A stretch of DNA of 64,000 nt, taken from the NCBI GenBank assembly GCA_021432635.1, contig MU270069.1:62001-126000 (forward strand). The letters are read 5' to 3'. The DNA is from Thozetella sp. PMI_491. Its lineage: Eukaryota; Ascomycota; Sordariomycetes; Chaetosphaeriales; Chaetosphaeriaceae. The notes beneath the pieces were generated by a model, which saw only the letters and a list, made by a program, of their open reading frames with translations, did no database searches and was not told where the DNA came from. A program made the position numbers and the translations under genes. Below are positions 1 through 64,000 of the stretch, one piece after another; position 1 is the first letter of the stretch; every line of letters begins with the position of its first letter.

Positions 1-1959
1 TCCGGGACGCGCCCGGATGATGGACCGCACTTGGCAAGAGCCCGCCCAAGATGATGCCCAGGCCTGGGGCCATCCGCCGCCTCGGGAGGTGCAGCCGGCA
101 GGTTCTTTTAAACCCGCTGAGCACAGCAGCCAGCGAGAGGCCGGGTGCCAAGGCGCGTTGGGCGAATGAATCATAGCACACCCACCTAGCGAAGCGATGC
201 GGCTCCACGCTTGGCTGGCGAGTGGGCAGCGACGGTTTTCTGCGTCCGGCAGAAACGCTGTCTCCATCGATCCTCGTAGTAATTAAACTACACTGTGGTG
301 CGGTGACGCCTTTGTACCGCTGACCGCCACAGTCCTGACCTGCCTGCCGCTATGGCAGGCATCGCGCTTCTTCGTGCCACCTACTGCGTCCGAGTCGATG
401 TATGACCCATGGCAAGGCCGGCGCATACGGAGATGGCCCGTGGGGCATTTTCCTCCCGGGAAACATGCATGTGGGGCCGGTCCGCGTCTCCACGTTCCGG
501 CCCATCAACATGGTCGAACGGTCTCAACCGCCGACTCTAGTTTCCTGTCGCTGCACGAGACAGCCACCGGCTAGAAAAGCCAGTTAAGTGCTAACTAGGG
601 CCGCGAATGGGTTCGCAAACCTTATGGAGCTTCCGGGCGACGTTCATCGCGACTGCCGGACCTTGCCATGGGCGAGGCCCGTCCTCATTGCTTGCCCTTT
701 CAACACAAGTCCGGGCCATATTTCACCCCTGCTATGTCTGAACTTGACACGAGACACAGGCTAGCCAAATTTGATGTCTTGGGAGCCAGCAAACAGCCGT
801 GTAAGCTCGCTATTAGCCCTTTGGCTCTCTCTTGGCCCTTTGTCGGCCCTGTAAGCTCTACGGAGTATGTCTCTTCATGTGGCCGACAATAGTAGATGTG
901 AGTGTGAGACAATGGTGTTTAACTCGCGCGCTAATCAACAGAACAAACAGGGGTTGTACTGTAGGCGTATCAAGCGCCAAGTGCCCTGCCGAAGACGGTC
1001 ATGAAAATCCATCAGAGATCAGGCTCAGTTCGCGTCAAAGCGGCGCGCGCACGCCGCAAACCCGACGAACTTCTAGCTTAAAAAAATAAAAATAAAAAAG
1101 GAGGCTGGAGAGACGCTGGAACAGAGGGCAGAGCAGCTGCCGGTCTTCTCCCGTTCGGCTTGCCTAGCACGGGCAGAACGCTCTCTCCAGGCGCCTGCCC
1201 TGCTCCTGTGAGCCTGGACAGCGGGGTAGAAGCCTTGGAGGTTGGAGATCGAGGTCAGGTGGGCTTGACAGGAAATTTCTGATTGCCCCCCTCCCCCACT
1301 AGGACCCATTTTCGCCCGCATCTCGCGGCGGCACTTGGCGCCAACTTACCCAAAGAGAGTCGACTTCGTCATTATGCGAACGGAATGGCAAGCAAAGGCT
1401 CGGCTCCGACGCCGGTAGGTCGCAGACGATGCGAGAAACTCGCCTCCCTGCGAGGCTGGGCCACAGCAACGATGGAGCTATGGAGGCCCCGAGACCGAGG
1501 GGAGAGCATGCTTAAAGCCGTGCCCTGTCTCCTGACTCTCTGCCTGTGCTCCTTCGTACCCCGCCTTACTCCTCCCCGTCCGCCCATGAAATGCCCTCCT
1601 CATCTTTCTGCTCCAGTGTGTAGGCATCTTCACCTGTGTCCAGACTTGGCCCGTCTTTCCCTTCCCTCCCCCCCCAAATCTACTAGCTCGCCGGGGGCGG
1701 CTGTGGGACTTACACTAGAGCTCGCACAGGGGTCGACGTCTTATCTTGCCGGCCCAGCGCCCAAGCTAACGGGCTTCCTTATCTCGGTCAACCGTTAATT
1801 GACGAACCAGAGGCCGCCGTCGAATCGGGTATCTTGTGCTACCAGGCCCGGCCCTTTAAGACGGCTGCTTCCATCCCAGCAGCGTGTCGTCCTCTCCAGC
1901 AAGCCTCAGCTGGTCTCTTTGCTGTGCAACCCCTTTCTGGACCCCCGGGGCCCGGCAAG
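1..1959. other. Intergenic region, no gene supported
   Basis: No open frame here resembles a known family, and no combination of frames gives a splice-consistent protein. The 3' part is pyrimidine-rich and leads into the start codon of the transporter gene at 1960, so it probably holds that gene's promoter and 5' UTR. An A-rich tract lies near 1080-1100. No tRNA or rRNA motif was seen. Confidence 0.6.
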
Positions 1960-3839
1960 ATGTCTCTGCCCCGAGTAGCGTCCCTAGAAACGTTCGCCGT
2001 CGCAATAGACCAAAGGTCCCGGAGGAGCTCTGATGCCTCCGCTCGCGTTCGAAAGTTGAGCTTCAACCCGCTGCCTGACACATGGGATCCCCCCGTACTC
2101 GATCAGGTGCAGGCTGTAGGTGCATTCGAGATCCCCAAGTGGAAGCGAGTCCGTAAGTCCCAGCTTGATTGGCCTGCCCTCTACCCTGGCTCTGCTAAGC
2201 TCCCATAAAGTCCAAGTAGTGGTGACTGTGGTTTACTGCCTCTTCGCCGCGGGTGTCGTGTTTGGCTATGCCGCCATCAAGCCCGTGCTCAAGAGCGAAG
2301 GCGCCTACCGAGAGACGTGCCAGGCAGAGAGTGGGTTGCCCGTCAGCGAAGACACATGCGTTGAGATTCATCTCAACCTGATGTTCACCGTCGCGGCGGT
2401 GGCTACCAACGTAGCCGCCCTGCCGATCGGTGCAATCCTTGACAACTATGGCCCCCGCGTCTGCGGCGTCATGGGCAGCGTCTTTCTCGCCATCGGGTCG
2501 CTACTCATGGCTTTCGAGAAGCAGCTGTCCTTTGACGGCCTCCTCTTCGGCTACCTCTTCCTCGCCCTCGGCGGGCCTTTTGTCTACATCAGCTCATTCC
2601 AGCTCTCGAACGCCTTCCCGCGAAACTCGGGCTTCATCCTGGCCCTCTTGACTGGTGCCTTCGACGCCTCCAGCGCTCTCTTTCTGGTATACCGGATCAT
2701 TTACCAAAAGACGGAGGGTCGGTTCGGCCACCAGCAGTTCTTCCTGCTGTATCTGTTGGTGCCGGTCGTCATTATTGTGCTGCAGTTCGTGCTCCTGCCA
2801 GCACAGTCGTATAAGACGGTAGGTGAGCTCATTGAGGTGATCGAGGAGATTGAAGACAATCCTAGAGAGCCTGATGATCAGGTGGACGAGGAGACAGCGC
2901 TGCTGCAGGAAGAGGAGCGGGAGCATCAGGCAGCCGTGGTAGCAGACATCCAGGACCTTCTCGGAAGCCCAAAGGCGAACAAGCAGGCGAAGAGAGAGGA
3001 GCGCAAGAACGAGATGTCGGGAGTCTGGGGGATAATGCACCACAATACGGCCTGGGAGCAGATCCGGTCGCCCTGGTTCATCTTGATTTGCCTTTTTACA
3101 GGTATGGTGGCTCCTTCCCCTTTGCTTGCTGTTATCCGCATGTCCTGAACGGCTGTGGCTCACCAGTCTATAGTCGTACAGATGACCCGGATCAACTACT
3201 TCGTCGCGACGATCCGGCCGCAGTACGAGGCCATCTTTGGATCGCCCGAGAAGGCTATCGAGATCAACAACTTCTTTGACCTTGCCCTCCCTCTCGGCGG
3301 TATCCTCTCGATCCCTTTCATTGGCGGCATCCTTGACCACACAAGTACGCTGACCGTGCTGGGGTGCTTGGTTACCATTGCAACTGCCATTGGCGTGTTC
3401 GGCATCATCCCCGAAATGTGGGCCGCCTACGCCAATGTCTGCCTCTTCGTGCTGTACCGTCCGTTCTACTACACGGCTGTCTCAGACTATTCGGCCAAGG
3501 TCTTTGGGTTCAGGACATTTGGGACGGTATATGGTCAGTGCATCTGCGCCTCCTGTGCCAACGATGGGGTTTTTGAGGAGGGGACCATAACGACAAGGTT
3601 TCAGCTAACACATCGATGCAGGCACTATCATTTGCCTATCAGGCTTGTTCAACTTCTCCCAGTCTGGTCTCGATTTCCTGTTCCACAAGACCTTCCATGG
3701 CAACCCAGTCCCAGTAAACGTAATACTATTCTCGCTGGGATTAGCGATAGGCCTGGTGATGGTCGGCTTTGTTGGGCTCAAGGTCAGAGCCCTGAAACAG
3801 AAGCACCTCCAGCACGAATCCCAGCATGCGTACAGCTAG
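1960..3839 (+). CDS. FMP42: MFS transporter, FMP42/SLC43 (LAT3-like) family
   Basis: A multi-pass membrane transporter of the major facilitator superfamily, related to yeast Fmp42 and animal SLC43 amino-acid transporters. The substrate in fungi is not settled. Four exons: 1960-2152, 2211-3101, 3174-3533 and 3622-3839. They join in frame to 553 residues, normal for the family. The N-terminal ~65 residues are cytosolic-looking, then hydrophobic helices begin with VVVTVVYCLFAAGVVFGY. A long charged central loop (EVIEEIEDNPREP and following, E/K-rich) separates the two six-helix halves. The second half carries QMTRINYFVATIR, which resembles the SLC43/Fmp42 group. The start at 1960 gives MSLPRVASLETF. 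Splice sites were chosen by frame: the third exon opens after TATAG so that TVVQMTR is continuous. The gene is convergent with the HOS2 gene downstream. Confidence 0.87.
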
Positions 3840-4323
3840 GCACAACTCGCCACTAGATATTTACTAGCATGATACGAGACAGTCACTGTCCAAGTTTTGA
3901 GAGCTTGAAACCCAGTGAGCGACTCTCTTGGCTCTTTCCTAGCCCGTTTAGTCTCGCTAGGGGTTGCATTGTACGAACGACCGGGCAGCGTGAATGGCAA
4001 CCAATCTGAGGCAATTCCTATTTGTACATACGCTGATGAATAATCGGTACAACTTCGCTTTGGTTTGCATGTCTTGGCAACGGCGCCGGAGCTCAGTACT
4101 TGGACGGTTTGCTTGGTTGGTCTTACGATTGCATTTGCTTCCTATTCCTACAACAGCAGCAAATTGCTTTCCGCCGGCTGCCCTTTTGAACTGCGAAAAG
4201 TGGTATCATACCTACCGAAGTGTAAACCCTCCAGCGCCGTCCGTCATGATATCTGCCTTAACCAGCTTTCATAGTAACTCGGTAACTTCCCCCGTAAATC
4301 CACAAGGCCGCGTTACATCCGGG
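3840..4323. other. Convergent 3' intergenic region
   Basis: A region of about 480 bases between the ends of the transporter and the HOS2 gene. It should hold both 3' UTRs and polyadenylation signals. No gene was seen. Confidence 0.6.
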
Positions 4324-5820
4324 TCATAGCTCCATAGGAACTCCCATACCCTCCTCCCTAGTCAATCTCAGCTTTTCGTTTCTCTCTTCTTCTTCCTCCT
4401 TGAGCTTATCTTCCACGTCGTCCCGTATGCCCCCAAGGTCCGGGGGGATCACCTGCAGCTGTACACTGGGCGCGAAGTTGACAAAGCGTAGCTGCTCGTG
4501 CACGTGTGCTACGATCTCGTTAAGACGCTTCTGAGTGTTCTTGTTGGTGCGTGGCTCTCCGAGAATCTGTTCTAACGTCGGGAAGAGCGTCTCGTGACGG
4601 AACTGCTCGCGCCATGGCGTGTGGGCGGGAATGATGGGGTCAATCTTGTCCTGTGCCCCGATGGCGATGGCCGTCTCGAACGCCCATGCGCGCGCCACGT
4701 TGCGGGGCGTGTATCCGCCGCCGCCGAAGATGATCATGGGGATACCAAGCTTCTTACAGAACTCAACGCAGGCGCCATGGCCTTGCACCTGCAAGTTGAA
4801 GCGACCGAGTCGGTCGCCCGCCAGTGAGTCGGCACCGCACTGGAGGGCGATGACGCTCGGACGGAAAGTCTCGTTGCACTTGCCAATGATGCTCTCAAAG
4901 AGCGCTGCGTACTGCTCGTCCGTTATTCCATCATTCAGCGGGACGTTGATGGCGTGGTGAGAGCCAGGGTTGTGCTCGCTACGCGGGCCGTTGTCCTCGA
5001 GAGCGCCGGTGCCAGGGAAGAAGAATTCGGGTTGATACTTGTGGAAGGAGACCGTCATGACGCGGTCAGTCGAGAGGAAGGCCTCCTCAACCCCGTCCCC
5101 ATGGTGCACATCTATATCAATGTAGAGCACCCGTGGGTAGCACCGTAGGAGCTGGAGGATGGCGATGACGATATCGTTGATGTAGCAGAATCCAGAAGCT
5201 TCGTACTTCTTGGCGTGGTGAAGTCCTCCGCCCCACGCGATCGCGATGTCGGACTGTTTATTGCAAATCTTGCGCGCAGCGTCAAGTGAGCCACCGGCGG
5301 ACATGGAGCAGTAGTCATACAGGCCGTGGAATAAGGGACAGTCGCTGCCTCCCAGGTTGAACCTGACCTCGCCCGCCTTGTCGGGGTTGTCGAGGTCCCG
5401 GGGAGTGTCCTCGGCAGGGGCCGTGGCTAAGTAGTCCAGATAATCGTTGGCGTGGAACGTGTTCAACTCCTCGTAGGTGGCGGCCCGGGAGATGTAATTG
5501 TCCATGGCGAATGACATGCCGTAAGCGGTTACAAGGCTCTTGGTCAGAGTGAGACGCCATGGCTTCATGGGGTGCGTCTGGCCGAAATGGTGCTTCTCCA
5601 TCTCTGGGTTGGTGTGGAATGAGACATTGTAGCCTTTAGGCCGGACAATATTGTACTTTTGCGCCGCCCTCTTTATCTTGTTGAAGTACATGGCATTCTC
5701 CTGGGGGTCCGCATGGCCGAGGGGAGCGATATACTCCTCGACGATCGGCTCGTCGGCGTCAACATTGTGCGGCAGGTAGTTGGGCTTTGGCGTCTTGTAT
5801 CTGAAGGCCTCGATATCCAT
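4324..5820 (-). CDS. HOS2: Class I histone deacetylase, Hos2 type
   Basis: A zinc-dependent lysine deacetylase that in yeast is the catalytic subunit of the Set3 complex. Its orthologues in filamentous fungi (HosA, MoHos2) affect development and secondary metabolism. It is an intronless frame of 498 residues from the ATG at 5820. The frame is open 33 bases further upstream, but only with a GTG, so I use the ATG giving MDIEAFRYKTPKP. Visible catalytic features are the tandem histidines in GGGLHHAKKYEASG (His201-His202), the zinc-binding YIDIDVHHGDG (Asp237, His239), the second Asp in QCGADSLAGDRLG, and the glycine-rich loop with tyrosine GGGGYTPRNVARAW. The N-terminal ~35 residues and the C-terminal acidic/basic tail (KLKEEEEERNEKL) lie outside the fold. 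The N-terminal sequence fits Hos2 better than Rpd3. It is divergent from the ING gene, with a 1.15 kb shared upstream region. Confidence 0.92.
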   Translation of the reverse strand: MDIEAFRYKTPKPNYLPHNVDADEPIVEEYIAPLGHADPQENAMYFNKIKRAAQKYNIVRPKGYNVSFHTNPEMEKHHFGQTHPMKPWRLTLTKSLVTAYGMSFAMDNYISRAATYEELNTFHANDYLDYLATAPAEDTPRDLDNPDKAGEVRFNLGGSDCPLFHGLYDYCSMSAGGSLDAARKICNKQSDIAIAWGGGLHHAKKYEASGFCYINDIVIAILQLLRCYPRVLYIDIDVHHGDGVEEAFLSTDRVMTVSFHKYQPEFFFPGTGALEDNGPRSEHNPGSHHAINVPLNDGITDEQYAALFESIIGKCNETFRPSVIALQCGADSLAGDRLGRFNLQVQGHGACVEFCKKLGIPMIIFGGGGYTPRNVARAWAFETAIAIGAQDKIDPIIPAHTPWREQFRHETLFPTLEQILGEPRTNKNTQKRLNEIVAHVHEQLRFVNFAPSVQLQVIPPDLGGIRDDVEDKLKEEEEERNEKLRLTREEGMGVPMEL

Positions 5821-6973
5821 ATTGAGGTTGGGGCACAGCCCAGGCGGCGTCACCCGGTTCGGGTAACTTCAATATTGCGTGGCCTTGGGGCGGTTGCGAC
5901 CAACTATGTTGGGGTTAATAACTGGCGTCGAAGAGCAGGCGGGTTGGCGTCATACAAGAGCGAAGGTGAGGCCCCTTGCACGGCTGCGGGGAGCAAGAAG
6001 AAGGATGCTGCCGATCCAGGGTCCGTCGCCAGGCGAGATGCTGAAAAAAGTTGAGGAAGGACAGAGGTTGAGGATGGAGCCGGGTTGCAGATTCGACGTT
6101 GAGATGCTGTCGGGATCGAATGAGCGGGCGAATGAGCTTGCTCGCCGTCAGTCGCGCAGTGTGGCAATCAAGCCCCGGTCGTCTTCCGAGCTAGTACTAT
6201 TCTAGCTTGGCCATCCAGAAATGATGCGCCACCACGGCGTTAGCCAGCCCGGCTCACAACCCGACGAAAGCCAGCCAGGGCCCACAGAAGTTTTGGAGGT
6301 CTACTATTGGTCCATTATGGGGGAGGCTGAACAAGCCGTGCTGTGCTGTCGCAATGGAACGAGATGTGTCATTCACCCGACCTGCAGAGTAGCGATTTTT
6401 TTTTCCCACTCCCCACCGCCAGCACGTCCTCGCCTTCCCAGCATTCGAACTACTTTGACGCATTCCATCTTGCAGGGGTGGCTGATTGGGATTTCCATCC
6501 AGAGCGGGAATTATTTTTTTTCCCTTTTGGCAGTTCAGGTGAGCCCACTCAGACTTGGACCTCCTCGTTTTTGTGACTGCCACCCGACCCGTCCCCCCGG
6601 GCCTTCGATGTGCTTCTCTGTCACCTTGGCCCCCTCCCCCATCGCGGTAGCCGAGGCCCATATCATATCATCGAAGTCAGATCGGGCCAACCCCTTCTGT
6701 AGTCTGCCTCTTTTTATTTCTTTCTGTGGACAAACCCCAAGTCGTGGTTGATGGGCAAACCACGGCTTCCTACCACCGTATCGCCTCTCTGAACACCACA
6801 TCACCCAGCATCCCTCCTTTCATCATCACCCTCATCACCAGCCACGAGTCTTCGTGGCCTAGGAGGGTGGGGCATATGCTACCCCAACTGCCCAGCTGCC
6901 TATACCTCGCCTAGCCCTCCCTGACAAAGCGCGGAGGGGCTTGTCTCCGTGCTCGACGCGTCCATCATTAACC
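5821..6973. promoter_or_regulatory. Shared divergent promoter region of HOS2 and YNG2
   Basis: A region of 1.15 kb separates the start codons of the deacetylase (minus) and the ING protein (plus). It includes T-rich tracts near 6390 and 6510 and a pyrimidine-rich stretch before 6900. No convincing internal gene. Its role as a shared promoter is inferred from geometry only. Confidence 0.5.
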
Positions 6974-8362
6974 ATGCCCAGAGACGATCTTTCGATCGAT
7001 TTCGTCAAGAGGATGCCGCTCGTCGAGGCGCTCGACCCGGCCCTGATCATCGACGAGTGGACCAACCGTGCGCAAAACCTCGCCGAAGAGATTCGCTTTC
7101 TGCAGGACGAGATCGCGGCCAAGGATGCTCAGGTGGACAAGCTGTTGAAGGAGATTGAGGATCGCGACAACCGGATCCAGAAATGGATCAAGGCAAACGG
7201 AAGCCACGGGCCACAGAATCCTAAGGAGGACGAGTACCGAGAAACCATACGTCGCAACTATGAACAGGCCTCGAAGCTATCGGACGAAAAGGTCACCCTC
7301 AGCCAAAAGCTGCAGCTGACCCTTGACAAGCACATCCGCCAACTCGACGTGCAGATCAAGGTTCTCTACGACCGCGCGGAGCCCGGCTTCGGCGACCCAG
7401 ACGAGACACCTTCTCTTGTGCGAAAAAGCGCCGCCAACGCGCCCCCTGTGAACGTCAAGTCCGTAACCGCCAACGGGACTGGTATCACCGGCCCCCTCGC
7501 CCCGATCCCAAACGGCGCGTCGCAGGCCTCGGTTCGCGCTAACAACCCGACTCTGAAGACAATCAACACGAACGTCACGTCAAGCTCGGCCCCGGCAACC
7601 CCCGCCGCCAGCATGATTATGAACCGCCAAGTACGAGAGAGCTCAGCCGGCCCCAGCGGCGGTGCTCCTAAGAGAGGCCCGCGCACGAACAGCGGGCTAG
7701 GCAGTATGCCCACGACGTCAAGTGGTCTCGCTCGACACTCGTCGCTCGGCCCGGGCACGCCAAAAGCACATACCGCCACCGGCGCGCAACGTGCTGGCAG
7801 CGCAGGGCCGCGGGCGAGCACGAAGGCATCGACGATCAGTATGGGCCGCAAGGGAACGCCGTCTAGCGGCCCGGGTCGGAAGAAGGGCACACCCGCAGCA
7901 GTGACTGGGCCTAACAAGTCCGGCCTATCTCGGGTGAAGCGCGCGGCTAAGAACAGCCCCACTTCCACTGCCGAGAGTGAGCTATCCGACGTTGATAGCG
8001 GCAGCGGTGACGACAGCGACTCGAGAACTGGCGGACGAGGCACCCCGGCAGCGCGCTCGGCGTCGCAGAAGGATAAAGAAGAGGGCCACGAGCGAGAGAA
8101 CACGCGCGGCCCGCGGAGTAGGACGAAGCACGCACCTGACGACGACAGTGACCACATGGATTTGGATGACGACGATGCTGGAGATGACAAGAAGTATTGC
8201 ATCTGCCAGAACGTTAGCTTTGGCGATATGGTGGCCTGCGACAACGACGATTGTCCATTCGAGTGGTTTCACTGGAGCTGTGTCGGCCTCAAGAGTGAGC
8301 CCAACGGCACATGGTACTGCCCGGTATGCACGGAGAGCATGAAGAAGAAAGCTGGGAAGTGA
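6974..8362 (+). CDS. YNG2: ING-family chromatin reader with PHD finger, Yng2-like
   Basis: A predicted subunit of the NuA4 histone acetyltransferase complex that reads H3K4 methylation. Single exon, 462 residues. The N-terminal ING helical region runs about residues 12-130, with a heptad-like coiled coil ([20 protein letters not shown]) and the conserved IQKWI...PKEDEY stretch that matches Yng2 more than Pho23 or Yng1. Residues ~140-400 are a low-complexity Ser/Thr/Pro/Arg-rich linker ending in an acidic patch ([12 protein letters not shown]). The PHD finger is residues ~406-456, beginning [18 protein letters not shown]. It has the Cys4-His-Cys3 ligands, the histone-binding DMVACD strand, an aromatic WFHWSC core and a WYCPVC end. 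A basic KKKAGK tail follows. The ATG at 6974 is preferred over a TTG-started extension. Assignment to Yng2 rather than another ING paralogue is likely but not certain. Confidence 0.88.
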
Positions 8363-9154
8363 GGCACACGACCGTGGTATGATGCATGCGGGCATTCGAT
8401 GCCCTGCGATGACTAAAGAACTCCCAAAGCGCAGACTTTTCGGGACAAGACAGCGGCCCTATGTGTCCCTATGCCTCGATTGTCACAGCCCGAGTGCCAC
8501 AGAAGAAAGGCCCATCAGGGCCAAATCTGGAGGACACCTGTAGAGGGGAACGCGCGGCAGGTCGAGAAGACGCCGGGACAATCGTTGAGGTTGCCGGTTA
8601 ATTCGGTGCAATACACCGCGTGAATAGGACATGAATCGTAGCTATGGCTTCACCAACATTACAGATATTTCTCCCTCTCGATGACATAGCCGTACAACTG
8701 TCTCAGAGAAGATAGTCGAGGATGTGCCTGGTAATTGATCACTCCTGAAGATAACACAGTCACAGGACACAAGCTTCTACAGGCAAGTTAAGTTGTAAAA
8801 TTGCGTCTCATTTTTGGGAGAAAAATCACGCGTCTAGAATACGGGGGGCTACTTTTGCCATCGTGAGCTCTCTCGCCACAATTACAGTGGCGTATATTCC
8901 CCGTTGTGCGAATGTCGCCCATGTCTTCAGTATCTCACTTTCATTAAACAATTCCGTTCACAAACGTTCCGGGGTAGCCCTCGCTGTCCTCGCTAGAACG
9001 AAAACCCAAGACAATTCGGGTCGGCAACAATGGGCCATCAAGATCCCCCGCCAGCTTTCGGTGGTATCTATTGGACGGGCCTGGCATTGTACAACACGCC
9101 AGCACGTAGACCCGTTTCCAAGGCCTGGCGACTGCGGCATACAGTATGATGCCC
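8363..9154. other. Convergent 3' intergenic region
   Basis: A region of about 790 bases between the ends of the ING gene and the UGP gene. It is somewhat more AT-rich toward 8600-8900. No coding frame or RNA motif was recognised. Confidence 0.6.
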
Positions 9155-11284
9155 TTAGTGCTCCAGCAAGCGCAAGCTACCCTGGACAACGACGTTCTCG
9201 AGGATCGATCCAGGGGGGATGTCGATGGTCTGGCCCTCGGTCGCTACGATGATGACGGTCCCCTTGAGGGTGACGCCCCGGCCAAGGTTGACAGCACCGG
9301 TGATGGTCAGGTGGTCGAGCTCGATGATCTTGGGGATGCTCGGGATGTGCTTCTGGAAGTCCGAAACCTTCTTGAAGTCGCTTCCGAGCTTGATGAGCGG
9401 GGCATCGCCGAAGCGGCTAGAGCTCATCTGGAGCTGACCGTGCTTAAGAGTGTAGAGGTCCGACTTGACGAGCATGAGGTCAGAGCAGGTCTTGACAGGC
9501 AAGAATCGGCGACGAGGGACGTTGACACCGTGAGCGTTGCGGAAGTGCTTGATGGCGGCACCGACGGCGGTCTCGAGCTGGAGAATGCTAATATCGGACT
9601 CGCCCTTCTTGTCGCCAGGGATGGTCTTGCCGTTAGGGATGATCTCCATCTCGAGCTCGTCCTCCTCGACAACGCGCTTGACGGCCTTGACGTTCATCCA
9701 AATGTTGTTGGTGTTGAAGTACTTGAACTTCTTGATGGACTTGAACTCGTTGACGTGCTCCTTGGGGACCTGCGCGATTTCGAGGAGACGGACGCTACCT
9801 TCGTAGTCGATGATGGTACCACCCTTGACATCGGCCTTGGTCTTGTTCGTGAGCTCCATAATGTACTCGGCATCCGTCTCCACCATGTGCTGGAGAATGC
9901 GGAGATCGACGACGGCGCCGAGGTTGTCGGCATTGGAGAGGAAGATGATCTCGATGCCCCGAGAAATGAGCTTGTCGAGAATTCCCGAGTTGTACAGCGA
10001 CTCAAAGACGTCACCGTGTCCTGGGGGGTACCAGTCGTGCAGGGCCGAGTCGTAAGACTTGGGGACGGGGAGGAGCGAGTCCTTGTAGATACGGGGGTAA
10101 CGGGACTGGTTGAAGGTGAGGATGTCGACGTTGTGGCCCTCGTACTTCTTGATGATGGCGGCGGTGTCCTCGTCCGTGTTGAACGAGTTCATCAGGATAA
10201 TGGGCACGTTCGAGCCGTACGTCCGGTTGAGGTACTCGACCTGGCGCACCGACAGATCAAGGAACGACATGCCGTCACGGACCTCGATAACCGACTTGGG
10301 ACCGACACAGCCCATCGAGGTACCGAGACCACCGTTGAGCTTGAGAACAGCTAGCTTGCCGAGGAATCCAGCAGCCTCCGAGTTGGGAAGGTCGTCGTAG
10401 TCAACGACCTGGCCCTGGGCGGGGGGAGCAATCCTGTCCCAGTTGCTAGGAAACCAAAGTCAGCACTTCCGCTGAGACCAAGCTCGTCTTTCAGACGTCT
10501 CATAGTACGTACACCTCGTTGCTCTTAGCTTTGTCGTTCAGATACCGCCGGAAGAGCGAGAAGAAGTTGTCCATCTCCGTCTCAAAGAGCTAAGATCCGG
10601 TTAGAGCTCTGCAACGCGCATTCTTTCTCGTCCAGGGTTGCGGACTTGCCTTCTTCTGCTCGGGGTCCTTGACCGTCTCGGCCAGCTGTGTGAGAGAGTT
10701 GCGCATTTGGGCGGCAGCAATGTTGGTCGAGGTGTTCTCGAAGGCCTAGAAGGAACGAGAGTTAGCTTTTCGTCAGTAAAATGGAGAAAATATCTCTAAG
10801 AATAAAGGAGGCTTAGAGGGCTTGCTGTGTTCTGGACTGGGATTCCCCGGGCTCATGTCGTTGCAACGGAGTCGTTTTGACTTCAGCCATTGCCACACTT
10901 GTACCGAGGCATGCTCAACATGGCCGAAGCAAGTCCCAGCGCGATGGCCTCTGTGGTTTCGTGGGACCTTGCTTGAATCGCTCTACGAGTGCGAGCTCTG
11001 GCCACCGCGACGAGAACGAAAACGAGGGAGCAGAGTGGGAGTGTGGGCGAGCTTCGAGCTGCCTCAAGCAATCTGCCTGGAGCAGGAATTCCAAGGCAGC
11101 CCAGCACGAATGTACACGGATGGCCTGTGGCAGAGGAAAGGTGGGAAGCTCAGGAGATTGTAAAGTAGCGACTTACCATGTGGGATCTGGTCTTGCCGTG
11201 GTGCTTCTTAGCGAACTCAAGCTCGTCGCCGTTGTTTGGCTTCAAGTGAGTGGGCAGTGCGCTCTTAATCGCCTGTGCCGCCAT
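9155..11284 (-). CDS. UGP1: UTP-glucose-1-phosphate uridylyltransferase
   Basis: This enzyme makes UDP-glucose from UTP and glucose-1-phosphate in the cytosol, feeding cell-wall glucan, glycogen and trehalose synthesis. Four exons on the minus strand: 11177-11284, 10650-10745, 10513-10589 and 9155-10445. They join to 523 residues, the usual fungal length. Exon 1 gives [20 protein letters not shown]. Exon 2 gives [16 protein letters not shown]. The nucleotide-binding loop [10 protein letters not shown] is at residues 130-139. PPGHGDVF and [18 protein letters not shown] (with the expected phosphate-contacting lysine) mark the UDPGP fold. The C-terminus is a left-handed beta-helix with hexapeptide-like turns ([19 protein letters not shown]) used for oligomerisation. 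Intron 1 is long (431 nt). Intron 2 has a GC donor (GCAAGT...TTAG) and no GT alternative keeps the conserved frame. A near full-length antisense frame is a shadow. Confidence 0.95.
10590..10649 (-). other. GC-AG intron (UGP1 intron 2)
   Basis: A 60-base intron with donor GCAAGT and acceptor TTAG. It is phase 0 between EQKK and [10 protein letters not shown]. It is set by the conserved protein on both sides. Confidence 0.85.
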
Positions 11285-14200
11285 TGTGAAAGTATAAGAG
11301 CTGGGGGTTTGCAAAGGGCAAGACTCTGGGAGAAGCAGAGAGCGTGCCTGAGAGAGGTCGCGGTGGTGAGAAGGAGCAGAGCCGGAGGAAGTTCCAAACC
11401 AGGACGAGGGAGAGGGAAAAAAAAAAAGGGTGATGATGCACTGGTGGCGGGGAAGCTCTAGCTAGGTCCAACGAGAGCCTATTTTACCAAATCCGTCGTT
11501 AGCGATTGACGTAATCGCACTGTTGGGCAGCGGTGTGCTGCACCGGTTCTGTGAAACCGGCCGCTCAATCACATGGGGCGGAGGGTAGGAGGGAGGGAGG
11601 GGCAGTAATGTCTGGGTGGGGGTATCTCTACTTACAGCTCTTGTTTCCGGGAGCAGGAGGATACTGGATGAGACCGTTGCCGAAGCCGTGCCAGGGAGCA
11701 ACCACTTGTCCGGAGAGGGAAGTAGTAAAATGCACAGCAGTGACGAGGACCACGACAGCGACGACGACGAAGTTGGGTATGGGAAGGAGGGAGAGAGAGA
11801 GAAGACAGAACAGCTTCGAGCGAACGGGGATGGAGGGCCTCTCCAGAGCTTTATTCTCCTCTCGCTCTCTCTCGCTCGTTCGCGCGCAACGCCCCTCCCC
11901 CCCCCTCCCCCCTGGCTGTATGTACATGCTCACTTTTGGTCCCCACCGAACCTTGGAGGGAGCTCTGGCCAATTTGTTAGCCAGCAAGGTACCCCACCCA
12001 GCTTGCCAGCCCAGCAAGCCCAGCAAGCCCCAGCAAGCCCAGCTCGGCATGGCCACGATCAGCACCTATTTGTGGCGTCGGCCTTGCATGGTCTGAACAC
12101 CCGCAGTGCCACACCCACCACCAGCGGCGGCCGAATGCTCGTCTAATCCGACTCGGGAAGGGAGTGCACATCGAGCTGCCCAAGGACGTCGCAACAGGGC
12201 CTCTCTCCCTGCCTGCCTGGCAAACCTGGCTGCGTCGAGCCGATGGATTGGACAGCCAAGTTGCGATCCTCCAGGTCTCACAGGCCCGCCTCCCCGATCG
12301 TTGAGGAAATTGCGAGGCTTTCAGCGATATGGTAGCTTTTATTGGACCACGATAACTTTACGGAGAAAAGAGCACCTCCACGGCGATATTTCGCCATCAT
12401 ACATGCCGCACCCCCCCCCCCTTCTTCGTATCCTGCCTCTTTCAGGCTTTTTTTTTGGTCCTCTGTGTGTATATCGGCTGCGTTGAATTTTTTCTCTCTC
12501 CTCTTTTTTTTTATTGCCTCATGCCGGGCAGCGGCCTACGTTGCCACCGGCGGCCGCAAGTTTATCTGTTCAAACATATGGCCACAGCTTGCTTCCCGAG
12601 GGGACAGATTACTGTACTGGCATACAAGTCTACGGTAGCGGGCGGCTAGCAACCTTTGGCCCACGGTCCAGCCATCTTCCATCCCCTGACTGGCCCATTG
12701 TTAGCTGCCTAAGATGCTCCGGCCCGCACTTGCAGACTTCAGCGATGTCCTCGCCTCTGAGGCACTGCTTTCCTTTCTAGTGCCTGCCCGGGACTCTCAC
12801 CTAAGACTATGCGCCAGGCCCGCTGGCGTCAGGGACAAGTCGGCCAAACAAACTCCCATGCGGCATACTGTCCGTTCTGCCACACGACACGACATCGGGG
12901 CAGGGAAATCAGAAGAACGAGAGGTACCTAGATCCCTATCAGCTAGCCCGGACGTCAGCCCTCTCCCTGAGCGGGGGCTCCCCTGGTTCCCTAGACGCCT
13001 GGCAACCTGCCCAAGGTCCCAACTTCCCAAGCTCTCACTTCAGCCAACGGGAGCTAAAAACAGAAAACTGGCTCCGGACCCACTCTAGAACCTGTCGGTG
13101 GGAAATTGATGTTGCCTCTAGGACCACGAGGCGCTTCAATAATGGCAAACTGTTCGATAGCGAAGGTTGGACAGCTTGCGTTTTCCTTTGAGTCCCACGA
13201 GGCGCCGCCCTGGCATTCGCCGATGACAGTGGTTCCTCAGCCCCACAAGCAATTCATGCCACGGGCACTATCAGCCTCCATCGCAAAGTGGAAGACGGGA
13301 AAGAGGGAAAAAAAAAATTAAAAATTGAGAAAGCGGCTAGCTGGCCGGGCATATGCTGCGGACTTGCATGTCAGCCACAAACTTCACATCGCGCGTCGAG
13401 CTGGCTAGGCATCCCGATGTCCCTGCGTAACCTAGGCTCATTCCACGTGGGGGTAAGAAAGTCCCGAGTGGTGCCTCTCGTGTTGGAGCCTCTTTGGGAC
13501 TGGGAGGAGGGGGGCGATGGCCCTTCCTCTTTTCTTTCCTATTTCAGTAGGGGGTGGAAGAGAGGGGGGAGGTTGGGAGGTTGTTTGTCACAATACCCAA
13601 CATTCAACAATCGCCTAAACCACGGGAGTGAGGGGGGTCGTTTCGGGACGGGAAACGGAAGGGGGGGGTCCATCGGCTCTGCAACGGAATCGCGGCATCC
13701 CACCACCTTCAGACGCCAGGGCTAGGCCTAGTAGCCTTCTACCCATAATTATCATCCAGCCTCGAGCCAGCGTGCCTTCGAGATGAAGAAAGCTACCCTG
13801 AAGGAACACTGGCGAGGGGTCGGTACCCCGGACACTATCTCAGCCACAATGCTGTAAAACAAGTGCTGACCGCTGATGTCAGAAGCTGAGCTGGAGTCCA
13901 CCACCAGCACTAGGTAGGGCTCAAGAGGTATACCACCAGTTCCTAAGGCGGCGCCTAGCCAATGAAACGTCGGCTGCCCGCAGGATTCAGCTTCTCTTGG
14001 GATGGGGTGGCTACCCTGGATGCATTTGGTTGGAGGGGTTCGTAATTGGGCCAGAGATGGCTCATCGTCAACCCGCCGCCGGCCGGGGGCGGGTGAAGAG
14101 GAAGAGACGATGTCGCGGCCGATGTGCAGCGGCGGCGGCGCCGTCTGATGGCAGACGGCAGCCGTTGCGCTCACAGATCCCGTCTTGGTGGCGCCGGCAC

Positions 14201-14738
14201 ATTGGGCAGTGGTGAAAAAGAAGCAGAGAGCCGAAGGAGCCCGCTAGCGGTAGTAGCCGCAGGCTCTGTGCTGTCGGACGCGCGGTGAGATATCTAAACT
14301 ACGCAATGTACTCCGTAGGTAGGGTAAAGTTAGCCCTCGAGCCTGCGGATCCAGTGGTGCCGGCGTGTTGTGCGCTCAAGCCCAGTCGGTTCGCGGCCCC
14401 GCTTGGGTCGCCGAGGTCTAGGACGGTTCCCTTTTACTTCGTCCTCTGCAATTGCCGTATGTGCACATACAACGTTACGCGCCTCTGAGCCCCGCGTTGT
14501 ATCCTTGGCTTGCCAGTCTTTCCGCTGTTTTTCTTGCTGGCGGCGAACCCTTCACTGCTCATGCTTCGCCACTATCCTCTCTACCCTCTTCCTCCGTCGG
14601 CTGGCTTAGACGTCGATCGCCGATTTGCATCTACGGAGTGCGATTCGGTCTCACCTCAGAGCTGGCCGCCGGACTACCCTAACCCAGGAACTATCAAAAC
14701 AAAACTAAGCCCCATATTTTGTCTAAGATCGTAAGACC
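11285..14738. other. Long intergenic region between divergent UGP1 and DUF3605 genes
   Basis: A region of 3.45 kb without a supportable gene. The UGP1-proximal part carries pyrimidine/purine-rich tracts (11390-11440, 11580-11610, 11780-11900) that suit a strong fungal promoter and 5' UTR. An imperfect AGCAAGCCC-type repeat lies at about 12007-12043 and homopolymer C and T runs near 12410-12510. Scattered frames of 60-190 codons show no family signature. Confidence 0.55.
12007..12043. repeat. Short imperfect tandem repeat (CAGCAAGCC unit)
   Basis: About four adjacent copies of a 9-10 base unit, CAGCAAGCC(C), in the UGP1 upstream region. Simple-sequence DNA; no function is inferred. Confidence 0.7.
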
Positions 14739-15468
14739 ATGGGCAGTGCTTCAGCGATCCCGTACTGGCACGTCAACGTCCCTGAGGTCGACCGTGTCGA
14801 CGAGTGCCCGGACTTCCTGTGCGGCCTTTCAGACAAGGATCGCCGCATCATTAGCACCTGTGACGACCAATACTGCGTTAGCACCTGGCCAGAGGTGCAG
14901 AGGCTTGTAGCAAGTAATCGCATCGACCTCTTCCAGCGAGTGCCTTCGGATCTGCGCCGGTATCTGGCCTACAACTGGAAGCTCAAGCAGGAATATGGCA
15001 GTATCATGAACTTTGTCATCACGCAGAGGCTTCGTTGGTCGGAGCCCATCGCTGCCAGTGGGGGGCCGTTCGAGCAAGATGACGATATCAAGATTCTCTG
15101 GAACGACTGGCCCTACGGGATCGACCAGAAGATCGTCCACCTAGTTGTTTGGACAAAGTTCGACCTCGAGGAGGACCCCACCACGGGAGACCTAACTGCC
15201 GAGGCGAGGGCCGAGATCGACGCCTTTGTTCGGAAAACGTTTCTGCCCGGCGTGCCAAGTGATAGGGTGTGTGTTGCGTATCCCAACCCGGCTTGAACAT
15301 AGGGGAGCTAACGAGACACAGTTCATATGGTTCAAGAACTGGCGGTCTCTGAAGTCGGTCCACGCTGTAGAGCACTTCCATGTCATGCTCTACGACCCGG
15401 ATCCCGACTTCATCGATAGGCTCACCGGAGGCGACATACCGCTGTCCCGAAAGACGGCAGACTCGTAA
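14739..15468 (+). CDS. DUF3605 family protein (N-acetylglucosamine-induced protein 1-like)
   Basis: A fungal protein of the DUF3605 family, whose members are often labelled N-acetylglucosamine-induced protein 1. The biochemical role is unknown. Two exons, 14739-15266 and 15322-15468, are joined across a 55-base phase-0 intron (GTGTGT...ACAG) to 224 residues. The N-terminal WHVNVPEVDRVDECPDFL is characteristic of the family. Conserved tryptophan-rich segments follow (RYLAYNWKLKQEYGSI, ILWNDWPYGID, IVHLVVWTKF). The C-terminal exon supplies FIWFKNWRSLKSVHAVEHFH and the DPDFIDRLTGGD end. Reading through the intron would stop after PNPA and lose the conserved C-terminal segment, so splicing is expected. 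No signal peptide or membrane segment. It is convergent with the next gene, with only ~150 bases between stop codons. Confidence 0.85.
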
Positions 15469-15619
15469 CATGACTTGATGTGACGTGGATTTGCTTCGAT
15501 ACACTCTGTCCCTCTATAGCCGTACCTTGCCACACTATCATAGGTGCATAATGAGTCAACGTGCCCGACCTCCCGCGTTCCTGAATATACATCCCGCCGC
15601 CTCGGCCCGGTGTTGCTCG

Positions 15620-16609
15620 CTAATCAAACGCTGGGACTTGCGGGCCGGTCACGAGCTCAACTACTGGGGAATCTGCCAGCGGGACTGCAGAAGGTTTCTC
15701 TAGGCTGACCCTGATCTGCCATTGCGAGGGGGCCGAGCTCGGTCCACCATCCACGGGCAGCCAGTCCACGGTTCGTATGGCATGGGCTAGATGGGCTCCG
15801 AGCGCCTCGAGTGTCTCAAAGGAGGACGCTTCCATTTCCTGTTATCGTCAGCTGCGGCCCGCACTGGATGTCTCAGGGAAGCCCACCCTGACTATTAAGG
15901 TTTCCAGGTCGGTATAGACGTCCTCGTCCCGATCAAACTGGTCGATCTCGACCGTAGCAAATACAAACTGCTTAGCCTGTCTCTCGAATGCGTTCACGCC
16001 AATGAGCGTGGGAACCCGTAGATTCCGTATGCACAGCGTTCGGCTAAAGCATTTCACACCGTATTTGCTCTCGCGTATGTCGAAGAGCGTGCTCGCAGCC
16101 AGGCTCACTCCATCGCCAAGCAGCGATGCCTTGGGGAGGTGGAGGGTGACGGACAGGAAGCGCACACTGCCTGGGGCCAGAAAAGGACGGGCATCAACAA
16201 TTTTCGCTTCCTTCCCACTGCTGTGATCTGCAGATGTTAACTCGACCCATATCTTGCTGATTATCTGGCCCAGCGTGGTGCGGTTGTCCGGCCCGTCCAC
16301 GAGAACCGGACCCGGGCCGGCCAGCTTTACCGGCCTGTGCCAGTCGATGGCGGCAAGAATAACCTTGCTGAGGTTCCCGTAATGAACCGTGTCCGTCCCA
16401 AGTCTGTCCTCAGAGGCAGCCGTATCGAATGGACGGGCGAATGACACCTCGGCCGAAATCAGGAGAGGCTGTCCCGAGTTGTTAGGCCTGCCCCAGGCGT
16501 CTCGGGACACACAGACCACCGTTTGGAGGTTCTTCACTCGAACCACGGCGAAAGGCTCGCCGGCCGCCGCCCGAACCGCCCATGCCGTCTGAAGTCGGGG
16601 GTCGCTCAT
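15620..16609 (-). CDS. Tandem dihydroneopterin aldolase (FolB) domain protein
   Basis: Carries FolB-like folds that in folate synthesis convert 7,8-dihydroneopterin to 6-hydroxymethyl-dihydropterin. Whether this stand-alone protein is catalytic is not known. Two exons, 15887-16609 and 15620-15838, flank a 48-base phase-0 intron (GTGGGC...ACAG with a CTGAC branch motif). They give 313 residues. A first degenerate FolB-like region spans residues ~20-165 (VRVKNLQTVVCVSRDAWGR, LISAEVSFARPF). The second, better conserved one spans ~190-310: LCIRNLRVPTLIGVNAFERQ, then SSFETLEALGAHLAHAI and the terminal VSLEKPSAVPLADSPVVEL. The start is the ATG at 16609; upstream in-frame extension would need a TTG. 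Most fungi also have the trifunctional Fol1 fused to HPPK and DHPS; those domains are absent here. Confidence 0.8.
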
Positions 16610-17859
16610 CTGACAAGTGACGCTTGCGAGCAAAATGTCAAATGCTCCTAAATTGGGTTTTTTCGTGCCGCCGTGAAAATTTGGCCACTTGCCTCCGGTT
16701 TGGCGACCATCCGAAGTTTAGTCTTGGCCGTTAGCCTAAAGAATCCACCCTCCAGGCCGTCCATGGGAGACTTGGCTCCTAAACATTGCAGGTTCGGACC
16801 GACGGCGTCACCATGCCCTGCCGTTGGTCTCCAAGGGAAATCGGGAAGATAGATCTCGAGCTCAGGCCCTTATAACATCACTGCACTCGATCGGGATTGA
16901 GCTCTAAGCGCCCATCGTCGAGATGAAAACCATCCGCCTCGTTCCCAAGTGCAGCGATTCATGCAATAGGCAATTGACAGCCTAACGGCTTTCCATAGCA
17001 GTGACAGCAGCGAATGGATTTCTGTCCTATTTCAAGTCTCCGTCCATCTCAGGAGATGGCTGCTTGGAGAGCCATCTGTAGACCCGTCTTTTGCAGTCAG
17101 GCAGGGGATGCGATATTACAGCTCCCAGCCAAGACAACGGTTCTAGGCAGTGATGGAGGCGCCCTACTCTGGCCGTCCTGGCCCGCTGCTCGTACCCCAA
17201 AATCGACAAGATACGGTGGTTTCATATCTATAAGCGCCTCATGTATATGCGGTGGCGGCCGCGCGATGCCTTTTCGGTCGCGGTCGCCAGCTGATTCAAT
17301 TTGCCTATATTGGCTTCTCATCAGAGCCTCAATGCCTCCCGGGTTCGCCTCACAAATCCATCTCCCCCAACGGAGACTCCAATCAATGCGTGCATCCTTG
17401 GGTCAAAATCCCGGGGGTAGCCCGTACCAGCCACGGCGGTCCCAGCCATTCCTGACCGGAAATGCACCTATGGGTAGCTATTCACGCCAGGAGAAGCAGG
17501 GAGCCTAGCGGCATCATATTGGCATTATGCAACGCCTTCATACAGGACGTCATGCCATCGCAAAGATAGGTACAGAAAGTTCTCGGGGTAGTGTTCGCAT
17601 GCCTCCATGGACGGTCCGGATGTAGCGAGACGCGGCGTGAGCCGTGGCACTTGCGATCGAATCCCGGTGCATAGAGGCAGTAGATGGCCAAGATGCCTCC
17701 GTAGTATAGTGCCTCTCATCGTGCCCCCATACTTCACAGACGTGCTAGGGAGGTATAAAGAGGTGCGACTTTGGCATCGTTAATTGTTGTTGCGTCGTCA
17801 TCTACCTCATCTGCTTCCTCAGTCAACCGCCGCAGCAGAAGGCCGAACTCGTATCCAAA
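16610..17859. promoter_or_regulatory. Divergent upstream region of the FolB and cellobiohydrolase genes
   Basis: A region of 1.25 kb with no supportable gene. One TTAGCC (GGCTAA on the minus strand, the XlnR/Xyr1-type core) occurs at 16731-16736. It is about 1.1 kb from the cellobiohydrolase start, so it is weak evidence for xylan/cellulose control. A TATA box sits near the cellobiohydrolase start. Confidence 0.45.
17754..17759 (+). promoter_or_regulatory. TATA box of the cellobiohydrolase gene
   Basis: TATAAA about 100 bases before the ATG at 17860. This spacing suits a strongly inducible secreted-enzyme gene with a short 5' leader. No other core element was needed for the call. Confidence 0.6.
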
Positions 17860-19605
17860 ATGTACCGAACCCTGACCGCACTCTCGTTTGCTGGCCTGGT
17901 GCTTGGCCAGCAGGTCGGCACACAGACGGCGGAGAAGCACCCTGCCCTTCCTATTCAGGTGTGCACTGGCCCGGGTGCCTGCAAGAATGAAGAGACTACG
18001 GCTGTGCTTGATGTAGGCCGCTTCCCCGTCAAACCTGATGGCGATTCCCTCTGGTTACTGACCCCTTCCTGTAGTCTAACTGGCGATGGACTCACGTCAC
18101 CAGTGGTTATACCAACTGCTATGACGGTAATAAATGGAACGCTACAGCCTGCCCAGATGGCAAGACCTGTGCATCCAACTGCGCCATCGATGGTGCCGAC
18201 TATGCGAAGACATATGGTATCACGACACCGTCCTCGGGCGCCCTCAAGCTGCAGTTTGTCACCAAGAACGACAACGGCCAGAATGTCGGCTCTCGTGTCT
18301 ACCTGATGGCTAGCGACGACAAATACCGCATGTTCAACCTCCTAAACAAGGAGTTCACCTTTGACGTAGACGTCAGCAAGTTGCCGTGCGGCCTGAATGG
18401 CGCTGTCTACTTCTCCGAGATGGACGAGGACGGCGGCCTGTCCAAGTACCCCGGTAACAAGGCTGGCGCAAAGTATGGAACTGGATACTGCGACAGCCAG
18501 TGTCCCACTGACATCAAGTTTATAAACGGAGAGGTGCGTTTGCATTGCTGATGCCGACGCCCGATCGCGCGGAACCGCACCCCTTCCTCCTTCACTTCCC
18601 AGCTAACACAGCATCAGGCCAATGTCAACTGGAAGGGCTCTGCGGATGACCCCAACTCGGGATCAGGAGCCTTCGGGACTTGCTGCGCCGAGATGGACAT
18701 CTGGGAAGCGAACCTAGATGCCGCTGCCTTCACTCCTCATCCCTGCAAGGTTACTGAGCAGACCCGATGCGAGGGCAAGGACTGTGGAAATGGAGATGAC
18801 CGCTACTCAGGGCTCTGCGACAAAGGTTGGCGTTTCTTCTTTCTCTTTGTTGTATGCATGCAAGATAAGAGGCGCTGACTAGGCTAGATGGTTGTGATTT
18901 CAACTCTTTCCGCATGGGCAACCAGGACTTCTACGGGACGGCCAAGATGGTTGATACCTCCAAGCCCTTCACCCTCGTCACACAGTTCCTGACGGCCGAC
19001 GGCACCGACACGGGCGCTCTGAAGCAGATTAACCGCTTCTATGTCCAGGGCGGCAAGGTTATTCCTAACTCAGCCGGTAAGTGGCCCCCCTCCCGAGTGT
19101 CCCACTCCTCTGTTCTGTCTTGAGCAGGAAGGCTAACGAGCGATTGTCAGTGGCCATCGAAGGCATCGATCCCGTCAACCATATTAGCGACGACTTCTGT
19201 AAGCAGCAGAAGAGTGTCTTCAAGGATAACAACTACTTCGCTTCCGTAGGCGGTATGGCTGGCATGGGCAAGTCTTTGGAGAAGATGGTGTTGGTGCTCA
19301 GCGTGTGGGATGACCAGTAAGCCCTCTTCTCGCCATCTTTGACCCCTGCGCACTGTTTCGCCCCGGAGCACTACGAATAAGAAAGGCTGACGTGAACTCC
19401 TCCCACTAGCGCTGTCTCGATGAACTGGCTCGACAGCCACTTCCCTACCGATGCTACTGCGACCTCCCCTGGTGTTGCTCGCGGTCGTTGTGACCCGGCC
19501 GCGGGCGAGCCCAAGACGGTCGAGGCGGCACATCCAGATGCCTACGTGATCTATTCCAACATCAAACTCGGGGCGATCAACTCGACTTTCGCTGCGACGA
19601 GCTAA
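17860..19605 (+). CDS. GH7 cellobiohydrolase, secreted, catalytic domain only
   Basis: A reducing-end exo-acting cellulase of glycoside hydrolase family 7, with a retaining mechanism. Six exons: 17860-18012, 18075-18533, 18618-18825, 18888-19076, 19151-19316 and 19410-19605. They join in frame to 456 residues. A signal peptide [16 protein letters not shown] is followed by [14 protein letters not shown]. The family core is well kept: SNWRWTH near the tunnel entrance, then [20 protein letters not shown]. The catalytic triad sits in [13 protein letters not shown], with nucleophile Glu229, Asp231 and acid/base Glu234. Then [25 protein letters not shown] and [12 protein letters not shown]. Many cysteines match the disulfide-rich fold. 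It ends ATS* right after the catalytic domain ([11 protein letters not shown]), with no linker or CBM1. The loops fit a cellobiohydrolase better than an EG1-type endoglucanase. Confidence 0.93.
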
Positions 19606-21210
19606 GGGGTTAATGAGAGGCGTTTTGACGGTTAACGACAATTGAGCATCTTGTGGATAGCAGACGTGCAAGCGTCCCCTACTATACACACTGCATACCC
19701 TTGCAGATATGGGTATATATATGTCTCCCATATAGATAATATACCGATGCTGTAAGGGTGCTTGTGGCGACTAGTGATGAACCCTGTCTCCGGGAAAAGG
19801 GTAACTATCGAACTACTCGATATAACTTGATGCCTGTTGCCGAAAGATGCTTGCTAGACTCTTTTCACGCTCAACCGTTCTGAGCAGTTGAGCCAATGGG
19901 GATGCAACCGCCGGACGCCGACCGCCATATCGCCACACCACAACTTGGTGTGCGAGGGCCTGCCGGTTGCAGGTTACACCCGAGCTGGCTTGTATGTGAG
20001 GTGATGTGGCAATTGTGCATTTTGCGCAAATCGCCGGCCAAGATCCGATCACCATCATGCAGCGTGGCTCTGGCCACTCAACTGGCGCGATTCTCGGGGG
20101 CTCCCCCATCGCTAACTTTCCTTGTGCAGCATAGCATCCCTACCTAGTATAGCTTATCTTTGTGCCGGCGGGCGCCGCGCAAGAATGGCTTTTTGGCCGT
20201 GCTCTGGCGCTACAGTCTGCATCGACGCATCTCTTTTCCTAATGGACCTAGGCGCTGTGATTTGCTACTCAGTCCCACCCCCTGCCGTCGCCAACCTGGT
20301 GAGGCCTGGACCGCATGGACAAAAACCTCGACTTGCATAAGAAAGATGGCGACTGCTACGCTCGGCTTGAATTTATGACACAAATTTTTTTTTTTTTAAA
20401 AAAAGAATCGAATCTTCGGGCCGAGGTCTGCGAAGAGGCGGCGGATTGTTTGCCGGCCCTAGGGTAAACAAACAAGACGAGCCTTGTGGGGGAATTAAGG
20501 AGAGGAAGCGGCCGCATCGAGACTCTCCGAAGTCAGCAGGTTCGGGGATGCGCAAGGCTAAGGCACCGAAATGCGCTAAGCTAGGTAGGACAATTACCCA
20601 AGCTTGCCAAGGTGCCTTGCCTATCATTAGTCAAGGTGTCTAGACGGTTTGGCCAGTGCCTCTCCGCACCGTTGGAATGGAAACTTCAGCTTTCTTGTTG
20701 CAAGCACACCTAACCGTCGGTCCCGGGGGTACCAGGAACGAAAATTTAAACTTTCGCTTCTCTCCGCTGCCAGGTTCAAGCGCCTTCTATTGTTTTGCGT
20801 CCGAAGGCGAATTGAAACATCCTCCCGCGATGCTGGTTGGGCTCGGCCCGTGGGGCTAAGCCGTAGCGCGGTCCAATCCCGTTGCCCCGCAGCCGTCCTG
20901 TTCGATTCGGGCTGGAAAGCTGACGCTGGAAAGAACCGGGGTCCCTTTCTCCAGCTGCTGGCCCCCCCCTTGTGGGAGAGCTCTCAGGCGGGGCGGTCGG
21001 TGGCGCTTGTACTTTTCGCCAACTGTAAAGGGACGGATAGACACACCACACACCAGCCACTCGATTCCCACACCCGTCGCAAAATCAAACAACAACATTG
21101 ACCGCTCCACGGCGTCAACCGCTCCGCAAGACACCCCATCCCCACGTGCACCGCCGATACCACGAGCAAACGCAGATGCACAGGATTCGAGAACCTATTG
21201 AGCGGTGAAG
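19606..21210. other. Intergenic region before the leashin-like gene
   Basis: A region of 1.6 kb holding the cellobiohydrolase 3' UTR and the upstream region of the giant gene. It contains a T13-A7 run at 20385-20404. No gene was supported. A stop codon (TGA, 21199-21201) in frame just before the giant gene's ATG fixes that start. Confidence 0.6.
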
Positions 21211-24200
21211 ATGATGCGTGAGCCCCGGCGGCGGAGCCCTGAAAGCTCCCGTCGTCGACGCGCCGAGCGTCGAACCTCGCGGGAGCAGCTCGCCGCCGCC
21301 GCCGCCATGCCTTCGCAAACCTCTCTCCGATCGCGCGCCGACTCTACCACCTCCGGCTCGTCCTCTACTTCGTCATCTCTCCTCAACATCTCCAGGAAGA
21401 GCCGGCGCTTCGGCCTGCGCTCCTTCTTTACCTCACCCAAGAAGACCCGCCGGTCTTCCAAGCAGCGCTTCCGCCACAAGAACGGCTCGTCGTCCTCCGT
21501 AGACAGTGACCTCGCATATGGGCAGGGATACATTTCCAAGGACTCTCTAGACCGCCGCCAACGCTCGAGGGGGGAGCCTGAAGGCTCCCAAAGCCACCAC
21601 CAGCACCAGCCACCCGAGGAGCCGCTGTTTGGCCCTGATGGACGGCCCGTCTTACACCGCGCCCAGACCGATGAGGAGATTCTGGAGCTAGGCCGCAAGC
21701 TCCAGGCCTACGCCAAGGCCGAAAACCGAAGAGATCTGGAGCGCGCGGGCCGGCCGCGCCCTTCACAGTTTGCGACCGCCGCTGCTGCCATTGGCAAGCT
21801 GTCGCGCCACAACACGCTCGAGAGCAACCGGGGCATAGGCTCCTCCAAACCCCATGATGAAAACTCCGATGACGGCGACTGGGAGTCGGCCTCGGAAGAC
21901 GGCTCTAGCGACGACGGCCTGAACTACGGGGGTGCCCACTTCTCAACCCAGCACCTGCCCCTGCAGAACGCCCCTCCCCCTGCGGTCGTTTCGCAGCGGC
22001 CTCCCGAAGCCATACGCCCTCCTCATCGCAAGAGCTCTGCCGTTGATCCGGCCATGTTTGGTCCTGTCAACTCGCTACGCGGCCTTATCAACACGCCTTG
22101 CGGGTTCAGGCCCGGCGAGTACCGGCCCGGCGAATACAATCGACCAGGGCCGGGCCAACGCGTGGAAGATCCCATCCCGCATCCGAGCAGTGCTTCCATC
22201 GAGGCCCGTCCCATGCGTACCGTCTATGCTGCCCCTACGTCGGATCCTACGAGATTTGAGGCCGTACCAGGGTCCGTTGTATCGTCACACCAGGATACAA
22301 GCGGCTTCCCACGGCCTGCTCCGATCCCTATCCAACCTTCTGTGCCTATCCAGGCGCCTAAACCGCGTGTTCCTGTCTCTACTCGTGTCCTGGAAGAAAA
22401 GCGCATGGAAGAAGAGGCGCGCGACTCTCGTAGTTCTCGCCGCAAATCTGAAGGTAAGGGATTTGCCGAGGCTGCTGTTGCCGGTGTCGCCGCTGCCGCC
22501 ATGGGGGCTGCTGGGGCAGCCATCTTGTCTGATCGTAAGGACAAGGACAAGCGCGACCGAGACGACCGGCGTGATCGTGAGCGTGAGCGTGAACGTGAAC
22601 GTGATCGCGAGCGCCAGAGAGAGGAGCGTGAACGCAGTTTGAGAGAGCTCGAGAAGAAGGAGACGGAGAAGAAGGAGCTTGAGCGACAGCGTGAGCGAGA
22701 CGAGAAGCGAGAACTCGAGCGGAAGGATCCTGATCGCATGGATCGACGTAGCTCAAAGCGAGACAGCGTGAAAATCATCGACGACCGCGATGGCAAGCGT
22801 GATGAGAAGCGTGAGGACCGGAAGGAGGAGAAACGCAGCGAGCTGCGCCCCAATGACAGGAAGCCGACCCGTGAAGAGAGACGGGCGGCCCGCGCTGAGA
22901 CTCAGCGACTGCTCCGCGAGGTTCAGGCCCAGATTGCCCAGGAACGAGAGAGGGCTCAGCAAAAGGACCAAGGCTCCTCTGCAAATGCTAGTCAGCCAGT
23001 CGACGATGCGGTGGGTCAACGACGAACCTACGAGGCGGTGGCTTCTTCGTCCTCCAGCCAAGTCCCTATTGACCCTTTCCAATTTCAGGTTCCTGACGAC
23101 GCTTTCCAGACTCCCGTCTACGCCACTCCTCGGCGCCCACTGACTCCCAGCGTCACCACTGTGGAGAGGGAACCTAACTTCTCGCGCCTCGAGAGCGACC
23201 CGCACCCCATGGAGAGGCTTAGCCGTCGTGATTCATACGAGTATGAGCTCAAACATGCCAAGGCTCTAGCGGAAGAGACGCAGCACTCTACGATCGCAGC
23301 CCACCCTGAAAATATTGCTGTTGCCATCGCTGCCGTTCAAGAGCAGGACCGGGTGCGCGAACGCAGCCGGGTCCGGGCGAAAGAGCCTGTCCGAGACTCA
23401 GTTCAAGAGGCTGCTGACGCTGTGTATCGCGAGAGCCGGCTTGCCAAGAGACTCGAGGAAGACCAGATTCGTTCGCGCAGTGCCTCTCCTAACCCTTCCG
23501 AACAGGATGACGAGCCCGTGGTTCGGATCGTTACGCCACCAGAGATGGACCGACGCCACGCAAAGAGCCGATACGACGGACCTAACGCTGACGTCCGGAT
23601 CGACAATATCATTGTTCCTCGAGACTTGGTCAAGTACAAGGCCCCCGCCAGTCTGGGGGAGAGAACAGTGCCTATCTTCAAGTCGAGGGACCCCTCATGC
23701 GAGCGCGAACGCCCCCTTCTCAACCTAGTTCTACCAACTCCAATCCCGACGCCGTCTCCTGAGAAACAGCGCGCCAAGGAGGACAAAAAAACCGACAAGG
23801 AAGACGGTAACGAGTCTGAGCCGAAACCTAAGAAACAGGTTGTCATCAACTCCAAGGGCGACGTCGTCGCTCAGCCGGCCGAGACCGATGCAACCACAAG
23901 GCAAGCGGGGGCTAGTCGCAACGAGGAGCAATCCGAGGAGCCTCGAAGTCTCCCTCATGATGAACCCGAGGTCAGGCCGGTGTCCACAAAGAAGAAGGGA
24001 AAGAAGAGCAGTGGTGTATGGAGCATCCTCGCCGCTGCCGCTGCCGCTAGTGCCGCAGCGGCTGCGACTACCTCAAGCGACAAGGACGGGAGCCGCAAGC
24101 CCTCCGAGGAGAAGCAAGAGACGCAGGAGGAAGTGAAGCGTCGCGAACCATCGGCTGCCGAGAGCCATGACCGAGATTCTGCCCCAACTTTCACATCTCT

Positions 24201-27200
24201 GGTGAATGATCTGGACGACATGCCGCCCAAGATCGGCCCCAAACCTTCCAGCCCCAGAAGCTCCCAGCTGCCTGGCGCATTCGCCGACGACCTGGACTTC
24301 ACCGCCACGGTCGCTGCCGGCCTTCAAGGCACTGGCTTTGACCCCAACATTGTCATAGATGACCCAGCCTTCAGGCGGCGAGATTCGCCACCTGGCTCTA
24401 ACGAGGGCTTCTACAAGCAACCTAGTGCTGAAACTGTCACTGATCTTGGCATTATCAACCAGGAGCACTCGCAATCTGGTGACAAGGAGCTTGTACTTGA
24501 CGACTTCGAAACACCGACAAAGCCGAGCAAGAAAGACCGGAAGAAGGAGAAGAAGGCCTCCAAGCGCCAGAGCATCGGCCTAGGAGATATTGATGCCCCC
24601 GAGGTGCTTCCGGAAATCGTCGACATCCCGAAAGGCAACGACTTTGAGCCGCTTAAGAGAGACACGCCAGAGAAGCCTCTCGCATTTGACGAAAATATCT
24701 CAGTTCGCCCCCTCGAAGAGACTGAACTACCCAAGCCGGGAGATGTCGTGGAAGATGAGTGGGCAGAGCCTAAGCTGAGCAAGAAGGAGCAGAAGAAGCG
24801 AGACAGGGCAAAGGCCCGAGCTCTTGAGGAAGAACAAGAGGTCGCCTCTCCTCGTGACTCACAACCTGTAGAGCCAATTGAGGCAAGCGACGACGAGTTC
24901 CAGCCGAAGCTCAGCAAGAAGGAGCAGAAGAAACGGGAGAAAGAGGCTGCGAAGGCTGCGGCATTGGCCGAGTCAATCGTTGAACCCGTCACCGGGGAGC
25001 CCCAGCCAGCTGCGGTAGCCGACGCAGGTGAAGATGAATGGGCCATTACGCCAAAGCTCAGCAAAAAGGAGCAGAAGAAGCGTGAGAAAGCTGCCCGGGC
25101 TGAGCAGCTTGCCAAAGAGGACGATGACTTGACCCGTGACCAGCCCGAGCAACTAGACGAGTTTGTTGACGCGAACGAGGAATGGAACGACACGCCTTCG
25201 TCCAAGAAGAAGTCCAAAAAGTCCAAGAAATCCCCCCCGGCCTGGGAAGATGCTCAGGAGACTCCCGCAGAAGAAGGCGAGATCTCCGTGCCAGTTGACG
25301 CCTTCGACGACCTAAAGGCTGGCAATGATGAGTGGGACCAGCCGAAGAAGTCGAAGAAGGACAAGAAGAACCGCCGCAAGAGCACAAAGGACGACTATGA
25401 TCCTCCCGACCCTGACGACCCTCCAGACAGAGCGAGGGATCCTTACCAACCGTTCGACCGCGATGTCAGTTCTGTGGTCTCCGATCCTACGCGGTACGAC
25501 GACCGGTATGAGAGCAAGTCCAATGGCAGTCGTGCGGATCCCGAAGACGACATGAAGTCCGTCGCCTCGGTTCCAACCACTAGCGAGGATCTCAAGAAGA
25601 AGGAGAAGCGTGGCAGCGGTTTCTTTGGGATGTTTGGCAGAGGAACCAACGGCACAACAGACGAGACGGCTGAAAATCAGTCAAAAAACGTTAATGCCGG
25701 CACCCTTGGCGCAGGTGTCGGCCTGATGGGCGCTGCTGCTGTCATCGCATCCCAGCTGTCCCATCTGAAAGCCACCCAGGTTCCCGAGGAGGAGCCCTCC
25801 AAGACGATTGTTGATGCCCCAGGGCCGCCAAGCCGCCCGCGGAGTACCAGCCAGGATTCTCATACCGTGGATCCGGAGATCGTGGAGCGCACCATCAAGC
25901 CCGCCATCGACCCCCAGTACGGCGATCTGCTTCCTCTTCCTCCCAGTGTACCTGGTTCCCCAAAAATCGAGCAGGACCTTCCTGCTCTCCCCGACAGCCC
26001 CCAGCTGTCTCAAGATGAGCCATCCGCTGCAGCTACCACGGATGGCCCAGACCAGTCCGGCCGCCTCCGGAGCGTGAGTACGGGCTCCCAGATTGTGGAT
26101 CCTGAAATTGTCGAGCGTGCGATCAAGCCGGCTATTGACCCACAGTATGGCGACCTGCTCCCCCTCCCGCCCAGTGAACCTGGGTCTCCCCAATTCGAGC
26201 GTGATCCAGAGCTTCCGCCCCTTCCAGATAGCCGCCCGGATACGCCGCCCGAGGAGCGGGAGGGTTTACGCATTAGGAGCCAGACGCAAGGCCACTTGCG
26301 ACGGCGGAGCGCTTTCGATACGCCTGCCAAATCTCCCAGTCATACTGCGATCCCCTTGCAGCTGCGCTTCGGGTCTTCGCCGGGCGGGCTGCTAAGGTCG
26401 TCTCCGCTCCCTTCCCCAGTTACCCCCTCCAATACTGAGTTTGGCAGTACGGGCAAAAAACTTCCCCGTCCTACCTCGTGGGACAGCAGCCGTGAGATCA
26501 AGCCTCTTCTGCTCTTGGACAAGGCGAGTTCCGGCAGCCTCGGCTCAGAATACCGGCGTCTACAGGGCCGAACCGACTCGCTTGGTTCAGACACGGATTC
26601 TCCTTCTGGCCGTGTAGGACTGGGCATCGTACCTTCACTCACCGATACGACCCGGAAGGTTCGCGCCTATACGACAGGCAGCTCGCCGGAGCGCTCACCG
26701 AGCCCCCTAAGCCGGACTTTTGACAAGAAAGAAGTGGTGGAGGTGGCAGACCAAGGCCAGTCTGCCCTCCTGGCTGCTGCCGGCGTCGCTAGTGCCGGAC
26801 TTGTTGCTGCTGCCCTCTTGCACGATGACCAGCATACTGGTGAAGTGGATTTCGTGTCCAAAACGATACTGCCCCTTAGCGAAAAGGGCAAAGACCTTGA
26901 GATCGTAGAGCCGCCAATCAACTCTCCCTCGGCTTCGGAACCAGCCATGCTCCCTTCTTCTGGACATGATGTACCGTCGGAAGAATTTGACTTCGTGCCT
27001 GCGAAGAAGGGCAAGAAGGGCAAGAAGTCTCAACGCAAGAGCCAGCCACCCGACTGGGACCTAGAATCAGAAGCCACAACCCTCGTGGAAGCTGAAGGTT
27101 CTAGTATTGTTCTGGCCCCGGCAGAAGACACTGTTCTGCCAGTCCAGGAGAAGGACGCTTTCGAGACGAGAGGGTCCAAGGGGGGCAAGAAAAAGAAGAA

Positions 27201-30200
27201 AGGGCAGACTTGGGAGCCGGAACTCGACCCAGAGCCGATTACCAAGGACGATGTTCTGGAAGACTTCCCCGCAACCAAAAACCAGCCTCAGGAGCCTTCT
27301 CCAGTTGTCCCCGAGCCCGGGGTTAGTAGCCAGTATGATGAGCCTCCGAGCTCGTTGGAGCGACCCATCACCACCAAGAAAGGCAAAAAGAAGAAGGGCA
27401 AGAAGGCACTGGCCTGGGAGGATGTGGAAGAAACGATCACGTCTTCTCTCAGCTCACTCGAGCAACCGTTGCATTATACCGAGGCAACATCATCAGCCCT
27501 GGACACCGGCGCTTACACCCGGGATGTTGGATTAAACGACTTAAACCCAGAGATTCCTCAGCCGGTTCACACGAGCACCTCCGAGGCCGGGCTTGAGCCC
27601 GTGTTGGCGCCTGCTGAACGAAGCCTAGATACCCTGGCTTCTGGAACCGAGCCGGTTGTGCTAGAACCAGCCCCACAGACACCGCCATTGGAGCCCAGCC
27701 AGCCCGAGGAAGACACGTTCTACACTCCGGAGAAGGGCGAAGACAAAAGTGCGTTTGTCTTGGAGCCACGACCGGTCGACTTGCCCAAGGATACGCCAGA
27801 GGATTGGTTCCCCCCCGCCAAAAAGGGCAAGAAAAACAATAAGAAGGCCGACAACTCGTGGGATGTCGTGGAAACCTCAGACAAGGACGCACAAGGCGCT
27901 GTTGATTTGGAAGCTCTCCAAGAAGCCTCTGGTGGCCCCTCCGAGCCAGCTGGCGCGGCCCCGGAAGCCTTTAGTGGCCCGTCTGAAAGGCAGTCCGGCG
28001 GTCTGGAGCTGGACACCGAAACTCCGGTAGAGCGCGTTGGGCACGAGGAGGTGCCTCCAGCACCGCCGAAGCCCGAACAGGCACCAGAACCCCCTTCCAG
28101 CACCTCTATGGGATTCTTCCCGGCAGCGTTTGCTGTGGGCGCTGCCGCTGTCGGCTCTTTCCTCGGCAGGAGCAAACGTGACTCGGCGAAATCGTCTCGC
28201 GACGTTTCGCCAGGCTCGCCAGGGCAGGAAAGCGAAAAGCGGGACGCGGACAAGTTGGTCGAGTTCCCAGCCGCCCCATCTCAGCCCCCTGTGGGGCCGG
28301 GATTAGACGGCCCCAGCCGGGAGCCTGACCAGGATCCGTTAGGCCTGCAGGGGTCTAGCAGCCAGGACAAATCAGTGGGCGACACAACAGGGGCCGGCCT
28401 GGACACCGCTGTTTCTGTGCCCAACACAGCGCAGCAGCTCCCCACATCAGACATCAACGTCTCCAAGGTGTCCACCAATGTGGGCCCGCGAGAAATCGGT
28501 GAGCTAGGGGAGCTCGCCCAGCAGGACGACCAAAACGAGCGGCTGGGCCCGACCCAATCCCAACCTCTTGTCGAGGAACCTTCAAGTTTTGCTCAAGAGC
28601 CCGACCAACCCGGGCCACTTGATGCTGCCGACCAGACGCCCGCCGAACCAATGGACTGGGATTCGACACCCGGCAAGAAGAAGGGGAAGAAGGGCAAGAA
28701 GAAGCAGCGAGGCACCCAGGATGCATGGCCCGAGGACGAGCCTGTCCAATCCGCTGAGGTTGAGATCCCACTCGACGCAACCAGCCTGCCCGGCCCCTCG
28801 GCGGCGTCCGAGCCGCTCGGCGAGGTCGACCCGAGCGCCAAGGAGGGGCTTGAAGACCCGGCAGAAGACTTATGGTCTCAACCAACGGGGAAGAAGGGCA
28901 AGAAAGACAAGAAGAAGCGGCGGCAGGCCACACAAGACGCTTTTGAGGAGCCCCCATCAGAAGAGCCAATCAGCCACCAGCCCCGAGATTTTAACGACGA
29001 CGATGGCGAAGTTGCCGCGGTTGTTGATGACGATGTGGACAGCGGGATCAAAGCTGCCTCTCAGCCGCAGTCCCAAGGTGACAGCGCCGACAAGGCTCTA
29101 GTCGAAGGCCCTATTGATGATCTCTGGGATGACCCTTCTTTCGGCAAGAAGAAGAAGAAGGACAAGAAAAAGAAGCGACAAAGCACCTTCGACTTCGACG
29201 ATGTTCCGACAGCACCAGAGACTCCTACCATTCCGGAATCACCAGGAGTGGCGCCCAACCCAAATGCGGAGCCCGTGACAGAACCCCAAGTCACCCCCGA
29301 GGCTCCAGATGCGGCCGATGAGACCTCTGATAAGGCGGCTCCTGAGGCCTCCCCAGACGACACTTGGGAACTGCCGAGTTCTGGGAAGAAGGGGAAGAAA
29401 GACAAGAAAAACCGCCAAAGTGTCCAGGATATCGCCATGTCCCTTGCAATGGCAGAGCCGCCCTCCTCTGATTTGAAAGAGTCTGAATGGAGCGTTGGTG
29501 AGGAGGCCGTTAATACTCCTGAGCCTTCCCTGGACCCTTCCCTGGACAGCGCTAGTGCTGTTCACGCTACCGAGGTGTCGCCCGATGACCTGTGGGAGGT
29601 GCCAAGCTCTGGAAAGAAGGGCAAGAAGGGCAAGAAGGGGAAGCGGTCGGGCTTACAAGAGGCTGGGGGGTTACCGGAGTCTTCGGTCGATCCGATGGCC
29701 ACAGAGTCAGGCGAAGACCACAGAAAAGGAGACGCTAGCGCTGAGGAGCAGTTGCCTTCACGCGAACCTCCGGTTTTGAGTACCGCCGACGAATCGGAAG
29801 CCAATATCGATGTACTTCCTGATGTCCCTATGGAAGCGTCGCCGTCTGACGACCTTCCTACAACGACCACCGGCGAGATCACCCTCTCGGAGCCAACAGA
29901 ACTAGCTGACGACGGAGACCAAAAGCTAGAGGACCCAGCCGGAACGGCAGAACTCCTTCCAGAGTCCGACTTCGAATTCACGCAACCGCTAAAGAAGGGC
30001 AAGAAGAAGAAGAAGTCACGCAGCGTCTCTATTTCTCCTCCTAGAGACGACCTGAGTCCAACCGAGCCGTCGCAGCACAATTTGGAGGACGAATTCGCAG
30101 CCAAGACCGAAGATTTCGACGACTGGGACATGCCTGAGTCTAGCAAGAAGAGCAAAAAAAAGCGCCAGAGTGTCACATTCGCCGACCCTATTGCAGAGCA

Positions 30201-33200
30201 TATGGAGATTCCCGCCATTTCGGAGCTGCCAACACCCTCCGCCTCTCAAGAAGACCTCGCTTTGAGCGACCAGCCCGAACCATCCCCTGCAAATGAGACC
30301 CGACTGGAGGAGACTGACCAGGTCATGGAGGATGTAGTAGAGCATGAACTGGCTCCCGAATCAACAGAGACTATCCAGAAAGAGCCTCACCAAAAAGAGC
30401 CTCGGGCTTCACTCGCCCCCGCAGACCTGGCTGAGGACAACAAGCCAGAATCTTCTCGCGCTGCCCTCGCTACAGTAGCCGGTGTTGGCGCCGTTGTCGC
30501 TGCTGGCATTCTTTCTTCCGATGAGCAAGACAAAAGTGGATCGCCAAATCTCGATAATTCATCTCAGGATCCGATGGAAGCCTCTCGTTCCCTTCCCGAA
30601 TCACAGCCCGAGGCACAGGACGAAAGTCGGGAAGCTATGTCTGAAGACGATTTCGCTTGGGGTAGCAAGAAATCTAAGAAGGACAAGAAGAAGAAGCGGA
30701 AGGGCCAGAGCCAAGACGAGGCCCAGCCGCTGCCCGAACCTAGCGAGCAAACAGGAGCGACCGAGGAACCACAACCGACCACAGAGCTTGAGAACACCCA
30801 ACACTCGCCCGGTAGGAGTCTAACTGCCGAGCCAGAAGTCGTCGAGACAGAGGACGCCGCGATACCGCTTGATGAGCCCGATACCTTCATCACCAAGAAG
30901 TCAAAGAAGGACAAGAAGAAGCGGAAGGGCAAATCGCAAGATGACTGGGAACCACAACCGGAACCCGAGTTGATCAAGGCGGAAGAACCATCATCAGCGA
31001 CGCTTGAGCCCGGACCCGGGCTTTCCACCGAATCAACAGCGATCGGAGAGGAGCTCGTGCAGGAGCCTGACCCTGTTGGGGAGGACGTCAAAGAGCAGCC
31101 AGTCGACGACGAGCCAGAATTCTTCCCCAGCAAGAAATCGAAGAAAGACAAGAAAAAGCGCAAGAGCAAGGCACAGGACGACGACGACTGGACCATCCAT
31201 TCCGAACAGCCCAAGTTCGAAGAAGAATCGACGGCCACCACAACCCCCCTGGATGTTGAAACCGTCAGCCACGAGCAACCCACGATCAGCAGTGACGTGA
31301 CCGAAGAGCTAGAGCCAACAACACCTGAGAGCCGCTTACTCTCAGAAGCTGTTGACGAGCCCGAGATCGTCGTCAGCAAGAAGGGCAAGAAAGGCAAAAA
31401 AAAGAAGACATCGGCAATAGATTGGGAGCTCGAGGAGACCCAGTCTCTAGAGCAAACGTCTCATGTCAATGCCTCACTGACAGACGCCCAGGTGGATAGC
31501 AGCAATACCATACCTGAACCAACACCCTCACCCCCGATCGAGCAAGGAGATGACGAGTTCGCAAGCTTCATGCCAGCCAAAAACAGCAAGAAGGACAAGA
31601 AAGTGAAACGTATGAGTTTGGCGCTGGATGAGCCCGCACCCGAGAGTCTGCCTGTAGAGCAAACTGAGCCCGAGGATGGCGGCGTTCAAGACAGCCCAGC
31701 TCATATTGTCGAAAACCTGCCCGATATGGAGCCAGAGCTCCCGCCCGTCGAAGTCACACCCTCAATCACGGACGCTGTGGGCATTGAGACCAAAAATGCC
31801 GACACTATTCCTGCTGATTCTCGAGAATCTTCCCAGCCGCTAGCTGAAGACGTCCCTACCGATTCGAGCTCACACAAGGGGGAGTTGGGCGAAGAGGGCG
31901 ACTCCGATTCAACCTCTCAGCTAGCTGTCCCAACCAATCAACTTAGGGAGGTTCCCTCGATAGCTTCACTTCCAGGCAGCTCTGAGCTTGAGGAGCTACT
32001 GGGAGGGGTTGAGTATATAACTCCTGACCCGATCGACGAAGCCCAAATCCAACCCGGGGAAGACATGCCAATGCTTGCAGCTGAGAAACCCGAGTCTGTC
32101 GAGCCACAAGAAGTCGAACCAGCCTCCAAATCCACAGAGCCTGAACCGGAATTCTTTGCTACAAAAAAGTCGAAGAAAGACAAGAAGAAGAAACGCAACA
32201 GTCAGGTTCAAGATCCTTGGCTAGATGAGTCTGAAGAAACCAGCCCCCTCCCGGAAAAGAATCCCGAGATCGAATCGCCTGCCGAGCCCGAAATCGAAAC
32301 TCAGCCAAGCGCGGAGCCAAGTGACGAGTTTGAACCTTTGCCGACCAAGAAGTCGAAGAAGGAGAAACGCAAGGCAAAGAAGGCGCCCAAGTCGACTGAC
32401 GATTGGGATATGACGGAGCCGGCCAGTAGCCAGGAGTCAACGTTAGCAGAGGACCACCTACGAGCTCAGGAGCGTTCAACTTTGGAGGAACATGGCACTA
32501 CCGAGGCTGGTTCTGAATCGATGGCGCCACTGTCAGAGGCGGAGCCGGCCCATTCTCCCGAACCTGAGGTGGATCTGAGTCTTGGGGCAAAGTCGTCTCT
32601 AGAAGACGGCGCCGAATCCATGCCTGTTGTTTCTGCTGCCATTCGGGCATCTTTGCCCGCCGGAGAGGCCGACCCAGAGGCACCTCCGCCTGTCGAGACG
32701 GCCAACGAGGAGCCTATCCCAGAAGAAGCATCACCCGAAGACTTCTTCCCTATCACTACAAAGAAGTCTAAGAAGGACAAAAAGAAACGCGGTACCGCTC
32801 AAGGGGAGTTGGAACAGGCCCTTCCTGCTATTGGCGAGTCCAGCTCACCTTCCGCAACAGAAGGAGAAGCTACAACTCTGGTCACCGAAGAGCCAGAGAC
32901 AATGCAAGAGGAGACTGCCGAGGAGTTGTGGACTGCGCCTTCCAAAAAGTCCAACAAAGACAAGAAACGCAAGGGCTCCAAGCTACCTGAGTCCGAGCCA
33001 ACGTCTGGCAGCATCACTCCTTTTACCGAAGAAGCGAGTGTTCCTACTCCAGAGACCCACGTCGAACCTAAATCCATTGGGCCTGAAGCTGTCCCGCCTT
33101 CAACCAACCTGGAGAATGCTGAGTCTCAGATCATTCAGCCGGAGGACGAGTGGGCTATCCCAACGAAGAAGTCAAAGAAAGAGAAGAAACGCAAGGGCTC

Positions 33201-36200
33201 CAAGGTCACCGATACTGGACCTTCTAGCGCCGCGACTCTCGCTGAAGAACCTACGCTCGTCGTTGAAGAGCCAATACCTGCGGTTGAAGAACCCGCGCCT
33301 ATGGTTGAAGAGCCCTCGCCTATGGTCGAAGAGCCAACGCCTTTGGCTGAAGAGCCGCATTCTTTCGTCCGAAACCAAGACGCTTCCATGGAGGTCGAAA
33401 TACCGGCTCCCTCAAACAGTCTTGAGGAGGTCGAGCCTAGCACTCTGCAACATACTGAACCTGAGGATGAGTGGGCGATGCCAGCCAAGAAGAAGTCTAA
33501 GGACAAGAAGAAGCGGAAGGGCTCCAAGATCGCTGACTCGGAGCCTGCTTCAAGCGTCTCAACTCTGGACAAGGAGCCTAGTTCTCTAACTCCAGACACC
33601 CCGACTGAACTCGAAACCGCGGCACAGTCAACTACTTTTGAAGAGACTGGGCCTGAGATTCTACAAAGCGCTGAACCGGAGCCCATTCAGCCGGAAGATG
33701 AGTGGGCGATTCCAACCAAGAAGTCCAAGAAAGATAAGAAGCGCAGCAGCTCCAAGGTCTCGGAATCTGAACCTGCTTCTGGCCAAATGACACCAGCGGT
33801 GGAGGAGCGGAGTACCTCACCTCATCCGAACAGCAACCTGGCCATCTCGCTCGGTGCTGTTGCAGCACTTGCAACAGTTGCTGCAGTCAGCAGCAGCCAA
33901 GAAGACGAGACGGTTGACGCAGCGAGCAAGGTGGAGGAAGACATTTCTGAACCCGCCTGGCAAGAAACTCAGGCTGAGGACGAGTGGTCGGTGCCGATCA
34001 AGAAGTCAAAGAAGGATAAGAAACAAAAAGGCTCTAAGATGATCGATACCGAGCCTCCTTCTAGTGTTGCTACTCCTCCTGTGCCCGAGCTCGCCCCGAG
34101 TCCTACGGAACCTGCGGCCAATGCCCCTCTTGACACCAATACTTCGACCAACGCGGCCCGCGAGATACAGGTCGAACAACCTGAATTGCTCGAGGAGCCA
34201 AAAACAATACCTGCCCAAGAAGGACCTCTGCGCGAGACAGTTCCTGACCACGAGCCCGAGGCACAGGCTGAGGCCGATTGGTTCATTCCTACGAAGAAAT
34301 CGAAGAAGGACAAGAAGCGCAAGGGGTCTAAGGCAGCTGGATCTGAGCCGACATCAGGATCTGCCACGCCTGCAGAAGAGCAATCAAGCATCGCCGTCAT
34401 GGTCGAGGACGAACCCCGTTCTCTCGGCCTAGACAACCCCCCCGCGGACTCCAGCCAAGATAATCAGCCCGAGATCGTGTCTGAAGCGCTACTTGAAATT
34501 CTCCCAGAGCCCTCGCAACTCGAGGCTTCAACAGGGGCCACCCCCGAGCCACTCTCAGGCCCCACCTTCGAGGATTTTGCAGACAAGAAGACGGAGGCAG
34601 AGCTAGAAGACGAATGGGCCCTCCCCGCAAAGAAATCGAAGAAAGGCAAGCGGATGGTCAAGAAAACTGGCGCGGAGTCAGCCTCCAGGGTTGCCACCCC
34701 TCAAGAGCTAGAAGAGGCGCTACTAGAGGCCGAATCTCAAGGAGAACCAGCCATCTTGAAGCCTCTCGAGGACTTCCCAACAGACTCGTCGGCGAGGGAG
34801 GCAATTGCGGAGGATTTTTGGGAGGCGCCGACCAAGAAGTCCAAAAAGAAGGGCAAAAAACTAGCCTCCCAACCTGATTCTGGCGCCATGACTCCTGTTG
34901 CCGAGCAGCTTGAGGAAAATGTCAGGCTCGTCCTTGTGGAGCCCAGCCAGGTCACGGATGAGGTTACGCAGCCGGTACACGTCGTCAACCATGATATCGA
35001 GACTATTGAACAGGAGAAGACCGACGTAAGCCGTGACCTCACGGCCGAGGAACCCGCAATCGAAGAGATTCCGAAAGAAGAGGACGAGTCCCCTGAGTTC
35101 GCCGTCAAGAAGTCCAAGAAAGGCAAGAAAGGGAAAGGGAAGAGGTCAGATTCGGAGTCGGCGTCCGGCACTGCCACACCGGCTGCTCGCGATGAAGCTC
35201 TGTCCACCGACGTACTTTCTGCCGCCGTGCTTGCGGACGCCGCGGCTGCTGGGTTGAGCGCCCTTGGCTCGGAGACTGAGCGCCAAGAGACCAAAGACCA
35301 AGATATTGCCTCGGTTAGTCGCAAACAGTCGAAGAAGGATAAGAAACGACGGAAAGGAACGGCGCTCGTCTGGGACGATGAGCCTCCAGTGCAAGCCGAG
35401 CCGGTCGAGGAAGATGTTCCTGCCATTCCCGACGCGTTTTCAAACGAGCGCTCGCTCTCCACTGAGGTATTAGACAACCCCGAATGGGACAAGATCGAAA
35501 TCAACCCTGCCCTTACCGGCTCCTTCAGTCAATCACCAGACAGGGGCTTCACAAGCACCCCGACCATTGGCCTGGGCTTGATTGCCAACCCACCAGTCCT
35601 CTATCCCCGCAACGAGCCGTCCCCTAAACTTCTCACCGCTCTTGAGACGCCTCCTCCCAGCCAGCCAGAGCCCGAATATCATGGCTTCGAAGAAGCCTTG
35701 AGGAGCGACGAGCCCAGCTCAAGGCCTCCGAGCAGCCACGTCCCGCACGAGCCTCCGTTTGAAAGCTCCGGAATCCGCAAGAAGGCAAAGACAAAGGAAC
35801 CAACTGATGCGGAGCTGGATGAGCCGGTGGTTTCCTCGCGCGATGTCTCTAACTCGTTTATGGAGGGTGGCCTAGATGCAACTCCGCTCGCCACAGACGC
35901 CGCTCGTGGCCAAGAATCCGCAAATACTTTCCTTCGTGAGGACTCGCAGCCAATTGAGAAGGAGCTAGTGAAACTAGATGATAAACCCATCCGAACCACA
36001 CGAGAGTTAGCTGCGGAGTACTTGGAGCACCATCACACCTCCGACGTTCACCTGGTCGGCATGGAGGGACTAAGTGGCGACAGGCCAATGGACATTCCAG
36101 TCCACATGGGTGTGGTGTCTCCTAACATGGGTGTGGTGTCTCCTAATCGGGAACTCGCTGCATCGTACCTGGACCACCCTCACGAGCAAAGCCCGGGCAA

Positions 36201-39200
36201 GCCACAGGGTAAGAAGGCCAGGGGGAAGGAGCCCGCTGTAGAAACGAAGAGCGAGGACAAGAGCGTTGCCGAAGCCGCCGCTGTCGCCGGGGCGCTGACA
36301 AGCGGCGTGGCAGCGCTGGCGCAGAAGTTTGGCGGAAGCAAGAAGAAGGGTAAGAAGAAGAAGTCAATCGACAAGAGGACACAGCGAGACGATGACATGT
36401 TTGATGATGTGCTCTGGGAGGGTGCTGACCGCAGACCTCTGGAGGGTTCCCGAATGGACACGATACAGGATAACTTCTGGGATGTGCCTGAAGGGGACGA
36501 CGCCGAGAAGGGCTGGGACGAAGAGGCGGGAGAAACGATAAAGGAGATGGGAGAGCCTACCAAGGAGGCCACTGCAGGCGAAGAGCGTCAGGAGACCAGA
36601 GAGAGCGGCGGGTTTGACGCCGGCAGCGGCTTGGAACGCCAGGACTCGGATACGATTCCCCGACAAGAGCAGGGAAAATCCAAGAAAATAAAGAAGGAAC
36701 GTCAACGGTCCCGCTCGCCGTCGCCAGTCCAGCGAACCTTTTCCTTCCCAGACGACATTGCAGACGAGGACGCCTTCGCAACCCGAGATGTTCACGAGCC
36801 ACAGACCATCTTACCGTCCATCGAGCCCGCTGATGATCCGCCGCGGGCACTCCGACCCACCCCGAGCCTCGACTTCCGCCGGTCCTTGTCAAGCCTGCCG
36901 CCGGTGAAAGAGGAGGGGTCTGATGAAGACGAGGAGCAGCGCAGGCACCGTCGCCACCAACGTACTTCGCACGGTAGCTCTCGAAATCCGCAGGCCTCGC
37001 CAGACACCAACCGTGACAGTGGATTTGTGACGGGCTCGCCGCACATGCCACGGGGAAACCTGCACGCGGACGAAGCCATCCGCGATAGCGGTGTGCACCT
37101 GAGAGAGTGGGCTGAGTCGACGCCCAAGAGCACGCCTAAGCACCGCGAGCTGTCGAGATTTGATTCTACGCCGGCGCGGCGATCCACCTCCAGCGTAGAG
37201 GACGAGCAACAACCTCGCCATCACTCCCACGAAGATGCAAAGCACAGAGATCTCAGGCGCTCTCCGGCGGGCGAGAGGAGCCTGCGCGACAAGGCGGTCG
37301 GGCCGGTTGATACAGCTCACCGGCTGCGGGAGCCCTCCCCGCCACCCCGCACCCCGGAACCTGAGAAGCTGGCGATCAAGAAACACACCAAAGACGCTCC
37401 TACGCCTTCTCGAGAGCACCAGCAGCAGACGCCACAGCAGACGCGCAGCGTGTCTGATAGGGCGGCCGACAAGAGGGCGGCCACAACTCCGGACCCCCAC
37501 CCAAGGCGGGTCATATCCAATACCAGCCTCTCACGTCTCCGCACGCCTGAGCCACTCAACTTGCGGCCTGATTCTCCAGGCAGCCTCCGCTCATATTCAG
37601 GCACCCCACCCCTCCGTCGGGTGGACAAGCGATCCGTGTCCAGCGATTTGCGGTCCGTGTCCCTCAGCCAACGAAAGGACGAGAAGGCTGGAGACGACAA
37701 AGCAACCCAGCCAGCCTCCTCCTCCACCGCCTCCGCTCTCCCCGGCGTCCTCGTAGCTGGCGCAGCCGCACTGGGAGCCGCCGAGCTCATTTCCAGGGCT
37801 GCACAGAACAACACTCCCGTCGCTAACGAAGGTCGTGTCCGCGCCAAGGACATGGCCGACGTCTATGTAAGTACACATCTACTGCCATTGTCTTTTTTTT
37901 GCTCTCGTCACCGCCCGCCATTTGCCCTGATTGGAAAAAGAAAAAACATCACGGCGATCGGTCGCTCAATTTTTTATTTTTTTTTGGCTCTTGTCCTTAC
38001 TTCCCTACCGATTTGCACATGAGAGCTCTGCCGCTGACTCTCGACCCCCGCAACAGGATGGCTACGGCGAGGGCCGCATCGGCTCTCCGCGCTCGCCGAC
38101 CAGGCCGCACAGCATGCGGCGGCGACAGAGCATGCAGGTGCTCGAGCTCGAGTCCCGAGTCGAGCAGCTGGTCGCCGAGAATCGAATGCTCAACGACGCG
38201 CGCGCCCACGCCGAGTCGGCCATGGGCCAAAAGGCTGCTGGCATCCTTGCCGAGCGCGACGGCGAAATCGACACCCTCAAGCGCTCTCTCCAGCAGATGC
38301 AGCGCGAGGTCGAGCGCTTAACCCAGATCAACGAAGGCCTCTCTACCTCGACCTCGACCATCGCGGTTCAACACCACGAGCGCGTCCGCCAACTGGAGGC
38401 CCAACATGCCGAGGCCATGCGCGCGGTCCAGACCGAACACCAAGATGCCACCCGCGAACTCGAGAGCCTACGCGGCACCCCGGCCCACCATGCCACCTTG
38501 GAAGAAAAGGACGCAGAGATCGCCGAGCTGCGGGCGCAGCTCGAAGCAGCCAACACGCGCATCCGCTCCATGCAGGAACAGATACTCGCCGCCAACCCGG
38601 CCGGTAACTCGGACTTCCTCACCATCAAGGACGTCGACCACTTCGACACGCGGTGCCAGCAGCTCTGCTCGCACGTGCAGCAGTGGGTGCTGCGTTTCAG
38701 CAAGTTTAGCGACATGCGTGCGTGCCGCAAGATCTCCGAGATCAACGATGAGAAGGTCGTGGACCGACTCGACAATGCCGTGCTGGACGGTTCCGATGTC
38801 GACGTCTACCTACGTGACCGCGTCCGCCGGCGCGACATCTTCATGAGCATGACCATGACCATGATCTGGGAGTTTGTCTTCACGCGCTACCTGTTTGGTA
38901 TGGACCGCGAGCAGCGCCAGAAGCTTAAGACGCTCGAGAAGCAGCTCCTCGAGGTCGGCCCCCCGGCCGCGGTCCGGCAATGGCGTGCCGTCACCCTAAC
39001 GCTACTCTCGCGCCGCTCGCAGTTCCGCGACCAGCGCCACAAAGACACCGAGGCCGTCGTCCAAGCTGTCCTCGGTGTGCTGGTCAAGATCCTGCCGCCG
39101 CCCTCGAACCTCGAGGACCAGATCCAGGCCCAGCTGCGCCGTGTGATGCGCGAGGCGGTCGACCTCGCCATCGAGATGCGTACCCAGCGAGCCGAGTACA

Positions 39201-39589
39201 TGATGCTGCCGCCACTGCAGCCCGAGTACGATGATACGGGCGAGCTGATCGAGACGGTCACTTTCAACCCAGCCCTCATGCACGAGCGCTCCGGCGACTC
39301 GTCCCTGACCAATGACGAATTGGCCGATTCTACCGTGCGCGTCGTCCTCTTCCCCCTCGTTGTCAAAAAGGGCGACGACGCTGGCCGCGGCGATGAGGAG
39401 GTGGTTGTGTGGCCGGCCCAGGTCCTCGTAGCCCGCCTTCACTCAAGCGGCCGTCGGTCTGCTCGCATGGTCACGCCGAGCTCTGACGCCGGCGGCGCGA
39501 GCCTGTTCACGCGCAGTGTGGGCGGCAACGGGAGCAACGTTACCATGTCAGCCGCCGGCGGGGCCGACTTCACCGATGATGCCATTTGA
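21211..39589 (+). CDS. lah: Giant leashin-like Woronin-body tether ('involucrin repeat' protein)
   Basis: Two exons, 21211-37866 and 38057-39589, encode 6,062 residues. By family it resembles fungal proteins annotated as involucrin repeat protein. These include Aspergillus Lah and Neurospora leashin, which tether Woronin bodies to the septal pore or cell cortex. A TGA four codons upstream fixes the start at one of two ATGs (21211 or 21214). N-terminus: Arg/Ser-rich (RRFGLRSFFTSPKKTRR). Residues ~445-590: Arg/Glu/Asp-rich likely single alpha-helix. Residues ~1100-5170: more than 35 Lys modules (KKSKKDKKKRKG type) alternating with acidic Pro/Glu/Ser linkers, many with a DDW or EDEWAIP lead-in. 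About ten Ala/Gly-rich hydrophobic segments are interspersed. C-terminus: coiled coil ~5580-5735 (LELESRVEQLVAENRML), then a conserved helical domain ~5738-6020 (HFDTRCQQLCSHVQQWVLRF, SMTMTMIWEFVFTRYLFGMD). The family match rests on memory of these motifs, not a search. Confidence 0.8.
22538..22980 (+). other. Arg/Glu-rich probable single alpha-helix in the leashin-like protein
   Basis: About 145 codons in which RE, ER, DR and EK pairs alternate almost without hydrophobic residues (RDRERERERERDRER...), ending in REERRAARAETQRLLREVQA. Such i/i+4 charge patterns form stable isolated helices rather than coiled coils. This is seen directly; structure is inferred. Confidence 0.7.
25867..26180 (+). 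repeat. Two-copy internal repeat in the leashin-like CDS
   Basis: The segment VDPEIVERTIKPAIDPQYG with DLLPLPPS and a following PGSP occurs at about 25867-25965. It recurs at about 26095-26190 with few changes (VERAIKPAIDPQYG). The unit is ~228 bases and includes the preceding RS-ST-S sequence. Confidence 0.85.
33247..33354 (+). repeat. Short tandem V(E)EP heptad repeat in the leashin-like CDS
   Basis: Six consecutive units of the form (V/A)EEP(S/T/I/A)P(M/A/L) are encoded head to tail. The codons vary, so the tract is not a simple recent expansion. It is likely a flexible acidic spacer. Confidence 0.85.
36106..36147 (+). repeat. Near-exact 21-base tandem duplication in the leashin-like CDS
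   Basis: Two adjacent copies of a 21-base unit differ only at the last base and encode MGVVSPN twice. They lie between two RELAA(E/S)YL(E/D)H motifs at about 36001 and 36148. Confidence 0.95.
37867..38056 (+). other. Single intron of the leashin-like gene
   Basis: A 190-base phase-0 intron, GTAAGT...CAACAG, between MADVY and DGYGEGRIGSPRSP. It is T-rich. If retained, translation continues 51 codons to a TGA at 38020-38022. The extra tail ends in a hydrophobic stretch (FYFFLALVLTSLPI). Confidence 0.85.
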
Positions 39590-40347
39590 ACGTATGGAAA
39601 GTCTTTTGTTAATCAAGATGGATGGATAGACGGGGGGACCGGCCAAGACAAAAGAAACATAATTTTTTTTTCCCGCCCATCACCCGAGAACTAGGGGAAC
39701 AGGATATAGGGATCAAATTGGTAAACCCCGGCCTAGGGATCGGGCATGTGGATTAGGGGGGCGGAGCTTGGCGGAGTATACCCCCCCGCAAGGGAAGGAC
39801 CGCAAGGGAAGGACGGCAGGCGTGTTTGCCAACATTAACGATGATGATGATGCGTGTAAGCGAGAGAGGGATGCAAAGGGTTTCCTCGGGGTACATGATG
39901 ATATCCTCTGGCGAGTTATTATCCTACTTTGTGCTTTTCTTTTCTTGTGCTTTTTCACGAACTTGTGTTCTTTATTATACAGAGTGCTGTTACATCACAC
40001 GGCCACTCCAATTCCGTGTTTCCATATAGTCCGTTACCTTTTGATAGCCGTGGGTCAAGGCGCTTATCCTGTTCTGCCACATACAGTATCGAATGATTGC
40101 TCCTATTGCGCAGGTCACATGTCTATCAAGCCTGGCGATTTGGCACGACTAGTCGCACTGCAGTGTTTATTTGTATGTATGCGTATTGAGTGTATGTGTG
40201 CAAGCGTATTCTAGCAGACCTGAGATGAACCTCGCTCGGCCATGCATGCCTTGTCTAGCCTCCCGTTGAATGCGAACCGTTCGTCATGCATGGCCCTGCC
40301 TCCCCGTGGTTCCTCGCGCGGTAGACCAGAGATGGGGTAGAGAGGGT
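39590..40347. other. Convergent 3' intergenic region
   Basis: A region of about 760 bases between the leashin-like gene and the minus-strand gene. It has T-rich and TGTA-rich stretches (39910-40210) suitable for 3' end formation. No gene was seen. Confidence 0.6.
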
Positions 40348-42720
40348 TTACCAGATATCGTCGTCACTCGGCTCCGTGTCAGGCATGCCCTGCTCCTTGT
40401 AATTGGTCTTCGCAGTGTGCCGCCAGCGTTCCAGCAACAGACCACAGCGTTCGGCCTCTTCAGCACCCATGTGCTGTGAAATAAGTGACATGAACCACTG
40501 CAGACGGGTGGTCCGCCCCGGTCGCCCCTTGGCCAAATCGCGCGAAACAACCTGGTATATTGCCTTGAGCGCTGACACAGGGACCTTCCCATCGTACGCG
40601 GTTAGGAAGTGGATGCACTGTGACACATGACGCAAGGCTACTCTGTTGCGCAGATGCGGCGCTAAGCTGAACCCTAGAGCCAGTTCCTGGATGATTTTGG
40701 CACGTTGCTCTCCGAAGTCCCCGCGATGTCGTGTCATGACGGACCTTGGAAACTTGGAGGCGCTGTGAGGGCCAGGTTCGTGCATATCGATGTCCAATGA
40801 TTCCCAGATCGCGGCAGGGGGCAGGTTCGGGTCGAGAACCATAGTTCTGACGTAGCCCCGGAACACAGCTGGGTCCCACTCTGGCCCTCCCGGCGTATAT
40901 AGGTGATACTTATAAAGGCGGTGGATGCTCATGGCGATGTTATGGTCCTTAGCAGCGAGTGCGACCTCCTGCAAAAGTGAGACACGGACCCCGTCGGAAG
41001 AGCTAGTGGGCGGGGAAGAGCTAGCAGGTAGGGAAGAAGCGAGTGCCCGGAAAGAGTCCACGACATCATGGGATGGACCAAGTCCTTTCAGCAGTAGGAA
41101 CAGGCTGACGAAGAGTCCCCGGTAATTAGGGGGAAAGAGGTCGAAGATGACAGAAAAGAGTGAGGCGAGAACCGTCGACTCTTTCCCAAACCAAACCACC
41201 TGATACAGATGAGGCGCCAAATCCGGCATCGACTCCGGCAGCAGGTAGCCCCGACTATTCCACTGGGAGAGTGCAAGCGAGCAAATCTCCATGATGTCTA
41301 GCTCTTGGGCTCCTGGGATATCTCCAAGTCTTGTCCCTATGTCAAGCATGAATTCCTGTTGGACGAGCGGCATGTGCGCCATCACCGAGAGCCACGCGTA
41401 GCGTACCTGGTGGCTTCGTTCCAAATCAGCAGGGTCTGGCGTGGGCAGTAGTCGGAGCGCCTCCTCCACGAGTTCACCGTGCTCCAGCTGCGAAACGTGT
41501 CGCAGTGCCGAAGCAATGGCTTGGATTTGCGTGTCCATCGAAATCGTCTCCTCGATCAACCGAAGCGTATGAGCGAGGTCTGCGTATGCATTTGTGGCTT
41601 GGGTCAAGATTTCTCTCAGCTGCCTGGCGTTGGCAGACAACGAGCGCGGGAGAAGAGCTGTGTCCAGTAGTGCCTGAAGGCGCTCGCTAGCACTGGAGGC
41701 GGCCTGGAGCACAACTGAGATCCTGGGAAGCCCTCTCTTGAGCCCACCAGACGTCCAGGAGGAGAAGAATGTTCGAAGCACGGACAAGATACCATCCGAT
41801 ATCAGTGCTAGCCTTGTCTCCGGTATGCTGTGCATAATTCGCTCGAAGAGGCGAGAGAGTTCGTCGTTGGCGGGGAGTTTGGAGATTTGGACAAGCAAAG
41901 AATTCCATAACGAGGCCTCCACAGCAGCAAGGTTGAGGGTGGGGGACGATGTAATTCCTGAGAGAATGGCAGCATGCAACGATAGGCCAAGGCTGCCGGC
42001 AGAAGGGCAGCCTGCCCACCTCGCATCGAATGCCTTCCATAGCTGGCCGGCTAGAGATGGAAGATCCTTCTCGGTGATATGCCCAAGATAAAGAGACTGT
42101 CGGAATTGGTCCACAAGCTGGTGGAAGTCTGAAACAACGAGGTCCATATTCGTATTAGTAGGTAGGGCTCGGAATCGAGCAATATCCTCCTCTAAAGACG
42201 CGCTGTTGATGCCAGTTTCCGCTAATTTGGTCAGTGACTGGGCTGGTTGCGGTTGTTGCCCCGATGTTTCAGCAACTGCAGTTGGCGCTGGCTGGGACGC
42301 ATTTCCAAGCCTCATGGTCTCGCATACCCATTGTCGAACACTCGATGGCCATGTAACCCAAGGTTCTGAAGAGAAGTTGGTTTGAGTTTGGTGACTCTGT
42401 CTCTCTTCTCTTTCCGAGGCAGAGCTTGGGGCTTGCCACTGCCATCTGGTCAAGTCCGCCGTGTTTGAGAGGGCCCAGAGCGGAAGCGATTGCGTGTTGT
42501 GGATGGCATTGAGGGCCGCGATCTGTCGCCTTCCAAGCCGCCGCCTGCTCTCGAGCGGCCCCGGCACGTTGCTGGCTTTGCGGCGGACTTGCCGGGAGAT
42601 GCAGCAATAACGTTCGAATGCGGCGGCAAGCTGGCCATCGGATATCCACACATTGTCCCTCGCGGAAACTACCTGGCTCTGAAGGGCTCGGCGGCATCGT
42701 GAGGCAGGCCGAGGAGGCAT
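40348..42720 (-). CDS. Uncharacterised fungal protein, possibly mitochondrial
   Basis: A single-exon frame of 790 residues starting MPPRPASRCRRALQSQVV. I do not recognise a named family. The first ~60 residues are rich in Arg, Ser and Ala with few acids, and contain RRKASN and RRRLGRRQI. This fits a mitochondrial presequence but is not proof. From about residue 160 to the end the protein looks all-helical, with amphipathic helices (LSRLFERIMHSIPETRLAL, QIQAIASALRHVSQLEHGEL) suggesting a helical-repeat scaffold. Organellar RNA-related factors in fungi often look like this. The C-terminus is acidic (TEPSDDDIW). Length, codon use and lack of in-frame stops support a real gene. It is divergent from HEM12, with a 478-base shared upstream region. 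Confidence 0.8.
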   Translation of the reverse strand: MPPRPASRCRRALQSQVVSARDNVWISDGQLAAAFERYCCISRQVRRKASNVPGPLESRRRLGRRQIAALNAIHNTQSLPLWALSNTADLTRWQWQAPSSASEREERQSHQTQTNFSSEPWVTWPSSVRQWVCETMRLGNASQPAPTAVAETSGQQPQPAQSLTKLAETGINSASLEEDIARFRALPTNTNMDLVVSDFHQLVDQFRQSLYLGHITEKDLPSLAGQLWKAFDARWAGCPSAGSLGLSLHAAILSGITSSPTLNLAAVEASLWNSLLVQISKLPANDELSRLFERIMHSIPETRLALISDGILSVLRTFFSSWTSGGLKRGLPRISVVLQAASSASERLQALLDTALLPRSLSANARQLREILTQATNAYADLAHTLRLIEETISMDTQIQAIASALRHVSQLEHGELVEEALRLLPTPDPADLERSHQVRYAWLSVMAHMPLVQQEFMLDIGTRLGDIPGAQELDIMEICSLALSQWNSRGYLLPESMPDLAPHLYQVVWFGKESTVLASLFSVIFDLFPPNYRGLFVSLFLLLKGLGPSHDVVDSFRALASSLPASSSPPTSSSDGVRVSLLQEVALAAKDHNIAMSIHRLYKYHLYTPGGPEWDPAVFRGYVRTMVLDPNLPPAAIWESLDIDMHEPGPHSASKFPRSVMTRHRGDFGEQRAKIIQELALGFSLAPHLRNRVALRHVSQCIHFLTAYDGKVPVSALKAIYQVVSRDLAKGRPGRTTRLQWFMSLISQHMGAEEAERCGLLLERWRHTAKTNYKEQGMPDTEPSDDDIW

Positions 42721-43198
42721 CGGAGGTTCGAAGGGATGGAGAGCGGAAGGCTTAGTCGTCGCGTAACAGCTGTCCCGGGCATCGGGGAGATGGAATGATC
42801 AAACCAATGCGATCTCTGGGGCCAAATATGCGCGCAGACGCAGGATTGAGGTGGCCCCAGGGCAATTGGGCTGTGTGGCCGCCCCAAGGACCGTCGGGAT
42901 GCAGTCGACCTGCTTTGAAGTTCTGGAGAATGAAGTAGGCACGTCCAGAGCTACAAAGATTCTGTAGCTCCTGCAAAGCTGTTTTTCTTGTGTGGCTGGT
43001 GCTATGCGGGAAGGCGCCTTCGCCGTGTGGCGTAAACTGCCACTGACAAGGGTATGTTCCACCGTCCCTCCCCCCACCAGAGCGGGAGCTTTCGTTTGAT
43101 GGCGGGGCATCATATCCGGCGAGAACAGCCAAAGGGAGAAAGTCCTGCATCGTGTCAATTCCCCCCCTTTCCCCCAAAGCGCGAGGAACCAGGACAAA
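42721..43198. promoter_or_regulatory. Shared divergent promoter region, 790-aa gene and HEM12
   Basis: A region of 478 bases between two divergent start codons, including a C-rich run just before HEM12. No internal gene. Bidirectional control is inferred only from layout. Confidence 0.5.
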
Positions 43199-44587
43199 AT
43201 GGCAGGGTCTTTTGAACCACTAAAGAACGACCTGATTCTAAGGGCTGCATGGGGTAAGAAGCCAGCTCTGCTTCGTCCGGACTACATCTGGGAGCTGCAC
43301 AGGGCTAACCATGTATCCAAGGCGAGAAGGTCGAACGACCGCCAATATGGGTCATGCGCCAAGGTGAGCCTCCTCTTAACTTGCAGAGGCACATACGGCA
43401 CTGGCCTAACACCCAAGCCCCACAGCTGGCCGGTATCTTCCTGAGTACCACCAGGCAAAGGGCGGCCGGGACTTCTTTGAGTGCTGCCGGGACCCCGAGG
43501 TGTCCTCTACACTCACCCTCCAGCCGATTGAGCGGTTTGCCGGCCTGATCGACGCAGCAATCATCTTCTCAGATATTCTCGTGATCCCCCAGGCCATGGG
43601 GATGGTCGTCGAGATGGTGGATAAGAAGGGCCCGCACTTCCCGGTTCCCCTACGAAGCCCTGATGACGGCCAGTATGGCGAAATCCTGAAACGGGATGTC
43701 GACGTATCCAAGGAGCTCGACTACGTATACAAGGCCATCACGCTGACTAGGAAGAAGCTCCAGGGTCGCGTGCCCCTGATTGGCTTTTGCGGCGCTCCCT
43801 GGACCCTGTTCAGCTACATGGTCGAAGGGGGGGGGACCAAGCTGTTCAAGGAGAGCAAGACATGGATCTACAAGTATCCCGAGGAGTCGAAGGCTCTTTT
43901 ACAGAAGATCGCGGAGCTCTGTGTCGACTACCTGGCATTACAGGTTAAGGCTGGAGCACAGGCAAGCTACATTACCCCCCTACTCCCCCCCCCGGATCCT
44001 CCGTCGCAGCCTCCCTAACACTCGCCCGTAGCTCATACAAGTATTCGACTCCTGGGCTGGGGAGCTCTCGCCGTCGACCTTCAAGAAGTTCTCTGAGCCT
44101 TACCTAGGTTATATTGCGAAGCACCTGCCCCTAAAACTCCAGGAGCTCGGGCTGTCCCCGGTCCCCATGATTGTGTTCCCTAAAGGCGCCTGGTTTGCCC
44201 TGGACAGCATCGCCGACCTCGGTTACAACGTGATCGGCCTGGACTGGCTCTATGCCCCTTCAGAAGCCGTGAAGACGGTGGGACACCGGCAGGTTGTCTT
44301 ACAAGGCAACGCTGACCCTGGCGTTCTCTACGGATCCCACGCCTCTATCACCGAGACAGTGGAGGAGCTCGTGGAGGGATTCGGGTGGGCTACCCGGAAG
44401 CAGGGCTGGATCGTGAATCTCGGACATGGTATGTACAGCGTGGCGGCACTCAAATCTTGATTCAGCTTCTATCTTTCCCTCGATTTTTAGTCGCTAACCC
44501 TGATATTTAGGCATCACCCCATTTGTCAACCCGGACGACCTGCGCTTCTTTTTGGAGGAGATCCACCGTCTCACCAAGACTGCTTGA
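43199..44587 (+). CDS. HEM12: Uroporphyrinogen decarboxylase
   Basis: Cytosolic haem-pathway enzyme converting uroporphyrinogen III to coproporphyrinogen III. Five exons: 43199-43253, 43322-43363, 43426-43961, 44032-44428 and 44511-44587. They join to 368 residues, the usual length. It starts [19 protein letters not shown]. The family signature [16 protein letters not shown] is assembled across introns 1 and 2 and keeps Arg31 and Arg35 for substrate carboxylates. Also visible are [12 protein letters not shown] with the catalytic aspartate, [46 protein letters not shown] and the end [12 protein letters not shown]. Intron 3 uses a GC donor (CAG|GCAAGC). No GT alternative nearby preserves [13 protein letters not shown]. 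Exon 2 is only 42 bases. The gene is convergent with the GNAT gene. Confidence 0.95.
43962..44031 (+). other. GC-AG intron (HEM12 intron 3)
   Basis: A 70-base phase-0 intron with donor GCAAGC, a C-rich middle, a CTAAC branch motif and acceptor GTAG. Both flanking exons are fixed by conserved protein (GAQ | LIQVFDSW). Confidence 0.87.
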
Positions 44588-44705
44588 TCCCTCGGGGCAT
44601 TCATGAAATGCTTCCAGTTCGGTCTGCTACATGTTGCGCGGGATAGGAATGTCGGCTGAGACAAGTGGTATCAGGACTAGATAAAATACAAACTCGAATG
44701 CTTGT

Positions 44706-45841
44706 CTACAACGGCTCGCCTACCGTGTCTAAATGCACTAGACCCCTTGTCATTTACCGGTTAGCACTCTGAAGCTGATCGTACCGGGCACCGAGATGCG
44801 CGGGATAAAAGGAGCTTACCAAGACGTTTCCCAAACTTCCTTGCCACCGATGCTCCTGCACATCCCCTTGCTCTGTTCGTTTAGGATGTATACATCGGCA
44901 GCCCCCCAACCGTCATTAGCAAAGTCCTTGACATGGTCCCGCATGATTTGGCAGGACACAGCCTTCGCCAGCCCTCTTCCGCGATAAGGTTCCTGGAACA
45001 TAACATCAGTCTGTGGGTCGGGAATCGCTAGGTGGTAGGTATCGATGACATACCTCGACATGCAAGGAGCTTAGACAGCCCTCGAATCCCAGGAAGCACC
45101 AGGCTATCGGGGTACCGTCTGCAGTCCTCAGTATAGTGCTTGGGAAGCTCAGTAACGTCTCCCTTTACGCCAGTGAGTTAACACAATATTCGCCGTTCCT
45201 GCTATTTCTGAGGGCACTTACGTCGACCGATTAATCGAGGTTCGCGACCGTATGAGAGCGCAGTCTTCCTCCCGCACCGTATCCCACACAACTCCTTCGG
45301 GCAGCTCCTTGGCCGGTGGCAGTTCATTGACACGAAAGAGCCACTTGGAGTGCACCTGGTACCCCGAGCCATCCGTGGAAGCCTCTGTCTTGTCAATCCG
45401 CACGCCTTTATGCAGGAGCCGATGCCGGACGGGCTCTGCCATGGATCCAAACTTAGCGATCGGCAGTCCGGTGGCAGCATCGCGCGTGTCCGCGTGGTCG
45501 GCCTCGAGGGACCGAATGTGCCGAAACAGAGCAAGCAGTAGCTCGTCGTCGCTCTCCGAGAAGTCATTGCCGGGGTACTCAGCAGAGCTATACATCCAGA
45601 TAGCCGTCTCGGGCCGGGCCGCCATGTCAACATACGCGGCGGCAAACCGTCCAGGAGCCTGGTTTGCATCTGGAGCTGAGGGAGTCACCAAGAGAACGCG
45701 TGCGGATGGCCGCATGCCTCCCGGGAACAGCTTAGCGAACTGCAGTCTTCGAAGGAGAGGCATGGAGTAGGGGGTGTGGCTCCCGAGAAGCCCCAAGAGG
45801 GAGTCGGGCACCGAAGACGTGACTTCAACCGACGAAGCCAT
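44706..45841 (-). CDS. GNAT-family N-acetyltransferase
   Basis: Predicted acetyl-CoA dependent acyltransferase with unknown acceptor. Exons on the minus strand: 45222-45841, 45054-45162, 44820-44992 and 44706-44745. They give 313 residues. Residues 1-200 form a variable fungal N-terminal region. The GNAT core comes late: ADGTPIAWCFLGFEG (beta strand 4), SSLHVEEPYRGRGLAKAV with the acetyl-CoA pyrophosphate loop RGRGLA at ~247-252, then VYILNEQSKGMCRSIGG. The first three exons are firm. The last is less sure: TGG is followed directly by TAA, giving 301 residues ending WETSW. However, GTAAGC there is a good donor. A GCTAAC branch and an ACAAG acceptor would add the strand WGLVHLDTVGEPL, which the GNAT fold normally needs. 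Confidence 0.78.
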
Positions 45842-46438
45842 TTCTGTTGGTCAATGCTTCCAAGCAGGGGACGTGAGTTGGAGTTGGTAGAATATAGCGA
45901 GCCAGTAATGACGCCAAGGGGGGATCGTGCTCTGTGAGGGTTGCAGAGCGCGGTTCTCACCCATCGAAAAGCCTGTTGGAGTCACAGGTGGTGGGCCCCG
46001 AGGCGTTGCAGCACAACTTTCCAGATAGGGATTGGGAGGTGGGATCGATATCGATTAGCACGCCATTGACTCACACCACGAACCTCACGAACCTCCTGCA
46101 GCTTGACAAATCAAAGGAGGAAGGGAGGTGGCCTCAAGAACAATATACACCATTTCATTTCCTCGCTAGCCGTGATCGTACCAAACCATGATGCTTTTTC
46201 TGTCTGTTCTGCACTCTTTCCCGATTTCATTACACAAGCACTGCTGGCCATGCCCAAGGGGAAGGAAAACACAAATTGCAGCACGCCGCTAACGCCGAAC
46301 TGGGTATGTTCATCAAACAGGCCACCCGCTCTCGCACCGGCCTTCCGCAGGCCGTAAAAGCGGTGTCGAAGCAGTTGATAGACGCTCGTGGAGACGCGAA
46401 AGGAGAGAAAAACCGACCGGCCGGATACCGCCACCCGT
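45842..46438. other. Intergenic region between GNAT and DUF3602 genes
   Basis: A region of about 600 bases between two minus-strand genes. It contains an AACCTC(A)CGAACCTC short repeat near 46080. It should hold the GNAT promoter and the DUF3602 gene's 3' UTR. No gene was seen. Confidence 0.55.
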
Positions 46439-46922
46439 TTACTTCTTGCCGAAAATGAGGTTCCGGCCCTTCTCCGCCCAGCCGAGTTCCTCCGGCTTCT
46501 TGTCGTCGGCCTTCTTCGCCGTCGCATCGTCATCGATGGCCGAGCCGCCCTTCTCCAGCTCCTTCTTGGCCGCCTTGGCTTCCTCCGAGTTCGGGTTGAA
46601 CACATTGCCGGTGCCACCGCGGCCAATGTGCGTAGCTCCGGTGCTCTCGCGTCGGGGAACCCTGGCTCTTGGTCAGCTGCCTTTCCTCACGTCCTGATAG
46701 TGAGACCAGTAGCGAAACTCACGGCTCGACGTCCTGACGCAGTCGTGTCTCGGCGGGGTCCTTGTTCTTGGCCATGTTACCGGTTCCTCCACGGCCCGTG
46801 GTGACAACCGAGGTCTTGAGTGTGGGGGTCTGAAGGTCCTTGGGCTCGATCTTAGGCGACTTGGTGCTGTCCACAATGTTGCCGGCGCCACCGCGGCCGG
46901 AGGACTGAAGGTTATTGGCCAT
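46439..46922 (-). CDS. Small DUF3602 (Par32-like) protein with three GRGG motifs
   Basis: A short, probably disordered fungal protein of the DUF3602 family. The yeast member Par32 is phosphorylated after rapamycin and acts on ammonium-transport signalling; a like role here is only possible. Two exons, 46723-46922 and 46439-46661, flank a 61-base phase-2 intron (GTGAGT...CCAG) and give 140 residues. The motif GRGG(A/T)GN occurs three times, at residues 9-15, 43-49 and 80-86. The third is created downstream of the splice, which supports the model. The C-terminus is Lys/Glu/Asp-rich and ends in GWAEKGRNLIFGKK, a typical family ending. No signal peptide or membrane segment. Confidence 0.87.
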
Positions 46923-46966
46923 TTCTGAGGAGGAGAGGAGGGGCCGCAGTGGGAAGAGACCAGGTA

Positions 46967-46998
46967 GGTGGTGAGGTGAGGTGGTGAGGTGGTGAGGT
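46967..46998. repeat. GGTGGTGAGGT tandem microsatellite
   Basis: Several adjacent GGTGAGGT/GGTGGTGAGGT units just upstream of the DUF3602 gene start. Likely length-variable between strains. Confidence 0.85.
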
Positions 46999-49029
46999 TA
47001 GGGAGGGAAACGCCCTATATCAAACACACGGGCTTGCGTAACAGCGAGCTAAAACGTAGAACAAAGAGTTCGGTGGCAAAGTCAAAAAGATGTGGTTATG
47101 TTTCTGGGAACACCCGAGGGCTGGGTTAAATAGTGTGGTGGGAGCCGGTGGCCTTCGGCTTTGGAGACTAAGACACCACGCTCTAAGGACGGAGCCTTGA
47201 CGCAAGCAGCGAGGACAAGGGCAGCAACGGCCAACAGGCTGCGGAATAGGGCGAAAAAAAAAATCGATCACACGGATGGCAGAAAAAAGGAGGCCAGGGG
47301 AGAGGACCGAAGGGGAGGAGAATTTGAGGAGAGCGATGGGGCACCGGCTTCTTTAGAATCCCAGCCAAGCACGGCAACGAAGCGCCAACCAAGGCCTAGC
47401 CATCACCCAGCTGGATCTACCCTTCTCCCTGCCCCCCTCCTCCGTCTCGGACAGACACCCTCGCTTGCGCGTGAGCACGCACCCTCCCTCGGCCACTTGG
47501 GCCAGGAAGCCCCTCGCCCTGCGGCCATGTCTGGAGGGGCAACGAGGGGCGGGGTGACTAGCTGTCTGCAGGGCAGAGCGTGGCCCTCGCGTGGAGCCAG
47601 CGCCTGGGCTAACGAAAACGTAATGAAAACTCGGTTTACCATAGAGCCGGGCCACGCGGGCCCGAATGGTGGTTCTGCTTGCCTGGCAAAGCCTGATGGT
47701 GCATCCCGGCATTACTGACTCGCTTTAGCTCTAGGCACTCGGCTCCCGCCCGCCTGACGGGAAAAAAAAATAAAAAAAACCTTTGGCGGGGTAGGCCTAA
47801 TTGTTGACGACGAAAAAGGGATGCGGGGAGCCGCTAGAAGCGTTCGTCATAGCCCTGGTCTCCTTGGCCCCCCAGGTAAAAAAGCAAAGTCTCTGAAGAG
47901 CATATCGACCTTTGCCTGTCTTGACGAGGAGGCTCTCGTGCACCCGCCATCGGTTGACCCCCCCCTTCCCGATGGCTTGGCTTTTCGTCATATCACCCGA
48001 GTTGCATGCCCGCACTCCTGGGTTGAACGCAGAGGATCGCATGAAATGGCGAGGTGATGACACCATCCCCCTGCTCCCCAGCCCGTCGATCGGCCCAAGC
48101 GAGTCCCACGGCGGTTTGTTTGATGAATTGATTGAGTTTCTAGAGCCCCCTATAGCAATTAAGATACGCCTAATGCTCTTCGCCCCTGACGGGGTATTTG
48201 GCGCCCTGATGCAGGTGGTCTAAATAGTAGAACTAAGATATGAATCTACCTACCTAGTTACCAAGTTCGAGGTAGCTACCTGCCTACCTTAGGTAACCGG
48301 CAGGCTCTTACATAATACAATGTCTAGCGAATAGGTCGTTGAGTTGGGTAAATAAACAAATACAAGGCCCCTGAGGGGGCGTCAACCGAGTTTCCTCAGA
48401 CGCTTCGCCACCAAGAGCCTCTCTCTCTCATAGTCAAGCGTCTCTAGAACGGGCTCTGGCATTCTTAGGCCTCTTTTTAAGAAACCTCTTCATGCATCCC
48501 CTTTTACTCTAGGCTCGGGTCTCCTTGTTCCTTGTGGTGTGGCAGGTTTGCCGAGGAGCATGTCTCTGCTCAGTCAGGAAAGCACACTTCGCACGTGGAG
48601 GGAGTGACAATTCTCCCTTGGCTTGAAGCCCAAGACCCGACAGCGCTAGTTGGAGAAAGGCCACGATCCCTCTATTTTCGCATTATAAGTAATGGCCAGG
48701 CAAGGACGGTCGTGGATTGTGGCGCGTGGGCCTTGGTGGGCGTTGAGTCCAAGCTACCCAGTGTTTATTCCTACAGCCAGCACAGTCATACGCCTCCAAG
48801 CTAGGTCGACGTCCAGCCATTGTAAATACCAGCCACATGGCCCGCGAGAACCCCCCCGGCATCTAGCCCTGTACGCCAATGAAGAGACCGCGGGAGAAGG
48901 AATCTAGTGTCGTGTATGGTATCTTTTTATGGTATTTAATGAAAAAGAGTGTATTCAATCGTGGATAAAGCCAGTGGATGGTGCTGGCTACGCATAAAAA
49001 AAAGGTGTGGAAGCCGCCCAGTTACCCAT

Positions 49030-49145
49030 TCAGAGCACCAATCGCCATACCAATCGCCGTACCAACCGTCAGACAAACAACCGCCGCACCGAGAACCGCC
49101 ATGCCGACAACCGCCATGCCAACAACCGCCAAGCAGGCTACTATA
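49030..49145. repeat. Degenerate ~15-base tandem repeat (AACCGCCATGCCGAC type)
   Basis: Repeated AACCGCC/AATCGCC cores spaced roughly 12-18 bases apart, best copies at about 49085-49125. The tract creates apparent frames on both strands, including a Val/Gly/Ala-rich one, that I treat as by-products of the repeat. Confidence 0.7.
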
Positions 49146-49501
49146 CTGGCCGCTATGCCAGCCACCAGAGAGCGAGCTGTATATGGAAAGCGTGGTCTTA
49201 GCATCTATAGTATCGCCGGCTGAGTATGTCCCGAGGGTATGCCCAGCCTCGATGGCGACGCGTATACGCCGTGTCGCGCCCCTGGCACCGAGCTCAGTCA
49301 CCCACACACGCGCGTTTCCACTGGTATCAATAAAGGTATTGCGGCACCCAGCCATTCATGCTAGCGGGTTTCATGTGGACGGTGTAGCTAGTAAAATGGC
49401 CGAGCAAGAGTCCAACCATGTCTGGCCCAGCATTGTGGGGAGGGGATCCAATTACCCGATTTTGAAGGACCGAATACCGCCGTGGAATTTGAGAATTTCC
49501 C

Positions 49502-51217
49502 TTAGTAATCGTCGTCGTCCTCTTGGTTGCCCTTCGCATTCGAGCCTTCCTTGCGGATTGGTATCTTTATACCCTGGGTCGCGAAACATTTGCTGAGAGA
49601 CGTGCTCTCGCAGACGCCGGGGAACTTTTTAGCAGAGAAGACTTGGAAGACATCGCTAAAAGCCGATGCCAGCACGGGAGCTTTGCCCGTGTTGACCGAC
49701 GGGTTGCCGTTAATCGACCCGTTCGAGGGCGGAACTCCAACGTTTACGAAGGAGAAGCGTAGCCTAGGAATTATTAGTACGCCGGCATGCCAAGCGCCGA
49801 GCCGGTGGTAGAAGTCGTACCTGAAAAGGCCTTCTGTGCGGACGCTCAGGTCTTGCAGCACGAACCAGATTCCAATCTTGTCGTCCGTATCGCTGAGACG
49901 GAATGCGCTAGCTGCGAGACTGCCGATGAGATTGCGGGTAAACATCCCCTGTGGTTGGCCGCCGCCGATGGACATGCGCTGATTAGGCATGTAACCCCCA
50001 TCATAACGGGGGAAGCCGCCGGCCTGGGTTGGCAGGTGCGGCATGCTAGCCTGCAGTTCTTGTCTGAAGTCGTGATGATGGGGGAAGAACTGGGTCGGAG
50101 GACCGTAGCCGCCGTATCCTATCCGCGCTATTTAGTGACCTGTTTCGCGTTCATACCATCTCCTACGACAAGGGGTCAAGATTTACCGGAAGGCGAGTAA
50201 CCCTGCTGGGGCATATACGAGGGCACGTTCCCATAGCCCATCTGGCCATGAGGATTCGACGAAGGAAGAATGTTGGTGAAGGCGGGCGTAGTGGCCTCGA
50301 CCTGCGCGTATGAGGCGGGGGTGGTGGATGAGATGGACGGCGTGGCTGTCGTGTGGCGGACGAGATTGACCTCTCTCAGGGCATCTTCTGACCATAGATC
50401 CACATTCAGCACGTACATGGTGTGCTCGATATCGCTTAGTGGGTTGGTCAGTCAAGTCTTCAAGGGATGACTGATCGGGGTGTATGCTACGGGTTCCTTA
50501 CTTGCAGTCGATCTCCTTGCCCGTAGCTGCATCTCTGATTACGAGGCGGACGCACGGTGGTGGGGTGATGGGCCGTCGATCCTAGGGCATGGTTAGGTTT
50601 TAGTATATTACGCCGTGGTCACGAGGTGAGCGCCAACACCATACCTTGTCGCCGAAGCCACACATCCGGGCACGTTGCGGTTGCTGTACAACGTCGAGAC
50701 TGAACAGGCCAGGGTTAGTCTACCGCCGTCGGCAATAGGAAGAAGCGAATCTCCAAGGTCCCAGGCACATCACTAGGTGCGATCTGGATTCCAAGTGGGC
50801 CTGGGCCATGCTAGGGCAAAGCGGACCGCGGCATAGTTCATCCGCACATGGGAACAGCCGATGGACTTACGAATACTTTCGTCCCTGCTCGTCTGTGGAG
50901 GAGTAGGGCTCGAGGTTTGCCTTCTGCTGGAGCTCTTGCTCGGCGGTAAGCTTGGTGGGCTGTTGGGGTGGTGAGTTCCCTTCCTGCTGACTCCCATCTG
51001 GGCCGGCGGCCACAGGCGGCTGGGAAGGGGGCGGCTGGCCTTGGCCAGGAGCAGGACCATGTATGTAGTCTTGCTGGTAGGCGGCGGGAGGGGGCATCGG
51101 AGGCAGCTGCTGCTGCATCTGATGCGGCGGAGGATAAGCACCGCCAGGCCGTGGCATCTGGTGCATATCCTGTTGCAAGTGCGCCTGCTGGCTGGGAGAT
51201 GGGTACGGGTGGTTCAT
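49502..51217 (-). CDS. velB: Velvet developmental regulator VelB
   Basis: A velvet-domain transcriptional regulator that pairs with VeA and VosA to control light-dependent development, spore maturation and secondary metabolism. Six minus-strand exons: 50871-51217, 50645-50699, 50502-50581, 50187-50434, 49821-50118 and 49502-49763. They join to 429 residues. Residues 1-110 are Pro/Gln-rich. The velvet fold begins near residue 113 (RKYSLDVVQQPQRARMCGFG), then DRRPITPPPCVRLVI and MYVLNVDLWSED. A Pro/Gly/Tyr-rich insertion of ~115 residues (~185-303) splits the domain, a hallmark of VelB. The fold resumes at RNLIGSLAASAFRLSD, then KIGIWFVLQDLSVRTEG, RLRFSFVNVGVP and SAFSDVFQVFSAKKFPGV. The tail is acidic (QEDDDDY). 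The ATG at 51217 is the first in frame. Upstream lies a 10 kb region without genes. Confidence 0.93.
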
Positions 51218-53529
51218 GTCGCGCCGTGGCTCTCGCCTCCGCGAGATCGTCACTCGATCCTCAGGTATCCTCTTCTGTCTCTCCCAGCTCCGACGCACCG
51301 TGGTCCGAGTCGGTGCGTCACTCGACCAGAAGGGCGCCGTAAATGGGAGAAGATGCGATATGTATGGATGCTCGAAAGGTCTGCCTGCTTCGAGGGCCCG
51401 GGCGCGCGAGGTCGCAACACACTTGGACAGCCGGCTCTGGGTGGCTTAAATGGGCGGGATTCCAGCACCGACCGAGATGCTAGTTCTAGAAGCCCAGTGG
51501 GGCGCGGCTATCGTGGGGTTGTGGTCGCCAAAGGCAAAAAGCTGGATGCTTTGCTGCTTTGCTGGTTAGCGTTTAGGCGCCTCGCGGTTGACGTGGAAGG
51601 ATAGCTGCGAGGGTCGAGGTCGCTCGAGATCGGAGAAAGGTGCATGTGGAGAAGGGACTGGGAGGCGCGATGAACGCGGCGGGCACGAACTGAGAGAGGC
51701 GAACAAGTGGGCTGCCGCACTTTCAATTAGAGCTGGAACGGCCCACTATTAGGTCGCAACGTCCCTGAGCTGGCAGCGGGCCAGACGGGTCGGGTTCGGT
51801 GAGGGAGTTCCTGCCACCCTGGGACTCCGCCGTATTAGTCCCTGATCTCTTGGTGACCCCCCTTGTCTCTAGCTCTTTTGCTTTCTTGCCCCCTTCCCCT
51901 AAGGAACTCGAAGAGAAGAACCCAGCGGGATGGGCCGACGGCAATGCAAGCTGGCTCTCGCGACCTGATCGATCGGAAGGACAGGATAGAAAGAACAAGA
52001 AGAAGAAAAAAAAAAGAAGCAAGGCTCAGCCGCACTCGCAAGCGCCACCCAGAGAGCCGAACAGCGGGAGCCGCTCACCTGCTCCTTCAATTACCTTTTA
52101 AGATGAAATGAGGTTGCGGTTGAACCAAGTTTTGCGCTGAGAGGAACGGGGTTGTAGACGTGCACACGGGCTTGGGCGGACGAGGAAAAGTAACCAGACT
52201 TGACCTCTCGAAGGCTGCCAGCCGTTAGCGGCGCAAGGTTCCCAACAAACAGGTTCTTAGGCAGGATGGAATGTCGCGGGAGCGAGAGGACCGAAAGCGG
52301 GATGCCGTTTGGTTGGGAATGATGATGGGATGGGCAGTGCTGCGCAGGCGATGGGATGACGGATTCAAACAAACGCACCCCGAGGTCTGAACAGCTGCGC
52401 CGCTGAGCACGCTGAGCACTCACCACGGAAGAAGTAAAAAAAAAACGGGTCACACGTTGCAGTGGGTGGGAACAGTTGTTCAATGAACCTATCTGCAAGC
52501 AACAAAGAGAATGCCCTGGCGAGTGCCCTCTTATTTATCACTTGGTCTCACCGGCCCAGTGATGTTGCCGGGGGGCTGGTGGTCCGGATCGACCTGGCGC
52601 ATTCGAAGGGAGTTGATCGCGATAGCGGCAGTCGTTCGCAGAAAGCATTCAAGCCATTGCAAAGCTGGGCCAGGGCCAGGGGGGGAGGAAGAAGGGGGGG
52701 AGGGGTGTAGGACCATCAGACGACACTGCCCAGCTAAGAGTGCTGCAGCAAGGCTCACGGACGTCGTTGTACTGTACCCATCAAAGCCATCACATCACAC
52801 AGGACGATCGTGTAGCTAACATGGGACGGCGCGAAGTACTGTACATTGGCCCTTGTCCATGCAGCGGGGGTCCAGGTATTCGTACATACACTGACAGCGC
52901 TCCTCCACGACCTACGCACTTCCCGAAGCGGGTTCCTAAAACAGCGGCTCAGGCATGCTACATGGAGCGCTATCACCAGCCGATTCCCTTTGCGCTCTAC
53001 GAAGTATAGCCTCCCGTTACCAGTCCCCCCATCGTGCGATGGCGGCAACAGAGCCCTCGACGAGCAAGGGTCAGCGGGGAGAGGGAGGGGAAGGGGTTTT
53101 CTGGCGGCGGCAAGCCCCAGACAGCTTTACCAGGGTCCTGCAATAATGGCCGAACGGCCGCGAAAATAGACACAACTATCAACCCCCTCCCTTCTTCCCT
53201 CTGGCGGGTAGTAGGGGGGGGGGGCGTATAGCGAAGTGCTTGGTATTTGATATAGGTAGGTGGCTTGTGTATGTTGGACATGCCCGCTTGCTACCGTAGT
53301 AGTTGCGTGTCTCTCTGCATATCCTTGGCCCCCTCCGGGGCCTGTCTGCCCGAGTGCCTGCCTTGTGCCATGTCAGCAGCCCCTTGCCTTTGCGCTCTAC
53401 GTGTGGTGCGCGAGGATGCACTTGAGCTGTCCATATTCTATGCCCGTCCCGATCCCACAGAGTCGAGGTAATAATACATGTCGGTAGCCCTATATCATGA
53501 CGGCTTAGAGCTGAGGAGGTGCCGCGCTA

Positions 53530-53553
53530 CCACCTAACCACCTAACCACCTAA
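53530..53553. repeat. CCACCTAA x3 tandem repeat
   Basis: Three exact 8-base units followed by CCC. It resembles, but is not, a telomere repeat. Confidence 0.95.
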
Positions 53554-54286
53554 CCCAAAGCCTGCTCCCCATTCTCGACCTGCCTGTCCGGTTTGTGCGG
53601 CCTCGGGCCGGTATGTGATCCGTAATCTTAACTGGTTTGCTATTGGCAAGTCATTTGGTGGCCTGAGTCGGTCGACAGACCAGAACGGCCTCCCACCGTG
53701 GCGGATAAGGAGTCACAAGATGGTGTTGATTTAGATTGCAATCAACTTCCCGCCGCATCCTTGGGGCAGGTGTTTGCACCACTATCCCTTTCCGAGGTGG
53801 GACACCGTCCAGTCCCACGGCGCGGCGGCACACCTCCCTGTGAGAGCCGACGCCTGTTCCCTCCTCTCGGGGACGGCTGCCAAGCTCTCTGTCGGGGGCT
53901 CACCAACACCAGCCCAACCCACAGACGTCGGTGGGCGCAGGCGTGCGGGATGAAGTTGTGCGGCACACTGTACGGGAGGTAGCGTGCAGCACGAGGCACC
54001 ACACCCTGGATTGTCTGCCGCCAGCCTCGCAGTGAGTGGCATACGTCTAGAACTGGCAACGATTCCTATTCGCCCCCGTGCCCAATCCCGAATGCTTTCG
54101 CTTAGAGTGGTCTTTTAGAGACACGCTACCATCGCGAGAGCTGCTGCACCTCCCTTCCCCCGTGTATTTGTCTCCCTCTCCTTCTTGTGCGTTCGACAGG
54201 GAGCAATGACGAGCTGCATAGTGCGACTTTCGGTACCCGAAACCGGCAACCCCGTGGAACCTCGACACCCTGGCTCTGGTCCGGGC

Positions 54287-54309
54287 GGGGGGGGGGGGGG
54301 GGGGGGGGG
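54287..54309. repeat. Poly-G run of 23 bases
   Basis: An uninterrupted G tract. It could form a quadruplex, and its exact length is prone to sequencing error. Confidence 0.9.
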
Positions 54310-57300
54310 TTAATACCTTGTGTAACACCTGGTCCTGCCGGCCGAAGGTTCCCCGTGACGCGCCAGGCCAACGAGACTAGAACGGCGGGCTCAGGTGGTC
54401 TGCATGCCAACGCTTTCGGACCTCCCGCGCACCAGCCGGGCTTCTGGATATCTCGTTTATTTAGCGAAGCCACGGAGCCAGCGGGATGGGTGCTCCGACG
54501 GGAGCAGGCTGACAGGAGTTGCGACGAGGGAGAGGGGCTGGAAGGCGACATGCGGGGTCCTGCATGTTGATGATGAAGGACGGACAAGAGCCGATTACGA
54601 AGACGGAGACTTGCCAGGCCTATTTGCCAATCCCAGCTTGCGTAGCTATGTCCCTGCTCGGCGGCAGCTTGGCGCCGTTTCCGTGAGCTTCAGCTGACGT
54701 CCTTCGTCGAAGGTGGCCAAGAATAGCAAAGCAGCATTGGCTCGGTCTCGTGATCACTCGGCCGGTCCCTTCCAGTATTTACGAGCTTCTCTACAGCATG
54801 ATGGCACACGTAACCGCAATATCGGGCGCGCTCCTGCCGGTGGTAGATCGGACGGGATGGGCGGCCCGAGAAGCAACGTTTATCCCTTTGGTGGTGGTGT
54901 CGTGGGCTGTCTGAGACGGGGGCTGCATCCCACCTTAGCACGAGAGGGTGAACAAGAGAAAATGTTGGCAAGAAGGCTGGCCGCCAGGAGACGTTGGCGA
55001 TGGTGGGCCTTGGGCAATCCGGGAGAAGGTGTGGGGGGGTGGAAGGGCGGAGGAAAGTATGGTGGGGAGGGCAATTGGCGGGCGGTTCCCCTGCTAAGTG
55101 GCTCGCTGGCGATTGGCTTCTCGGCACGTCACTGCAAGAAGCACGGACCAGCCGACAAGGCGACCTGGCGACCTGGAGGCGGCCGTGAGGCGTGGGCCAC
55201 AGAGGCTCTTCCCCCCGGGTGCCGGGGCCTGCACTGTACAGAGTACCGTACGTAGGCCTGTACATAGGCAAGATACCTCAAGTGTATGCACCTACAACAA
55301 TGCCCAGACGCCATATGTAGGTACATAGGTAGGTAGCTACCACCTTCCCTCCCTATGCTCTTTCCATGCTCACGGACAGCAATCCCCGGCGGCGCCTACC
55401 CTTCCAACCCACCCCCGTACCCTCGACCCCAACCCCCCGGACCCCGACCCTTCCCCCCCTTCCGAGAAAGTCGGTCTGCCAGCCAACTCGGACACCAAAA
55501 CACTGGATCCGCGCCATGTCAGGCGGTCAAATGGTCCGAAAAGAGACTCGTCTGAACTCTCGAGCACTCAAAGGAGAAATGCTGCTCGAAGGTCCGCCAG
55601 GCAGCATACTCACAGTACTATGCACCACCGGCCGCAAATCATCCCACCTCAACCAATCGCTGGGCCATCTGGTCCAGTACAACTGTGGCTACCTTTTTTG
55701 TCTGAGAAGACCTGCCATCGCACCACACGGACGTCCAGATGAGAGGCTAGACCACAGACTCCCGCTGGTGCTACGTGCTCATCATGCTACGGTGCGGGAT
55801 CCCCAGAGGAATCTCGGCCCCGGTGCAGAAATAAGCCCGTCCTGGCTGTCCCGGGTGTCTGGTGTGTCTAATATCTGACGCCTGTCTGCTATGTACCACC
55901 CTCCGAGGCGTAGCACCAGAACTGGTACGCTCTCTCGCTCACCTCCCAACATCCATCTCGCTATCTGCATACCACACTCCAATGACGGCCGCCAACAAAA
56001 GTGCCTCTTTTGCCCTTTTTTTGCCTCCTGCAAAGGATTTGGCAAGATGAAGGGGCACGGAAGCTCCATCATCCTGGCGCAAGCGTCCAATCCCTGGTTC
56101 TCTGCGTTCCCACCGCTCCGGATCGCTTCGACCGCGGATCGCTTTACTTGCTTGGACCCCAACCATGACAAATTCCGCCGTCGTTTTGGGCGCCTCGCAG
56201 CGGAGAATTCTTGAAGTGCCTCCCTTCGGCCGCGCCCTTCTCCTTCGAGGAGGTCGCTTCCCGCCTGGCTTCCCGTCTGACATTTCGTCTCCAACCCCTA
56301 AGCTGGTAGTCGCCGCACTGTGTGGTGGTGCTCCTCCGCGCCTCGCTGCAGATCTAGTCAATATCTCAGAAAAAAAAAGGAGGAGGGGGGGGGGGGTTTA
56401 CATGCGGCAGATAGCAAACAGTAACTGGAGCAGCCCCTCTCCCCTCCCCATGAATACTGTGCTTTTCCTGACAGGCAGCTCCATCTGACGATGGCATCGA
56501 CCGGCTCCGACGGCGTAACTAATGAAGTTCGCGCCACTCATCCAAACTACCCATATGCTTGGCTTAGATCTCAATTTGTCGACGGTAAGCAGTCGTCGCA
56601 CCCGCATTTGGCGACTTCAAACAGTGCAGGACGTCCCCCTGTAATGCCGATTCATGCGAATGCGGCTCGCCCTTGCAACACGAACCTGGTCCTAGATGGT
56701 GGCCATGGCGGCCCCGGCTCGGCCACCTATTATTGCAAAACTGTGTCAAGGACGGCCTGTATGACTTGGCAAGAAAATTGTCCGTAGTTTTTTTCAATCT
56801 TCTCAAAACAGCAGCTGGCGCCCATGATCACTTATCACGTCCTGCTATTTATCCACTCATACTATGGATCGGACAAGTTGTGCAGCGCAAGGGAGGTCAT
56901 CCAGCCGGACTGATGTCCACTGCTCAGCGGGCCGATGCCGTCGAGGTTCATGAAACCGTTCGACCAGATCCTCGACGTCTCTGGGCCGGCCGTGGAGGGC
57001 CGCTTCTACGCCGCTGGCTCCTGCCACTTCCCGTCCTCCTTCCAAGCTGACCACGACCATGGTGGATGTGTGGAGTAGCTGGCCCATGAATCGGTCACTC
57101 GTCATCTGCCATCGGGTCCCAGGTGCTTTGCATCTCGGGAAGGACCACAACGCCCACATCGACGGGAACGCATTTCTCCAACCCGTGCCCCCCCGGACTC
57201 CCTCCATCATGGTGTCTACCTCGCCGCGGCTCGACCGGATGCCGCGGTTTGGGGGAGGGCGGCCCTAGCTCCGCATCGCGATAGCTTCCGCCTCGCGTGT

Positions 57301-60300
57301 AACTCGAAACCCTCGTCGGATCTGATATCTCTCATCGACCCTGTTTTGGCGGATCCGGCCGTCCCATGCGCCCCTCGTCAGCATCATCCTGTCACGGGGC
57401 AGGCAGACCCAGCCAGTGCTGGGCCCTTCAACGAGTTCTCGACTGGCCTATTATAGGGTATCCATCGCGATACTTACCAGTCGAGCTGGAAGTGCATGTC
57501 TGGGTCCCGCCCAGCAGCCAATGGGGATGGGTAACCGCGGTCCCGATGCCTGTCACAAGCTCGGCGCGAAGAGTCCAAAGGGCCACACAGGGGATGCCAA
57601 ACAAGGGATGCCACACAGAGCATGTCCCCGCGGAAGACGACGTGCAGTCGTTCAACTGGAGCGGCTCGAATCGCTTCCCTCGAGGCTATCGTCTAGTGGG
57701 CCAGTGAGACGAGTGAAGCCCGGGAAACCCCTCCCCCTCTTGGAAGGGGGTCGGTCTCATCGCTGCCAGAATGCAGCTTGTTTGCACCCCAGGTTACATG
57801 ACTCCCAGAGAAGGAATGGGGCCAATCCAGGCTCTGTATCTGGAAACAAGCCACCAAGCGGGAGGCGGTATCGCGCTACGAAGAGCGCCGGTACAGAGCC
57901 CACAACCAGAAAAAAAGCATGGCCCATCAAATCATCTGGCTGGAGAGCAACCTGGCTCCTCACAGAGCGCCTCAGCAGCCTCAGCAAGCCCATGAAAGTG
58001 GTTCCTCATTCCTCACCCGCACTGCAGACTGGCGGATCCATGTGTTTGCTCTGCAAGGCCGGGGTTCCAGGGGCAGCAGCAAACGCTGCCGGGGGCCCCG
58101 CTTGGAGCGGGCTAGCTAGCCCTTTGCTCTCCCCCAGCTCTCGAGGTTCAACACAGAGGTTGACCCGGGCTCGCTGGCTTGGCCTTCCTGCCCATGTCCT
58201 TGTCCCTCGCCACTGTTGGCACTTTGGCGTGCCGTCTCCCAAGCCATGGCCACACCTAAGAGGGATCCCAATTCGGTACCGTTGCGGTCGTCACTCTGGG
58301 TCTCACCCTCGGTGGGGACCATCACCACCAATGGTACACCCATCCCGTATTGCGAGTGGCTCTGGGTGAGCAGCTAAGCAGACGCTGTTCCCTTTGGTAT
58401 CTCGGTCCCCAGGAAGTCGGTCGCAACCTGGTTCTCATCGGTGTGTCATCCCCTACCCATATCGTGCCTGCAATATGTTGCTTCAGGCGGAGACGTCGGC
58501 CGGGGAAGATCAGCACGGTCCGCATGTGTGTGTCCGGCCCCATGCACACCGACCCCCGGACCAGTCGTCATCTGCCAACGTAGCTAGCTTCCTCGTCCTC
58601 ATCGATGCGGGGGCGAGTCCAAGGCATCCATGGGATCATATATCAGAAGGAGGGGGGGCTGCAGCGGTGGGCCGCCATATGAGGACTGGTGGGAGGAGCC
58701 CGATTGTGGACGTGTGTCTGATAGCTCTAGCCATCAGACGCTTGCAGGGCCTGCGTGAGCATGACAGCGCGATATGCGAGCCTGCCGTTCCGCTTGCTTG
58801 TCAAGCACTGAAGAATGTGAGCCCGCTTCCCACGCCATATCGCTCGCAGACTGGCGCCGAGGGCCCCGATCGATCTAGGCCCTCCGCCCTGCACAACGCG
58901 AGGCGCGCAGGAAGGAGGCGAGCTAGCTGTGCAAGCAAGGGCGTCCAGCTACCCATGGGATCTTCCCCCCGACCCAGACCCCCGCGATCTGAGGGACAAA
59001 TGTGCCAAACGGTAGACATAGGCAAGCCCAGGACATCCGCGCGTTTCAATATGGTGTAAGATGATCAGCAGAAACTCCATGTTTCTAGCTCAAAAGTATC
59101 TAGATAGGCTACCCCTTCCTTGGGCGGCCAATCCCAACGAATCTGTTCACCACGGGCCGTCCTTTTGCTCGCCTATGTGTTAACGGGCATACAACGCGGC
59201 ATCGATGTCAGCGAGGCAGCCGTAGGGTGGCCTAACCTGGTTGTTGTAAAACCTGGGGGGCACAAGGAAGGCCGGGTACAAGGGGTTAGAAAGTGTTTGA
59301 TTCCGTCGCCTCCCCCGTGCTGGTGATGGGTAGCGAGGCCTCGTGCCGCGTCTTCCTGCCGACCGGCATTGCCCCGGCCTGAGCCGCACTTCTTGGTTCG
59401 AGTTTGGTGATGCTCCGGTGTCGTTTCGCAGCACCTACCTTTTGGGATTGAATGGCCTCAAGTCAACGTACTCGCGCGCCACTCGAGATACTGTCGTCTG
59501 CTTACCCCTGGGGTGTTCGAGCAGCCTCGGACACGGACATGGGGCACTGCATGAATGTGGAGCCAAGTCTGCACCACCGGTTGGAGCCGAGCTCTGTGTA
59601 GTACATACTGTAGTACCTGGCCTCACTGCCTCTTAGTGGTACGAGGCCAGTGAAGTGACAAGATGCTTGAGATTTAGAGGATCGAATTGATCTTCGTTTG
59701 AGACTTCTTCAACAAGGCAGCAGTGGCAGCGACGAAAGAGTACCTCTATCGCGATTTAATTTTCTACCCCTCCCCTAGCAGTTGCGCTGGCAGTCAATCG
59801 AGTTCTTGTACCGGTACGCACGACGATCTCCTGCGCCAAGAGCCTTGTTCGTCCAGTAACAGCTAGGAAGGGCATGAGGTCAGCCATCGCGGTCGGACCT
59901 GTCCGCCAAGCATCACGACCGTGCTTCTTCTCGACTTCTAGAAGGGAAGAAGAGAAAGAAAAAAAATGATCGCCGCCCCGTCGTCTGAGCTCGCACTTGA
60001 GACAAACCGCGAGATTGCCGGGGCCATAGCGTTGGGTGGTTGGCAACCGGCGCACTACAGGCATGATTAGGGACATGCGAGATGATGCATCGTCGACAGG
60101 GCCACAGGGCCAGGTCCCGGGATCGGCAAGGAAGCATGAAAATCCGGCAAGCAGGACGCAGGCCCGGATCGCCGAGCCCATCCATGCCTCAACTCGCTCG
60201 CTTTTGGCCGCGGCTGTGCCGTCGTCCCGGTAGCCCCGCCAGTGTCCTAGTCGACGAGAACGTCGGAACGGCAGGACGCAAGGACACGCCACGCGAGGCA

Positions 60301-61160
60301 AGGGCGTGGGTACCTGGGCACAGCAGCCGGGTTCGTGGGAGGGTCCCGGGGTTTGATGCTCGATAGGTTGAAACCACAAACACAAGGCGAACGCCTATGC
60401 AGCAGGCGGCAGTCGAGATCGCGAATAAGTAGGGTTGCGCAGCCACACCTCATGCCCATGGCACCACAAGGGGAAATCGAGGCGAGGCGGCGTGATGCCT
60501 GACTTCGCCTACGTCCTTGGCCCTTGGCCCTTGGCCCTCGACGTGCATATTATTAGCACCCTCTCGGCCCTCGACACCACCACTTGTTCAGGTCATCATG
60601 GTGGCAAACCCGTGGTTCGCTCGGGGAATAACCAGACCGGGGGTTACTTTCTTGACATCCTCAGTCTCAAATTTCCCCATCGTTGCCACTGGTACTAGCC
60701 AAGCCGTGAGACAGGGCACAGATCGCGGGAGAAAAACACAAGACATTGAGTTGATCATTGCTGAACTCTCTAAGATTCATCATTCCTTCGTCGTCCCGGT
60801 GGGATATTCCTGTTACCATTCATCCCTCCCTACTCATTGGTAACCCCAAGCCGCCGGGACCACGACCAGTCCCATCGGGGGCCGTATCTCGCGAGAGACC
60901 GGTAACCGAACGGATGTGGGTAGTTTCCGGGCCGGCGCTTGCTTCTTAGTGCACCGTGGGTCTGCAGGCGGCGAGGCCGCCGTCGAGAAGAAGGAACACC
61001 GAGTGGCAGTATGTTCCTCGAAACGGGTTCGCCTCCCTGAGGAGAAGAACGACTGCGCATCCTCCCTACTCCTGATCCAGCCGGGCAGCCAGCCGTGTTC
61101 TTCTCTTCCCTCTCCTGTCCCGTACGTAGCCCGGAGCCCGGCCGAACCGAGTGATCGCCC

Positions 61161-61215
61161 ATCCCTTTCCTTTCCATCCCTTTCCATCCCATTCCTTCCC
61201 TCTGCCCTCTGCCCT
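61161..61215. repeat. Pyrimidine-rich tract with TTTCCATCCC tandem copies
   Basis: Two exact TTTCCATCCC units plus related TTCC/CTGCCCT units, about 300 bases beyond the Rho GEF stop codon. Confidence 0.8.
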
Positions 61216-61517
61216 CCGCCCCATGCCTCTTTTTGTCGTAACAGAAGAAGAACGGAATAGGTAAAAAGAGGGGCATTATTACACAATAAATATCTCCCCG
61301 GTGTGGTCCTCCGGAACATGGCAGCTCCTGACCTTGGCCTTCTTCTAACCCGGATGTAAACAGACCTCAAGTTTGAGTAGTATCATCACTCTCTAAACGC
61401 CTTGCTATTTCGTCCCTGTCTCCGGCCTGAACATCAAACAACATATAGACATCATCAGTATGAAGGCCCTGCCTCCTGTTGTACAGGACAGAGGAAATTG
61501 AAGGTGGGGGAGGGTGG

Positions 61518-64000
61518 TCATGAGTCCGCCAGTTTGGCGAAGTGCTTAGACCAGATCCAGCCAACCTGATCGTGGGGATCGTCTTGGTTTTTAGCAAGCC
61601 AGAGCTCGCCCTTCTCGGCAATGACATCGAAAATCTAGAGCCGCCAGTTAGCATCTTTGCCCTATTCTTGATACGTGCCCTGGCATCTTACCTCTCCTGC
61701 CTGGTATGTTAAGTACGGATATCCAGCCTCGTGCTTAGTTGTCTCGATATTAAACTCGAAGAGGGAGGCCGCAAGCCACATTATGGTGTAGCCACTGTTG
61801 GCGGCCCGGTCGCGTGAGGATGCCCGCGAAGACCGCTGGCTCTCGTCTGCGGCATCAGGAAGTGGCAGGGCGGAATGGAACAAGCCCGAGAGCCGCCGGG
61901 TTTCTTGGCCTGGATACGCCGAGTTGTAGGTTGAGTTGGAATCGCGCCGCGTGCTTCCATTCAATTGAACAGCCGAGTCGGAGCTCTGCCTAGGAGCCCC
62001 ACCAGAGTCATAGCTACGCCCAGTACTGGGGCGCACGGTCGGCATTACAGAGCGGGAAGCGCTGGGCGGCTCAGGCGTGATGGGGGAGCCCGAATTCTTC
62101 CGCGAGTGGGTGTTGATGCCAGAATAATAATCCCGGTAGTAGTGGCCCGGGCTCGGCAGAGCCGTTGGGGATATAGCGAACGAGCCGCTATTCCGCTTAC
62201 CAAAGTCGGGCGTTGGCAGCGTGGGGTAGTGATCGCTGTTGACTGAAAGGCCACGATCCCGAGGGGTGAGCAGGTCGCCGGGGCGAGACCTCGACTTGGA
62301 AAATGTTGAGGCGGTATCGTCTGTCGTCGATTGCGAGGTTCGACCCTTTAGAGAGGAGGGGTTCAGGATGCCAATGCTCATGGCTTCCTCCTCCATTTCT
62401 CTAAACTCTCGCTGGAAGGTAGAGACGATGTCCGAGAACTCGGGGATGCGAGACGCGTCCTGGAGCGGCATCTTGACCTTCTCTTGCCATATCCCGTACC
62501 AGGCAGTTTGAATGCTCACAAATTTCCCCAGACAGATGTTCCCGACCTTGGCCGTGAGCGCCGAAAGCTTTGGGAGCTCCTTTTTGAGAGTGTCATTCAA
62601 TGCCTCGTACTGCTCAACAAGCTCAATAAGCTGTTTGTCGACCTTCTTGCCATTCGCCTTGAGTTGGATGTATCTCTCATAGTCAAGGCGACGCTTGGCC
62701 CGCTTCTTCATGGCGAGCGACGGGTTGCCGTAGCACCTGATAACCTGCTCAAATGGTTCAATGACGTGTTTTCTGACATCCGAGAGCTAGAATCCTGGTT
62801 AGCAGCGTTTAAGCCAGCGAAGGCACGAAAGCGGACTGGAGCGGCTCACATGTTTTTCCAGCGCGATTTTCTCGATATCTCTCATGGATACATTGAACTG
62901 AACCCATTTGCTCTCCAAGTGAGCGTGGAATTTGGACGGCTGCAGACGCATGACGAGCTCCATGGACGAGAGGTACTGAAGGAACTCGTGTACGTATGTA
63001 GACACGGTACGAGTGTAGAACTCAACGTCTCGCAGAACGACCTGGAGGCGGAGGTAGTCGTCACCGAACTTCTCATGCAGCTTGGTGTATTCCTCATCCT
63101 CGGGCGGTCTGTTGTTAGAGGCCTGGATCTTGTCTACCCGTTTGCCAAACGCCCTTGCCAGCCCGGCGCGGACATCCGATTCTTTGCGCTTCCGACCCAC
63201 GATCTGTCCAACCAGCTCGAAATTCTTCTTCGTCTTGTTGATATCGTCGATTGTATTGATCACGACAGTCCTAGCGATCGTGAGAGACTCTCGGTCAGGA
63301 TGATCGGACGGAGTATGCTTGAGTAGATGAGTGATAATATCGGGATATTTGGTGATGCGTTGCATGGGCTTAATGAGGAGCGAGTCCAAGTTCCAAGCCG
63401 ACGTTAGGTCTTTGGCAACCTCGTTACATTCGTTTAGCCAGACCTTGACCGTCGGGTCCTCTTGGATCTGGAGGAGACGCTTCGTGGACTGATCGCTAGA
63501 GCGCAGGTATGCCTCATGAACCGCCTTCAGCTTCTCAATGTTTTTCGCGAACAGCGGACCGATGCACGTCAACCGGTCTTTCTCGTTGTCCAGCTCTGTT
63601 TTGGGAGCGGCGGCAATTGAGCGCAGCGATGCCGAGTCCGAGTCCCTCGAAGAAGCATCCGCGCCGAGCAACGGTGACCTCCTCCCCTTGGGGGCATAAA
63701 CTGTCGAGACACCCTCTTTCAGCTGGGACAGGAACGCGCTGTGGAAGTTGATTATCTCGTCCGTGTTTCGGAAGACGAGCTTGATGGTCTTGCTATCGAG
63801 CTTAGGGCAGGCCTCAGCCGTGCCCTTGTAGATCTCTTCGACCACGCTCATGTCGCGGATGAAGACCGCCTCGGTGTCGATGAGCTCCCGGATGACCATC
63901 TGGCGTTGCTTCAGTCGTTTCTTTTCCTGGTCGGAGGGGCCTTGCATCTCCAGGGGCCGCATCTTGTGGAAGCTGTGGGAGTCTGCGGTCTCGAGAGAGA
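61518..64000 (-). CDS. DH-BAR-SH3 Rho guanine-nucleotide exchange factor, 5' partial
   Basis: Predicted activator of a Rho/Cdc42 GTPase at curved membrane, similar in layout to animal DNMBP (Tuba) and to the DH-BAR pair of fission-yeast Gef1. Three visible minus-strand exons: 62850-64000 (open to the window edge), 61692-62786 and 61518-61634. They give 786 residues. The DH domain starts with RQMVIRELIDTEAVFIRDMS and includes LLIKPMQRITKYPDIITHLL, the typical DH helix. The BAR-like region follows (YTKLHEKFGDDYLRLQVVL to LPKLSALTAKVGNICLGKF). A long Ser/Arg/Pro linker precedes a C-terminal SH3 domain (AASLFEFNIETTKHEAGYPY, then GELWLAKN and GWIWSKHFAKL). The last intron lies inside the SH3 domain, and read-through would truncate it. 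The frame is open upstream of an internal Met at 63962, so the true start lies outside the window. Confidence 0.87.

Follow-up and report, generated by a model that had tools for sequence, protein, structure and literature searches.

A locus in Thozetella sp. PMI_491 very probably encodes leashin, with most of the protein in a single predicted 16.66 kb coding exon

Introduction

Leashin (Lah) is the Woronin-body tether of filamentous ascomycetes. Its homologs are 5,936-7,480 aa long when undivided, and 10,821 aa were predicted for Neurospora (PMC2690989). The literature confirms the contrast drawn in the initial annotation between two products in Neurospora and one fused protein in Aspergillus. 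Indeed, A. fumigatus Lah (AFUA_2G08060, annotated as "involucrin repeat protein") is a single giant protein with a long uninterrupted coding stretch. In Neurospora crassa, NCU02793 was first predicted as one continuous gene for a 10,821-aa protein carrying both ends, and was then split into LAH-1 and LAH-2 by stop-codon, tagging and promoter experiments (PMC2690989). It has many introns, six of the seven newly found ones being in frame, and is transcribed as two units, with an alternative 2,607-bp exon in another frame serving LAH-1 (PMC2690989). The central regions of leashins are reported to lack sequence conservation between species. Soft adjoins leashin in Neurospora, where one 29,585-bp deletion hits NCU10987, so (NCU02794) and lah (NCU02793) together. 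Here, we describe a leashin-like gene in a 64,000-nucleotide stretch of DNA, referred to below as the window.

Results and Discussion

The ORF reading of the window contains a stop-to-stop open frame of 5,606 codons on the plus strand (21202..38022), for which the window's single-base composition gives a chance of ln P ~ -204. Exon 1 (21211..37866, plus strand) runs from the ATG at 21211, to which the ATG at 21214 is an equal candidate, to a predicted GTAAGT donor at 37867, and spans 16,656 bases or 5,552 codons. It is followed by an inferred intron of 190 nt (37867..38056; GTAAGT...CTGAC...CAG), with a branch-like CTGAC upstream of the predicted acceptor CAG that ends at 38056, and by exon 2 (38057..39589, plus strand; 510 codons plus the stop), which holds the coiled coil and the C-terminal domain. 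Joining the two exons yields a predicted product of 6,062 aa with both ends in one gene model, so that the single 16.66 kb coding exon and the product length initially annotated hold.

The splice sites are predicted from the sequence, and exon 1 may hide short in-frame introns. A wide scan for donor, branch and acceptor picked out 10 intron-like units (4 in frame) across exon 1, against a mean of 13.0 in 200 synonymous shuffles of the exon. Codon position 2 is the G+C-poorest in all 28 of 28 blocks along the exon, and GC3 stays at 0.54-0.74. The view that such an exon is exceptional for any eukaryote was overstated: judged by SNP coordinates, the uninterrupted stretch of A. fumigatus lah is at least 2,363 codons long (PMC8227032). 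The A. fumigatus gene differs in that ~142 nt of additional sequence lie between its codons 779 and 2316, where one 5,552-codon exon is predicted here. The huge uninterrupted exon is real, yet in keeping with the leashin gene family.

The frame of exon 1 stays open into the intron, and intron retention would give a second isoform ending at 38022, with a 51-residue, hydrophobic-ended tail replacing the pore domain as a possible membrane tail anchor for pore-free tethering. Read through, the tail does stay open for 51 codons and its 19-residue hydropathy reaches 1.74, but 122 of 2,000 intron shuffles reach this hydropathy and 213 of 2,000 this openness. Moreover, pyrimidine tracts read as hydrophobic anyway, and another frame of the intron reaches 1.52. 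We give this isoform next to no credence.

The N-terminal 344 residues (21211..22242, plus strand), in the position of the Woronin-body-binding part of Neurospora LAH-1, are basic, as initially annotated: their net charge is +17, with +19 over the first 100 residues. No second locus with this region was found in the same genome, the next match having an E value of 0.18. The whole protein has a net charge of -318, and its spacer is rich in P, E and S, like the acidic spacer of the Neurospora protein. Across residues 1001-5000, four blocks sum to -331 with a PELS fraction of 0.37-0.44, an acidic enrichment in P, E, L and S.

Two kinds of module, both far above shuffled expectation, were mapped in this protein on the plus strand. 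The spacer carries 34 lysine clusters between residues 1104 and 5055 (24520..36375), and 30 of them are directly preceded by an acidic-aromatic stretch (for example EDEWAIPTKKSKKDKKRKGSK). In addition, ten hydrophobic Ala/Gly segments were mapped to residues 421-439 (22471..22527), 935-953 (24013..24069), 1496-1514 (25696..25752), 1852-1870 (26764..26820), 2300-2318 (28108..28164), 3084-3102 (30460..30516), 4210-4228 (33838..33894), 4668-4686 (35212..35268), 5019-5037 (36265..36321) and 5509-5527 (37735..37791), the last three having one D, one E and one E inside, respectively. A unit holding IKPAIDPQYGDLLPLPPS occurs in two copies 76 residues apart (residues 1562 and 1638; 25849..26310, plus strand). 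Exon 1 also holds 8 of the 21 listed tandem repeats, the longest of 113 bases. The description of the spacer as low-complexity holds only in part: besides these tandem repeats there are dispersed protein-level modules, which are not plain low complexity. Regular spacing of the modules was rejected, the coefficient of variation being indistinct from uniform placement (1,182 of 5,000 as low); their minimum spacing was disregarded because the counting rule itself leaves out near neighbours.

The C-terminal region matches A. fumigatus Lah in part. A proline-free run of 124 residues (5570-5693; 38108..38479, plus strand) includes residues 5613-5654, the strongest heptad pattern among the protein's proline-free 42-residue windows. 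This coiled-coil run begins 493 residues from the C-terminal end, compared with 492 in A. fumigatus; its end, however, lies at -370 as against -315, and this mismatch of 55 residues counts against leashin. A moderately hydrophobic helix, IFMSMTMTMIWEFVFTRYL (residues 5813-5831; 38837..38893, plus strand), lies 231 residues from the C-terminal end, at -250..-232 compared with -240..-220 in A. fumigatus (within 12 residues), a match to the Aspergillus transmembrane segment that was partly chosen by position. Unlike its A. fumigatus counterpart it is weakly hydrophobic: its 19-residue hydropathy is just 1.05, the second-highest in exon 2, and it contains E and R, while residues 5886-5904 (-177..-159) rank first in exon 2 for hydropathy, with a score of 1.35. 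The C-terminal 231 residues (38894..39586, plus strand) are in the position of the "extracellular" part of LahC, which is 219 residues long in A. fumigatus (PMC2690989/PMC5345055).

The "transmembrane" helices of lah and of its C8 duplicate both retain an acidic residue and an arginine. An AlphaFold model of the last 329 residues, built with three rows from two other loci, was too poor to interpret (mean pLDDT 41, pTM 0.26). The other C-terminal matches in the genome are one decayed copy and one distant paralog; no other locus there closely matches the intact full-length domain. The paralog (L018 on C35, 3229-4870, minus strand) shares a coiled-coil-like N-terminal part, after which comes a domain with 25-27% identity to that at the Lah C-terminus, but the two overlapping frames read there (321 and 276 codons) show no spacer or lysine modules.

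As near the Neurospora gene, a soft/PRO40-like gene lies in the neighbourhood: a protein with the WW and PhoD_2 layout of soft/PRO40 is encoded at C55:57.8-60.9 kb, ~22 kb from the lah start with other genes between. These include a class I histone deacetylase-like gene (main exon 4324..5868, minus strand), at most a candidate hda-2. The order here is so, deacetylase, lah, whereas the Neurospora locus numbers suggest lah, so, hda-2, which counts against the leashin identity.

The genome also contains a HEX-1 gene whose product ends in SRL and is identical at 132 of 152 aligned positions to PDB chain 1khi, which we take to be the structure of the Neurospora protein. The gene points to an organism that makes Woronin bodies. 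Outside the 1khi match, HEX-1 has an N-terminal extension common to chains 8qlw, 8qnu and 8qlu, a weak hint that the species may fall outside the Neurospora/Sordaria group. We did not identify WSC among five PMP22-family matches in the genome.

The gene is very probably leashin, on the basis of its neighbourhood, HEX-1, length (6,062 aa, within the range reported for homologs), charge and part of its C-terminal anatomy rather than alignment to a leashin. The initial assignment is well supported in this indirect way, with the C-terminal anatomy in only partial agreement. No leashin was found in Pfam, the PDB, or viral or prokaryote contigs, the contigs having been scanned with the last 329 residues; the 13 viral and 19 prokaryote pattern matches to these residues were not confirmed as relatives. 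The Neurospora R1 (18 copies) and R2/R3 (33 copies) repeats were not found here beyond chance, and were rejected as a sequence link: 661 and 571 of 1,000 shuffles, respectively, score as high as their best matches. Also rejected was LLPALPES, a shorter core picked after viewing the protein (33 of 1,000 shuffles reach its score). Missing repeats were not taken as defining, given the lack of conservation of central regions between species. An unrelated giant disordered scaffold resembling leashin solely in size and layout would accommodate these missing repeats, the weak C-terminal helix and the lack of a direct sequence match. It would leave aside the soft/PRO40-like gene nearby, a coiled coil beginning at the distance seen in A. 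fumigatus, HEX-1, and a genome with no other close match to the N-terminal region or the intact C-terminal domain, and we regard it as very improbable.

For the number of products, the continuous frame initially read as fused, and hence pore-tethered, has no predictive force alone, because NCU02793 was also one predicted frame before it was split. One product is nevertheless likely from the sequence, since the coding signal runs through exon 1 unbroken and every open run in its other frames is shorter than the LAH-1 exon. The longest of these runs has 328 codons (32603-33589), and it was rejected as a hidden LAH-1-like exon because 56 of 200 synonymous shuffles reach it. As in Neurospora, the locus could still yield two proteins, one N-terminal for the Woronin body and the other C-terminal for the pore/tip, the latter driven by an internal promoter; the second Neurospora promoter lies inside the predicted gene, and our sequence reading is compatible with such a promoter. 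This is unlikely, however, given a size within the undivided range, an other-frame maximum far below 2,607 bp, codon-position GC with no break and the weak hint from the HEX-1 extension. We are fairly confident that the gene encodes leashin in its undivided form, and by analogy pore tethering of Woronin bodies is likely here.

From experiments in Neurospora and Aspergillus we infer the binding partners, the localisation at the pore and a single transcript. The basic N-terminus would bind the Woronin body, as it does in Neurospora via the peroxisomal membrane protein WSC, and the ~5,000-residue acidic spacer would serve as a long, flexible leash. Anchorage of Lah at the rim of the septal pore would fall to the coiled coil and C-terminal domain, keeping the HEX-1-filled organelle close enough to plug the pore when the cell is wounded.

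An elastic Woronin-body tether has been proposed by analogy with titin PEVK (PMC2690989). A more speculative reading, to which we attach a rather low probability, is that the spacer is a built sticker-and-spacer spring, as opposed to a featureless elastic linker, in which lysine clusters pair electrostatically with acidic stretches. The ten Ala/Gly segments, 350-1,130 residues apart, may then self-associate within or between Lah molecules. If true, such a spring would let tethers extend and bundle reversibly, depending on load. On this reading, the acidic residue and arginine kept in its helix would also fit a C-terminal anchor that is a soluble helical domain and does not truly span the membrane.

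Conclusions

The gene is an ordinary one whose tether architecture lends itself to testing. Fused and split leashins are not told apart by reading frame alone, a point of importance when the position of Woronin bodies is predicted from genomes. An undivided leashin with countable spacer modules would make tether elasticity testable by module removal.

The Giant Exon

On the plus strand, a reading frame stays open over 21202-38022, or 5,606 codons. Given the base composition of the window, ln P for such a frame is about -204, and in each of the 28 blocks into which exon 1 was divided (the final one shorter) G+C is lowest at codon position 2; a chance origin is therefore excluded. Exon 1 extends from the ATG at 21211 (the ATG at 21214 is an equally possible start) to a GTAAGT donor at 37867, a length of 16,656 bases. 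Joining it across an inferred 190-nt intron (37867-38056, plus strand; CTGAC branch-like site, CAG acceptor) to exon 2 (38057-39589, plus strand) gives a product of 6,062 residues, and the giant exon of the initial annotation was thus confirmed.

A strong-donor scan of exon 1 detected no intron-like unit (200 synonymous shuffles average 0.9), while a wide-donor scan, which recovers the inferred intron at 37867, detected 10, four of them frame-keeping (shuffles average 13.0). The model that fits best is therefore one uninterrupted exon, although short in-frame introns may exist. In Neurospora lah, RT-PCR identified seven new introns, 6/7 in frame (PMC2690989).

The exon had also been called exceptional for any eukaryote. 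It is very long indeed, but long exons appear usual in leashins. Among animal genes, titin and mucin 16 have giant exons. In A. fumigatus lah (AFUA_2G08060), SNPs are reported at codons 2316, 2640, 3546, and 4679, and their genomic distances are three times the codon distances, with an extra 2, -1, and 0 nt (PMC8227032). From these SNPs, that gene seems to have no interruption for 2,363 codons or more, ~7.1 kb; the SNP positions in the same source leave ~142 nt extra between codons 779 and 2316.

A Probable Leashin

The Pfam search, with six pieces spanning all 6,062 residues (five of them exon 1), gave no match for any exon 1 piece and 17 for exon 2, all of them under their curated cut-offs. 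None of the 8 PDB matches of exon 2 was convincing (best E 0.0095), and the 13 viral and 19 prokaryote contig pattern matches to the last 329 residues gave no confirmed relative. The identification therefore rests on four indirect tests: gene neighbourhood, size and charge, C-terminal anatomy, and the presence of HEX-1 in the genome. Together these make the leashin identity proposed in the initial annotation very likely right.

A soft/PRO40-like gene lies 22 kb from the lah start (C55, a sequence of the same genome, 57.8-60.9 kb). Its product has a Ser/Pro/Gln-rich N-terminal half, a WW domain, and the start of a PhoD_2 phosphatase domain, a layout matching that of SofT (1,213 aa; WW 505-533, putative phosphatase 676-1213; PMC10522335). 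In Neurospora, one 29,585-bp deletion hits NCU10987, so (NCU02794), and the lah locus NCU02793 (PMC10580951). The genes between the soft-like gene and lah include a class I deacetylase, an ING/PHD gene, and a GH7 gene. Neurospora hda-2 is NCU02795 (PMC9426557), so that the locus numbers suggest the order lah, so, hda-2, whereas the order here is so, deacetylase, lah. Moreover, human HDAC1 and yeast Rpd3 score above HDAC3 against this deacetylase, with fission-yeast clr6 just below HDAC3. For both reasons, the deacetylase counts for little as leashin evidence. The ING/PHD-finger gene (6863-8362) adjoins the histone deacetylase gene; a glycosyl hydrolase family 7 (cellulase) exon (18621-18821) is directly upstream of the leashin gene and a uroporphyrinogen decarboxylase exon (43410-44015) is downstream.

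The length of 6,062 aa falls inside the range of 5,936-7,480 aa given for leashin homologs, the Neurospora prediction being 10,821 (PMC2690989). The protein has a net charge of -318 and a P/E/S-rich spacer.

Among the proline-free 42-residue windows of the protein, the strongest heptad pattern is at residues 5613-5654 (0/300 shuffles). The proline-free run that holds it begins 493 residues before the end and stops at -370, while the A. fumigatus Lah coiled coil begins 492 from the C-end and stops at -315 (PMC5345055). A hydrophobic helix at -250..-232 would correspond to the A. fumigatus helix at -240..-220 (PMC5345055), but this correspondence is weak: the hydropathy of the helix is only 1.05, and residues 5886-5904 (-177..-159) score higher, at 1.35. 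The AlphaFold pLDDT of the C-terminal region is 41. In A. fumigatus, a helix-bearing fragment was found in the membrane pellet, and two V-to-E changes abolish targeting (PMC5345055). Here, the helix (IWEFVFTRYLFG) holds an acidic residue and an arginine, unusual in a membrane span, and both are retained in a second copy of the domain on C8 (IWDFIFTRCLFG); the C-terminal domain may thus be soluble.

The C8 copy (732.5-733.8 kb; locus L015:7481-8821) is one of two further genomic matches to the last 329 residues. It is decayed: identity is 52% over 292 residues, there is one in-frame TAG, and the preceding 1.8 kb has no frame of at least 150 codons. The second match, on the minus strand of C35 (311.2-312.9 kb; locus L018:3229-4870), is to a distant paralog at 25-27% identity, with a coiled-coil-like part followed by the Lah-related domain. 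A 60-residue stretch at C80:260772-260951 is 87% identical to the end of this paralog and is perhaps a recent fragment copy. Unrelated to these copies, locus L006 is of the PMP22 family and has a masked run beside the match; of the five family matches, none stood out as WSC.

The HEX-1 of this genome ends in SRL and has 'Woronin body major protein' as its top PDB match (E 1.1e-104). It is identical at 132/152 aligned positions to 1khi, which we take to be the Neurospora structure. Its N-terminal extension, common to chains 8qlw, 8qnu, and 8qlu, lies outside the 1khi match, a weak hint that the species may fall outside the Neurospora/Sordaria group.

An unrelated giant scaffold, leashin-like in size and layout only, is considered very improbable. 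The weak helix match and the misfit of the deacetylase order slightly lower the weight of a leashin of undivided form, which is still highly probable, and slightly raise that of this scaffold and of a split locus.

One Product or Two

The fused frame had been taken to predict pore-tethered Woronin bodies. The open frame alone fails as proof: NCU02793, too, was predicted to be a single gene until stop-codon insertions, tagging, and promoter tests revealed two transcription units (PMC2690989). With this precedent, a locus split into two products as in Neurospora must be weighed, but it is unlikely here. Neurospora LAH-1 is made with an alternative 2,607-bp exon (PMC2690989), and no other-frame open run in exon 1 exceeds 328 codons; the 328-codon run itself is attributable to chance, being reached in 56/200 synonymous shuffles. 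The N-terminal region has its next genomic match only at E 0.18. The length of lah, the lack of a longer other-frame run, and the lack of a second N-terminal locus favour one fused product. If lah does make one product, pore tethering is likely, by analogy with the Neurospora fusion experiment and Aspergillus.

Modules of the Spacer

Lysine clusters, defined as 12-residue windows with at least 6 lysines, number 34; 200 shuffles scored in the same way average 0.29 and never exceed 2 (0.2 and 2 under a slightly different rule). In 30/34, the 14 residues ahead of the cluster include three or more D/E together with a W or F, as in EDEWAIPTKKSKKDKKRKGSK; of 34 random spacer positions, 7.1 on average and 15 at most have this prefix (2,000 draws). 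Hydropathy is 1.5 or higher in ten segments of 19 residues (500 shuffles: mean 0.29, maximum 3). These segments are rich in Ala and also contain Gly, Val, and Leu; they map to residues 421, 935, 1496, 1852, 2300, 3084, 4210, 4668, 5019, and 5509, the last three having one acidic residue each. At 25849-26310, a unit occurs twice, 76 residues apart, with IKPAIDPQYGDLLPLPPS as the identical core of both copies. Neither of the two Neurospora repeat consensus strings in the literature matched the lah protein beyond chance. The main text of Ng et al. does not use 'lysine' or 'alanine' and uses 'hydrophobic' once, in a figure colour key. Overall, this appears to be an ordinary member of a known gene family whose spacer is worth dissecting.
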